Of a DNA stretch of 42,930 nucleotides, positions 1-42,930 are shown in pieces; the first letter of the stretch is position 1; every line of letters begins with the position of its first letter. This stretch comes from Pleurocapsaceae cyanobacterium CSU_1_1 (GTDB lineage Bacteria; Cyanobacteriota; Cyanobacteriia; Cyanobacteriales; Xenococcaceae): positions 1 to 42,930 of the forward strand of contig JAAUOU010000029.1 of assembly GCA_012034765.1 (NCBI GenBank), in the 5' to 3' direction. The notes beneath the pieces were generated by a model. It had not been told where the DNA came from. It worked only from the letters and a program-made list of their open reading frames with translations, and did no database searches. The position numbers were made by a program, and so were the translations under genes.

Positions 1-108
1 TTGGTGACCAATACTGACCCCGACCCAGTGAAAGCTTCTCTTCGACAATATGAGCTTAAAACTTATCGCATCGAGTTTAAAGTTACTACTCACGTCTGGG
101 CTTATTAA
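1..108 (+). CDS. C-terminal end of an unidentified protein (5' truncated by window edge)
   Basis: An open frame enters from the left edge in frame 1 and stops at TAA 106-108, giving 35 residues that end in THVWAY. The codons look coding (charged, mixed composition) and the frame has no internal stop. No family can be recognised from so short a tail. It points the same way as the next two genes. It could also be a chance open frame, but its position at the window edge makes a truncated real gene more likely. Confidence 0.45.
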   Translation: MVTNTDPDPVKASLRQYELKTYRIEFKVTTHVWAY

Positions 109-389
109 ACTTTTGTCAGTCAATCAGAGCATGGGGATGTAAGGATTCAGGTGGGGGTTGAAGAAAACAAGCAATGTAGGTAATGATTAAGCAGTTTTTA
201 AGTTGTGCAAAGAAATTTAACAATACTTGTGAATTTTTCGTAAACCGCATTTTAATCAAGGGGATCATGCGCTACAGTAATGTATAGATAAATAAATAAT
301 TCTTATGTAACCAATAAGTGCAGTTTATCTTGATACTTAACTACTTGTATTTGCATGTTGCGATCGCCTATCAGAACCAGGTAAAGCTT

Positions 390-611
390 ATGTTTTTAGT
401 CTTATTATTTGTCACAGCCCTAACTAGTATTATGATTTACCTTCGTACAGATAATGATATCTTTGGTTTACTAGGAGTAGTCATGTCACTAACCTGTCTG
501 ATCTGGGGTTTAGTAATTGCTCATTGGTCGGTTCATATACTGGCATTATTCGCTTTATTATTCTTTGGTAAGCCAGTCGCTGTCGCTACGGTAGAATCTC
601 GGCACAGATAA
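390..611 (+). CDS. small hypothetical membrane protein (73 aa)
   Basis: A 73-residue, strongly hydrophobic protein. The open frame extends upstream to 318, but the ATG at 390 is preferred because it follows a weak AGG-containing ribosome-binding region and starts directly on a membrane segment (MFLVLLFVTALTSIMIYL). A second long hydrophobic stretch covers roughly residues 24-63 and probably makes two more passes; the C-terminus is short and basic (ESRHR). It lies 124 bp upstream of bioF on the same strand. The function is not recognised. Small membrane proteins of this shape are common in cyanobacterial genomes. The call as a real gene rests on length, hydrophobic pattern and position. Confidence 0.55.
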   Translation: MFLVLLFVTALTSIMIYLRTDNDIFGLLGVVMSLTCLIWGLVIAHWSVHILALFALLFFGKPVAVATVESRHR

Positions 612-735
612 ATCGGACAAGCAATATTTTATTCGAGCGATAATTTACAATCAATAATGGATCTAAGTTATCACTTTTTTTGGTGTCTATAAGTGAAAGA
701 GTTCATCCAAAAGATCTCAAACTAATAATTCTCAA

Positions 736-1899
736 GTGTCAAATCCTTACAGTTGGCTCAATAAATCTTTGGATACAATCCATCGGGCAAATTGGTATCG
801 CTCAGTTAAGGCGATCGCAGGTAAACCAGGAGCAGTTATAGAATTAGAGGGAAAACTCGTAATTAATTTTGCCAGTAATGATTATTTAGGACTGGCTAGC
901 GATCAAAGATTAATTGATGCTGCGGTGACTGCAACTCAGGCTTACGGTACGGGTAGTACTGGTTCTAGGTTATTGAGTGGACATAAAGAACTACACCGAG
1001 AATTAGAACAGGCGATCGCTGCTTTAAAACAAACGGAAGATGCATTAGTATTTAGTTCTGGTTATTTGGCTAATTTAGGAACAGTATCGGCTTTAGTAGG
1101 GCAACAAGATCTAATTGTAGGAGATCGTTATAATCACTCCAGTCTGAAAAAGGGCGCAATTTTAAGTGGTGCAACAACTATTGATTATCTTCATAACGAC
1201 ATTGCAGACTTGCAGGACAAATTAATTAATCATCGCGCTTTATATCGTCGGTGTTTAATTACTACCGATAGCGTTTTTAGTATGGATGGCGATTTATGTT
1301 TATTACCTGAATTATTGGCGATCGCTGAAGAGCATGCCTGTATGCTATTAGTAGATGAAGCCCATGCAACAGGCGTAATGGGTAATACTGGTGCAGGCTG
1401 TGTCGAACACTATAACTGTACAGGTCAAACCTTAATTCAAGTTGGTACTCTCAGTAAAGCTTTAGGGAGTTTGGGCGGATATGTGGCGGGAAGTGCCGAA
1501 TTAATTGATTTTTTGCGCAATCGTGCAGCCACCTGGATTTATACCACCGCCTTGTCTCCTGCCGATACCGCAGCAGCGCTTACAGGGATTAAAATTGTTC
1601 AACAAGAACCCCATAGAAAAGAGCAACTTTGGCACAATATCAACTATCTTAAACAGAGGCTATTCCATTTAGAACTATTACCATCCCAATCACCCATTCT
1701 CTGCCTCAAGCTTGATACTCCCGAAACAACATTAAATCTTGCTCAAAGACTGATTGATGGGGGTATTTTTGCCCCCGCGATTCGCCCCCCAACAGTGCCA
1801 ACTAGTCGTATTCGCTTATCTTTAATGGCTACTCATAAACAGCATCATCTTGAGATGCTGATTGAAAATCTAGACAGATATTGGAGTTATGGCAACTAG
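736..1899 (+). CDS. bioF: 8-amino-7-oxononanoate synthase (BioF)
   Basis: A PLP-dependent enzyme of the alpha-oxoamine synthase family. It condenses pimeloyl thioester with L-alanine to give 8-amino-7-oxononanoate (KAPA), an early step of biotin synthesis in the cytosol. The 387-residue length is normal. Visible landmarks are the substrate-loop motif NDYLGLA, the [12 protein letters not shown] glycine-rich segment, [10 protein letters not shown], and the PLP lysine in [12 protein letters not shown] at about Lys241. The start is GTG at 736; no ATG lies suitably nearby and no clear Shine-Dalgarno is seen. No other biotin gene is in the window, which is usual because cyanobacterial bio genes are scattered. 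The frame continues past the stop into a TPR remnant. Confidence 0.93.
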
Positions 1900-2078
1900 A
1901 AAAATCCAGAAGATGGAATGTCATGGTTTCATCGAGGTTTACTATTATCCGAAACAGAACAATATACTGAAGCAATTGAGAGCTACGATTTGGGCATAAA
2001 ATATGGATGGTTTTTAAAGTTGATTCGGCGTTTGATAATATTCGCCAAAATCAACAATTTAAATTGTTAGTTGAATAA
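1900..2078 (+). pseudogene. decayed C-terminal piece of a TPR-repeat protein
   Basis: Directly after the bioF stop, in the same frame, comes a stretch that reads as one TPR unit: NPEDGMSWFHRGLLL then YTEAIESYDLGIKYG, matching the TPR pattern of W..RG and Y.EAI..YD. At about 2008 the sense jumps by one base to a second frame reading VFKVDSAFDNIRQNQQ and ending at TAA 2076-2078. The change is explained by loss of a single base. No proper start lies upstream because bioF occupies the space, so this looks like the 3' end of a lost gene. It is not expected to make a functional protein. Confidence 0.6.
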
Positions 2079-2117
2079 TTTTTTCAGTTCTTTTTGATTA
2101 TTTCCCGACAAGTCTAA

Positions 2118-3446
2118 TTATCCTGCCAGCTTAGACATATAGGTAGAATCAGGTAACACTTCAGCGTGGGGATATTTTTCTGAAACCATCTTTCGAGTAA
2201 TCAGGCAATGGCTAACATTTTTCTGAGAAGGTAATTCATACATCAGATCTAACATTAATTCCTCAATTATTCCGCGTAAAGCTCTTGCACCAGTTTTGCG
2301 TCGATAGGCTTCTGAGGCGATCGCTCTTAAAGCATTTGCTTCAAATTCTAGCTCAACGTTATCGAACCGCAAAAGTTCTTGATATTGTTTGGTTAAGGCA
2401 TTACGAGGCTGAGTCAATATATCCAGCAAAGCTTCTTCTGTGAGAGAATTTAGGGTTGTTACTATCGGTAATCTTCCTATAAGTTCAGGAATTAAGCCAA
2501 ATTTAACCAAATCATCAGATTCAAGATGCTGCATCAGATTGTTTTCTTGAGTTGGATGTAACTTAACTTTTTCGTTCTTGACAAACCCAATCGATTTTTT
2601 ATGACTGCGTTGTCCGATAATTTTTTCTAGACCAACAAAAGCACCACCACAGATAAATAAAATATTACTAGTGTCAATTTGAATACATTCTTGATTAGGA
2701 TGCTTGCGTCCTCCTTGAGGAGCTATGTTAGCTACAGTACCTTCTACTATTTTCAATAGTGCCTGCTGTACCCCCTCTCCCGATACATCACGACTAATTG
2801 AGGTGTTTTCGCTTTTGCGCGTAATCTTATCAATTTCGTCAAGATAAATAATTCCCCTTTCTGCTTCGGCCACATCTAAATCAGCATTTTGCAGTAATCG
2901 TAATAGTACATTTTCTACGTCTTCACCAACATAGCCTGCTTCAGTAAGAGTGGTGGCATCGGCTATGGCAAAAGGTACATGAAGCTGTTGAGCAAGAGTT
3001 TGGGCGATTAGGGTTTTTCCTGAACCAGTAGGCCCAATTAAAAGAATGTTAGATTTTTGTAACTGGATGGGATGTTGATTTACTTGATTGCGTTGAGCTT
3101 CAAGGATACTAAGACGTTTATAGTGGTTATAAACTGCTACAGAAAGAGTTTTTTTTGCTTCTTCTTGACCAATAATATATTCGTCTAAATGTTGTTTTAG
3201 GTCTTTTGGTTTGGGTAGTTGAGCTAAAGAAAAGGATTTATTTACTTCAGAATTAAATTGCTCGCTCCCATGGCTATTACTACTATTACCATCACCATTA
3301 TTTAGCGATTTTTCTAGCAGTAAATTATTACACAAGCCGACACACTCATTACAAATATTAACCTTTCCTCCCGCAATCAATTCACCAACTTGATTTTGTA
3401 GGCGATCGCAAAAAGAACATCTAAGTTGAAAGTCTTCCATTATCAT
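2118..3446 (-). CDS. clpX: ClpX-type AAA+ unfoldase, divergent (probable paralog)
   Basis: ATP-dependent unfoldase that feeds substrates to ClpP. The order is an N-terminal C4 zinc finger (Cys10, Cys13, Cys32, Cys35), Walker A GPTGSGKT at 138-145, pore loop GYVG at 171-174, Walker B IIYLDEID at 199-206, an RKHP loop near 247-250, and the ClpP-binding IGF at 286-288. The length (442 aa) is normal. The zinc-finger region and the Asn/Ser-rich linker at 44-70 depart from the usual cyanobacterial ClpX, and no tig or clpP lies beside it, whereas the housekeeping gene usually sits with them. It follows cheA by only 73 bp on the same strand, so it may be co-transcribed with the chemosensory operon. 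An alternative start is Met3. Confidence 0.88.
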
Positions 3447-3519
3447 GATTAATTTTGTTTTATTTAAAAAATATTTAATTATTAGTAGTCAGTAAAAACG
3501 TGATTACTTACGTGATTGC

Positions 3520-6500
3520 TTAAGCCGCGTAAGGTAAAGCAGGTATATTTGCTTCGCGATTAACGGTAGTTCTGAGTACGTCCAGAAATTCTTGTTCAAT
3601 ATACGGTTTGCTCATATAAGCACTTGCTCCTAAATGTAAAGCTAGTTGACGATGTTTATCGTTGATACGAGTAGTCAGCATAACCACGGGAATTGCTGAA
3701 GATAGAGGTTTTTTGCGTAGTTCATTGAGAAACTCAAAACCATTAAGTCTAGGCATTTCCAAATCACTAACAATTAAATCAACAGTAGAATTTTGTAATA
3801 GTAATTCCAGTGCTTCTTTACCATCCCGCGCCTGTAGAACTCGATAACCAACTTTTTTCAGGGTAAGAGTTAAGGTTTTTCGCATCATAGCCGAATCATC
3901 AACTACCAACACCGTAGGAATAGAAACATTAGTCGTGGATAAATTTCGGTAAGCATTGATCACTGGTTCAACGGCATTGTTAGATCTACTCTCCTTTTGC
4001 TGTTTGGCATGAGCTAGCAAAGCAACCGCATCGATCGCTGGAATTAAATTTCCATCCCCCATCACAGTACAACCATAAACATAGTCAGACTGGGAAACTG
4101 CTCTAGCTAAAGGTTTGATCACCATTTCTTGCTCTGTACCAAAACCTTCAACTTCTAAGGCAAAACTAGATTTTTCCGTGGGAATTATCAACATTGCCGA
4201 ATCATTGGCTAGAGTTTTGTTTTGATTATTGAGGGTAGGATAACGATATTCTAGTAAATCGGACAGTCGATAAACTGGAAGCAACTCGTCTCGCCAAGAT
4301 AGAATCCTTTCTGTGCCTATTTGCTTAGTTTGAACACTTGTAGTGGGAATAATTTCTTGGATGCTAGCAAGTGGTAAAGCAAGTAAATTTGCCCCAGCTG
4401 AACAGACTAATAATTTGGCAATGGTTAAAGTCAGTGGCAGACTTAAAGTAAAGGTTGTTCCTTTTCCTGGCGAAGAGTCAACCAAAACAGTTCCTTTAAT
4501 AGCTTCTAGTTGAGAACGGACTACATCTAAACCAACTCCCCTTCCTGAAAGTTCGCTAACTTGATCGGCGGTAGAAAAGCCTGGTTCAAAAATATAATTT
4601 AGTAGCTGCTCTTGATCAATTTGGCTTAATTGAGCCATGGATAACCAACCTTTATCTACTGCTCGTTGGGCAATTTTCATTAAATCTAAGCCCTGACCAT
4701 CATCACTGATTTCAATTAGGGTACGATTACCTTGATGAGCAGCATGAATAGTAATGTTTCCCGTTGCAGACTTACCCTGTTGGCGACGAAGTTCGGGTAA
4801 TTCTACACCGTGATCGAAAGCATTGCGAATTAAATGTAATAGGGGATCATGAAGTTTTTCGAGGATGCCTTTGTCAACTAAAATATCTGTTCCCTTCATC
4901 TCTAGACTAACAGGCTTTTGATACTGAGTTGATAAATCCCGCAAAGCGCGTGGAAAATGGTTTAACACATTTTCCAAAGGAAGCATTCGCGCCCACATTA
5001 ATTCATCGCTTAATTTAGTCAGGATTTGCTCTTGCTGTCTGATGTTTTGATCAGATTGTCGAGTAAACAGAGCCAGATCTTCAACCGCCTCTTCTAACTG
5101 CATCATCTCTTCTAGTGCAGTCTGAATTGAAGAATCTTGATCGCCATAGCTATCCATTTCTAAAGAATCAAATAAGCGATCGCTATTTAATAGTTGATTC
5201 TTGATTGGAGGGGATGTTGAGGGAGGAAGATTAGAATCAGAGTTGGTACTGCTCAAGTTAATGCTGGTGTTATCTGATAAACCTGTCAAGGCAGTAGTTA
5301 AATGTTGAAATTGTTCTAATCCCTGCTGAACTTTACGTACAATTGCCTGTAAATGCTCTTGCTGTAGTGCGAGACTATTGCGATTTATTACTAATTCTCC
5401 TACTAAATTGTTCATTTTTTCCAATCGATCGAGATTGACTTTTACCTTTAGGTTGGCAGTAGAATTAAATTTAGTTTTAGATTTAATCTGGGTTTTCTGT
5501 TGAGAAGATTTTGTACTATGGGGATTTTTAAATAATAATGGCTGAGAAACTATAGCAGAAGATGTGGCAGAAACTTCTGTCTTAGTTACGGTTTCCGTTT
5601 TAGTGAAGACTTCTGATTCACAATCAAAGATTCCCTCGGTTACTAAATTATCTAGAGATCCATCTTCAATTTCTGATAGGGATAAGAAACTTTCTAAATC
5701 ATCTAAAGACTGATCTAAACTATCTTCATGAAGTATAGTTGGCGTTGCTGTTAATAATTGAGATTCAAAAGTACTGGCAGTAGTCTGATTCTGTTCCTGG
5801 GGGGTATCCGATCGCAGTGCTTTTAAAGCCTCTGAAGGACTGCCTCCTGATTGGCGATCGCCTGCTAAAACTAATTCTCTAGCAACCTGAAAATTATCTA
5901 ATGCCACGGACATAATTTCCAAAATGCGATCGGGATGAGCATCAATGGCATCATTTATCGCTAAACAAATCTCACCAAATCCAGGTAAACCTAAAATTTC
6001 GGCAAACCCTGCAAAAACTTCCGCCTGAACGCGTAATTCTCCCTCAACTTCGTGTTTTTGAGGATTTTCTAACACCATCGCTAGACGTTCGATTCCTTGT
6101 GCCACATCTACTTCAAAGATAGAAGATACCATATCAACTCCCAGATCAGAGGAGTTGGGAATGTAGTTTTCAGCCTCTTTTAAAACATCTCCCAGTCGGG
6201 TTTCTATTTTACTAAAAACAAGATCGGCACTAGCTAAAGCCGACTCTTCTGCAAAACTACCTTGATTAATCTGTTGTTGTAATGGTTCTTTTAAACAGTC
6301 ATAAGCCTGGAGTAGCCAGGTTTCTAGCTCCGTATCCAACTCTACTTTATCGCTATAGAGTCCTCTTAAAATACTTTCTAAGCGATGTGCAATCATTGCC
6401 AGGGCATCTAGTCCCACAGTAGCTGCACCACCTTTAAGGGAGTGGGCAGAGCGCATTAAATCGTGGACTAAGGCGGGGCTAAGTTTTTGTTTTAAATTTA

Positions 6501-6588
6501 GCAATCCCGTTTCCAGTATCTGTAAAAGCTCTGGAGCTTCTTCTAAAAAAAATTGATAGGTTCGTTGACGAATTTCTGAGTCAATCAT
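3520..6588 (-). CDS. CheA-type hybrid histidine kinase (Hpt-HATPase-CheW-REC), PixL/PilL/TaxA class
   Basis: Central kinase of a chemosensory (phototaxis or pilus-motility) pathway. The order of domains in 1022 residues is: Hpt with phosphorylatable His49 in AHSLKGGA; a poorly conserved region with an internal Hpt-like stretch and acidic Ser/Thr-rich linkers to about 370; a dimerisation region starting at LEKMNNLVGELVINRN; the kinase core with N-box RNAFDHGVE, G1 DDGQGLD and G2 GRGVGLDVV; a CheW-like domain starting at KLLVCSAGANLLALP; and a C-terminal receiver (VLVVDDSAMMRK, acceptor Asp in VSDLEMPRLNG, Lys in SKPY). This architecture matches cyanobacterial PixL-type kinases. It lies downstream of the receptor in the operon, separated by a repeat-filled 225-bp gap, and is followed by clpX. 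Confidence 0.92.
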   Translation of the reverse strand: MIDSEIRQRTYQFFLEEAPELLQILETGLLNLKQKLSPALVHDLMRSAHSLKGGAATVGLDALAMIAHRLESILRGLYSDKVELDTELETWLLQAYDCLKEPLQQQINQGSFAEESALASADLVFSKIETRLGDVLKEAENYIPNSSDLGVDMVSSIFEVDVAQGIERLAMVLENPQKHEVEGELRVQAEVFAGFAEILGLPGFGEICLAINDAIDAHPDRILEIMSVALDNFQVARELVLAGDRQSGGSPSEALKALRSDTPQEQNQTTASTFESQLLTATPTILHEDSLDQSLDDLESFLSLSEIEDGSLDNLVTEGIFDCESEVFTKTETVTKTEVSATSSAIVSQPLLFKNPHSTKSSQQKTQIKSKTKFNSTANLKVKVNLDRLEKMNNLVGELVINRNSLALQQEHLQAIVRKVQQGLEQFQHLTTALTGLSDNTSINLSSTNSDSNLPPSTSPPIKNQLLNSDRLFDSLEMDSYGDQDSSIQTALEEMMQLEEAVEDLALFTRQSDQNIRQQEQILTKLSDELMWARMLPLENVLNHFPRALRDLSTQYQKPVSLEMKGTDILVDKGILEKLHDPLLHLIRNAFDHGVELPELRRQQGKSATGNITIHAAHQGNRTLIEISDDGQGLDLMKIAQRAVDKGWLSMAQLSQIDQEQLLNYIFEPGFSTADQVSELSGRGVGLDVVRSQLEAIKGTVLVDSSPGKGTTFTLSLPLTLTIAKLLVCSAGANLLALPLASIQEIIPTTSVQTKQIGTERILSWRDELLPVYRLSDLLEYRYPTLNNQNKTLANDSAMLIIPTEKSSFALEVEGFGTEQEMVIKPLARAVSQSDYVYGCTVMGDGNLIPAIDAVALLAHAKQQKESRSNNAVEPVINAYRNLSTTNVSIPTVLVVDDSAMMRKTLTLTLKKVGYRVLQARDGKEALELLLQNSTVDLIVSDLEMPRLNGFEFLNELRKKPLSSAIPVVMLTTRINDKHRQLALHLGASAYMSKPYIEQEFLDVLRTTVNREANIPALPYAA

Positions 6589-6662
6589 AGGTTTTTAATT
6601 AGCTATAGGCTCTAATACTAAATCTTGTTGGTATACAACATTTAAAAGTTAAGCAAAGGTAA

Positions 6663-6766
6663 TGAGTAATGGGTAATGGGTAATGGGTAATGCCCGAATT
6701 TTGACTTTTGACTTTTGACTTTTGACTTTTGACTTTTGACTTTTGACTTTTGACTTTTGACTTTTG
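6663..6766. repeat. heptameric short tandem repeats: (GGGTAAT)n then (TTTTGAC)9
   Basis: Two adjacent heptamer arrays lie in the gap between the receptor and cheA. The first has about four copies of a GGGTAAT unit (6665-6692) and the second nine copies of TTTTGAC (6701-6766), followed by a degenerate continuation with the cyanobacterial CCTTTAGGA motif to about 6815. Such short tandemly repeated heptamers are well known in cyanobacteria. They are not CRISPR: the unit is 7 bp and there are no spacers. Confidence 0.9.
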
Positions 6767-6813
6767 ATTTGCGAAGCTTATCCTTTAGGACTTTTGACTT
6801 CTGCGAAGCATTA

Positions 6814-9678
6814 CTAGGCTTTAAACCGACTTACACTTGCCTGTAAATCTTCCGCTACTGCTAATAATTCTTTAGTCGAAGCTGATACTAGTTTCGCATC
6901 CGTTGAAGTTGTATTTGCCATGGAAGCAACTTCGGCAATAGTTTGAGTAATTTTTTGACTAGCCTCAGACTCTTGAACAGTTTCTTGGGCAATTTCAGCA
7001 ATTCGACTATTTACCTTTTGACTGGAGATCGCAACTTGATTAAGACTCTGACGAGTTTCATCTACCAATTTAGTCCCAATAACTACTCGCTCAATACCTT
7101 CTTCCATTGCTTTAAACACTTCTTTCGTGTCTAGCTGAATGCTGGCGACTATTTTTTCAATTTCAGTTGTAGCTTCAGCCGATTGCTGTGCGAGGATTCT
7201 GATTTCGTCAGCTACCGTAGCAAAGTTATGTTCTTCTTCTCCTACACGAGATGCTTCTAAAGAGGCATTAAGAGCTAAGATGTTAGTCTGAGCAGCAAAA
7301 CCACCGATTAAATTGACGACCTTAGAAATTTTCTGCGAGGATTCTCCTAATCGTTTGACTTTCTTAGCAGTTTCGGCGACTGTTTGGCGAATGTCCATAA
7401 TTCCTGCGACGGTGCGATCCATTGCTACATCTCCAGTAGCGACTGTTTTTAATACTTCCTGGAAAGTCGTTTCCACCTCTTCAGTATTGATAGCAACAGC
7501 CTGGACTGACTTTGCCATAGCTTGAATTTGCTCCAAAGCAGCCGCGATCGCCTTGGACTGTTGAGTTGCTCTCTCGGCAAGAGATTGGGCAAATTCTTCA
7601 CTATTACTGGAAGATACAGTTATTTGAGTAGTAGATTTTTTAACCTGGAGAACGATTTCCCGCAAACTTTCGACAGTGGAGTTATAAGAATCAGCTAGAG
7701 TACCAATTTCTCCCTCCGTTACCGTAGCGCGAATAGTTAAGTCTCCTTGACTAATCGGATCTACCTCCATCAGCAAACTTAACGCTTGACGTTGTAATTC
7801 TTCCTTGGCGTTTTTTTGCTGTTGTAGTACTTTAGTTCGCTCTGAGGCAAGTACTACTTGAGAAGTAAGTTGAGTAAAAAAGTCAACTTCTACTTTTTGC
7901 CAGATTCGCGATTTACTACATTGTTGAACTATTAATAATTTCTGACTCTGACAATCTTCCCCTGCATAAAAAGGAGCGATTAGTTCAGCTAAAACACTGT
8001 ATTTTTCTAGCTGTTGAAGATGATTTTCCTCAAGATTGATAACATCAATACTAGAAATTACCTGTACTTTATTTGATTTATTATCAGTAAACAGCTGATC
8101 GATATATTCTAAATTAGTATTACTTTCCTTTAAAAAGCTAGCAGATCTACCCATTGTAGATTCGGCGATAATTTTACCTACACCATTTTTTTCTAGACGA
8201 TAGACAATAGCTCGCTCTACTTTTAAAGCTAAGATAATTTCTTTTAGAGCTATTTGAAATAAATCTTGAGAATTACTTACTCGCGAGAGTTTAAGGGTTA
8301 ACTCTTTAAGTCGCTTAGAACGCTCGGTTTCTTCTGCTTGATATTGCACAAATGTCCTTAACTTTTTAGCCATTTTGTTAATATTAGTTCCCAAAACAGC
8401 TATCTCATCTGCTCCTTGGATCTCCAGCTTCGTACCTAACTCTCCTTGACCAATCTTTTCAACTGCTCCTGCTGCTTGAATAATTGGTAGGATAGCTCGA
8501 CGGGTAACGGTAGCAGCGATCGCTCCTATAATTAGAGCAGTTAGACCAGTACCCAGGAGCAAAGTTATACGTAATTGTCTCAAGGGGGCAAACGCATCAC
8601 TTACTGGACGAGATAAGGTAATTTCCCAGCCTGGAGATTTTACTCCTGAAATATTGGTGATCGGCGCAAGACTTGTTAGTATTTCTGTACGATCACTTTG
8701 AGAATCATCAATTTTTTTGTCTATAAGAATATCAGTAGCAATCAAAACTGACTCTCCGTTTTGACTATTTCTTTTGGTATCGATTTTTGTTTGTAGCTTA
8801 ACAAAATTCTCGATATCTTCTCCTACTGGAGCATTGACAAATTCTGATTCATCAGTATCAAAAATGTATCTGTCACTATCAATTAACTTGTATTCCCAGC
8901 CTTCTGCTTGAACATATTTAAAAATTTCCTTCCAATTCTTGAGAGGCATTTGTAAACGAACAACTCCAAGTACTTTATTAGTCTGGGGATCTAAAATTGG
9001 AGCAGCTACCACCAAGTTACTTTTGTTTAAAGACGAATGGATCTCTGGATCGTTAACCACAGGTGTTTTCAAAGAAATTGCTCGTTGAAAGTAATCATAA
9101 TTACTATAATTTTCTTGAGCAGCGATTGGCTCAGAAGATTGAGACTGAAGCATTAGATTGCCATCAGTATCAAAAACGGCAACACTATCGTAATTTTCTA
9201 ATGTGTGGTTAGCAATAAAATCGTTGAGAAATGCTGTTTTTTGTTTCTCTGTAGTTATCTCTTTGATTTGTGGATCGGCTAATAAAGGTGAACTAGAAAC
9301 TGCATTGGCATCACTAACAACGCGATTAGTAAAAAGACTGACTTTTTGAGCAAGATCTAAAGTTCGACTTTCTTGATCGCTAATGATTTGTTTGCTCAAG
9401 GAATGACTTGCCAACTGATGAGCAATTCCCCCCACTGCTGCCATCGGTATTATACTAATCGCTACGGCAAACAAAGTTGCTTTGCGTCGTAAACTCATTT
9501 GTCTCCAGTAACTAGTAACACGATCTCCTAAAGAGCTATCTTTGAAGATCGCAGGCTTAGTTTCGGCATGGCTAGAAGAGTTGGGAATTGTAGTCTTTGT
9601 GGCTGTAGAATTTTTGGTAGTTGAATTATCACGGTCGTTAGACTCAGCATAATCTGAGTCTAAAAGATTAGTAATCAT
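6814..9678 (-). CDS. methyl-accepting chemotaxis protein (Cache-like sensor, HAMP, GAF, signalling domain), PixJ/PilJ class
   Basis: Membrane receptor of the chemosensory operon, 954 residues. It has a Ser/Thr-rich cytoplasmic N-terminus (1-68), a first membrane helix at about 72-92, a Cache-like periplasmic domain, and a second helix at about 370-392 (LLLGTGLTALIIGAIAATV). Then follow HAMP, a GAF domain at about 455-620, a second HAMP-like segment, and the MCP coiled coil with hairpin tip AAQTNILALNASLEASR. The GAF domain shows neither a Cys-His bilin-binding motif nor DXCF, so it does not look like a phytochrome or CBCR photosensor; the ligand is unknown. It lies between cheW and cheA. Confidence 0.9.
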   Translation of the reverse strand: MITNLLDSDYAESNDRDNSTTKNSTATKTTIPNSSSHAETKPAIFKDSSLGDRVTSYWRQMSLRRKATLFAVAISIIPMAAVGGIAHQLASHSLSKQIISDQESRTLDLAQKVSLFTNRVVSDANAVSSSPLLADPQIKEITTEKQKTAFLNDFIANHTLENYDSVAVFDTDGNLMLQSQSSEPIAAQENYSNYDYFQRAISLKTPVVNDPEIHSSLNKSNLVVAAPILDPQTNKVLGVVRLQMPLKNWKEIFKYVQAEGWEYKLIDSDRYIFDTDESEFVNAPVGEDIENFVKLQTKIDTKRNSQNGESVLIATDILIDKKIDDSQSDRTEILTSLAPITNISGVKSPGWEITLSRPVSDAFAPLRQLRITLLLGTGLTALIIGAIAATVTRRAILPIIQAAGAVEKIGQGELGTKLEIQGADEIAVLGTNINKMAKKLRTFVQYQAEETERSKRLKELTLKLSRVSNSQDLFQIALKEIILALKVERAIVYRLEKNGVGKIIAESTMGRSASFLKESNTNLEYIDQLFTDNKSNKVQVISSIDVINLEENHLQQLEKYSVLAELIAPFYAGEDCQSQKLLIVQQCSKSRIWQKVEVDFFTQLTSQVVLASERTKVLQQQKNAKEELQRQALSLLMEVDPISQGDLTIRATVTEGEIGTLADSYNSTVESLREIVLQVKKSTTQITVSSSNSEEFAQSLAERATQQSKAIAAALEQIQAMAKSVQAVAINTEEVETTFQEVLKTVATGDVAMDRTVAGIMDIRQTVAETAKKVKRLGESSQKISKVVNLIGGFAAQTNILALNASLEASRVGEEEHNFATVADEIRILAQQSAEATTEIEKIVASIQLDTKEVFKAMEEGIERVVIGTKLVDETRQSLNQVAISSQKVNSRIAEIAQETVQESEASQKITQTIAEVASMANTTSTDAKLVSASTKELLAVAEDLQASVSRFKA

Positions 9679-9790
9679 GGGATTTACTTAGGTAAACTAT
9701 ATAAATTTGCGTTGACTATGGATGAAAAATATACTAAAGATGAGAAGATGAGAGAATTAAAAGTAACCATATTTGCTAATGCAGCACCGA

Positions 9791-10367
9791 TTAATTTGTG
9801 GTCTGAGATATTGCTTGCACAATGGCATCTGGCTTTAAAACTGCTAGTAATTCTTGTTCGGACTTTAACCAATAACCCTGTAACACCTTTCCCAATTCTT
9901 TATTTTCAGGGGATAAAGAAGGAGGTTGAATTGAATTTATATTCAAGCGTTCCATGTTTCCTACTTGATTAACAACTACTCCAACTGCTTGGTTACTATT
10001 GGGGGAAACGAAACTGTAAAATTGCTGCTGTATAGCTTGAAGTCGAGACTTGTTGACCTAAAGGCTGAAGCCCGATTAAGTATCCCAAATCTATTAGCCA
10101 AAGAATATTACCCTGCCAATTATGAGTACCCATGATCCAGGGCGACATATAGGGCATGGGTGTAATTTGCTCGGTGGAGATGTTCAATACTTCGCTAAGC
10201 TCTTTGATTGGTAGCAGGGCAACTGTCTCAGGACTAATATTTAGTCGCAAAAATTGTTGTTGTTTAGCTAACGTGGAGTCAGAAGGTGGTTGTTTGGAGG
10301 GTGCTGGTTTAGCATTACCGTAAAATAAAGCTGTTTCTCCTGACTTGATGGAAAGATTAGATGCCAT
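9791..10367 (-). pseudogene. CheW adaptor, split by a one-base frameshift
   Basis: CheW links receptor to CheA. The first part (123 aa, 10367-9996) runs through the CheW signature FLRLNISPETVALLPIKE and NWQGNILWLIDLG, then hits a stop right after FRFPQ. The missing C-terminal half is present in another frame, reading AVGVVVNQVGNMERLNI, LGKVLQGYWL and LLAVLKPDAIVQAI, ending at TAA (tta, 9791-9793). Removing one base from the C5 run (G5 on the plus strand, 10001-10005) restores a single 191-residue CheW of normal size. Both halves are well conserved, so this is either a very recent mutation, a phase-variable tract, or a sequence error. It lies between the cheY and receptor genes. Confidence 0.88.
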
Positions 10368-10399
10368 TTGAATGTGTTCTCTCTGAATTATAAGAAAAT

Positions 10400-10765
10400 T
10401 TAAGCGGGAACTAGTTGCCCAATTGTTTGGAGTAATTCATTGTCAGCCAATGGTTTAGTAAGATAAGCAGCAGCACCCTGCCTGAGTCCCCAGAACTTAT
10501 CGAGTTCAGTTGCCTTGCTAGAGCAGAAAATAATCGGGATTTTACTCATTTCTGGATTAGCTTTGAGATGACGGCAAATTTCAAAGCCACTTCGTCCTGG
10601 AAGAATAACATCGAGAATAATAACATCAGGCCGACAACTAGTAATTTTGGCCAGAACTTCTTCCCCATTGTCAATGGTTTGAACTTTAAAGCCAGCACGG
10701 TCTAAAATTAGAGCGATCGCCGTGCGTTCTACCAAAGAATCTTCAACTATTAGAGCTGTGTTCAT
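10400..10765 (-). CDS. CheY/PilH-type single-domain response regulator
   Basis: A 121-residue stand-alone receiver. The acidic pocket (Glu8, Asp9), acceptor Asp52 (LDVILPGRSG), Ser82 and Lys104 (YLTKP) are all present. The reading frame is open further upstream to 10921, but the ATG at 10765 starts exactly at the conserved first strand (MNTALIVEDS) and is preceded by an A/G-rich ribosome-binding stretch, so the longer form is rejected. It lies 32 bp upstream of cheW. It is closely similar, with the same key positions, to the regulator encoded at 25839-26201. Confidence 0.92.
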   Translation of the reverse strand: MNTALIVEDSLVERTAIALILDRAGFKVQTIDNGEEVLAKITSCRPDVIILDVILPGRSGFEICRHLKANPEMSKIPIIFCSSKATELDKFWGLRQGAAAYLTKPLADNELLQTIGQLVPA

Positions 10766-10890
10766 TATTTTTTCTTTTTTGGGTAAATTGTTGAAATAGA
10801 CGGCGGCCAATAGATGCCAGTTGAAAAAGCTAAAGCTGAAGTTGAAATTCAAAATTTTGTGATTCATCTTACTATTGATAGATCGCGAAT

Positions 10891-11166
10891 TCAGCAATAA
10901 AGCGTCACATCCTCTCCACATTTCTCTGCTAGGTAAGTCAGGGACTTAAAACGTAAAGCAACTAGCTGTTCGTAAAAAGGATTAAGCTTACAAAGAGGTG
11001 GAATCGAAATAACTGTGTGCTTAAAAACTCTAATTTTTCGCTCAAAAGGACAACGAGCAGGTATTATTCGGCAAATCAAATGAGCTAAAGGACTATTAAT
11101 TTTTCTTGACTCAAACTGATGACGGACAAAATGTAAGACAGAAAAAACAATCGATATATTGTTCAT
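10891..11166 (-). CDS. Mo-dependent nitrogenase C-terminal-domain protein (Mo-nitro_C family)
   Basis: A 91-residue protein matching the short cyanobacterial family named after the Mo-dependent nitrogenase C-terminal domain. Diagnostic stretches are SPLAHLICRIIPARCPFE, IPPLCKLNPFYEQLVALRF and YLAEKCGED. No biochemical role is established for stand-alone members, and no nif gene is nearby. It sits inside the chemosensory operon, 38 bp after the PatA-like gene and 125 bp before cheY, on the same strand. That placement suggests co-expression with motility genes rather than nitrogen fixation (inference). Confidence 0.8.
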   Translation of the reverse strand: MNNISIVFSVLHFVRHQFESRKINSPLAHLICRIIPARCPFERKIRVFKHTVISIPPLCKLNPFYEQLVALRFKSLTYLAEKCGEDVTLYC

Positions 11167-11204
11167 GGTTTTACAAGAAAGTTATTTATTTTTTGTCTAG
11201 CTAT

Positions 11205-12470
11205 TTAGGCTACATTTTTGCTACTAGCCAAACCTGACGATGCACCAAGCTTTAGCTGACTAAGGGTGCAATGTCGTAGATGCTTATTCAGCACTTCTGT
11301 TACTGCTACTGCATCTACTCTGTTTTTGCTCAGAAATCCCGAAGCACCAACCATTTTTGCTTTCAGGCGATCGACCACGCCATCATTTCCTGTCAAAATC
11401 ACAATTGGAGTATTGCGAAAGTGAGCAATGCGACGTAATTTTTCGCACACTTCGTAACCATTAGTGTTAGGCATCATTAAATCCAAAAAAATTAGATCTG
11501 GTTTGAGAGCCAATAAGACACTAAAAGCTCTTAAGGGATCATTAATACCAGTAAATCGATAGCCTTTATCCGTTAAAAACTTTTCCATAGAATTACAGAT
11601 TAAGGGACTATCATCAACACAGGCTATTAAAGGCTGTTCAATGGCAGTAGTAAATGTAGCCAACACAGGAACTGGCAAATCGGGAACGTTAATGAGTTCA
11701 ACTAGTCCTGATTGAATATATGGCAGTAAAAAGCAAGTAACGGTTAAAGGTTTCCGCTCCATCTCTATCCCCAAATCTCTCAGGGTTTTTTGACCATCTA
11801 ACAAATTACTGAGCATTTCAAAAACTCTAGCAGAAGTACTTTGCTGCATTTGATCTACCTGTGAGATTACTGGAGCTTGGTTAAGATTTAAGTTATCTAC
11901 CTGAGCTTTTTGCCAAGCAAGTCGTTGTCGTTCAACTTCAGCAACTACTCGATTGCCATCTAGTAGAATGATTCCTTTGGATGAGGATGGAAGTTGTTTT
12001 AGTTCATAATTAGTTTGTTGGCTTTGGGTAGCATCAAACCAACTTTCTACTAGGGTTGACCAAACAATTTTAGTTGCTTGCTCGCGGGTTATTTTCTTCT
12101 GCTGTACCCAAGAACAGAGTAACTGATATTGCCAACATCTGTTACCATCATCAATTGAAACTTTATCTGCTTGAGTAGCTTCAGTTTCCCATTTGGCTAT
12201 GTCAGAAATGTGTTCGGGAAGAAAAACAGTTAGATTTCTATACCATCTTTTAACTGCATGAATTCCTCCATTAGCATAAAAAACATGACCTGAATTAAGA
12301 TATACTGTCCATTTACTTCCTCTAGCATTGGTAAGTATTAATTGACCGCTAAATTTTACCTGCTTAAGATTAGTAAATAATTCAGTTTGAACTGATACGC
12401 TGAATTCTTTGCTCAAAGTGTTCGGCGTATCAGGTAGTAGTGAATTGGAACTTGAAAGTTGATGATTCAT
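11205..12470 (-). CDS. PatA/PixG-like response regulator (DUF4388/PATAN plus receiver)
   Basis: First gene of the chemosensory operon, 421 residues. The N-terminal part (about 25-100) carries the DUF4388/PATAN-type fold signature with FSGQLILTNARGSKWTVYL and GHVFYANGG. A helical middle segment follows, and then a C-terminal receiver from about 283 with acidic pocket DDS, acceptor Asp in FLDLMMPNTNGYEVC, and Lys in FLSKN. Proteins of this layout (PatA, PixG, PilG-like) act upstream of CheA-type kinases in cyanobacterial phototaxis, and PatA in heterocyst patterning. The gene order here (PatA-like, CheY, CheW, MCP, CheA) matches pixGHIJL, so a motility role is the best guess. Confidence 0.87.
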   Translation of the reverse strand: MNHQLSSSNSLLPDTPNTLSKEFSVSVQTELFTNLKQVKFSGQLILTNARGSKWTVYLNSGHVFYANGGIHAVKRWYRNLTVFLPEHISDIAKWETEATQADKVSIDDGNRCWQYQLLCSWVQQKKITREQATKIVWSTLVESWFDATQSQQTNYELKQLPSSSKGIILLDGNRVVAEVERQRLAWQKAQVDNLNLNQAPVISQVDQMQQSTSARVFEMLSNLLDGQKTLRDLGIEMERKPLTVTCFLLPYIQSGLVELINVPDLPVPVLATFTTAIEQPLIACVDDSPLICNSMEKFLTDKGYRFTGINDPLRAFSVLLALKPDLIFLDLMMPNTNGYEVCEKLRRIAHFRNTPIVILTGNDGVVDRLKAKMVGASGFLSKNRVDAVAVTEVLNKHLRHCTLSQLKLGASSGLASSKNVA

Positions 12471-12594
12471 CGCTCTAATTTTAAATAGTTTTTGATTCTA
12501 AAAATAATGTTTCGTAGATGAAAATCTTGGCAGATAATTTAATGTGCAATGTTTTTATCTATAATCGTTAGCAACTCAATTAGAGATCAGCCCA

Positions 12595-12627
12595 GACTCC
12601 TAGAGCAATGAAAGTTAATTAGGAGTC
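12595..12627. terminator. stem-loop between gamma-CA gene and chemosensory operon
   Basis: Perfect 8-bp arms GACTCCTA / TAGGAGTC enclose a 17-nt loop. The plus-strand side is followed by TTTAT; the minus-strand side has no T-run. It lies just past the 3' end of the gamma-carbonic anhydrase gene and upstream of the PatA-like gene, so it may separate the two transcripts. Confidence 0.4.
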
Positions 12628-12675
12628 TTTATACTTCTAGGTTAGCCATGCGCTAGGACTGTCATGACCTGGAGT

Positions 12676-13356
12676 TTAGGCTATTCTGAGTCTTTGCTGC
12701 ATTTCTTGGGAGTAAACAGAAGCTGATTCGGTGTCAGCTTCTGCTACTGACCTGCTCAGACTTTTAAAGTGGTCGCTGTAATTAACAAACGGTAACTGAT
12801 TGGCTGCTGCTTGAGTAGTAATTAAAGCCCCAGCTGGTACATATCTACCATCTCCAATTTCTACTCCCATGATTAATGCTTTGGGTTCAATAATGCAGTT
12901 TTTGCCTACTATTGCTTTGAAAATCAATGACTGCATACCGACAAAGGTATCTGCACCGATGCTAGCAGGGCCGTGTACTTGGCATTGATGAGTTAGAGAT
13001 ACGCGATCTTCAATATATGCACCATAAAATTCTCCTGCTACTTCTACTAGTGACTCTTCGACGAATTCTTGATCATGGTAAGCATCTAGAGCATGAAGCA
13101 CTACACAGCCTTGGATTTTAACATCATTACCTACCCAAACGGGTTGACCCTCATAACCACGAATAGATGTAGCAGGAGCAACTGTAACTCTTTTACCGAG
13201 GTGAACGTTACCAGTGACAACAGCGAGAGGATGAACGCTAGCAGTTGGTTGGATTACTGGACTTTTTCCTGGAGAGTAGAAAGAAGCATTATTAACATTA
13301 GCGTTGGTGTCATTATTAGTTTGAGCATTTTGAAAGTGAATGAGGTTTTTCATCAA
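12676..13356 (-). CDS. free-standing CcmM-type gamma-carbonic anhydrase domain
   Basis: A left-handed beta-helix protein of the gamma-carbonic anhydrase family, closest in pattern to the N-terminal domain of the carboxysome protein CcmM: SIRGYEGQPVWVGNDVKIQ, SIGADTFVGMQSLIF, GDGRYVPAGALITTQ. The three candidate zinc histidines are His88, His123 and His128 (LTHQCQVHGP), with the last two spaced as in CcmM; an insertion of about 8 residues separates the first from them. It ends at 226 residues and has none of the RbcS-like repeats of full CcmM. The N-terminus (1-30) is Asn-rich. The start is supported by an AGAAGG sequence 8 nt upstream. CO2/bicarbonate interconversion or a scaffold role is possible; activity is not shown. 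Confidence 0.82.
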   Translation of the reverse strand: MMKNLIHFQNAQTNNDTNANVNNASFYSPGKSPVIQPTASVHPLAVVTGNVHLGKRVTVAPATSIRGYEGQPVWVGNDVKIQGCVVLHALDAYHDQEFVEESLVEVAGEFYGAYIEDRVSLTHQCQVHGPASIGADTFVGMQSLIFKAIVGKNCIIEPKALIMGVEIGDGRYVPAGALITTQAAANQLPFVNYSDHFKSLSRSVAEADTESASVYSQEMQQRLRIA

Positions 13357-13486
13357 AAATACCTTCTCTTGTTGTTGAAATTATTAAGCTTTTTGCAGAT
13401 AGTAAAGTGTATATCTAGATCAGATGTTCCAAACTCTAAGGATTTTCCTGAACATATCTATCTTTATCTATCTAATTTGTAATCAT

Positions 13487-13561
13487 CCTAGTTTGTCAAA
13501 GGTAACAAACTAGGGACAAAAAGGTACAAACACCAAAAATAATCTACTTTATGAGTAGATT
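13487..13561. promoter_or_regulatory. two perfect inverted repeats upstream of the gamma-CA gene
   Basis: First: CCTAGTTTGT, 8-nt spacer, ACAAACTAGG (13487-13514), a 10-bp perfect dyad. Second: AATCTACT, 5-nt loop, AGTAGATT (13541-13561). Both lie 130-205 bp upstream of the gamma-carbonic anhydrase start. On the minus strand the second hairpin is followed by ATTTTTGG, so it could be an attenuator; the first has the symmetry of an operator. No known regulator site is recognised. Confidence 0.4.
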
Positions 13562-13953
13562 GGAAACAAATAATGAAAACTTACTTGCTGAAAGAAGATA
13601 AAAACTTGTTTCATCATTAAATTTCTAAAACTTTAAATATCGGCATTTATCTTAAATAAAATAAACATAACTTCATTTTCCCTTTTTGATTTAGAATTGC
13701 CTTTTTTAAGCCCTCCAGGAGATTAATTCTAATTTTCAGATATTCTAGTTTTTTTTCTTGTTGTTTTTTTTACAGGTAATTGCTTTTTCTACTGATTTTT
13801 GCCACTAATAGTAATTAATACCTAAAATTGAAGTTGTTCGATCTCGATATTTTTCGATATTATCTACCGTCTTTTTTCTCATGAATTTAATTTTTGGATA
13901 AGTCTATTCTTGTTCCTAGAATGTCACTTTTTATGATTTATATTAGTGCTTAT
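13562..13953. other. non-coding stretch, nothing recognised
   Basis: About 390 bp of AT-rich DNA with no open frame of convincing length, no tRNA-like or known RNA structure seen by eye. It separates the inverted repeats from the tandem-duplicated small ORFs. Poly-T and poly-C tracts are present but no clear stem-loop with a T-tail. Confidence 0.5.
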
Positions 13954-13985
13954 AAGTAAGTCAACCTAAGTAAACCTAGAAATTA

Positions 13986-14138
13986 ATGAACATCAATAGA
14001 ACCCACAGATTAACTATTGTCGATAAAAAGTTTAAAATTTTTCAGGTCAATCATGCTCAAGAACAAGTCAATTTAAAAATTGCTCAAAAAGCTAATATAG
14101 TCAGGATCATTTCTCAAGATCAGAAAGAAGCAGCCTAA
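13986..14138 (+). CDS. small hypothetical protein (50 aa), copy 1 of a tandem pair
   Basis: An intact 50-residue ORF, MNINRTHRLTIVDKKFKIF at its start and RIISQDQKEAA at its end. It is hydrophilic, basic in the middle, with no membrane segment and no recognised domain. A good intrinsic terminator follows the second copy at 14408-14436, consistent with a plus-strand transcript covering both. The near-duplicate downstream keeps most codons apart from one frameshift. No function can be given; a small regulatory or toxin/antitoxin-like protein is only a guess. Confidence 0.5.
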   Translation: MNINRTHRLTIVDKKFKIFQVNHAQEQVNLKIAQKANIVRIISQDQKEAA

Positions 14139-14205
14139 AGTTGCTCTGATGTAAAAAAACACACACTGCTAAAAGTAAGTAAACCTAAGTAAATCCTAGA
14201 AATTA

Positions 14206-14359
14206 ATGAACATCAATAGAACCCACAGACTAACTATTGTCGATAAAAAGTTTAAAATTTTTCAGGTTAATCAGGCTCAAGAACAAGTCAATTTAAAAAA
14301 TTGCTCAAAAAGCTAATATAGTCAGGATCATTTCTCAAGATCACAAAGAAGCGGCCTAA
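14206..14359 (+). pseudogene. small hypothetical protein, frameshifted copy 2
   Basis: Second copy of the 50-aa ORF. An extra A (run of six A at 14295-14300 instead of five) shifts the frame, giving a 36-residue product ending LKNCSKS at 14316. The original stop codon survives at 14357-14359, and the sequence beyond the shift still matches copy 1. Confidence 0.7.
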
Positions 14360-14407
14360 AGTTTCTTTGATTTCCAAAAACCATGGTGCTAAAACTTATT
14401 GCTATTC

Positions 14408-14436
14408 AAAGATGTCTAAAAAGGCATCTTTTTTTT
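14408..14436 (+). terminator. intrinsic terminator after the duplicated small ORFs
   Basis: Stem AAAGATGTC / GGCATCTTT (one T-G wobble) with a TAAAAA loop, followed by a run of T to 14436. Strong and correctly placed to end a plus-strand transcript from the small-ORF pair. Confidence 0.8.
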
Positions 14437-14498
14437 AGGTTATAAAAATCAAAGTCCAAAAAAACTCACAACATCTATTATTACTAGAGCGTGAGTAT

Positions 14499-14610
14499 AT
14501 ATATAGCCGTACAAATTTAGATTAGGACATTAATAGTAATCGGCTTGTAAGTAGGAAATAGGAGATAGGAAATAGGAAAAGTTTTAATGTTTTTACGTAA
14601 GGCTATATAT
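14499..14610. repeat. 112-bp element with 14-bp inverted ends enclosing heptamer repeats
   Basis: ATATATAGCCGTAC at 14499-14512 is matched in inverse orientation at 14597-14610 with one mismatch. Between them lies a TAGGAAA-type heptamer repeat (about 14553-14580). The layout could be a small MITE-like element or a long hairpin in the 3' region of the NRPS gene. No target-site duplication was verified. Confidence 0.4.
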
Positions 14611-14690
14611 TCAACTATGTTGAGAAACTCAATTGAAGCATTTCATAACTTTCACCTATTTGTGTCAGGCAGTCAGGAATAAACCTTTAA

Positions 14691-17600
14691 TTAATTTTGT
14701 TTCTGTAGTAGTGCCAACCGTATTTTTTCTGCTAATATTGCTACATTAGGTTCTTGCAGGACTTCCAAATGTTCTCCAGGTATATCATCAATATATAAAC
14801 CAGAAAGAGCAAACTGTTGCCAATCTAGTTTAGAGTCCATATCGTCGGCTGCACGAAACAGATTAATTGAACCTGGATAGGGTTGAATTACATAATTTTT
14901 ATTTACTGTTTGATGTTCGCGAGTAAGTTGAATATATTCCGCCTGATCAAAATTACGGCTGGTTTCGTCGGCAAAATTTTCTCGTATCCAGTTGATTTGA
15001 TAAAGATTAGATCTAGTAAGATTCATCACTAAATCTAACCGCCATTTCACTCGATCTAGTATATGGCTAAGACCTTTGGTGCGAACTTTGTTAATATGAC
15101 CAAAAAAACGAGCTTGTAAAGAAAGATCATGACGAACTGCATTTTGAGCAGGACAAAACGTGTCTACCATTCCTAAAAACTTAACTTCTCGTCCTTGAGA
15201 TACAAGTCTTTGGGCGATTTCATAAGCAATGACTCCCCCAAATGAAACACCTATTAAATAATAGGCTCCTTGAGGCTGGATTTTGAGCAATTCCTCAGTA
15301 TAGTAAGCTGCCGAACCCATAATATCTCTGGGATGAGGTTTATTTGGTTCATTACTTAAAAATGATGATAATCCATGTAAGCTAATATCTGCGCCTAAAT
15401 ATTTAGCTAAAGGTCGATAGAATTCTAAACCGTAGCCTAAATTATGAATGCCAAATAAAGTTAAGTCAGAATTGCCCTGTTTAATTGGTACAAAGCTTTT
15501 GGGATGGGAATTATTTTGCTCTTGGCGAATTAAAGCAGCTAAATTTTCTAAAGTTGATGCCTGAAAGACATTGGCAACGGAAATATCCTGTTGATATCTA
15601 TTTTTAATCTCAGTTGCTAAACGTGCTGCTAATAAAGAATTACCGCCTAATTCAAGAAAGTTATCTTGAATACTAATAGATTCAATCCCTAAAATCTCTT
15701 GTAAAAGCTTTACAATCTCTGCTTCTAGGCGATTACCCTGCGGGTATCCTAAAGGACTAGCTTCTCGATCGCGAGGTATAACTATAGATACAGGCGATCG
15801 CTCTACATTAATAGCAGACAAAGCACGATAGTCTATTTTGTCACTGGTAGTTAAGGGAAAAGCCTCAATAAAAATAAAACTGCCTGGAATCATATAGGGA
15901 GGCAATTTCTCTTGTAGGTAATGACGGAGTTGTTCTGTTGTTGGTTGCTTGCCTTTACTTGGCACTATGTAAGCAGCGAGAGTTTCCCCTAGCTTATTTT
16001 CACGCACCACTACAGCAGTTTCCTGAACTAAAGGAGATTGAGATAATACGGCTTCAATTTCTCCCAGTTCAATCCGCAAGCCTTGAATATTGACTTGACG
16101 GTCGATTCGACCTAAGAATTGAATTGAACCATCAGCTAAATAGCGTCCTAAATCCCCTGTTTTATATAAACGTTCTCCAGGCACATAAGGATTAGCCACA
16201 AACCTTTCAGCAGTTAATTCAGGTCGATTGAGATAGCCTTGAGCAACTCCTGCACCACTAATATGAATTTCGGCTGCTACTCCTATAGGTACTGGTTGTA
16301 AATTTCGATCTAAGAGATAAACTCTCATGTTTGGTATGGGACTACCTACAGGCAGAGACTTAAAATGACAGTCAATTTGCTCAGGGATTTGATAAACAGT
16401 TACTACTCCCGTGCCTTCTGTTTGACCATAAATATTAGCAAGTTTGACTTCAGGCTTAAATGTCTCGCGCCAGCACTGATAAATTTCTGGGGTTACTTGT
16501 TCTCCTCCTGCTGCTACTAAGCGCACCTGATTGTCTAATAAATCTTGGCGGTAGTCTTGAGTTTGTTGAGCGAAAATTCCCGAGAAATTACGCCAAAAAG
16601 AAGGAACATGATCTACGATCGTCACCCCATAATCTTTGATTAGTTCCAATAACTTGAGAGGATTACGGGTTTCTTGGGTGGTAATAATTAAAACGCTTAC
16701 ACCTTGAGCTAAAGGCATCAATAATTGTCTAGCAGAAACAATTAGAGCAATTGAACCACGATGAAGATAAATATCTTTGGGGGTAATGTCGAAAGCTAAC
16801 TGTAAAGATTGAGCATAATGGCTTAAGTTGCCGTGAGTTAGCATGACTCCTTTGGGTTTACCAGTAGAGCCTGAAGTATAGACGATGTGAGCCAAATCTG
16901 AACTGGTTACAGTTTCATTTAAATTAACAGGAGACTCTTGGGCAATTTGCTCCCAGTCTCCGTCAATACAAACAGTCTGCTCAATCTGGTTAGGTAATTT
17001 GTCCAGTAAACTTGTTTGAGTAAGCAATACCTTTATCTGAGCATCTTCGAGAATAAACGCCAGTCTAGCGGTAGGATTACTAATATCTAGAGGTGCATAA
17101 GCTGCACCTGCTTTGAGAATTGCCAAGACTCCTACAACCATAGCTAGCGATCGCTCTATACATAAACCTACTAATGATTCTTTAGTAACACCAATAGTTT
17201 TTAAGTAATGAGCTAGCTGATTTGCTTGGGCATTTAATTCGCCGTAAGTTAACTGTTGCCCTTGACAGATAATTGCCACTGCTTCAGGGTTGTTTTGAAC
17301 TTGGGTTTCAAATAATTGATGAATAGGTTGTTCTGTCGATATCGTTGGGGTTTGATTCCACTCCACTAAAACTTGCTGTTGTTCAGTACTTGATACTAAA
17401 GGCAGAGAGGCAATTTCATCTTCAGGCTTAGTAACAATTGCTTGGAGTAATACCTGATAGTTATCTGAGATCCTTTGAATAGTTTGAGGGTCAAATAAAT
17501 CGCGATCGTATTCGAGCTTACAAATCAAATGTCCTGATTCTTTGACAACATCCAGAAATAATTCCCGTGCAGGTAGATTTGTAGTTAATTGAGCTTCCGA

Positions 17601-18134
17601 AGTTGTAGCCAGGCTATTAAATCTAAACAAGATTTGTGATAAAGCTGGGACTGGAAACTTAGGATCTTCTGCAACTAGAGCTTCGGTTAAAGTAGCGATG
17701 CTCAAATCAGAGTAATTACTCCCTGCTAAAATTTGAGCTTGAATGGTTGTCAATAACTCTGAAAACTTTAGCTCATCTGTAATTGCACTCCTGATTGGTA
17801 ATATTTCTAGCTTGGTTTGATTAGGATTAACATACCAATCTAAACAGCCAACTAATATATCTTCTTGATTAGTATAACGGTGCAGTAAAACCTCAAAAGC
17901 ACCCAGCAAAATCACGGCAACTGGAATAGCTTCTAGTTGAGCAATTTTCCCTAAAGCCTGACTCAGATCTTCAGACAGTGCAAACAGATGTTGTTCAAAA
18001 CTAACGTGGCATTTATCGTTCTTTTTATCTATATTTGACTTGGCAATACTTGTTCTGACTCGATCCGTTGGAAAATCTAATAAGGGAGCAATATTTTCTA
18101 ATTTTTTTCGCCAGTAACTAGTGGACATGGACAT
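14691..18134 (-). CDS. single-module NRPS-like synthetase (partial C, A, PCP, TE)
   Basis: An 1147-residue multidomain enzyme. Residues 1-270 match only the C-terminal lobe of a condensation domain (YWRKKLENIAPLLDFPTD onwards); the catalytic HHxxxDG lobe is absent. The adenylation domain runs from about 280 to 780 (AHIVYTSGSTGKPKGV, YGQTEGTGV, ERLYKTGDLGRYL, GRIDRQVNIQG). A carrier domain has the pantetheine serine in LELGGNSLLAARL, and a C-terminal thioesterase has GVSFGG plus a downstream GEHLEVL. At the A4 position, where amino-acid-activating domains have Asp in the pocket, the sequence reads RGSIALIVSARQLL, with no Asp there. The substrate may therefore lack a free alpha-amino group (inference). 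No tailoring genes are adjacent, so the product is unknown. Confidence 0.88.
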   Translation of the reverse strand: MSMSTSYWRKKLENIAPLLDFPTDRVRTSIAKSNIDKKNDKCHVSFEQHLFALSEDLSQALGKIAQLEAIPVAVILLGAFEVLLHRYTNQEDILVGCLDWYVNPNQTKLEILPIRSAITDELKFSELLTTIQAQILAGSNYSDLSIATLTEALVAEDPKFPVPALSQILFRFNSLATTSEAQLTTNLPARELFLDVVKESGHLICKLEYDRDLFDPQTIQRISDNYQVLLQAIVTKPEDEIASLPLVSSTEQQQVLVEWNQTPTISTEQPIHQLFETQVQNNPEAVAIICQGQQLTYGELNAQANQLAHYLKTIGVTKESLVGLCIERSLAMVVGVLAILKAGAAYAPLDISNPTARLAFILEDAQIKVLLTQTSLLDKLPNQIEQTVCIDGDWEQIAQESPVNLNETVTSSDLAHIVYTSGSTGKPKGVMLTHGNLSHYAQSLQLAFDITPKDIYLHRGSIALIVSARQLLMPLAQGVSVLIITTQETRNPLKLLELIKDYGVTIVDHVPSFWRNFSGIFAQQTQDYRQDLLDNQVRLVAAGGEQVTPEIYQCWRETFKPEVKLANIYGQTEGTGVVTVYQIPEQIDCHFKSLPVGSPIPNMRVYLLDRNLQPVPIGVAAEIHISGAGVAQGYLNRPELTAERFVANPYVPGERLYKTGDLGRYLADGSIQFLGRIDRQVNIQGLRIELGEIEAVLSQSPLVQETAVVVRENKLGETLAAYIVPSKGKQPTTEQLRHYLQEKLPPYMIPGSFIFIEAFPLTTSDKIDYRALSAINVERSPVSIVIPRDREASPLGYPQGNRLEAEIVKLLQEILGIESISIQDNFLELGGNSLLAARLATEIKNRYQQDISVANVFQASTLENLAALIRQEQNNSHPKSFVPIKQGNSDLTLFGIHNLGYGLEFYRPLAKYLGADISLHGLSSFLSNEPNKPHPRDIMGSAAYYTEELLKIQPQGAYYLIGVSFGGVIAYEIAQRLVSQGREVKFLGMVDTFCPAQNAVRHDLSLQARFFGHINKVRTKGLSHILDRVKWRLDLVMNLTRSNLYQINWIRENFADETSRNFDQAEYIQLTREHQTVNKNYVIQPYPGSINLFRAADDMDSKLDWQQFALSGLYIDDIPGEHLEVLQEPNVAILAEKIRLALLQKQN

Positions 18135-18177
18135 AAATAAAGCATCTATTCAAAAAGCTTGAAACCTTTGAGCTAAA

Positions 18178-18215
18178 AGACTTTTGACTTTTGACTTTTG
18201 ACTTTTGACTTCCGC
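18178..18215. repeat. heptameric repeat (TTTTGAC)5 upstream of the NRPS gene
   Basis: About five copies of the same TTTTGAC heptamer found at 6701-6766, followed by the palindromic CCGCGTAGCGG, 45 bp upstream of the NRPS start. Same repeat class and same orientation as the copy in the chemosensory operon. Confidence 0.85.
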
Positions 18216-18407
18216 GTAGCGGTACTAGTTTGGCGATAATCGCGAGTCCATAATGATGTCTTTTCTTGCTGAAACATACTAAGCAACATAAATATATAAA
18301 TATTAATATACATCTGTTATTTAGCGATTTTTTGCGTTTATTTAATAATTAGATACAAAATGGCACAATTAAATATATTGTTATGAGGTTTATTCATGTC
18401 TTTGTTT

Positions 18408-19085
18408 TTATGCAGCTTGTTTATATTCTTGTCTTATTAATTGAAGTCTATAATGATTGAGACTTGAAACTTGAGCCAGAGTATTACTATTATTAGTAGC
18501 TTTTAACATAGTCAACATGGTAATAACAGCTATTTCTGTTTCTTGATTTAGTTGACTATCCATCAGAACAATTTCCATTATTTGAGGAAAAGCTAATGCT
18601 AATACATTAGGTTCAAGTTCTTTTAATAATCGATCAACTGATTGAGGAACTTTTAAGGCAGATTTAACTCCCATGATCATAAAATCATCTAAATGAAGTT
18701 TATTTAATGAATTAGAAAGTAAGTCAAGATTATTTTGTTTGTCTGGCTGACTAATTTGAATTAAATAGGCAAATAATCTTTGTAGTTTTCTTCTTTGGTC
18801 AGATGTAAGTTGATCATAACTATTGATGGCAACAATAGTCTTTTGACAATCAAGATTATCCAGAATTTGCTGCCAGTCTTGTGAGTTACAAAGATCTGGT
18901 TTACCAACTGTCAGGGAAACTTTAATTTTTTCTGCTTGACGAGTCAGATAAGTAACTTGAGCTTGTACTCCCAGATAACTAAGCCATCTAGCGATCGTTT
19001 CTATCAAAGTTGAATATGTATTTTGGGAACTGGCTAACCGACGAATTTGAGTATCTACTAAAGGACGAACAATCTGTGAAAGCAT
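18408..19085 (-). CDS. conserved-looking hypothetical protein (225 aa)
   Basis: A soluble 225-residue protein with no membrane segment and no recognised domain. It starts LSQIVRPLVDTQIRRLA, has a mixed alpha/beta N-terminal half (ARWLSYLGVQAQVTYL), a central Lys/Gln-rich helical part and a C-terminal helical part (VLALAFPQIMEIVLMD). Base and codon use are like the neighbours and the frame is clean, so it is a real gene. It follows PsiE on the same strand at a 139-bp distance and is probably the 3' member of that group. No function is proposed. Confidence 0.7.
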   Translation of the reverse strand: MLSQIVRPLVDTQIRRLASSQNTYSTLIETIARWLSYLGVQAQVTYLTRQAEKIKVSLTVGKPDLCNSQDWQQILDNLDCQKTIVAINSYDQLTSDQRRKLQRLFAYLIQISQPDKQNNLDLLSNSLNKLHLDDFMIMGVKSALKVPQSVDRLLKELEPNVLALAFPQIMEIVLMDSQLNQETEIAVITMLTMLKATNNSNTLAQVSSLNHYRLQLIRQEYKQAA

Positions 19086-19224
19086 TGTATTTATTTTTTG
19101 GTTGTTGAATGATGTCAGTTAGGGAAATGAGGTAGGATATAACCCGCAAACCTGAGCGAGCGAATTTTCTAAGCTGGAATTTGCCTCAAAGATATTATGC
19201 AAAGTGAGCAGGTAAATATGCGCC

Positions 19225-19671
19225 TTAGTGTTCGATTTTGCCTTCAACCTTATGGCTGACTAGCATCAAACCGCCTAATACTACTAAGAAAGAACATATA
19301 GCAAAAACGAGCATTGCATCCATATGAATTATGCCTTCAACAATTATTTCCCGTAGAACTGATACTACAGCTACTTCTACAGCTATACCGACAAAAATTC
19401 TATGATGTTTGAGATAAACTGCTAAGAGACGAAATAATTCTACTAAAATTAGTAAAAATAAGGCTTGAGCGGTAACTTCTTTAACATCCATACCCGATCT
19501 CAAACCAGCGAAAACATCTACAAGAATTAGCATCATTTTAAATACTAAACCGATACCACAGCCAAAGACTAGTAAATCTTGTAGCTTATCTAGATTACGG
19601 AAAATTCTTGTCAAACTAAATCTAGAATCAAAACTACGAGATTTATGTTGGTTACCGATCGCATTATTCAT
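19225..19671 (-). CDS. PsiE family membrane protein
   Basis: A 148-residue protein with four hydrophobic segments, matching the phosphate-starvation-inducible PsiE family: LFLLILVELFRLLAVYLKHHRI and VVSVLREIIVEG are the diagnostic stretches. The start has an excellent Shine-Dalgarno (AAGGAG, 8 nt before ATG). PsiE proteins are small inner-membrane proteins with no proven biochemical activity; in Escherichia coli the gene responds to phosphate starvation. It lies between the His-rich exported protein and the hypothetical gene, all on the minus strand at the 3' side of the NDH/carbonic anhydrase block. Confidence 0.85.
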   Translation of the reverse strand: MNNAIGNQHKSRSFDSRFSLTRIFRNLDKLQDLLVFGCGIGLVFKMMLILVDVFAGLRSGMDVKEVTAQALFLLILVELFRLLAVYLKHHRIFVGIAVEVAVVSVLREIIVEGIIHMDAMLVFAICSFLVVLGGLMLVSHKVEGKIEH

Positions 19672-19841
19672 TTTATTTTCTCCTTATGTTAATTTGTTTT
19701 TTGGTTTTTCTGAAATTATTTAGATTGGGAGAAGTAGGTTTAAATTAAGCCTCAGCCTTAATTAATTAAAGTTTAAAAGCTGATAATATTAAACTTGTTA
19801 CTTCTTTACCCTGAGAGTGAAAGTTGCTTTAAAAAGCATAA

Positions 19842-20503
19842 TTAAGCAACATCACTATTTGGTTGACTCCAATTGTCTAATTTAACTTTTCCGTTAGTTT
19901 GAATTTGACCTATTTCTTTGTTCGGAATTGTATAAGGTGTTGGACGATTGGCAACAACTTTTAGGCTAGGAAGATCTTTTTTGATCTCCGTGTTTTGTGT
20001 TATTGCTTCAGGCTCTTGACTCAAGTTAATTAGTCGAGTGGGGGCTAATCCAGCTTGGATAGACTGCTGATTATCTCTAGATTCGTATTGCTGAAGCTCT
20101 TTTTCGTTGAATGCCTGATTTTGTCCTTGAGCCTGATTTTTTTCGACTATAACTAATTTCTGAGCTTCTTTTTTGGGATGATAAAAAATCTCTGGAACAA
20201 CCACGCTTAACCCAATTATGCTTAAAAAAGAGAAAAATTCAATTTCCTGCGCTTTTTTGGAAGTCAATATTTCGGGGATTGTCGCTGCGGTTGAATGTCC
20301 ATGATCACTTGTTGCTGCGGTTGAATGTCCATGATCACTTGTTGCTGCGGTTGATTTCTTAACTACCTCCTGTTGAGTAGCCTTAGCTACATAGGTATGG
20401 TCAGAGCCACTAGCTGCATTTACCATTCAATTGGGGCGAAAACTCCTACAGCTATTGTTGTCACCACTGGAGCTATTTTTAGCAGATCGAGCTTTAAATT
20501 CAT
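19842..20503 (-). CDS. exported His-rich repeat protein of unknown function, signal peptide split off by a frameshift
   Basis: The main frame (194 aa, ATG at 20426) begins MVNAASGSDHTYVAKA, which looks like the end of a signal peptide. Directly upstream, in another frame, an ORF starting at 20503 gives a clear hydrophobic leader (MNLKLDLLKIAPVVTTIAVG) ending in a stop that overlaps the downstream ATG. Adding one A at the GAA before ATG fuses both into a 220-residue protein with a VNA-AS cleavage site. The mature part has a repeated DHGHSTAATS segment (encoded by a 30-bp direct repeat), one membrane helix (FFSFLSIIGLSVVVPEIFY) and a polar Gln-rich tail. The His-rich part may bind metal (inference). 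The alternative is a translationally coupled leader peptide. Confidence 0.55.
20281..20354. repeat. 30-bp in-frame direct repeat (2.5 copies) encoding His-rich units
   Basis: Unit GTTGCTGCGGTTGAATGTCC plus ATGATCACTT occurs at 20281-20310 (one mismatch) and 20311-20340, then partially at 20341-20354. It codes on the minus strand for repeated ten-residue units STAATSDHGH. Confidence 0.9.
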
Positions 20504-20661
20504 AACCTAAATATTTGTCCTTTTAAAAATATATTTCACAATACAGATTAGTCTAAAAAAGTGTCAAAATCGGAACAAAAGTGAGAATTTTCTTTTTTCT
20601 GACCAATAAATTAAATATTATTAAACACGAAAGGCTTAATATTGAACATAAAAATGCCATA

Positions 20662-20706
20662 AGCAAAAAAAGATAGAGAAAGCGATCGCTTTTTGTTCTC
20701 TATCTT
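20662..20706 (-). terminator. intrinsic terminator after the MATE gene
   Basis: On the minus strand the 11-bp arms AAGATAGAGAA and TTCTCTATCTT enclose a loop that contains a HIP1 palindrome, and the stem is followed by a T-run (TTTTTTT). It lies about 80 bp past the stop of the MATE exporter gene. Confidence 0.75.
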
Positions 20707-20784
20707 ATAACCAACACTTAAGTAGCAAGAAAGTTAATTGATAAAATTGAAGGAAATGAAGTTAAATTAACTTTATTTACAGTG

Positions 20785-22143
20785 CTACGATTCGTTTTGC
20801 CACGCTAAACTTTTACTAGTTTGAATTCCCCAAATTTTGATGCCTAAAGAAATAGCCAGGGTTGCCATATACATGGTTAATGCTAACCATAATGTGTGAT
20901 TATTTTGAAAATACCAAGCGAACCAGGCTACGGGAATAAATCCAAATCCTAAAGCAATGATGGCAGAATTTCGGAGTTTCGCGCTTTCTTTTAAGCCAAT
21001 AACATATCCTTCGAGAACAAAAGCAACAGCACCAAAGGATAACAGAGGTAATAACCAAGTAATATATGCGATCGCACTATGGCTAATCTCGCTGTGACTG
21101 GTAAGCAAAGTGAAAATTGTTTCAGGAAACAGAATCGAGACTAAGGCAAACATTAAAGAAATAGTTAGGCTAGCAAACATAGAAACGTTCAATAACGGCA
21201 TCATCTTTTCTGTCTCACCTGTACCTCGAAAATTACCGATTAGGGTTTGGGTAGTAAGACCAATTCCATTAACCGTAAACTGACTCAAAAGTACAATTTG
21301 AAGTATAAGTCCATTAGCTGCAACTACATCAGTTCCCATTCCTGCACTGAGGTTAGTAAAAATAGAGTAGGCAGTAATCATAGCTACATAGCGGACTAGG
21401 ATATTGCCCTTGAGAATGATGGTAGACTTTAAAGCTTGCCAGTCAAACACTTTCTCTAACGCTGCGGGTAAAGCTTGCCAATCAATACAGGAGGCAACTC
21501 CAATCAGTGCTACCAATAAGGCTAAATACTGACTTAAAGCTGTAGCTAGTCCTGCACCCATACTTGACCATCCCCATTGATTAATCATGAAATAGTCCAT
21601 GATTGCATTTGAGACATTACCAACTAAAGCAATCGCCAGTACCAAACCACTTTTTTCCTGTCCCAAAAACCAACCAATGAGAACAAAATTGAGTAAAACC
21701 GCAGGTGCGCCCCAAATACGGGCATTAAAGTAATCTACCCCAAAAGCTTCGATATCAGGAGAACCAGAAAGAATAGCAAAACCAAACTTTTGAATTGGGT
21801 ATTGTAACAATAAAATAATAATTGCGATCGCCATTGCCACCAAAGCACCTCTTAACCCTGCTAGCAGAATCTGTTCCTGGTCGTTTTCACCTACTGCCTG
21901 AGACGTTATGGCGTTAGTACCATTACGAAAGAATTTTAAAATTCGATAGAGGTAATCAAATAAAATTCCTCCTAAGATAACTCCTGCTAGGTGGCGAATA
22001 TCTGATAGATGACCGAGAAAAGCTGTATCGCAAATTCCCGCTAGAGGAACCATCATGTTAGAGAATATGCTAACGCTAGCTAGTTTAGAAAAGCGAGGTA
22101 GGAAGCTAGTATAGCGAGATGGCAGGGAAAGAGATAAAGTCAT
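20785..22143 (-). CDS. MATE family efflux transporter (DinF-like)
   Basis: A 452-residue integral membrane protein with about twelve hydrophobic segments and the DinF-type MATE pattern: NMMVPLAGICDTAFLGHL near the start, a GWFLGQEKSG segment, NVSNAIMDYFMI, and the second-half repeat beginning RYVAMITAYSIFTNLSAGMG. MATE proteins export organic cations and drugs in exchange for Na+ or H+. It sits between ndhD and the His-rich exported protein on the same strand, with its own terminator. Whether it works with the carbon genes or is an unrelated neighbour is unclear. Confidence 0.88.
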   Translation of the reverse strand: MTLSLSLPSRYTSFLPRFSKLASVSIFSNMMVPLAGICDTAFLGHLSDIRHLAGVILGGILFDYLYRILKFFRNGTNAITSQAVGENDQEQILLAGLRGALVAMAIAIIILLLQYPIQKFGFAILSGSPDIEAFGVDYFNARIWGAPAVLLNFVLIGWFLGQEKSGLVLAIALVGNVSNAIMDYFMINQWGWSSMGAGLATALSQYLALLVALIGVASCIDWQALPAALEKVFDWQALKSTIILKGNILVRYVAMITAYSIFTNLSAGMGTDVVAANGLILQIVLLSQFTVNGIGLTTQTLIGNFRGTGETEKMMPLLNVSMFASLTISLMFALVSILFPETIFTLLTSHSEISHSAIAYITWLLPLLSFGAVAFVLEGYVIGLKESAKLRNSAIIALGFGFIPVAWFAWYFQNNHTLWLALTMYMATLAISLGIKIWGIQTSKSLAWQNES

Positions 22144-22241
22144 AATAACGAAGTGTATCCTTTAGGATAAATTATTGTTTGTTGGCAAAAATGACTATGG
22201 GAAAAATGATTTAGGTAGGATTTTTGAAGTTAGATAGAAAT

Positions 22242-22319
22242 AGGATTGTTTTACCTACCGTTGGTTCAAGCGAGAGATTTTTGATGTTGGTTGTTGCTAT
22301 TACCTAGAAAAACAATCCT
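22242..22319. other. 11-bp inverted repeat with long loop between ndhD and MATE genes
   Basis: AGGATTGTTTT at 22242-22252 is perfectly complementary to AAAACAATCCT at 22309-22319, with a 56-nt loop. It lies just past the ndhD stop and before the MATE start. No T-run follows on the minus strand, so it may be a weak terminator or an mRNA 3'-end stabiliser. Confidence 0.35.
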
Positions 22320-22360
22320 TTTCCTGAATAGACCTTTTAAAGATTAAGCTCAGCAATAAT

Positions 22361-24010
22361 CTAACCCAGGTTGAAGAGTAAGATCTTGTCTAGTTCGTTG
22401 ATGCTAATCATACCTAGAGTTTCACTTGGCTTTATCTCAGGTGCGCTTTTAGGCTTGATGGAAGCATATAAATCATTTGTCTGAGAAACATTAGCCAATA
22501 CTTGATGTTCGTGAGCAGCAACTTGAGTTGTTTTGACATCATAAGTTTGAGTAGCTAGTTTGGGATACAAGCCGATACCGATGATTGGAATCAAAAGACA
22601 AGCAGTAATAAAGATTTCTCTGGGTTGAGCATCTGACCACATAATCTTTTTGTCTTCTAAGAAACTATTTTCTTGGCCGTAAAAGATTTCTCGTAACATT
22701 GAGAGCAAGTAAATAGGAGTCATAATCAATCCCAATGCTGCCAGCATGACTACAATAATTTTGAAGGAAGAAGTATAAGCATCACTGGTAGCTAAACCGA
22801 GAAATACGGTGATCTCGCCAATAAAGCCACTCATTCCAGGAAGTGCCAGGGAAGCTAGAGAGCCAGCAGTAAACAGGGCAAAGGTTTTAGGCATTTTCTC
22901 TGCCAGTCCGCCCATTTCATCGAGCCATAAAGTATGAGTGCGATCATAAGTTACCCCGCAGAGGAAGAACAACGCAGCAGCAATTAAACCATGAGAAAGC
23001 ATCTGTAACATTGCACCGCTTAAACCTAAGTCGTTGAAGCAAGCAATACCAATGAGAACAAAGCCCATGTGAGATATCGAAGAGTATGCCATCCGTCGTT
23101 TGAGGTTGGTCTGTCCAAAGGCTGCAAAAGCACCGTAGACAATATTGACAATTCCCAAAACAATCAGCACAGGAGCAAAATAGACATGAGCATCAGGCAA
23201 CATTTCGATATTCAGACGAATCAGCGCATAACCACCCATTTTTAGTAATACACCAGCCAAAACCATTGAAATTGGCGTAGATGCTTCACCATGTGCGTCA
23301 GGTAACCAAGTATGAAAAGGGAAGATAGGTAGCTTAACACCAAAGGCAATTAATAAACCTGCGTAGACAGAAAGCTCTAATGGTAGGGGATAATTTTTGA
23401 GAGTTAAGGCTTCAAGGTCGAAAGTAACTGTGTCGCCATAAAAAGCGAGTGCTAATGCTCCAACTAGAATAAATATCGATGCTAAGGCAGTGTAGAGAAT
23501 AAACTTTGTGGCTGCATATCGACGTTTTGGGCCACCCCAGATTGAAATAAGTAGATAAACTGGAACTAGTTCTATTTCCCACATTAAGAAGAATAAAAGT
23601 AGGTCTTTAGCTAGAAATACTCCCAACTGCGCACTATACATAGATAGCAGTAGGAAGTAAAAAAGCTTGGGCTTATTCTTGACTTTCCATGCAGCCAAGA
23701 TTGAGAGAGTATTCACCAAGCCTGTTAATATAACTAGAGGCCAAGAGAGGTCATCAGCACCTAGCGACCAATTGAGGTCTAACTGAGGTATCCAGGAATA
23801 AGTTTCTACTAATTGAAAAGTAGGATTTTGGAAGTCGTAACAACGCCAAGAAATAAAGGCGATTAAGGAAAGGTCAATAAAACCCACAGCGAAGGCATAC
23901 CAGCGAATTGTTTTGCCGTCTTTATCTGGTATTAAAGGAATAAATAAAGCAGCAAGCAACGGAAATAAAGTAGCTATAGTTAGCCAGGGAAATTGATTGT
24001 TAATCATCAT
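22361..24010 (-). CDS. ndhD: NAD(P)H-quinone oxidoreductase subunit 4 (NdhD, NDH-1)
   Basis: Proton-pumping antiporter-like subunit of cyanobacterial NDH-1, 549 residues and about 14 membrane segments. Key features are [14 protein letters not shown] with the conserved membrane Glu, [22 protein letters not shown] with the channel Lys, and [15 protein letters not shown]. The sequence looks like the respiratory/cyclic NdhD1/D2 group rather than the CO2-uptake NdhD3/D4 group, though this needs a tree. The hydrophilic tail after about 505 ([13 protein letters not shown]) is as expected in place. NdhF lies 2.3 kb upstream on the same strand, separated by a carbonic anhydrase, an orphan HTH gene and a response regulator. 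A 24-codon hydrophobic ORF precedes it. Confidence 0.92.
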
Positions 24011-24089
24011 ATTTTGTAGGGAAAGAGGTTGATCAAAAATTATCTTCAGAGCTAACTGAATATTTGTCTTAAGTTAAATAAGACTAGAG

Positions 24090-24164
24090 TTAATCTTCTT
24101 GGTTATTGAAAAATAAAGCTGGCAAGAAGACACATAAAAAGATCATGGTAGGGATTTGAGGCAT
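24090..24164 (-). CDS. possible 24-aa hydrophobic microprotein upstream of ndhD
   Basis: An ORF MPQIPTMIFLCVFLPALFF followed by NNQED, stop at 24090-24092, lies 80 bp upstream of the ndhD start and downstream of the carbonic anhydrase terminator. It would make one short membrane helix with a charged tail. No Shine-Dalgarno is clear. NDH-1 and photosystems do contain very small membrane subunits, but no known one is recognised, and a chance ORF of this size is quite possible. Confidence 0.3.
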   Translation of the reverse strand: MPQIPTMIFLCVFLPALFFNNQED

Positions 24165-24302
24165 TTGAGCTGTTCTTAATTAATTGTTCTTATAGTACGA
24201 GATTAATAGTGACAAAATCGAAACAAAAATAGCTAAATTATCGATAAGAGATTACTTTGTCAATGGACAGGAATACTTAAAATGTATAATTGATAACTAT
24301 TT

Positions 24303-24356
24303 TATAAAAAACTACTACTTACTCTAATCAAGTTATCAAAGAGAATAAGTAGTAGA
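24303..24356 (-). terminator. intrinsic terminator after the beta-carbonic anhydrase gene
   Basis: Long stem: CTACTACTTACTCT (24312-24325) pairs with AGAGAATAAGTAGTAG (24340-24355) with a small bulge. On the minus strand it is followed by TTTTTT. It separates carbonic anhydrase transcription from ndhD. Confidence 0.75.
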
Positions 24357-24486
24357 AAAAAAAGATAGTGATGATGAGCGATCGCTAGATAAATATAGTT
24401 AAGTGCCTGGAAAGAATCATTTACAGTTAATGCTTGCTAATTTCTGATTCCAAATATTGGTATTTTAATTAATTTTGTCTATTTTT

Positions 24487-25236
24487 TTAACTAATAATGC
24501 TAACCTCACCCGTTGTTAAACTGTAGTAAGCACCAACGATTTTAAGTTTGCCTTTTTCGACTAAATCATGAAGTAAAGGAGAGGAATTAAGGTTTTTAAT
24601 TTGTAACATGACATTTTGTTTAATAGTATCAGTATAAACTTTTTCTGAATCTTCTTTATTTGCTCTATCAATAGCTGGTTGAATTGCTGCTATGATACTA
24701 CCCATTTGACCTGGAAGTGGCTTTCCTTCTAAGGCAGCTTTGACTGCACCGCATTTTTCATGACCAAGTACCATAATAACTTTTGAACCTAACACATAAG
24801 TGCCATATTCTAAGCTCCCAATTTCTTCTGGAGTAGCTATATTTCCCGCATCACGCACTACAAATAAATCCCCAAAACCTCTATCGAATATAACTTCAAC
24901 AGGAACTCTTGAATCTGCACAACTCATTATAGAAACAAGGGGTTTTTGATCTTTAGCAACTTCTTGTAAACGTATATAATCTTGGTTACGAGATTCAGGT
25001 TTATTTTCAACAAATCGCTGATTTCCTAGTAATAATTCTTCTAAAATTTTTTCTGGAGTTGAATTTTCATCAAGTGTATCTAGAGCAATAGTTGTCTCTT
25101 TAATTGTCTCTTGTTTTTGAGGAGAATCAACCTGAAAAGCTGTGGCTTTAGTCGCAATTGTTGTTCCCAGAGCAATTGTACCAAGTTGGAGTAATTTTCT
25201 TCTGGCTACTGTGTGATTATTATTCATGACTTTCAT
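24487..25236 (-). CDS. exported beta-class carbonic anhydrase (Tat-type signal)
   Basis: Interconverts CO2 and bicarbonate. The 249-residue protein begins with a twin-arginine-like signal (ARRKLLQLGTIALGTT, Arg12-Arg13, cleavage near residue 33), so it should act in the periplasm or thylakoid lumen rather than the cytosol. The beta-CA zinc site is complete: Cys106 and the Asp108-Arg110 dyad in MSCADSR, then His159 and Cys162 in GHEKCGA. The C-terminal VGAYYSLTTGEV is typical. It may correspond functionally to EcaB-type enzymes, but orthology is not established. Its neighbours are NdhD and NdhF with bestrophin and PxcA upstream, which fits a role in bicarbonate use. A well-formed terminator follows. 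Met4 is an alternative start. Confidence 0.9.
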   Translation of the reverse strand: MKVMNNNHTVARRKLLQLGTIALGTTIATKATAFQVDSPQKQETIKETTIALDTLDENSTPEKILEELLLGNQRFVENKPESRNQDYIRLQEVAKDQKPLVSIMSCADSRVPVEVIFDRGFGDLFVVRDAGNIATPEEIGSLEYGTYVLGSKVIMVLGHEKCGAVKAALEGKPLPGQMGSIIAAIQPAIDRANKEDSEKVYTDTIKQNVMLQIKNLNSSPLLHDLVEKGKLKIVGAYYSLTTGEVSIIS

Positions 25237-25303
25237 TTAATTTAGATGCATCGCAGTTTAATTTGAATTTTGATTAGATTGGTTACAACTCTTAAAAATA
25301 TTT

Positions 25304-25771
25304 TTAAATCTTGTTTATTTCTTGAGTATTGATTTGAGGAACAGTAACAGAAATATTCAATTTTTCTTTTAAGCGATAACGTATAAGCTGGTGAACTGCC
25401 GTATAGCTTATTTCTATACCATGCTCTTTTTTAAGCCATAAATGTGCTTCTTTATAGCTATGAAATTGCTCTGAGTCTTGTAACTTTTTTTTGAGGCTTT
25501 GTTCTATAAGCGGAGTAATCTTCTTGTTTCTACCGCTACTTTTTTCCTTAGTCAGCAAGGCTTTAAGACCTTGAGCGCGATATATATTTAACCACCTAGA
25601 TATTGTAGTTCTATGTTTTCCTAAAAGTAAAGAGATTGCTGTAACTGTTTTTACGCGATCGCTTTTAATCCAGTATATTACCTGTATTCTTTCTCTTACT
25701 TCTACAAATTCTACCAGTCTAAGCAGCTTTTCTAATTCTGTAGTTGTTTCGGCGATTTCTATTTTAACCAT
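25304..25771 (-). CDS. orphan IS630-type helix-turn-helix protein (transposase N-terminal part)
   Basis: A 155-residue protein made only of DNA-binding parts: a first HTH (AISLLLGKHRTTISRWLNIYRAQG, about residues 47-70) and a second winged HTH (YKEAHLWLKKEHGIEISYTAV, about 106-127). This is the N-terminal region of IS630-family transposases. The catalytic DDE half is missing: the protein ends normally and only 67 bp separate it from the carbonic anhydrase gene. It is either the relic of an insertion or a domesticated regulator. It lies between the response regulator and carbonic anhydrase, same strand, no terminal inverted repeats seen. Confidence 0.75.
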   Translation of the reverse strand: MVKIEIAETTTELEKLLRLVEFVEVRERIQVIYWIKSDRVKTVTAISLLLGKHRTTISRWLNIYRAQGLKALLTKEKSSGRNKKITPLIEQSLKKKLQDSEQFHSYKEAHLWLKKEHGIEISYTAVHQLIRYRLKEKLNISVTVPQINTQEINKI

Positions 25772-25838
25772 ATTCTTAACAGTTTTTTATTTCGCTTTTT
25801 CTACACTGTTGTAGACAATTAATGACTAATTAATAAGT

Positions 25839-26201
25839 TTAAGCAACTAATCGGTCAATCGTACTGACCAAATTTTCTTGACCTACAGGCTTGGTTAAAT
25901 AGGCATTTGCTCCTATTTTTAAACCCCAAAATTGTTCTATTTCGCTTTTTCTAATTGAACAAATAACCACAGGAATTTTTTTGGTCGCTGCTTTTTTTTT
26001 AAGCTGCTGACAAACATTAAAGCCACTAATATCAGGTAAAATAACATCCAAAAGAATTATATCTGGGGGACTATTTTCAATTATTTTCAAGGCTTCTGTA
26101 CCACTTCTGGTAATTAAAACATTGAAACCTTTCCTCAGAAATAAAGGAATAAAGTTATTTAGATCAACAAAAGAGTCTTCGACAATCAATAGATTTTTCA
26201 T
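25839..26201 (-). CDS. CheY-like single-domain response regulator
   Basis: A 120-residue receiver without output domain. Glu8-Asp9, acceptor Asp52 (LDVILPDISG), Ser82 and Lys104 (YLTKP) are all in place. It resembles the chemosensory CheY at 10400-10765 in key positions and in the motif FWGLKIGANAYLTKP. Its ATG follows directly on a heptamer-repeat array, with no Shine-Dalgarno. No kinase is adjacent; the CheA at 3520-6588 is a possible partner (inference). It lies between ndhF and the orphan HTH gene on the same strand. Confidence 0.88.
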   Translation of the reverse strand: MKNLLIVEDSFVDLNNFIPLFLRKGFNVLITRSGTEALKIIENSPPDIILLDVILPDISGFNVCQQLKKKAATKKIPVVICSIRKSEIEQFWGLKIGANAYLTKPVGQENLVSTIDRLVA

Positions 26202-26202
26202 A

Positions 26203-26308
26203 ATTAGTCATTAGTCATTAGTCATTAGTCATTAGTCATTAGTCATTAGTCATTAGTCATTAGTCATTAGTTGTTAGTTGTTAGTTGTTAGTTATTAGTT
26301 GTTAGTCA
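26203..26308. repeat. heptameric repeats (TTAGTCA)9 and (TTAGTTG)n
   Basis: Nine copies of TTAGTCA followed by about five TTAGTTG/TTAGTTA-type units fill the gap between ndhF and the response regulator, ending one or two bases before the regulator's start codon. On the coding strand each unit reads TAATGAC, so it carries overlapping stop (TAA, TGA) and ATG triplets. Confidence 0.92.
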
Positions 26309-26332
26309 AGGTTGCTCAGATTTAACACCTAA

Positions 26333-28291
26333 CTAAGTCAGACTAAATAAAAGTACAAAACTCAATACTGCACTAAATATAGTTAAGACGTAGAATTGAG
26401 AGCGACCAGTTTCTAAATATTTAAAACCTTCTCCACTGGCAATGGTAACTAAACCCGTCAGGTTAACTACACCATCAACAACTCGATGGTCTGTTTCCAT
26501 AATTTGCCTGGCTAGACGACGACAGTTGACTACAAACACCTGATGATAAAGATCATCAAAGTAAAATTTGTTCAGGGATAGTTGATAAAGAGTAGAATAC
26601 TTTTCGGCGATCGCCACTCGGTCAATTTTAGGTTGTAAGTACATCAAAGAAGCTACCGTGATGCCAATTAAAGCTATACCAACCGAACTACCCGCCATAA
26701 TCAGAAATTCCTGGGGATCAAACTGATTAGCTAGAGTAATAATTTCTCCAGGGGCATGAATAAATCTAGCAAAAACATTATCCCAAGGTCTGCCTATCCA
26801 GCCAAGGAAACAGGAAGGAATAGCCAAAACCACCACAGGAAAAATCATTGTCAGAGGTGATTCATGAGGATACTTATCCTGTCCAAAAGTTGGACAGTCT
26901 AATTCTTGGTTACCGCGAAACTCACCTTCAAAGGTCATAAAGTAAATGCGGAACATATAGAAAGCCGTAAATCCAGCCGTTGCCCAGCCGAGCAACCAAA
27001 GTGTTGGATTAGCACTGAAAGCTAAACTTAGAATATCATCTTTTGACCAAAATCCAGCAAAAGGAGGGATTCCGCAGATTGCTAAAGTACCAATCAAAAA
27101 AGTAGTAGCGGTAACTGGCATATACTTGCGTAAACCACCCATTAAGCGCATATCTTGTGCCAATAGAGGATCATGTCCTACGACCGTTTCCATACCATGA
27201 ATTACTGACCCAGAACAGAGAAATAACATGGCTTTAAAGCAAGCATGGGTGAAAAGATGAAACAAACCAGCCGAATATCCGCCGATGCCCATCGCCATCA
27301 CCATATAGCCCAGTTGAGACATAGTAGAATATGCCAATCCTTTTTTCAGGTCATTTTGAGTTAAAGCGATCGCGGCCCCAAGCAAAGCAGTAATCGCACC
27401 AGTCCAGGCGATAACCCCCATCACAACAGGAATCTGCTCAAAAACTGGATACATCCGTGCAATCAAGAACACTCCAGCAGCAACCATGGTCGCAGCATGA
27501 ATCAAGGCTGAAATCGGCGTAGGCCCTTCCATCGCGTCTGGTAGCCATACATGGAGAGGAAACTGGGCTGATTTTGCTACTGGGCCTAAAAAAACCAAGA
27601 TTGCCAATATGGCTGCCAGTCCGCCTGATAATGCGCCAGAATTAACTAATTCTGAGAGTCTTAACCCCATAATGTTAAAGTCAAAACTTCCCGTAGCCCA
27701 ATACAGACCAAGTATGCCTAATAGCAAACCGAAGTCACCCACACGGTTGGTTATAAAGGCTTTTTGGCAAGCAGCAGCAGCACTAGGGCGATCGTACCAA
27801 AAACCGATCAAGAGATAGGAACACATCCCCACTAGTTCCCAAAAAATGTAGACTTGTAGCAGGTTGGAACTAAGCACCAGACCTAACATGGAAGAACTAA
27901 AGATACTTAAATAAGCATAAAATCTGACATAGCCTGAGTCATGAGCCATATAGCCATCGCTATAAATCATGACTAACAAAGCGACGGTAGTCACAACGAC
28001 TAACATCAAAGAACTTAGAGAATCGATCGTATAGCCGACGGTTAATCTAAAATTATTTGCCGTTGCCCATTCAATAGTTTGAGTATAAGCTTCGTGTCCT
28101 TGAATTTGACTCCACAATAAGCCAAACGATAGGAGCATCCCTACCCCGATTAAAGAAATAAGTAAGACAGCATTAATTTGTCTTAAACTATTGGTAAATT
28201 TATTAGATAAGATTAAACCAATGCCTACCAAAGTTGCTCCTAATAAGGGTAAAACTGGTATAAGCCAGGCATATTGATAAAGTATTTCCAT
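26333..28291 (-). CDS. ndhF: NAD(P)H-quinone oxidoreductase subunit 5 (NdhF, NDH-1)
   Basis: Distal proton-pumping subunit of NDH-1, 652 residues with about 15-16 membrane segments. It begins MEILYQYAWLIPVLPLLGA like NdhF1, and shows VYIFWELVGMCSYLLIGFW, GPVAKSAQFPLHVWLPDAMEGPTPISAL and LKKGLAYSTMSQLGYM, the conserved Glu/Lys/His channel regions. The length is slightly shorter than typical NdhF1 in the soluble-facing region after about 475. The N-terminus looks like the NdhF1 (NDH-1L) class rather than the CO2-uptake NdhF3/F4 class, which usually sit with CupA/CupB genes; none is present here. It is preceded by a 36-codon hydrophobic ORF and the bestrophin gene, same strand. Confidence 0.93.
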   Translation of the reverse strand: MEILYQYAWLIPVLPLLGATLVGIGLILSNKFTNSLRQINAVLLISLIGVGMLLSFGLLWSQIQGHEAYTQTIEWATANNFRLTVGYTIDSLSSLMLVVVTTVALLVMIYSDGYMAHDSGYVRFYAYLSIFSSSMLGLVLSSNLLQVYIFWELVGMCSYLLIGFWYDRPSAAAACQKAFITNRVGDFGLLLGILGLYWATGSFDFNIMGLRLSELVNSGALSGGLAAILAILVFLGPVAKSAQFPLHVWLPDAMEGPTPISALIHAATMVAAGVFLIARMYPVFEQIPVVMGVIAWTGAITALLGAAIALTQNDLKKGLAYSTMSQLGYMVMAMGIGGYSAGLFHLFTHACFKAMLFLCSGSVIHGMETVVGHDPLLAQDMRLMGGLRKYMPVTATTFLIGTLAICGIPPFAGFWSKDDILSLAFSANPTLWLLGWATAGFTAFYMFRIYFMTFEGEFRGNQELDCPTFGQDKYPHESPLTMIFPVVVLAIPSCFLGWIGRPWDNVFARFIHAPGEIITLANQFDPQEFLIMAGSSVGIALIGITVASLMYLQPKIDRVAIAEKYSTLYQLSLNKFYFDDLYHQVFVVNCRRLARQIMETDHRVVDGVVNLTGLVTIASGEGFKYLETGRSQFYVLTIFSAVLSFVLLFSLT

Positions 28292-28357
28292 GATTTATAT
28301 TTACTTTGATTGGGGTTTACTTAATATTTGCGTGAAGGTCAAGAAGTGTTCTTTATC

Positions 28358-28468
28358 TTAGTCATAGGGATCGTTGGCAAAGATAATAGGCATAATTAGT
28401 ATGATGGGCAATGAAAATATAATGATTGCCCATACAAGTAACATAAAATTTTCAAAGATAGATAGCAT
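28358..28468 (-). CDS. 36-aa single-helix membrane microprotein between bestrophin and ndhF
   Basis: The ORF reads MLSIFENFMLLVWAIIIF then SLPIILIMPIIFANDPYD and stops at 28358-28360. It forms one long transmembrane stretch with an acidic end, with the size and shape of small thylakoid subunits. It fills the only gap between the bestrophin stop and the ndhF start (66 bp upstream of ndhF), on the same strand. No strong ribosome-binding site is seen. No known Psb, Psa, Pet or Ndh small subunit is recognised. It is too short for usual gene callers, so it may be missed in annotations. Confidence 0.5.
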   Translation of the reverse strand: MLSIFENFMLLVWAIIIFSLPIILIMPIIFANDPYD

Positions 28469-28517
28469 GGAATTGTCCACGAAAAAAATTAAGAGCCATA
28501 TAATATGGGAAATCAGA

Positions 28518-29768
28518 TTAAGCTACTTTTTTAGGTAAATCGATCCTAATTTTTGAGAGTTGGTCAGAGGATTGTTGCTGCATTAAATTTTCTACGTTGC
28601 CTTTAATAGTGTTATGGATAGAATTTAAATACTGCTCACTGTATTGATTAAACGGTTGTTCCATCTCTGTTGTAACTTCATTCATCAACAGGTAGATAGA
28701 GCTAACTAAAAGCATCACAACAGTTGTACCTAAACCAAATTGGCTCATGATCCCCATGGGTAATACTATTAAATAAGCGATCAAAAATACTTTTAAAGCA
28801 ATGGTATGAATTAAAGGTGCTGATTTTTTCACAACTCGCTCACAATCTCCCAGAATATCGGTTAGGCGCTCAACACTTCTTTGTAAATAGGAATACTGAA
28901 AACCATCAAGCTGCTCTTGTTTATACTGACGTTTTAGATAGTCACTAAGCCAAAAAATAATATCTAAAGGTGCATTCTTAGATACCTGCAATCTTTTATA
29001 TTCCAGTTGAGATAATAAAGGCTTTAACTCAGTCATTGGCTGTTGTCGCAGATGTAGCTTGGTCGCCATAGCAAAAGCAGATACCAACTTGATAGTCGAT
29101 TCTTTCTCATATTGGTCTTGCGGTTCGTGTTCCTCTACATAGTGCCAGATACCTTGAATTTGATTATTAATTAAATCCACCATTACTAACCAAGGTTTAC
29201 GTCTTAAATAAAAGCTTTTATAAGCAGCATTAATTCTTAGCGTTAGTAATGAACCCAAAACTATGGTAAAACCAACAACAGAGAAAGCGATCGCTTGACT
29301 GGAAAAGACTTCAGGTAAAAGTTTCCAGCGATTTAGCCAAGAAATAAACAAGCCATAACCACCACATAAAGCGATCGCAGGTAAAACTTGGGGAAAAATA
29401 GCTTTAACTGACTGAAAAATAATTTGTCTTTTGTTGGGTTGTTTTTCCCGAATCGATCTGGGAGAAACTAATTCTTGCTGTAAGGCTGGTGGGGATAAAA
29501 AAACCCTTGAAACCTTGCTGTTTGGGGATTTGCTTAAAATCTCTTGGGGAGCGGGCAACTTTTCCCTTTTGCCAAATTTAGATTGTTTTCTGATAGCCAT
29601 GATTGAATCTTCGGTAAGTAGGACTTTTTTTGCTTGATTTGCCAAATTTTGCTCAAATATAAACTCGCTGTAGTCTATCAAGTCATCTATTCCCATTAGA
29701 TTGAATATAATCTCTGTTATCAACCACACTGCCATCTTAATTAGTAACTTTCGAGCTTTTACCTGCAT
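28518..29768 (-). CDS. divergent bestrophin-family anion channel with long N-terminal extension
   Basis: Bestrophins are pentameric anion channels; algal thylakoid members are thought to pass bicarbonate. The bestrophin domain covers about residues 115-400: four membrane segments, TLRINAAYKSFYLRRKPWL (about 176-194, the family's R.N.AY..F...R..W motif), and the C-terminal EMEQPF motif. The NDLP segment that normally follows is lost, and it differs clearly from the canonical bestrophin at 41367-42297. Residues 1-112 are extra: a hydrophobic start (AVWLITEIIFNLMGIDDL) and a basic, Ser/Lys-rich linker. The distal start is supported by AGGAG 10 nt before the ATG. It lies between PxcA and the microprotein/ndhF pair. 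Confidence 0.82.
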   Translation of the reverse strand: MQVKARKLLIKMAVWLITEIIFNLMGIDDLIDYSEFIFEQNLANQAKKVLLTEDSIMAIRKQSKFGKREKLPAPQEILSKSPNSKVSRVFLSPPALQQELVSPRSIREKQPNKRQIIFQSVKAIFPQVLPAIALCGGYGLFISWLNRWKLLPEVFSSQAIAFSVVGFTIVLGSLLTLRINAAYKSFYLRRKPWLVMVDLINNQIQGIWHYVEEHEPQDQYEKESTIKLVSAFAMATKLHLRQQPMTELKPLLSQLEYKRLQVSKNAPLDIIFWLSDYLKRQYKQEQLDGFQYSYLQRSVERLTDILGDCERVVKKSAPLIHTIALKVFLIAYLIVLPMGIMSQFGLGTTVVMLLVSSIYLLMNEVTTEMEQPFNQYSEQYLNSIHNTIKGNVENLMQQQSSDQLSKIRIDLPKKVA

Positions 29769-29938
29769 TGGTTTTAATCTCCTAAAGAGTGCAATGTTGA
29801 GACAATATAGCTAGAAATATTTGATGTGGAGGGAGATAAAAGCTACAGCAACAAATAGCTGATAAATCGGATTTAACTTAAATTTATTTTGAGGCGATCT
29901 TGTTGATGATATCTAACCCATTTATAAAGTTATTTTCT

Positions 29939-31228
29939 TTATTCATTCATCTCTTTCAAGGTTGCCACAGTAGAAGCGGATAGTTGGCTAAGGTATCTAA
30001 AAATCCAATATTTCATCATGGTGTCCATCACTACTGGTACGGTAGCGATAAACAGAGATATACTACTTTGATTGGCAGCAACTCCTAAGTGATTAGCTAA
30101 ACCTTCTAGCAAGACTTCCCAACCGTGAGGAGAATGGAAACCAACGAACATATCTGTAAATAAAATAATCGCAAAGGCTTTAGCACTATCGCTTAAGCCA
30201 TAAATAATTTTGTCAATAAAGGACTTGAGAACAGTAATATCATTTCGGCGGATTAACAGCACAAAAGCGAAGGCAAAGATCCCCACAAAATCTGCAAAGA
30301 CATTACTAATAGAGTTGTTGCTCTTGTGATGAAAAACTTCAGCAATTTCGTTGGCTTTTTCTTGAACATTCTTTTCTAGTTCTTCACTAGACATGGACGG
30401 AAAACCTTTGAGCATCCGATCCATTTTTAGCTGTTCTTCGTAAGTGTTAAGCTCTACTAGAGCCTCTTCTTTCCACTCTGAGTTTAAATTATCGATGACA
30501 ATTGCAGCTTCTTCTCCACCTCGATACTGATCGACAATCGGCGCGATAACCAAGCGTTTTGATACCTGCTGAGTGATAATCGGCACAATAATCAATAATG
30601 CTAGTAGCCTAACTCCCACCACTGTAACGGCACGAGAACGGCGAAACTCATTTACTACCTCTTCTTCAGACTTGGGATTCAAGTCTTGTTTAATTTTGTC
30701 AAACGTTTTGCCAACCGATCCTGTTAGTGGAGTAGAACCAGGAAATAACGAATTTAAGGGCGAACTATTTTTCCGTTTCTGCTGACTAGGAGGTGTAACG
30801 TTAACTGGTGTTGTAGTAGAAGAAACATCGACAATGCTGCTGGACGAATAAGATTCCCCCCCAGGCTGAGATACAGGAACTATAGCTGATGGTTGATTCT
30901 GAACAATAGTGTAGTTGGCTAAAATACCTTCGGCAAAGATTAGCTTCTCTAAATTATTTGAACCAAGATTTCCAGAGGCAGCACTACTAGAGTTGAATTG
31001 TTCGATTCCGCTGCGTAAAATATCTAAGTTTTCTTGTACTTCTCCTTGTAAGCGATCGCTAGTTAGAGATTCTACAGGTACTCTATAGCCACTAAAATAG
31101 CGATTTTCAATTGATTTAATTCTCGAAGCAGCCTCATAAGCTTCTTTTAGAGATTGTTCTGGATTGCCAAAAAATTGCTCTTTGAGTTTACTAAAGGGAG
31201 ATTTGCGTGCAGAAGGAGTAGAAGTCAT
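29939..31228 (-). CDS. pxcA: proton extrusion protein PxcA (CemA family)
   Basis: Homolog of the chloroplast envelope CemA and cyanobacterial PxcA/CotA, needed for light-induced proton extrusion and affecting CO2 uptake. It has 429 residues: a polar, Ser/Pro-rich N-terminal half, then four membrane segments in the C-terminal half (VVGVRLLALLIIVPIITQQV, FADFVGIFAFAFVLLIRR, AFAIILFTDMFVGFHSPHGW, SLFIATVPVVMDTMMKYWIF). The signature HSPHGWEVLLEG and the end YLSQLSASTVATLKEMNE are typical. It is preceded by a short CcmM-like ORF (63 bp gap) and followed by bestrophin on the same strand, consistent with an ion/carbon homeostasis cluster. Confidence 0.9.
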   Translation of the reverse strand: MTSTPSARKSPFSKLKEQFFGNPEQSLKEAYEAASRIKSIENRYFSGYRVPVESLTSDRLQGEVQENLDILRSGIEQFNSSSAASGNLGSNNLEKLIFAEGILANYTIVQNQPSAIVPVSQPGGESYSSSSIVDVSSTTTPVNVTPPSQQKRKNSSPLNSLFPGSTPLTGSVGKTFDKIKQDLNPKSEEEVVNEFRRSRAVTVVGVRLLALLIIVPIITQQVSKRLVIAPIVDQYRGGEEAAIVIDNLNSEWKEEALVELNTYEEQLKMDRMLKGFPSMSSEELEKNVQEKANEIAEVFHHKSNNSISNVFADFVGIFAFAFVLLIRRNDITVLKSFIDKIIYGLSDSAKAFAIILFTDMFVGFHSPHGWEVLLEGLANHLGVAANQSSISLFIATVPVVMDTMMKYWIFRYLSQLSASTVATLKEMNE

Positions 31229-31291
31229 TGTTCAACAAAGGATAAATAATAAAATTAGTTTTAAGTAGGCAAAAGTATTATTTCATCAGCA

Positions 31292-31558
31292 TTATGCTGC
31301 ACTGTGAACTTTTAACTGTTTTGGCTGATGATTGGTCGATGACAAACTTTTTTTAACAAACAGGCTTGGTTTTTGCTGCTTGTAAAGTGTCTGACTATTA
31401 GTCCCCTGAAGACTACTTGCAGTTGATTGAGTCATAATTCTTGCACCTGGAGCTACATATCTTCCTGAAGGTATATGTATGCTTGTTGATAATGCCCGAT
31501 AATTTTTAGGATTAGATTCTTTGTTAGTGCTGATTAATCTGAGTTTTGTAGTAGTCAT
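31292..31558 (-). CDS. 88-aa protein resembling the C-terminal coil of CcmM-type gamma-carbonic anhydrase
   Basis: Residues 27-50 (IHIPSGRYVAPGARIMTQ) match the last beta-helix turn of CcmM-like gamma-carbonic anhydrases, including GDGRYVPAGALITTQ in the protein at 12676-13356. The rest, about 38 residues on each side, is basic and low in complexity (KKSLSSTNHQPKQLK). No histidine zinc site is present, so it cannot be a carbonic anhydrase alone. The sequence upstream of the ATG carries no further gamma-CA similarity, so this is not simply the tail of a broken gene. It is the first gene before PxcA. It may be a docking peptide or partner for a gamma-CA (inference). Confidence 0.6.
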   Translation of the reverse strand: MTTTKLRLISTNKESNPKNYRALSTSIHIPSGRYVAPGARIMTQSTASSLQGTNSQTLYKQQKPSLFVKKSLSSTNHQPKQLKVHSAA

Positions 31559-32103
31559 AAGAAATATTATTTTCGTAGGTATTAATAGCTATGGGTGAAC
31601 TATATACTGATTTGAACAATAGATTAATCAAATTAAAGTAACAAACTCGGATCAAAGTTTAATTGAATTTTAAAATCTTCTTCGAGTTTGCTTTGGAAGT
31701 ACGAACAAATATTTTGGCATTTTGGCGTTCATCGTAACTATTTTTATTGTCTTTACAGAAAATTTACATTCTGATACTATGGTTGTCAGTGATTAATAAA
31801 ATTTTAAGTAACTAATCTATGTCGGCTATAGTGTCAATCAGGTTTATTAGCCTGGTTGACCAGCTAAATAAGTTTTGCTCCACCTGTTATGAATCTAATA
31901 TTTGCGAGGAATAAATTTAAATTAATTGAATTTTTAAAAGTTCCCCGTAGGAATCTGAATTTGCTAATTAAAAATAGTATTTTTAATTTTCAGTTGATTT
32001 CAAATATAACAGTGCATTTATCGTCAGAGATTTAGTTGCTCTCAAAGAATAAAAATTTATTAGTCAATTGATAGCGAAAAAATATACCTTAAGAGGCGCT
32101 TAT
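31559..32103. promoter_or_regulatory. divergent promoter region between the carbon cluster and the two-component genes
   Basis: A 545-bp AT-rich region without a gene. It should hold the start sites of both the leftward cluster (31558 downward) and the rightward regulator (32104). At about 31752-31770 two TTTACA half-sites occur (TTTACAGA and TTTACATT) with a 3-bp gap; this resembles, but is spaced one base wider than, the RpaB-binding HLR1 element. No stem-loop with T-tail is seen. Confidence 0.4.
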
Positions 32104-32784
32104 ATGAGGCTTTTATTAGTTGAAGATGATTGGGAGATCAGTGAATTACTAGAAGAGGTTTTGACCGATCAAAATTATGTAGTCGATATTGCTACAGATG
32201 GTCAAGCTGGTTGGGATTTCGTCGAAGCTTTTGATTATGATCTAGTTCTAATGGATGTAATGCTGCCTAAAATGGATGGTTTCAGTCTTTGTCGTCAATT
32301 ACGCGATCGCGAATACGGAATGCCAGTTCTAATGTTGACTGCCAAAGATACAACCGCTGAGAAAGTTCAAGGATTAGATGCGGGTGCTGATGACTACATA
32401 GTTAAACCCTATAAATTGAATGAGCTACTAGCGCGAGTTCGTGCCTTGCTACGTCGAGGAATTAGCTCGATGTCGCCGATTTTAAAATGGGGTGAAATGC
32501 GCCTCAACTCCAATACCTGTCAAGTACAATATCAGGGGCAACCTTTACAATTGACAGCCAAGGAATATTGTCTACTAGAACTATTTATGCGTAACGGCAG
32601 TAAATTGTTAAGTCGAAACGCAATTTTAGAAAATCTGTGGTCTTTTGAAGAGCCACCCGATGAAGATGCAATTAAAGCTCATATTAAACGCTTAAGAAAA
32701 AAGTTAACTAAAGCTGGAGTTGCTAATGATTTTATTGAGACAGTTTATGGATTAGGGTATCGTCTTAGTGCTGCAAGTTCATAG
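32104..32784 (+). CDS. OmpR-type response regulator (RppA/ManR-like)
   Basis: A 226-residue DNA-binding response regulator. The receiver has Glu7-Asp8-Asp9, acceptor Asp51 (LMDVMLPKMDG), Thr79 and Lys101 (IVKPY); the C-terminal winged helix has the OmpR pattern QLTAKEYCLLELFMRNG, SRNAILENLW and FIETVYGLGYRL. The ATG at 32104 is chosen because it begins the receiver and is preceded by AGAGG at 8 nt; the frame is open to 32068. Two histidine kinases follow on the same strand, beginning 586 bp downstream. Cyanobacterial relatives control redox or metal responses (RppA, NrsR, ManR); which applies here is not known. Confidence 0.88.
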   Translation: MRLLLVEDDWEISELLEEVLTDQNYVVDIATDGQAGWDFVEAFDYDLVLMDVMLPKMDGFSLCRQLRDREYGMPVLMLTAKDTTAEKVQGLDAGADDYIVKPYKLNELLARVRALLRRGISSMSPILKWGEMRLNSNTCQVQYQGQPLQLTAKEYCLLELFMRNGSKLLSRNAILENLWSFEEPPDEDAIKAHIKRLRKKLTKAGVANDFIETVYGLGYRLSAASS

Positions 32785-33370
32785 TCAAGACAAACCTGCT
32801 CTAAAGCTATAAGCTGTTCAATTTTCACTCTACAAGTTTCTTATCAGTACTACTCAACTCGATCTATTTCCAATTGAATTGTATTGCTGAAGACTGCCTG
32901 GCAAGTTTAGTTCGCAAGTTCAATACCTCGTCAAAATTAAAACCGTGCTTACATCTACTAAAGCTAGGATAGCCACAGCAATCAACTATGCTTTAACCTC
33001 AATTATGCTCTATTCGATTAAAAATCGAGCATAGGTAAATCAGAAAATAAAAGTTGATTTTTACTTTATAGTGCTAAAGTCATGTTTAGGAACACATAAA
33101 GCTATAATGCAACATATCGCCATGAAAATAAAATTTTGAATGTTTTACTTCGAGAATTTTAAGCATGCAAGATTACTGCAACTATACTAGACCAATATGG
33201 TTTCAGTAACTTCTCCAAGTTCATCAACTTTCAGAAACTGCGATCGCGAAGCGCGACACGAAGTTAGTCCTTTAGGGCATATCCTTTAGGATCCCCGAAG
33301 GGTAATCGCAATTCCATCTTAATATTCAGTTTCTCTATTTTGATCTAGCCGAGTTAACAACAATTTTAAA
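32785..33370. other. intergenic region with a cyanobacterial interspersed palindromic repeat
   Basis: No gene is seen in 586 bp between the regulator and the first kinase. At 33240-33310 lies a dense dispersed repeat of the common cyanobacterial type: a HIP1-like GCGATCGCGAAGCGCG, two copies of TCCTTTAGG and a CCCCGAAGGG palindrome. The rest is AT-rich with no strong terminator. Confidence 0.6.
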
Positions 33371-34723
33371 ATGACTTTGCTGAAATATTTAACAGCTTGC
33401 TTTGCCATTCCTAATCAGCTGCCAGATTTTAGCTTTTTTGACTTACGCCGACGTTTAATACTAGCTTATTTACTAGTTATGTCCACGGTTTTAGGCATTT
33501 CTGGAACTGCTCTTTACATTTTTTTTGCTCAAAGTTTAAATCATCAGTTAAACAATCGGTTGCAAACCTTAGTAGGAGCAGCCACTCCCAGCTTAAAAAC
33601 AATCAAGTCTGAAGGTAGGCAAAGTCTTGATCGAGATCTTTCCTGGCGCGATCTATTTTTTAATCGCCAACAGAGTTTAGAATGGTTCGATGTTAATGGT
33701 AAACTTATCGCCAGAGAAGGAGGCGCATTTCCGCGAATGCCTTTGAGTGGGAAAGTGTTTTCAACTTTGCATAATGGCGCGCCCATATTTCAACAAGAAA
33801 AGCAGATTAGAAGCGTTATTATCGCCGTATATACCACTCAGAATCAAAAAGGTACTATTCAATTAAAAGGTTATATTCGAGCTAGCGAATCTGTCGAGGA
33901 GATCGAAACAGCTCTCAAACATTTGCAATTAGGATTGTGGCTGGGAGGAGCTACGGCAATTTTTTTAATCGGAATTAGCAGCGTCTATCTAACTCGTCAA
34001 GCTCTCAAACCTACTTTGAAAAGTTTTCAACATCTCAAACAATTTGCCGCCGATGCGTCTCATGAATTAGGTGGCCCTTTAACCAAGATCAGCTTTGCCA
34101 GTGAAATTTTATTGAGTAATCCAGAACAGTTAAGCAAACCCTCTGCACAGAAAAAAATAAAAATAATTAAAAATGGTGCAGAGCAAATGAAACAGCTTTT
34201 GGAAGATTTACTCTTTTTATCTCGTACTGATGCAGTTTCTCCATTAATTAAGCCAGAAAAAGCAATTGTCTTTGTAGATGAACTGTTACAGCAATTAGCA
34301 GAACACTTTGGAGAAGTTGCCCATAATCAAGACATTGATTTTGAAACTAATATTCAGCCCGATTTAGTTGTAAAAGGCGATATTTCTCAACTGAATCGCT
34401 TATTTTCTAATATTCTAACTAACGCCTTCAAATATACTTATGCTGGAGGAAGAGTAATTCTATCTTTAACCCTGTCTCAAAAAGATGTGGTAGTCTCAGT
34501 TGAAGATACGGGCATTGGCATCGATTCCCAATATTTACCCTATATTTTTCAGCGTTTTTGGCGTGCTAAAGAAGTTAGGAAGCAAAAAGGACTGGGATTA
34601 GGTTTAGCAATCTGTCAAACTATTGTTCAACAACATCAAGGCAAAATTACAGTTTCTAGCACAGTCAACGTAGGTACTTGTTTTAAAATCTTTCTTCCAT
34701 CACATAGATTGCAAACTAAATAA
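33371..34723 (+). CDS. sensor histidine kinase (RppB-like), paralog 1
   Basis: A 450-residue membrane sensor kinase. First membrane helix at about 28-53, extracytoplasmic sensor with QSLDRDLSWRDLF and SLEWFDVNGKL, second helix at about 187-208, then HisKA and HATPase. The phosphorylated His231 lies in ADASHELGGPLTKI, where the usual Arg-Thr after HEL is replaced by Gly-Gly. The N-box (NILTNAFKYT), G1 (DTGIGI) and G2 (GLGLGLAIC) are present. It forms a tandem pair with the next gene, to which it is clearly homologous along its whole length, and its cognate regulator is probably the gene at 32104-32784. Confidence 0.88.
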   Translation: MTLLKYLTACFAIPNQLPDFSFFDLRRRLILAYLLVMSTVLGISGTALYIFFAQSLNHQLNNRLQTLVGAATPSLKTIKSEGRQSLDRDLSWRDLFFNRQQSLEWFDVNGKLIAREGGAFPRMPLSGKVFSTLHNGAPIFQQEKQIRSVIIAVYTTQNQKGTIQLKGYIRASESVEEIETALKHLQLGLWLGGATAIFLIGISSVYLTRQALKPTLKSFQHLKQFAADASHELGGPLTKISFASEILLSNPEQLSKPSAQKKIKIIKNGAEQMKQLLEDLLFLSRTDAVSPLIKPEKAIVFVDELLQQLAEHFGEVAHNQDIDFETNIQPDLVVKGDISQLNRLFSNILTNAFKYTYAGGRVILSLTLSQKDVVVSVEDTGIGIDSQYLPYIFQRFWRAKEVRKQKGLGLGLAICQTIVQQHQGKITVSSTVNVGTCFKIFLPSHRLQTK

Positions 34724-34857
34724 AAAGCTTTATTCATTAAAATGTCTATTGTTTTTGTTTCTAGTTTGTCACCTTCGGTAACTTAGCATTTGTAAACAGA
34801 CAAAAAACTATAAATTTATTTTTAAGTCAAGTTTACTTCTGGCTTTAATTCTCTGTG

Positions 34858-36210
34858 ATGTTCTTATTTACTATTTCTACTCGGCTGTTTAATCCAGGTC
34901 TTCTAATTCCCCGCAAACGTTTAATTTTTAGGTATTTGCTTGCCATTATTGCTATATTTAGTGTTTCGGGAATATCTCTCTATTTTTTTGTGATCAGAAG
35001 CTTAAACCAACAGTTAAACCAAGAACTTTTAACTTTCGTTGAAGCAGCCACTCCTAGTTTGAGTATGGTTAAAAGTGAAGGAAAACAAAGCCTCGATCGC
35101 GAAATTTCTTGGGTTAAACTCTTCTCCGACCAACAACACGGTCTTGAATGGTACGATTCCCAAGGAAAACTCCTGGCAAGGGAAGGTCATCACTTTATTC
35201 AATCTCCTATATTCAACAATATACAAGCATTAAAATCCACCAATCAAACCTCTGTATTCCATCGCCAGGGAAAGATTCAGACTGCTACTATAGCCGTCTA
35301 TAGTAACAACTCAGGAGAAAAGAAGCCGTTATTGGAAGGTTATATTCGTGCTAGCCAATCAACTCAAGAAATTGAAGTTGTTTTCACTCAACTTAGATTG
35401 GGATTGGAACTAGGAGGTGCTACAGCTATAATTTTAGCTAGTTTTAGCAGTATTTATTTAGCTACAGAAACTCTAAAACCTTTAAAAAAGGGAATTCAAA
35501 GGCTTCGACGCATTACGTCCGATATTTCTCACCAGATACGCACTCCCTTGACACGAATTAGTCTTGCTACTGAAATTTTACTCAACCAAACAAGTAAAAG
35601 CCAAGCTAGCCAAGCTAGAAAACTCAGTATTATTAATGCTGCTGCCGAACAAATCAGACATTTAGTAGAAGAAGTATCATTTTTAATTCGTATAGACACA
35701 ACACCTAATGTCCAAAAGCTACGATCTAACGATGTACCTTTGACGGAAGTTTTGCAAAGCTTGAGCGAACAATTTACTCCAATTGCCAGAGCCAAAGGTA
35801 TTAATTTACAAACACAGTTAGCCAAAAAGATTATAATTAGAGGAGATCAAGACGAGGTAAATCGGCTTTTCACTAATTTACTAGAAAATGCAATTAAATA
35901 CACTGATGCACAAGGAAATGTCTTTCTTTCGGTCAAACAATCTCAAACTAAAGTTATTGTTACAGTTAAAGATACAGGAATAGGTATTCCAAGCGATCAT
36001 TTACCATTCATCTTTCAAGATTTTTGGCGGAGTGAGGCAGCAAAAGTTAAATATCCAGAAAGTTTAGGCTTAGGACTGACCATAGCTGAAGCCATCATCC
36101 AACAACATCGAGGAAAAATTACCGTTATTAGCGAGATAGGAGTGGGTAGCTGTTTTCAAGTTCATTTTCCCCTGTCGAGCAAAATTAGAAACTCTCAATA
36201 TATCAATTAA
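34858..36210 (+). CDS. sensor histidine kinase, paralog 2 of the tandem pair
   Basis: A 450-residue kinase with the same plan as its upstream neighbour: helix, sensor (QSLDREISWVKLF, LEWYDSQGKLLAREG), helix, HisKA and HATPase. The active His (about 225) is in ISHQIRTPLTRI: the acidic residue that normally follows His is Gln here, while the RTPL motif lost in paralog 1 is kept. N-box NLLENAIKYT, G1 DTGIGI and G2 LGLGLT are intact. A GTG at 34855 precedes the chosen ATG by one codon. The two genes look like an old duplication with complementary H-box changes. Confidence 0.87.
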   Translation: MFLFTISTRLFNPGLLIPRKRLIFRYLLAIIAIFSVSGISLYFFVIRSLNQQLNQELLTFVEAATPSLSMVKSEGKQSLDREISWVKLFSDQQHGLEWYDSQGKLLAREGHHFIQSPIFNNIQALKSTNQTSVFHRQGKIQTATIAVYSNNSGEKKPLLEGYIRASQSTQEIEVVFTQLRLGLELGGATAIILASFSSIYLATETLKPLKKGIQRLRRITSDISHQIRTPLTRISLATEILLNQTSKSQASQARKLSIINAAAEQIRHLVEEVSFLIRIDTTPNVQKLRSNDVPLTEVLQSLSEQFTPIARAKGINLQTQLAKKIIIRGDQDEVNRLFTNLLENAIKYTDAQGNVFLSVKQSQTKVIVTVKDTGIGIPSDHLPFIFQDFWRSEAAKVKYPESLGLGLTIAEAIIQQHRGKITVISEIGVGSCFQVHFPLSSKIRNSQYIN

Positions 36211-36456
36211 CTAAAAGTAACAAAAATTTATATTTCAACATAGTTATATTTTAGTTCATAAAAAATTACTCAAATCTTTTAGATAGTAGTAATTTGCTTT
36301 TTCTTTTCTATTTTCTATCTCTCAAAAACTAGTTCTGAGAGAATTACAATAACTAATTTATTATCAAACAACCAAGCTAAACAGCTATGCTGATTATGAT
36401 TAAGTAGCTCTATAATTTTTACTAACAATATATTTATTGGCACGGTTAGATTATTT

Positions 36457-37529
36457 ATGTCTTCTAATTTAGATATTAAACCTATACCTGACAAAGCTTT
36501 TGATTACTCTAGTCTAGATACTGAATGTTTGGATTTTGTACAGCAGCAAACTGGTGAAATTCGCTCTTTAATGAAACGGACAGCTCAAGACATCATTGAG
36601 ATTGGACAAAGGTTGATTAAGGTCAAGAAGCTTTTGGGGTATGGACAGTACAGAAAATGGATCCAAGCTGAATTCAATTGGGGAAAATCAACGGCTAATT
36701 CGTTTGAAAATGTGGCCAAGCAGTTTGCAGGTGTCCAAAATTTGGATGTTTTTGCTGCTTCAGCACTTTACGAGTTAGCAGCACCTTCAACCCATGAAGC
36801 AGCTAGAAAAGAAGCGATCGCTTTAGCTCAAGCTGGGGAGAAAATTAGCTACAAAGCTGCTAAAGAAATTAAGCAAAAATATAAAGACAAGTCAGCTAAA
36901 CCTCAGTTAGAATCTACCCAGAAGTTTTTGCCCTCTGAAGAATTTCAATTAAACGCAGAAATAGAAATAGATCAAAAGTAAACTCCCAAGACTTATCAAT
37001 TACTTCTTCCTTAGCGAGAGATTCTGCTTCATCCCTAAAACAATTTCATCAACAAGAAATCATTGATATTTATCCTCAAGTAGTGGAAGAGCAATCGGAA
37101 GTTTCTTTTAATATCAAAGTATCTCAACCTGAGCAGTGGTGGAAGTTAGGAAATCATTATCTTTATTGTGGAGAACCCAATTCGCAGCAATTTCAAAGTA
37201 AGTTACCCAATAGAATTGCTTTAGCTGTGGCTTTTCCTTCCACTGCTGGTTGGAGTTGGGGAAATTTAGAGTCGAAAATAAATTCTTCTCTAACTCTTTT
37301 CAGTAGCTATGAAGATGTCGATTTAAAGTTATTTCGAGAAATGTTACGTAATGTACTAGAGCTTTATACTGATGGTCAAGAAACGGTTTTATTTGCTTTC
37401 GTTCCCGATCCTGTCTTACTTTTGTTGGCAGAAAGTCTTGATTGTCAATGCTTCATTGCTGAAAATGATGAAAAACTTTGCCAAGCAGTAATTCAGGCTT
37501 GGAAACAAATAGGCGGACAAGTATATTAA
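36457..37529 (+). pseudogene. DUF3102 protein with degenerate methylase-like C-terminus, split by a frameshift
   Basis: The first part (174 aa to 36981) carries a DUF3102 domain: IIEIGQRLIKVKKLLGYGQY and WIQAEFNWGKSTANSFENVA. The reading continues in another frame (open from 36939, previously startable only at a GTG at 37083) with WWKLGNHYLYCGEPNS. That is the W.LG.H.L.CG opening seen in ParB-associated DNA methylases, but the catalytic DPPY is replaced by AFPS. Adding one A to the run at 36974-36977 joins both into 357 residues. Such proteins are mostly found in plasmid or phage-like settings, suggesting a mobile origin. DNA methylation is unlikely without the motif. Confidence 0.68.
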
Positions 37530-37597
37530 GGCGTTGCTGATTTGAAGTATACCATAAGGGTACAACGTGAAACCGAGAAGTAATCTGTTCGTAGCTC

Positions 37598-37619
37598 TTA
37601 GCTTTTAGCTTTTAGCCTT
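37598..37619. repeat. short heptamer repeat (TTTTAGC)3
   Basis: Three imperfect copies of TTTTAGC / TTAGCTT lie at the junction just before a decayed gene tail. Same repeat class as the other heptamer arrays in the window. Confidence 0.6.
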
Positions 37620-37625
37620 TTGGTT

Positions 37626-37849
37626 GATTTGCTTGGTCGGGAAAATCGTAAAATAGTGGCTGCGACAATATTTATGGTGGTAAAGCGACCCGTCTAAATC
37701 GCGATCGCTTGACTGAACTACTCTCTGAAAAGGTGTTGGCACGAAATGCGATGGATATTACCAAAATTCAAGGTATTCGCGAAGAAAAAGATTTTGGCAT
37801 GATTTTTAACATGAGTTTATGGATGAGTTTTATGAGATCGCCAGACTAA
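37626..37849 (+). pseudogene. decayed C-terminal fragment of an unidentified enzyme
   Basis: From 37626 the sequence reads DLLGRENRKIVAATIF, then shifts by one base at about 37670 (a missing T) to YGGKATRLNRDRLTELLSE and GIREEKDFGMIFNMSLWMS, ending at TAA 37847-37849. Together these give about 74 residues of convincing protein-like sequence with no start and a preceding repeat insertion. The parent family is not recognised. No functional product is expected. Confidence 0.5.
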
Positions 37850-37947
37850 AAACCACCATAAGATAAAACTCAAATAGATTTCTAACTGAGAAAAGCACTT
37901 TCTTATTTCGATTTTATTCATTTATATATTTATCGAGAAGAATTTTT

Positions 37948-39624
37948 ATGTTTGATTACCAACACAATTTGCCAGAAGACTTTGAATGTCGGCGACAAGA
38001 AACTGCCTTAAAACGTAAACAAACACTTAATGATGCCTTTGATGCTTTTATAACTTCCTCACCATTAATCAATGGGGATGAAAAACGATATGAACAGCTT
38101 GGCTTGCCAGGGTTTGCTTCTTTTACAAAGGCTCTTGCTCATAATTCAATTGGGCTAGTGGAACAATCATCCTATGAGTCGCTGCTGAGGGCGATTGAAC
38201 AAGGTAGTCAGTCAGCTTTTGAAGAAGTTCAACTCGGTGGTGGCAAACGCTTGCTGACTAATCCACTCAATGCATACTCATTTCAGTTAATCGGTAACGA
38301 CTCTCATGGCGCACGAATAGCAGTAGCGCCTGAGTTTGCCAGTCGCAACACAGCAATCGATATGGTTGAGCGTTATTGGATGGCACTGTCGCGAGATCTA
38401 CGATTTGACCAATATGCCAATAGTCGCCTAATTGCTGATGCTTGCGAGGACTTAAATAACCTGGGATTCGAGCAAGAGTTTGGTTTTGAATGTTCGCCAG
38501 ATACGATCTTTCGAGGGCCTTATGAGGGTTGCGATGTAGGGCCTCACGTTTCTCAGTTTCTGCTGCGAGATTTCCAGTTTGGTAATCAGCCAATTCGACA
38601 ATTGCAGCGTTATCCAAGAGAGGGTCTTGATTACTTAACGGATTTTGAAACTTGGAATAAAGTCAACAATGGCGAGATCAATCCGACAGGTTCAGACCTT
38701 ATTGACGGTACGCGCTATATTACGACGTTGCGCGATGGGGGACAGTGGGTACATCTTGATTTTCCACATCAATCGGGTCTTTGGGCGACAATTATTCTGC
38801 TGGGATTGAAGGCAAACATATCAGAGGCGAGTCCATATGCCAGCGAAGATATTACCAGTTCCGAAGCGTTTGGCAGTCTGGGGGGTTTAGATATTACGGT
38901 TCAAAGTGGTCTGGCTGGAGTTTATGCTCTTAAACACGCCTGGTTTCAGAAATGGATCGTTCATCGGCGTTTGCGACCAGAAGTATATGCCCAGCGTCTT
39001 GAGCTTTGCCGACGTGGAGAACTTGGTCAACCTGATCATCCCCTCAATAATGACAAATTTGACGGGCTTTTTGGCTTAGGTGCAGACGTTTGGCGCAAGA
39101 CTGGCGTACTCGATCGCATTCTTGAACATAATCAACAGCAAAACAAAGCTCAGAGTCGTGGCGATCAAAATGGGACGTGGCTATTACCAATGGCTTTTCC
39201 TGAAGGTTCGCCAACTCATCCTTCATATCCTGGTGGACATGCTACATTTGTGGCCGCAGCAGCAACCATTGCTAAAGCATTTTTTGCCGATGGTGAGTTT
39301 TTCAATCCGAAAGTGCCAATCGATCAGGGTCAGCAGCTAGGAGATTATCAAGGTCCTACCCTAACTGTGCATGGCGAGCTTAATAAGCTAATTGCTAACG
39401 TCACTTTATTCCGCGATGGGGCGGGAATGCATTGGCGAACTGATGGGACTGCTTCTGGTCTTAATGCTGCATTTGACCGTCAAGGTAACGGGATTGAGAC
39501 AGGGGGAAATCTGTTGGGGGAGAAGATGGCAATTAGTATGTTGCGGGACATCAAGCGCACCTATCGAGAAGATGTGGGAACATTTGAGTTTCGCGATCTG
39601 GGTGGAAATTTAGTTCAAATATAA
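37948..39624 (+). CDS. vanadium-dependent haloperoxidase-family protein (PAP2 fold)
   Basis: A 558-residue member of the vanadium haloperoxidase / acid phosphatase superfamily, which oxidises halides with hydrogen peroxide. The vanadate site is largely present: Lys335 and Arg343 in KWIVHRRLRP, Gly430-His431 in PSYPGGHATF, and Arg489 with the vanadium-ligand His495 in RDGAGMHWRTDG, with the R-x5-H spacing of the family. One change is visible: the Ser that hydrogen-bonds vanadate in YPSGH is Gly429 here. A GAGAAGAA Shine-Dalgarno precedes the ATG. No signal peptide is seen. Halide preference cannot be read from the sequence. The terminator at 39657-39688 follows. Confidence 0.88.
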   Translation: MFDYQHNLPEDFECRRQETALKRKQTLNDAFDAFITSSPLINGDEKRYEQLGLPGFASFTKALAHNSIGLVEQSSYESLLRAIEQGSQSAFEEVQLGGGKRLLTNPLNAYSFQLIGNDSHGARIAVAPEFASRNTAIDMVERYWMALSRDLRFDQYANSRLIADACEDLNNLGFEQEFGFECSPDTIFRGPYEGCDVGPHVSQFLLRDFQFGNQPIRQLQRYPREGLDYLTDFETWNKVNNGEINPTGSDLIDGTRYITTLRDGGQWVHLDFPHQSGLWATIILLGLKANISEASPYASEDITSSEAFGSLGGLDITVQSGLAGVYALKHAWFQKWIVHRRLRPEVYAQRLELCRRGELGQPDHPLNNDKFDGLFGLGADVWRKTGVLDRILEHNQQQNKAQSRGDQNGTWLLPMAFPEGSPTHPSYPGGHATFVAAAATIAKAFFADGEFFNPKVPIDQGQQLGDYQGPTLTVHGELNKLIANVTLFRDGAGMHWRTDGTASGLNAAFDRQGNGIETGGNLLGEKMAISMLRDIKRTYREDVGTFEFRDLGGNLVQI

Positions 39625-39656
39625 ATAGTTTTTAGACTGCTAATTTGTTTAGATAG

Positions 39657-39688
39657 GCGATCGCGTTACTTAAAGCGATCGCTTTTTT
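39657..39688 (+). terminator. terminator built from two HIP1 octamers
   Basis: Two copies of the self-complementary octamer GCGATCGC (39657-39664 and 39675-39682) pair across a 10-nt loop and are followed by TTTTTT. It is placed 33 bp after the haloperoxidase stop and just before the 3' end of the convergent radical SAM gene. Confidence 0.75.
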
Positions 39689-39699
39689 CTACCATTTCA

Positions 39700-41283
39700 C
39701 TAGTACATCCTACTGCTTATCTTCCTTTTAAGTCCTTTGTCACTCTGTGAGTCTAATGCTAGAAATTCTGCTAATTGCGCTTCAATCTCATCGCGGACAA
39801 TTTGACGATACTCCAAGAAATGCTCATTATGAGCGCACATAGTCAGATAATGTTCCCAAACATCAGGGTTGTGGCGGATGATGCTAAATAAATGATGCCA
39901 AAACTTCCAGCGAGTATCTCGTTTAAATCCTTGTCGCCAGACGACAATTGCTAAGGCTCTAAGATCAACCCAAGTGGGCATACTGGCAGGGGCTTTATGT
40001 TTAGGTGTACCTAGTTTAAGAAAGCAGCGATAGACGCGATCTAAGTATCTTTTGGGTTCATATAATGTCCAAAATGTCTCGATGTATTCTTGGGCAATAT
40101 CTTCAATGGGACGAGTCGGCACAAAATTCATCAGGGTAGTTTGGTTGATGTCTTTTCTCGTGTTGTCTCGTAAACGATTTTCCTTTTCTAAACGTTCCCA
40201 CAGCGCTGTTAAGGGTAAAGCTTGCAACATCCCAAACATGGCGGTAGGAATTGCTGCTTCTTCGACGAAATTAATAATTCTAGTGCCAGCACCTTTTTTC
40301 TCGTTATCAAAACCAATGATAAACCCTGCCATGGGTCGTAATCCCGCCCGAATCATTTTATCTACCGTATCGGCGAGGGAGCTACGGGTGTTTTGAAACT
40401 TTTTCGTAAACTGGAGACTAGATTCATCGGGGGTTTCAATTCCTAAGAAGACGGCATTAAAATTACACTGCACCATTAACTCCATCAATTCTTCATCCGC
40501 AGCCAAATCAACGGAAGCTTCGGTATTAAAGTCAAAGGGATACTGATGGTCTTCTTGCCACGTTTTTAATTCCTGGAGGAGGAGCTTAACATTACGCTTA
40601 TTACCAATAAAATTATCATCCACCATGAAAACAGAACGTCGCCAGCCTAATTCGTAGAGATAGTCTAATTCTTTGAGTAGCTGGGCTGGTTCTTTGGTGC
40701 GGGGTTTACGACCATACAGCACGATAATATCGCAGAACTCACATTGGAAAGGACAGCCGCGAGAGAACTGTACCGACATCGAATCATAAGCATCAAGCTC
40801 CAATAGGTCATAACGAGGGATGGGAGTGATGGTCACATCAGGCTTTTCAGTAGCGCGGAAAGTCCCACTAGTTTCACCTCTGCTGATTGCCTCCACAAAT
40901 AAGGGTAACGTAATTTCTCCCTCATCCAGAATGAGAAAATCCGCCCCCGCAGCCTTGGGTTCATCGGGTAAGGAGGTAGAATAAGGACCACCCACGGCAA
41001 CTAATTTATCTCGTCTTTTAGCTTCGGCAATTTGCTCCAACATATCCTGCTTTTGGACAATCATGGCAGAGAAAATGACCACTTCAGCCCATGCCCATTC
41101 CGCTTCCGTCACGTCTCTAATATTGCGATCGACCAGCTTGAACTCCCATTCTTGGGGCAGAATAGCAGCCACAGTAATCATTCCCAAAGGGGGTAATAAT
41201 ACTTTGCGATCGACTAATTCGAGGATTTTGTCATAAGACCAGAAGGTTTGAGGAAAGACGGGATAAATTAATAAGGCACGCAT
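39700..41283 (-). CDS. B12-binding-domain radical SAM protein (DUF4070 type)
   Basis: A 527-residue enzyme with an N-terminal cobalamin-binding domain (ALLIYPVFPQTFWSYDK, LPPLGMITVAAILP, VAVGGPYSTS) and a radical SAM core with the [4Fe-4S] cysteines in RGCPFQCEFCD. The C-terminal region fits the DUF4070 group. This group includes HpnP-like methylases that act on lipids, but the sequence alone does not say which substrate is used; similar proteins are widespread in cyanobacteria. It is convergent to the haloperoxidase gene and on the same strand as the downstream bestrophin remnant. The open frame is intact and of normal length. Confidence 0.85.
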   Translation of the reverse strand: MRALLIYPVFPQTFWSYDKILELVDRKVLLPPLGMITVAAILPQEWEFKLVDRNIRDVTEAEWAWAEVVIFSAMIVQKQDMLEQIAEAKRRDKLVAVGGPYSTSLPDEPKAAGADFLILDEGEITLPLFVEAISRGETSGTFRATEKPDVTITPIPRYDLLELDAYDSMSVQFSRGCPFQCEFCDIIVLYGRKPRTKEPAQLLKELDYLYELGWRRSVFMVDDNFIGNKRNVKLLLQELKTWQEDHQYPFDFNTEASVDLAADEELMELMVQCNFNAVFLGIETPDESSLQFTKKFQNTRSSLADTVDKMIRAGLRPMAGFIIGFDNEKKGAGTRIINFVEEAAIPTAMFGMLQALPLTALWERLEKENRLRDNTRKDINQTTLMNFVPTRPIEDIAQEYIETFWTLYEPKRYLDRVYRCFLKLGTPKHKAPASMPTWVDLRALAIVVWRQGFKRDTRWKFWHHLFSIIRHNPDVWEHYLTMCAHNEHFLEYRQIVRDEIEAQLAEFLALDSQSDKGLKRKISSRMY

Positions 41284-41366
41284 TTTAGACTAATCCTCAC
41301 AGAACAACACAATTTGGAGACTATTGAAGACTACATTGTATATGAGGAAAACGTAATCTGTGTTTT

Positions 41367-42297
41367 TTAGTTATTGCGTGGGTTGAACAGAGGAATAAAA
41401 TTAATTAATTCTTCAATGTTAATTCGGATAGTTTTACAAATACTTTCTAATGGCAAATCATTAGCATCAAGTCCAAAAGGATTTTCGATTTCAATCCCAA
41501 TTTGCTCTATGCCAAAAACTGTAAAACTAATTACACTTACAATCGGTGCTGTCCACCAAGCTAATTCAGTTACTAATTGAAATGGTAATGTTAAACAATA
41601 AATTAATAACAATTGTTTGAGATGAATTGAATAGGCAACTGGTATAGGAGTTTTTAAAATTCTTTCGCATCCACCCAAAAACATCAACCATTATATCCAA
41701 TAATTTTAACATCGCTGTTAACTGATAGCTATTGATATAATTACGCTCGAATTCTTTTTGAAGATATTCTCCAATTAACAACGCTACTTGTAAAGGTGGA
41801 TTATGAACCTTGTGAAGTTCTTTATACCAATATTCTGGAATCAAATCTATAATTTCACTATTAATTTGCTGCCCTCTTAAATGTAATTTTGTTGATATAG
41901 CAAAAACTACTAAAAGATGTAGTATTTTAATTTTTTCTTCTCGATCTTTTGGACTATTCTCTATCACAGAAATCCAGATCATACGAGCAAGGTTACGAAT
42001 TGAATTGACTAAGCTACCCCACAGTTTGCGACCTTCCCAAAAACGTTCGTAAGCAGTATTAGTCCGAAAAACCAACAATAAACCTAAGACAATACTGGGA
42101 ACGACACTACTGAGGATTGGTATACCAACATCTGTATAATAATAATGAATAATAGAAATTAATAAGCCAAATAATCCGCAAAAAATAACTCTAGGAATAA
42201 TTGCAGGAATGACTGAAGATTGCCAGCAAAAAATAAATTTAAACCAGTTTATTTCTTCAGAGTTAATAATTTCATTTAAAGGTATTTTTTTGCTCAT
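41367..42297 (-). pseudogene. canonical bestrophin-family channel, split by a one-base frameshift
   Basis: The N-terminal part (from 42297) shows FRTNTAYERFWEGRKLWG and STKLHLRGQ, then loses sense at VDVFGWMRK. The remainder continues in another frame as FLGGCERILKTPIPVAYS, and keeps the family hallmarks GIEIENPFGLDANDLPLE. Removing one base from the T5 run (A5 on the plus strand, 41677-41681) gives one 309-residue bestrophin of normal size. Both halves are otherwise intact. Unlike the bestrophin at 28518-29768, it has no N-terminal extension and keeps the NDLP motif. It lies 83 bp upstream of the radical SAM gene on the same strand. Confidence 0.88.
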
Positions 42298-42369
42298 CTT
42301 GAATTACAGATAATCTCTCAATTATCCAAAAAAATTATCTGGGAAAATGAAAATATAACATTTATTGTA

Positions 42370-42618
42370 TTGATGAAACAAGCTTTTTTTTGGTTAGCTA
42401 CTGTTGATTCAGTTAAAGATAGTGGCAAACTGTGGCGCGATCGCAACAATTTAAACTCTCAACAATCCGTTACAGTATTAATTACTCGTAGACCTCGCAA
42501 AAGTAATCAGAAAGAATTTGAACGAGCTTTATCTGACACTATTGATGCTGCCGGCGATCGTTACAAGGTTTTTTTATCTTCTTCTAGCAGAAGACCCTCG
42601 CGTCCCGGGACGGGATGA
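42370..42618 (+). CDS. hypothetical 82-aa protein, possibly a truncated ABM-like protein
   Basis: The ORF reads FFWLATVDSVKDSGKLWRDR then SVTVLITRRPRKSNQKEFE and ends in a low-complexity SSSSRRPSRPGTG tail. The VTVLITRR..K....EFE stretch faintly resembles the start of antibiotic-biosynthesis-monooxygenase-like domains, but the rest does not support this firmly. The odd tail may come from a frameshift near the T7 run at 42571-42577, since another frame there reads LLLAEDPRVPGRDEC. It diverges from the bestrophin remnant. The start could be residue 2. Confidence 0.35.
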   Translation: MMKQAFFWLATVDSVKDSGKLWRDRNNLNSQQSVTVLITRRPRKSNQKEFERALSDTIDAAGDRYKVFLSSSSRRPSRPGTG

Positions 42619-42930
42619 ATGCTAGCTTTCAATGTGAAGGGTTTACTTTCTTTTTGTAACATGATATAGTTTTCTATAGCGGTAAAGCGCAGTAAATATC
42701 AGGAGATTGGCTTCCCTTACCTCAGATCGTCGGAACAAATATCGCCCTAGAAATTGTAATGGTGACGCGACTGGTAGATTAGGTTTAGCGGTGACGTACA
42801 GCCAAAAAAACCAAAAGAATTTAGCTCCGTTTGCGGTCGGTGCGCCCGTCAACGTTAAACAAACAGCCCAGTAACGGCGTTCTGTCGGGGACTACTTTAG
42901 TCTAGATAAGAGTCTATATGGGAATCCCTC
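42619..42930. other. right end: no confident gene
   Basis: A plus-strand frame (about 42690-42871) is open and ends RLGLAVTYSQKNQKN, then LAPFAVGAPVNVKQTAQ, which looks somewhat protein-like but has no clear start. The minus-strand frame over the same bases looks like its shadow. No RNA gene or terminator is recognised. This may be a gene remnant. Confidence 0.3.

Follow-up and report, generated by a model that had tools for sequence, protein, structure and literature searches.

The PxcA/CotA proteins and plastid CemA (Ycf10), which have in common the CemA domain and a conserved C-terminal core, are thought to extrude protons. An acidification hypothesis for CemA is set out in PMC9174948. The CO2-uptake complexes NDH-1MS and NDH-1MS' contain NdhF3-NdhD3-CupA and NdhF4-NdhD4-CupB, respectively, and the carbonic anhydrase (CA) EcaB interacts with CupA/B, as described in PMC10096703. 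There is no settled view of the way in which NDH-1, PxcA and exported carbonic anhydrases work together in cyanobacteria. Further points of comparison are the thylakoid bestrophin-CAH3 system of green algae, the Cam gamma-carbonic anhydrases with the carboxysome scaffold CcmM, and the Pix/Pil/Tax arrays of cyanobacteria, made up of PatA, CheY, CheW, MCP and CheA.

The locus described here shares elements with all of these systems. It lies in the window, that is, the whole analysed stretch of 42,930 nucleotides from Pleurocapsaceae cyanobacterium CSU_1_1, where a super-cluster extends over approximately 2118-36210, larger than the stretch considered in the original prediction. The bestrophin, beta-CA, NdhF, NdhD and PxcA genes named in that prediction are indeed found on the minus strand where it had placed them, as judged from coordinates and profile matches, and are accompanied by several neighbours:

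31292..31558, minus strand: orf88, 88 aa, only the C-terminal segment of Cam/CcmM (NCBIfam CcmM, E 0.026)
29939..31228, minus strand: PxcA2, cluster-type PxcA/CemA paralog (PF03040, 294 bits, cut-off 27.4)
28518..29768, minus strand: divergent bestrophin (PF25539, 162 bits)
26333..28291, minus strand: NdhF1-type subunit, extra copy (NF005626, 1147 bits, above the cut-off of 963)
25839..26201, minus strand: CheY-like receiver, 45% identical to the CheY of the array
25304..25771, minus strand: helix-turn-helix ORF (NF033545, 54.6 bits, below the cut-off of 100)
24487..25236, minus strand: Tat-type beta-carbonic anhydrase, EcaB-like (PF00484, 140 bits)
22361..24010, minus strand: NdhD-type subunit, extra copy (NF009212, 883 bits, above the cut-off of 645)
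20785..22143, minus strand: MATE transporter (PF01554)
19842..20426, minus strand: orf194, syntenic in G005, G003 and G264, with an operator-like site upstream
19225..19671, minus strand: PsiE-family protein (PF06146)
18408..19085, minus strand: orf225, syntenic in G005, G264 and G193

PxcA2 has the CemA domain and the C-terminal core, but it forms a separate clade (support 100/99) outside that of the housekeeping PxcA, which this genome also encodes, at C81. A structure model of PxcA reached a pTM of 0.32 and was left unused. The short protein encoded upstream had been described as CcmM-like; the ORF is present and, taken alone, matches CcmM weakly, but it corresponds only to the C-terminal Cam/CcmM segment and is poorly constrained. 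In relatives, six ORFs in the same place upstream of pxcA match the Cam carbonic-anhydrase model (E values between 1.5e-7 and 0.03), and in every case the match covers the C-terminal part. No RbcS-like repeats were found in orf88 or in the gamma-CA described below, and these genes do not lie in a carboxysome operon. The helix-turn-helix ORF, weakly IS630-like, is perhaps an insertion remnant.

The genes of proton and inorganic carbon (Ci) type in the core constitute a conserved island and not a chance co-occurrence, as can be seen from the 24 cluster-type pxcA loci that were read, from 23 genomes (a single-query scan of genome contigs had given 7 loci only). At these loci, a bestrophin lies within 7 kb of pxcA in 15 cases, a response regulator and a histidine kinase are both near pxcA in 17, and an NDH subunit is present in seven; at L118, L141, L145 and L161 the contig ends near pxcA, so that gene absences there are unscorable. 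Genome G060 has a cluster-type pxcA with the bestrophin not nearby, and in G268 the contig breaks off within pxcA, leaving only a 27% fragment. The order from pxcA to orf225 is the same in the sister strain CCALA 161, and Xenococcus MO_188.B8 presents a contiguous run of ndhF end, CA, ndhD, MATE, orf194, PsiE and orf225, followed by gamma-CA, PatA, the Mo-nitro_C ORF, CheY, CheW, MCP and CheA. The MATE gene follows ndhD in four other clusters (G005, G003, G193 and G264). The neighbourhood is conserved in part within the Xenococcaceae, and the PxcA/bestrophin/gamma-CA core is also found in distant cyanobacteria, including Chroococcidiopsis thermalis, which together with two relatives shows the order gammaCA-tail-pxcA-bestrophin-RR-PatA-che. 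L153 and L161 have deviating gene orders. Purifying selection acts on pxcA, ndhF, ndhD and MATE, and is strong for the first three (dN/dS of 0.049 for pxcA2 and 0.064 for ndhD), with values above those of the neighbours for the bestrophin (0.33), the beta-CA (0.32) and orf88 (0.74). The island was not found in the plasmid collection searched, where NdhF matches stayed below 60% identity and cyanobacterial bestrophin matches reached up to 35%. No report of a pxcA-bestrophin-CA cluster was found in the literature searched, which covered few of the subscription journals.

The beta-CA starts with ARRKLL and carries the CADSR and HEKC motifs, in line with the RR start and zinc site that had been noted. 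Among its homologs examined, CxDxR is found in 20/21 and HxxC in 21/21, and the RR pair is in the N-terminus of 21/21, a signal that points to export to the thylakoid or periplasm. The enzyme is encoded inside the cluster in only three of the 23 genomes, and in one of these, G264, its catalytic Asp is lost (CAGSR). A recent arrival of the gene in two sister strains only was considered and rejected, since Xenococcus MO_188.B8 has ndhF end, CA and ndhD in a row. Of the nine ndhF3-cupA operons read, six have a related Tat-type CA that separates ndhF3 from ndhD3, with cupA further on; G000 and G003 lack it and G007 has a CA fragment.

This placement of a Tat-type beta-CA between ndhF and ndhD is shared with NDH-1MS/MS' and EcaB, but the window NdhF is of the F1 type (the NdhF3 model gives 360 bits, below its cut-off of 589), the NdhD does not group with the D3 or D4 rows in the tree, the cluster contains no Cup gene and the operator is a separate one. 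NdhD groups in an island clade with G005, G003 and G193 (support 100/100), and another ndhF copy (75%) lies at C101. The possibility that these are the housekeeping copies was rejected, given that other copies exist in the genome and the trees separate them; both are additional, divergent copies. The reported absence of CupA/CupB and NdhD3/F3 is true of the window but not of the genome, where CupA/NdhD3/NdhF3 and CupB/NdhD4/NdhF4 are encoded at C142 and C166; a loss of CupA from the genome was accordingly rejected.

The bestrophin has an N-terminal module of approximately 55 aa that occurs alone elsewhere, and PDB bestrophins match its alignment A1. In the window and in CCALA 161 it is fast-evolving, with a long stem in the tree (1.34 for the window protein). 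The window copy and that of G005 have lost the cluster-clade segments RFWEGRKLWG and EEPFGHDPNDLPLD, which are kept or nearly so in Hyella and seven rows from outside the family and partly changed in G008. These observations bear on the original model, which follows the pattern of green algae: the bestrophin would admit bicarbonate to the thylakoid lumen or periplasm, to be dehydrated there by the exported CA using protons from NDH-1. The adjacency of bestrophin, CA and NDH genes in the window and CCALA 161 and the RR start of the CA agree with it. The locus has in common with the algal system a bestrophin and a putatively exported CA, but the CA here is of the beta class. Nevertheless, bestrophin, NDH and CA come together in just 2/24 loci, both from sister strains and both with the motif-less, long-stemmed bestrophin. 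An NDH gene was not seen at 13 of the 15 bestrophin-bearing loci (at L118 and L141 the contig stops within this gene, which makes them unscorable), none of the cluster loci read combines NDH genes with an intact bestrophin, and five NDH-bearing clusters are devoid of bestrophin, four of these genomes having no match at E 1e-60. The partnership of bestrophin and NDH is therefore not supported, and the algal-style model, which finds support only in part, appears improbable.

The remainder of the super-cluster comprises a second carbonic anhydrase and a chemosensory array:

12676..13356, minus strand: Cam-type gamma-carbonic anhydrase homolog (NF040597, E 4.8e-66, 223 bits, below the cut-off of 380)
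11205..12470, minus strand: PatA-type response regulator (DUF4388 and receiver domain)
10891..11166, minus strand: small Mo-nitro_C-domain ORF, recurrent array member
10400..10921, minus strand: CheY
9996..10367, minus strand: CheW, shorter than relatives (191 aa in L166)
6814..9678, minus strand: chemoreceptor (MCP) with periplasmic dCache-type sensor
3520..6588, minus strand: CheA with Hpt, CheW and receiver domains
2118..3446, minus strand: ClpX-like ATPase flanking the array

The gamma-CA (226 aa, with hexapeptide-repeat matches only) belongs to the Cam/CcmM sequence family, with which it shares the C-terminal segment. All three zinc ligands (H81, H117 and H122) are kept in the window, but the catalytic network D61, D76, E84 and N202 is altered to Y, G, D and D; it is intact in 9/9 rows from outside the family and in Hyella. 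At least one zinc histidine is lost in G003 (two copies), G008, G193, G264 and G276. At E 1e-60 the protein is found in 17 of 291 genomes, all 17 being among the 23 genomes in which cluster-type pxcA loci were read (for G268, only a fragment). As for the array, the type-IV-pilus-style set is complete and equals that of the Pix/Pil/Tax arrays, from which it differs by the dCache-type periplasmic sensor of its receptor (model pLDDT 82.7, with Foldseek matches including the PctA, TlpA and Tlp3 sensors) and by its tie to gamma-CA and pxcA.

Divergently from the pxcA operon lie the two-component genes, and six operator-like sites are distributed over the window:

32068..32784, plus strand: RppA-like response regulator (NCBIfam RppA, 236 bits, below the cut-off of 250), probably starting at ATG 32104
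33371..34723, plus strand: RppB-like sensor histidine kinase (NCBIfam RppB, 245 bits, below the cut-off of 400)
34855..36210, plus strand: HK2, second histidine kinase (Pfam HisKA/HATPase), with an operator-like site upstream
31631..31658, minus strand: operator-like site of the orf88-pxcA operon, score 33.2, identical to a CCALA 161 training site
13495..13522, minus strand: operator-like site before gamma-CA-PatA-che, score 29.2
24202..24229, minus strand: operator-like site before ndhD, score 21.4
34752..34779, plus strand: operator-like site before HK2, score 21.3
20554..20581, minus strand: operator-like site before orf194-psiE, score 16.0
13907..13934, plus strand: operator-like site with no clear target gene, score 18.3

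Neither the gamma-CA nor the chemosensory genes, nor the operator and the membership of the two-component genes in the unit, had been recognised in the original prediction. Five genes or operons in the window are preceded by this conserved operator-like sequence. At a score of at least 14, six sites compare with 0.3 expected from other loci, a background of 662,567 bases that included the cluster-type pxcA locus of G060 (L155) and held five sites, four of them at related genes. Permuted matrices gave a mean of 0.063 and resampled windows 0.035; L149, L150 and L163 contained no site at score 14. The neighbouring RppA-like regulator may bind this sequence. The stability of the gammaCA-PatA-CheY-CheW-MCP-CheA order within the family would suit an island for surface motility in which PxcA, the CAs and the NDH subunits are incidental passengers. 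This seems very improbable in view of the strong purifying selection on pxcA, ndhD and ndhF, the operator that these genes have in common with the operon of the array, and the persistence of the pxcA-two-component pair at some loci with no array nearby.

We put at about an even chance the interpretation that the cluster is a regulon under two-component control for the extracytoplasmic handling of protons and inorganic carbon, tied to the chemosensory array by position and control sequence. PxcA2 would extrude protons, aided in this lineage by NDH-1 with the NdhF and NdhD of the island, and the Tat-exported beta-CA would turn bicarbonate into CO2 on the acid side, or buffer the pH there. The resulting CO2 may then enter the cell, where the ordinary CupA/CupB complexes, whose genes lie elsewhere in the genome, would trap it. 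The Chroococcidiopsis type of the cluster is presumably the older one, and there an intact bestrophin would provide an anion path and an intact Cam-type gamma-CA the CA role. Within the Xenococcaceae, decay or loss seems to have affected the gamma-CA and, in many cases, the bestrophin, while NDH subunits and, in three genomes, a beta-CA seem to have joined. The chemoreceptor probably responds to a small ligand from outside, and cells may in this way be guided along gradients of Ci or pH. We infer here transport, localisation, regulator binding and stimulus.

A regulon for pH, ion or acid-stress homeostasis, in which PxcA2, NDH, MATE, PsiE and the bestrophin serve to stabilise membrane potential and the pH of the cytoplasm, the CAs serve as pH buffers and no particular function in supplying carbon is involved, is somewhat unlikely. 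It would fit the RppA/B-like regulator and the related sites on a C. thermalis plasmid, which precede an aquaporin-like ORF (labelled by eye) and a small ORF. Moreover, at a score of at least 12 no operator was found at the ndhF3-cupA, ndhF4-cupB and sbtA loci scanned, and the NdhR low-CO2 motif gave only matches with two mismatches, seven in all and none before a cluster gene; the regulon may therefore answer to pH, redox or ions and not to low CO2. Against this stand the beta- and gamma-CA genes of the clusters and the PxcA and CA paralogs inside dedicated Ci operons elsewhere (sbtA-sbtB-CA-pxcA and ndhF3-CA-ndhD3-cupA), in keeping with the proton/inorganic-carbon island that had been proposed, which is real and conserved.

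The regulon of external proton and carbon handling could also be extended to chemosensory carbon acquisition, in which the dCache receptor and the RppA/B-like pair would monitor Ci or pH outside the cell and together direct both surface motility and a local CO2 supply of the 'acid-plus-carbonic-anhydrase' kind. This supply would be built from a dedicated PxcA and, in the Xenococcaceae, from a second NDH-1 module that has NdhF/NdhD of its own and is independent of CupA/CupB. We regard this as unlikely; were it true, it could help rock- or shell-dwelling species to draw carbon from carbonate surfaces. The cluster is apparently a little-known way for surface-dwelling cyanobacteria to manage CO2 and acidity at the cell surface, and the tie of a chemosensory array to CA genes suggests that they may seek carbon or pH besides light. 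As the gene set and the shared operator-like sequence are defined, and present or absent in comparable strains, the link of external CA to proton handling of the PxcA type is testable.

A parallel arrangement was found in the order sbtA-sbtB-CA-pxcA, which occurs at seven loci, an eighth (L123) having sbtA and a CA fragment. No report of this operon was found in the literature searched, again with few subscription journals covered, and it suggests that PxcA paralogs are coupled to carbon uptake more widely.

The bestrophin, beta-carbonic anhydrase (CA), NdhF, NdhD, PxcA and the other genes named in the original prediction were all recovered at their predicted positions in the window, which comes from a genome of 4.6 Mb in 196 contigs (95.9% complete). 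The neighbourhood also includes a second type of CA:

12676-13356, Cam-type gamma-CA gene (NCBIfam NF040597, E 4.8e-66)

This gene is followed by those for PatA, a Mo-nitro_C ORF, CheY, CheW, the chemoreceptor MCP and CheA, as far as position 3520. The stretch 2118-36210 is read as a single super-cluster, interrupted by an NRPS gene (14691-18134, minus strand), because both halves lie contiguously in Xenococcus sp. MO_188.B8 (G264; end of ndhF, CA, ndhD, MATE, orf194, PsiE, orf225, gamma-CA, PatA, che genes) and the same gamma-CA-che order is found in relatives. That order, with PatA, recurs in Hyella patelloides, the close relative Pleurocapsa sp. CCALA 161, G264 and three further genomes, G276, G003 (contig C9) and G193, and partly in Pleurocapsa sp. 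MO_192.B19 (G008); the two halves fall on different contigs in CCALA 161. The MCP is predicted to have a periplasmic domain and two membrane segments. When a model of its sensor (pLDDT 82.7, built from 10 aligned sequences) was compared with the PDB, the top matches included the dCache sensors PctA, TlpA and Tlp3 (E about 1e-10 to 1e-9). The CheW gene (9996-10367, minus strand) encodes 123 aa, against 184-221 aa in relatives, and is possibly shortened. A CheY-like protein with 45% identity to the CheY of the array is encoded between ndhF and the beta-CA gene, and a run of 7-base repeats (gactaat type; 26203-26310, minus strand) separates its gene from ndhF.

PxcA matches at E 1e-20 are present in 280 of the 291 genomes of the order. 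In the PxcA tree, all 16 cluster rows placed and a G060 row with no bestrophin nearby form a separate clade (100/99), with housekeeping PxcA in a clade of its own and PxcA from sbtA operons as a third set. Cluster-type pxcA was read at 24 loci in 23 genomes, 17 of these loci being in the tree; context or identity was used to assign those of G222, G272, G203, G156 (Chroococcidiopsis thermalis PCC 7203) and G029 and a second G003 locus. G268 was counted with only a 27% pxcA fragment. A bestrophin lies within 7 kb of pxcA at 15 of the 24 loci, an NDH subunit is near at 7, and response regulator (RR) plus histidine kinase (HK) genes are present at 17. At the 11 loci outside the Xenococcaceae, a bestrophin is nearby in 10 and a gamma-CA in 9, usually in the order gamma-CA, tail ORF (a C-terminal Cam/CcmM segment, seen in 6), pxcA, bestrophin; L153 and L161 are ordered otherwise. 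Three Chroococcidiopsis-type genomes have the bestrophin followed by RR, PatA, the Mo-nitro_C ORF (not called in L150), CheY, CheW, MCP and CheA. The Cam-type gamma-CA is rare, being found at E 1e-60 in 17 of the 291 genomes, all of them among the 23 with a cluster-type pxcA locus. The gene group, with its partly conserved order, is almost certainly a conserved cluster. Contig C4 of G003 (525 kb; L115, L116, L171) has ndhF3-ndhD3-cupA, two copies of the pxcA cluster and a gamma-CA accompanied by an MCP fragment; it could be a large plasmid or a duplicated region.

The NdhF and NdhD of this island are extra copies and not the only housekeeping ones, since the window's genome encodes another NdhF1-type protein (C101, 75% identical), NdhF4 (C166), NdhF3 (C142) and five more of NdhD type. 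F1-type NdhF matches at E 1e-150 occur in 280 of the 291 genomes; among the four candidates scored per genome, two F1-type copies were seen only in G000, G003 and CCALA 161, so that there are at least three two-copy genomes, and for G264 the one F1-type copy listed is that of the island. The island NdhF of the window, CCALA 161 and G003 group together (94/93), outside the housekeeping clade of the genus (11 rows, 100/100), and the position of the G264 island copy is not resolved. Island NdhD copies split between two clades, one with the window, CCALA 161, G003, G193 and a second G003 copy (100/100), the other with G237, G222, G264 and G000_C60 (98/99). This split suggests at least two entries of NdhD into the island slot. 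Between the window and CCALA 161, island ndhF and ndhD are strongly constrained, with dN/dS of 0.096 and 0.064, respectively (pxcA, 0.049; housekeeping ndhF, 0.034).

The original prediction had bestrophin and NDH-1 working as partners, and this was not supported. Bestrophin genes match in 183 of the 291 genomes, and none is present in the NDH-bearing clusters of G003, G264, G193, G237 and G222; the last four genomes have no match at E 1e-60 anywhere, and in that of G003 the bestrophin N-terminal module alone remains, as a separate ORF. Bestrophin and an NDH subunit occur together at only 2 of the 24 loci, the window and CCALA 161, where the bestrophin motifs are lost and the two proteins share a long stem (1.34) in the tree; the motifs persist, in full or nearly so, in Hyella and seven rows from outside the family, and are partly changed in G008. 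Because NDH-bearing clusters lack bestrophin and these motifs are lost, the relation would be one of replacement instead of partnership; on this point the reading differs most from the original prediction. As for the gamma-CA, Cam residues R59, D61, Q75, D76, H81, E84, H117, H122 and N202 are intact in Hyella and in nine of nine proteins from outside the family. The window protein keeps the zinc ligands and carries D61Y, D76G, E84D and N202D; one or more ligands are missing in G003 (two copies), G008, G193, G264 and G276. Throughout the genus, many short ORFs standing by themselves match the first 55 residues of the window bestrophin (29600-29768, minus strand), and this mobile-looking module is fused in Hyella too. 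A second bestrophin gene (41403-42297, minus strand), its match split over two frames, is apparently broken.

The divergent intergenic regions upstream of the tail/pxcA operon have AAAGTAACA in common in nine of ten cases; it is part of GAGTTTGTTACTTT, which several loci have in two copies 22 bases apart, with TTGTTCC-type bases ahead. Scored with a matrix from 14 training sites, none from the window (although the one from CCALA 161 has the same sequence as the window site at 31631), the window shows six sites at >=14: five lie upstream of the pxcA operon, gamma-CA, ndhD, HK2 and orf194, and the sixth has no clear target. The mean number of such sites was 0.063 in the window with column-permuted matrices (300 trials) and 0.035 in resampled windows (200 trials). 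Five sites at this score turned up in other loci totalling 662,567 bases. Four of the five lie at related genes: one each at G060 pxcA and at the lone ndhD of island type in G003, the remaining two on the C. thermalis bestrophin plasmid. Further sites lie upstream of gamma-CA (L152, L156, L161 and L164), PatA (L151) and pxcA (L153). At score 14 no site was found in L149, L150 or L163, and none at score >=12 was found at the housekeeping ndhF, ndhF4-cupB, ndhF3-cupA or sbtA genes scanned. The gene group probably forms one regulon, and the neighbouring RppA-like regulator may bind this sequence. The interposed NRPS-type gene, labelled by eye from its translation, has no operator-like site. Another bestrophin set, on contigs and plasmids (L125, L129, L174), has RppA/B-like genes and an aquaporin-like ORF (by eye), with a beta-CA at L125 and L129 and two weak matches to the operator-like sequence at L174.

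Relatives of the beta-CA and PxcA appear in carbon-uptake operons. A homologous Tat-type beta-CA stands in the order ndhF3-CA-ndhD3-cupA in L120, L121, L127, L128, L130 and L225; the ndhF3-cupA operons of G003 (L171) and the window's own genome (L214) have no CA, and L122 has a CA fragment only. The placement between ndhF3 and ndhD3 would lend genomic support to a link between EcaB and NDH-1MS; EcaB has been described as thylakoid-bound for the most part and as interacting with CupA/B (PMC10096703). The Tat-type beta-CA also follows sbtA-sbtB (L224, L226), and the order sbtA-sbtB-CA-pxcA, with a PxcA paralog, is found in several cyanobacterial families (L124, where two other ORFs separate CA from pxcA, L126, L154, L157-L160); L123 has sbtA, a CA fragment and pxcA. 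Among the papers listed by a dedicated literature search, none was seen to describe an sbtA-sbtB-beta-CA-pxcA operon. Proton extrusion by CemA/Ycf10 has been proposed to acidify an intermembrane space and so turn HCO3- into CO2 (PMC9174948), and CemA, similar to PxcA, may energise the envelope (PMC5983714).

In the proposed mechanism, the cluster-type PxcA and the NDH variant would move protons, the exported CA would work on the acid side, ordinary Cup complexes would trap the CO2, and the chemosensory array could couple behaviour to proton and CO2 handling. The chance that the cluster serves inorganic carbon is put at about even; that it is a regulon for pH or ion homeostasis, with no special role in carbon supply, is given a lower but appreciable chance. 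Hyella is a carbonate-boring genus and Chroococcidiopsis a rock-dwelling one. In G193, G276 and G280 (L219, L220, L221), the ortholog of the window's beta-CA adjoins CheA and a CheW-like ORF (label by eye), and this che paralog differs from that of the island (48-49% to the island's, against 56-71% among themselves). The same paralog adjoins ndhF3-cupA in L122.
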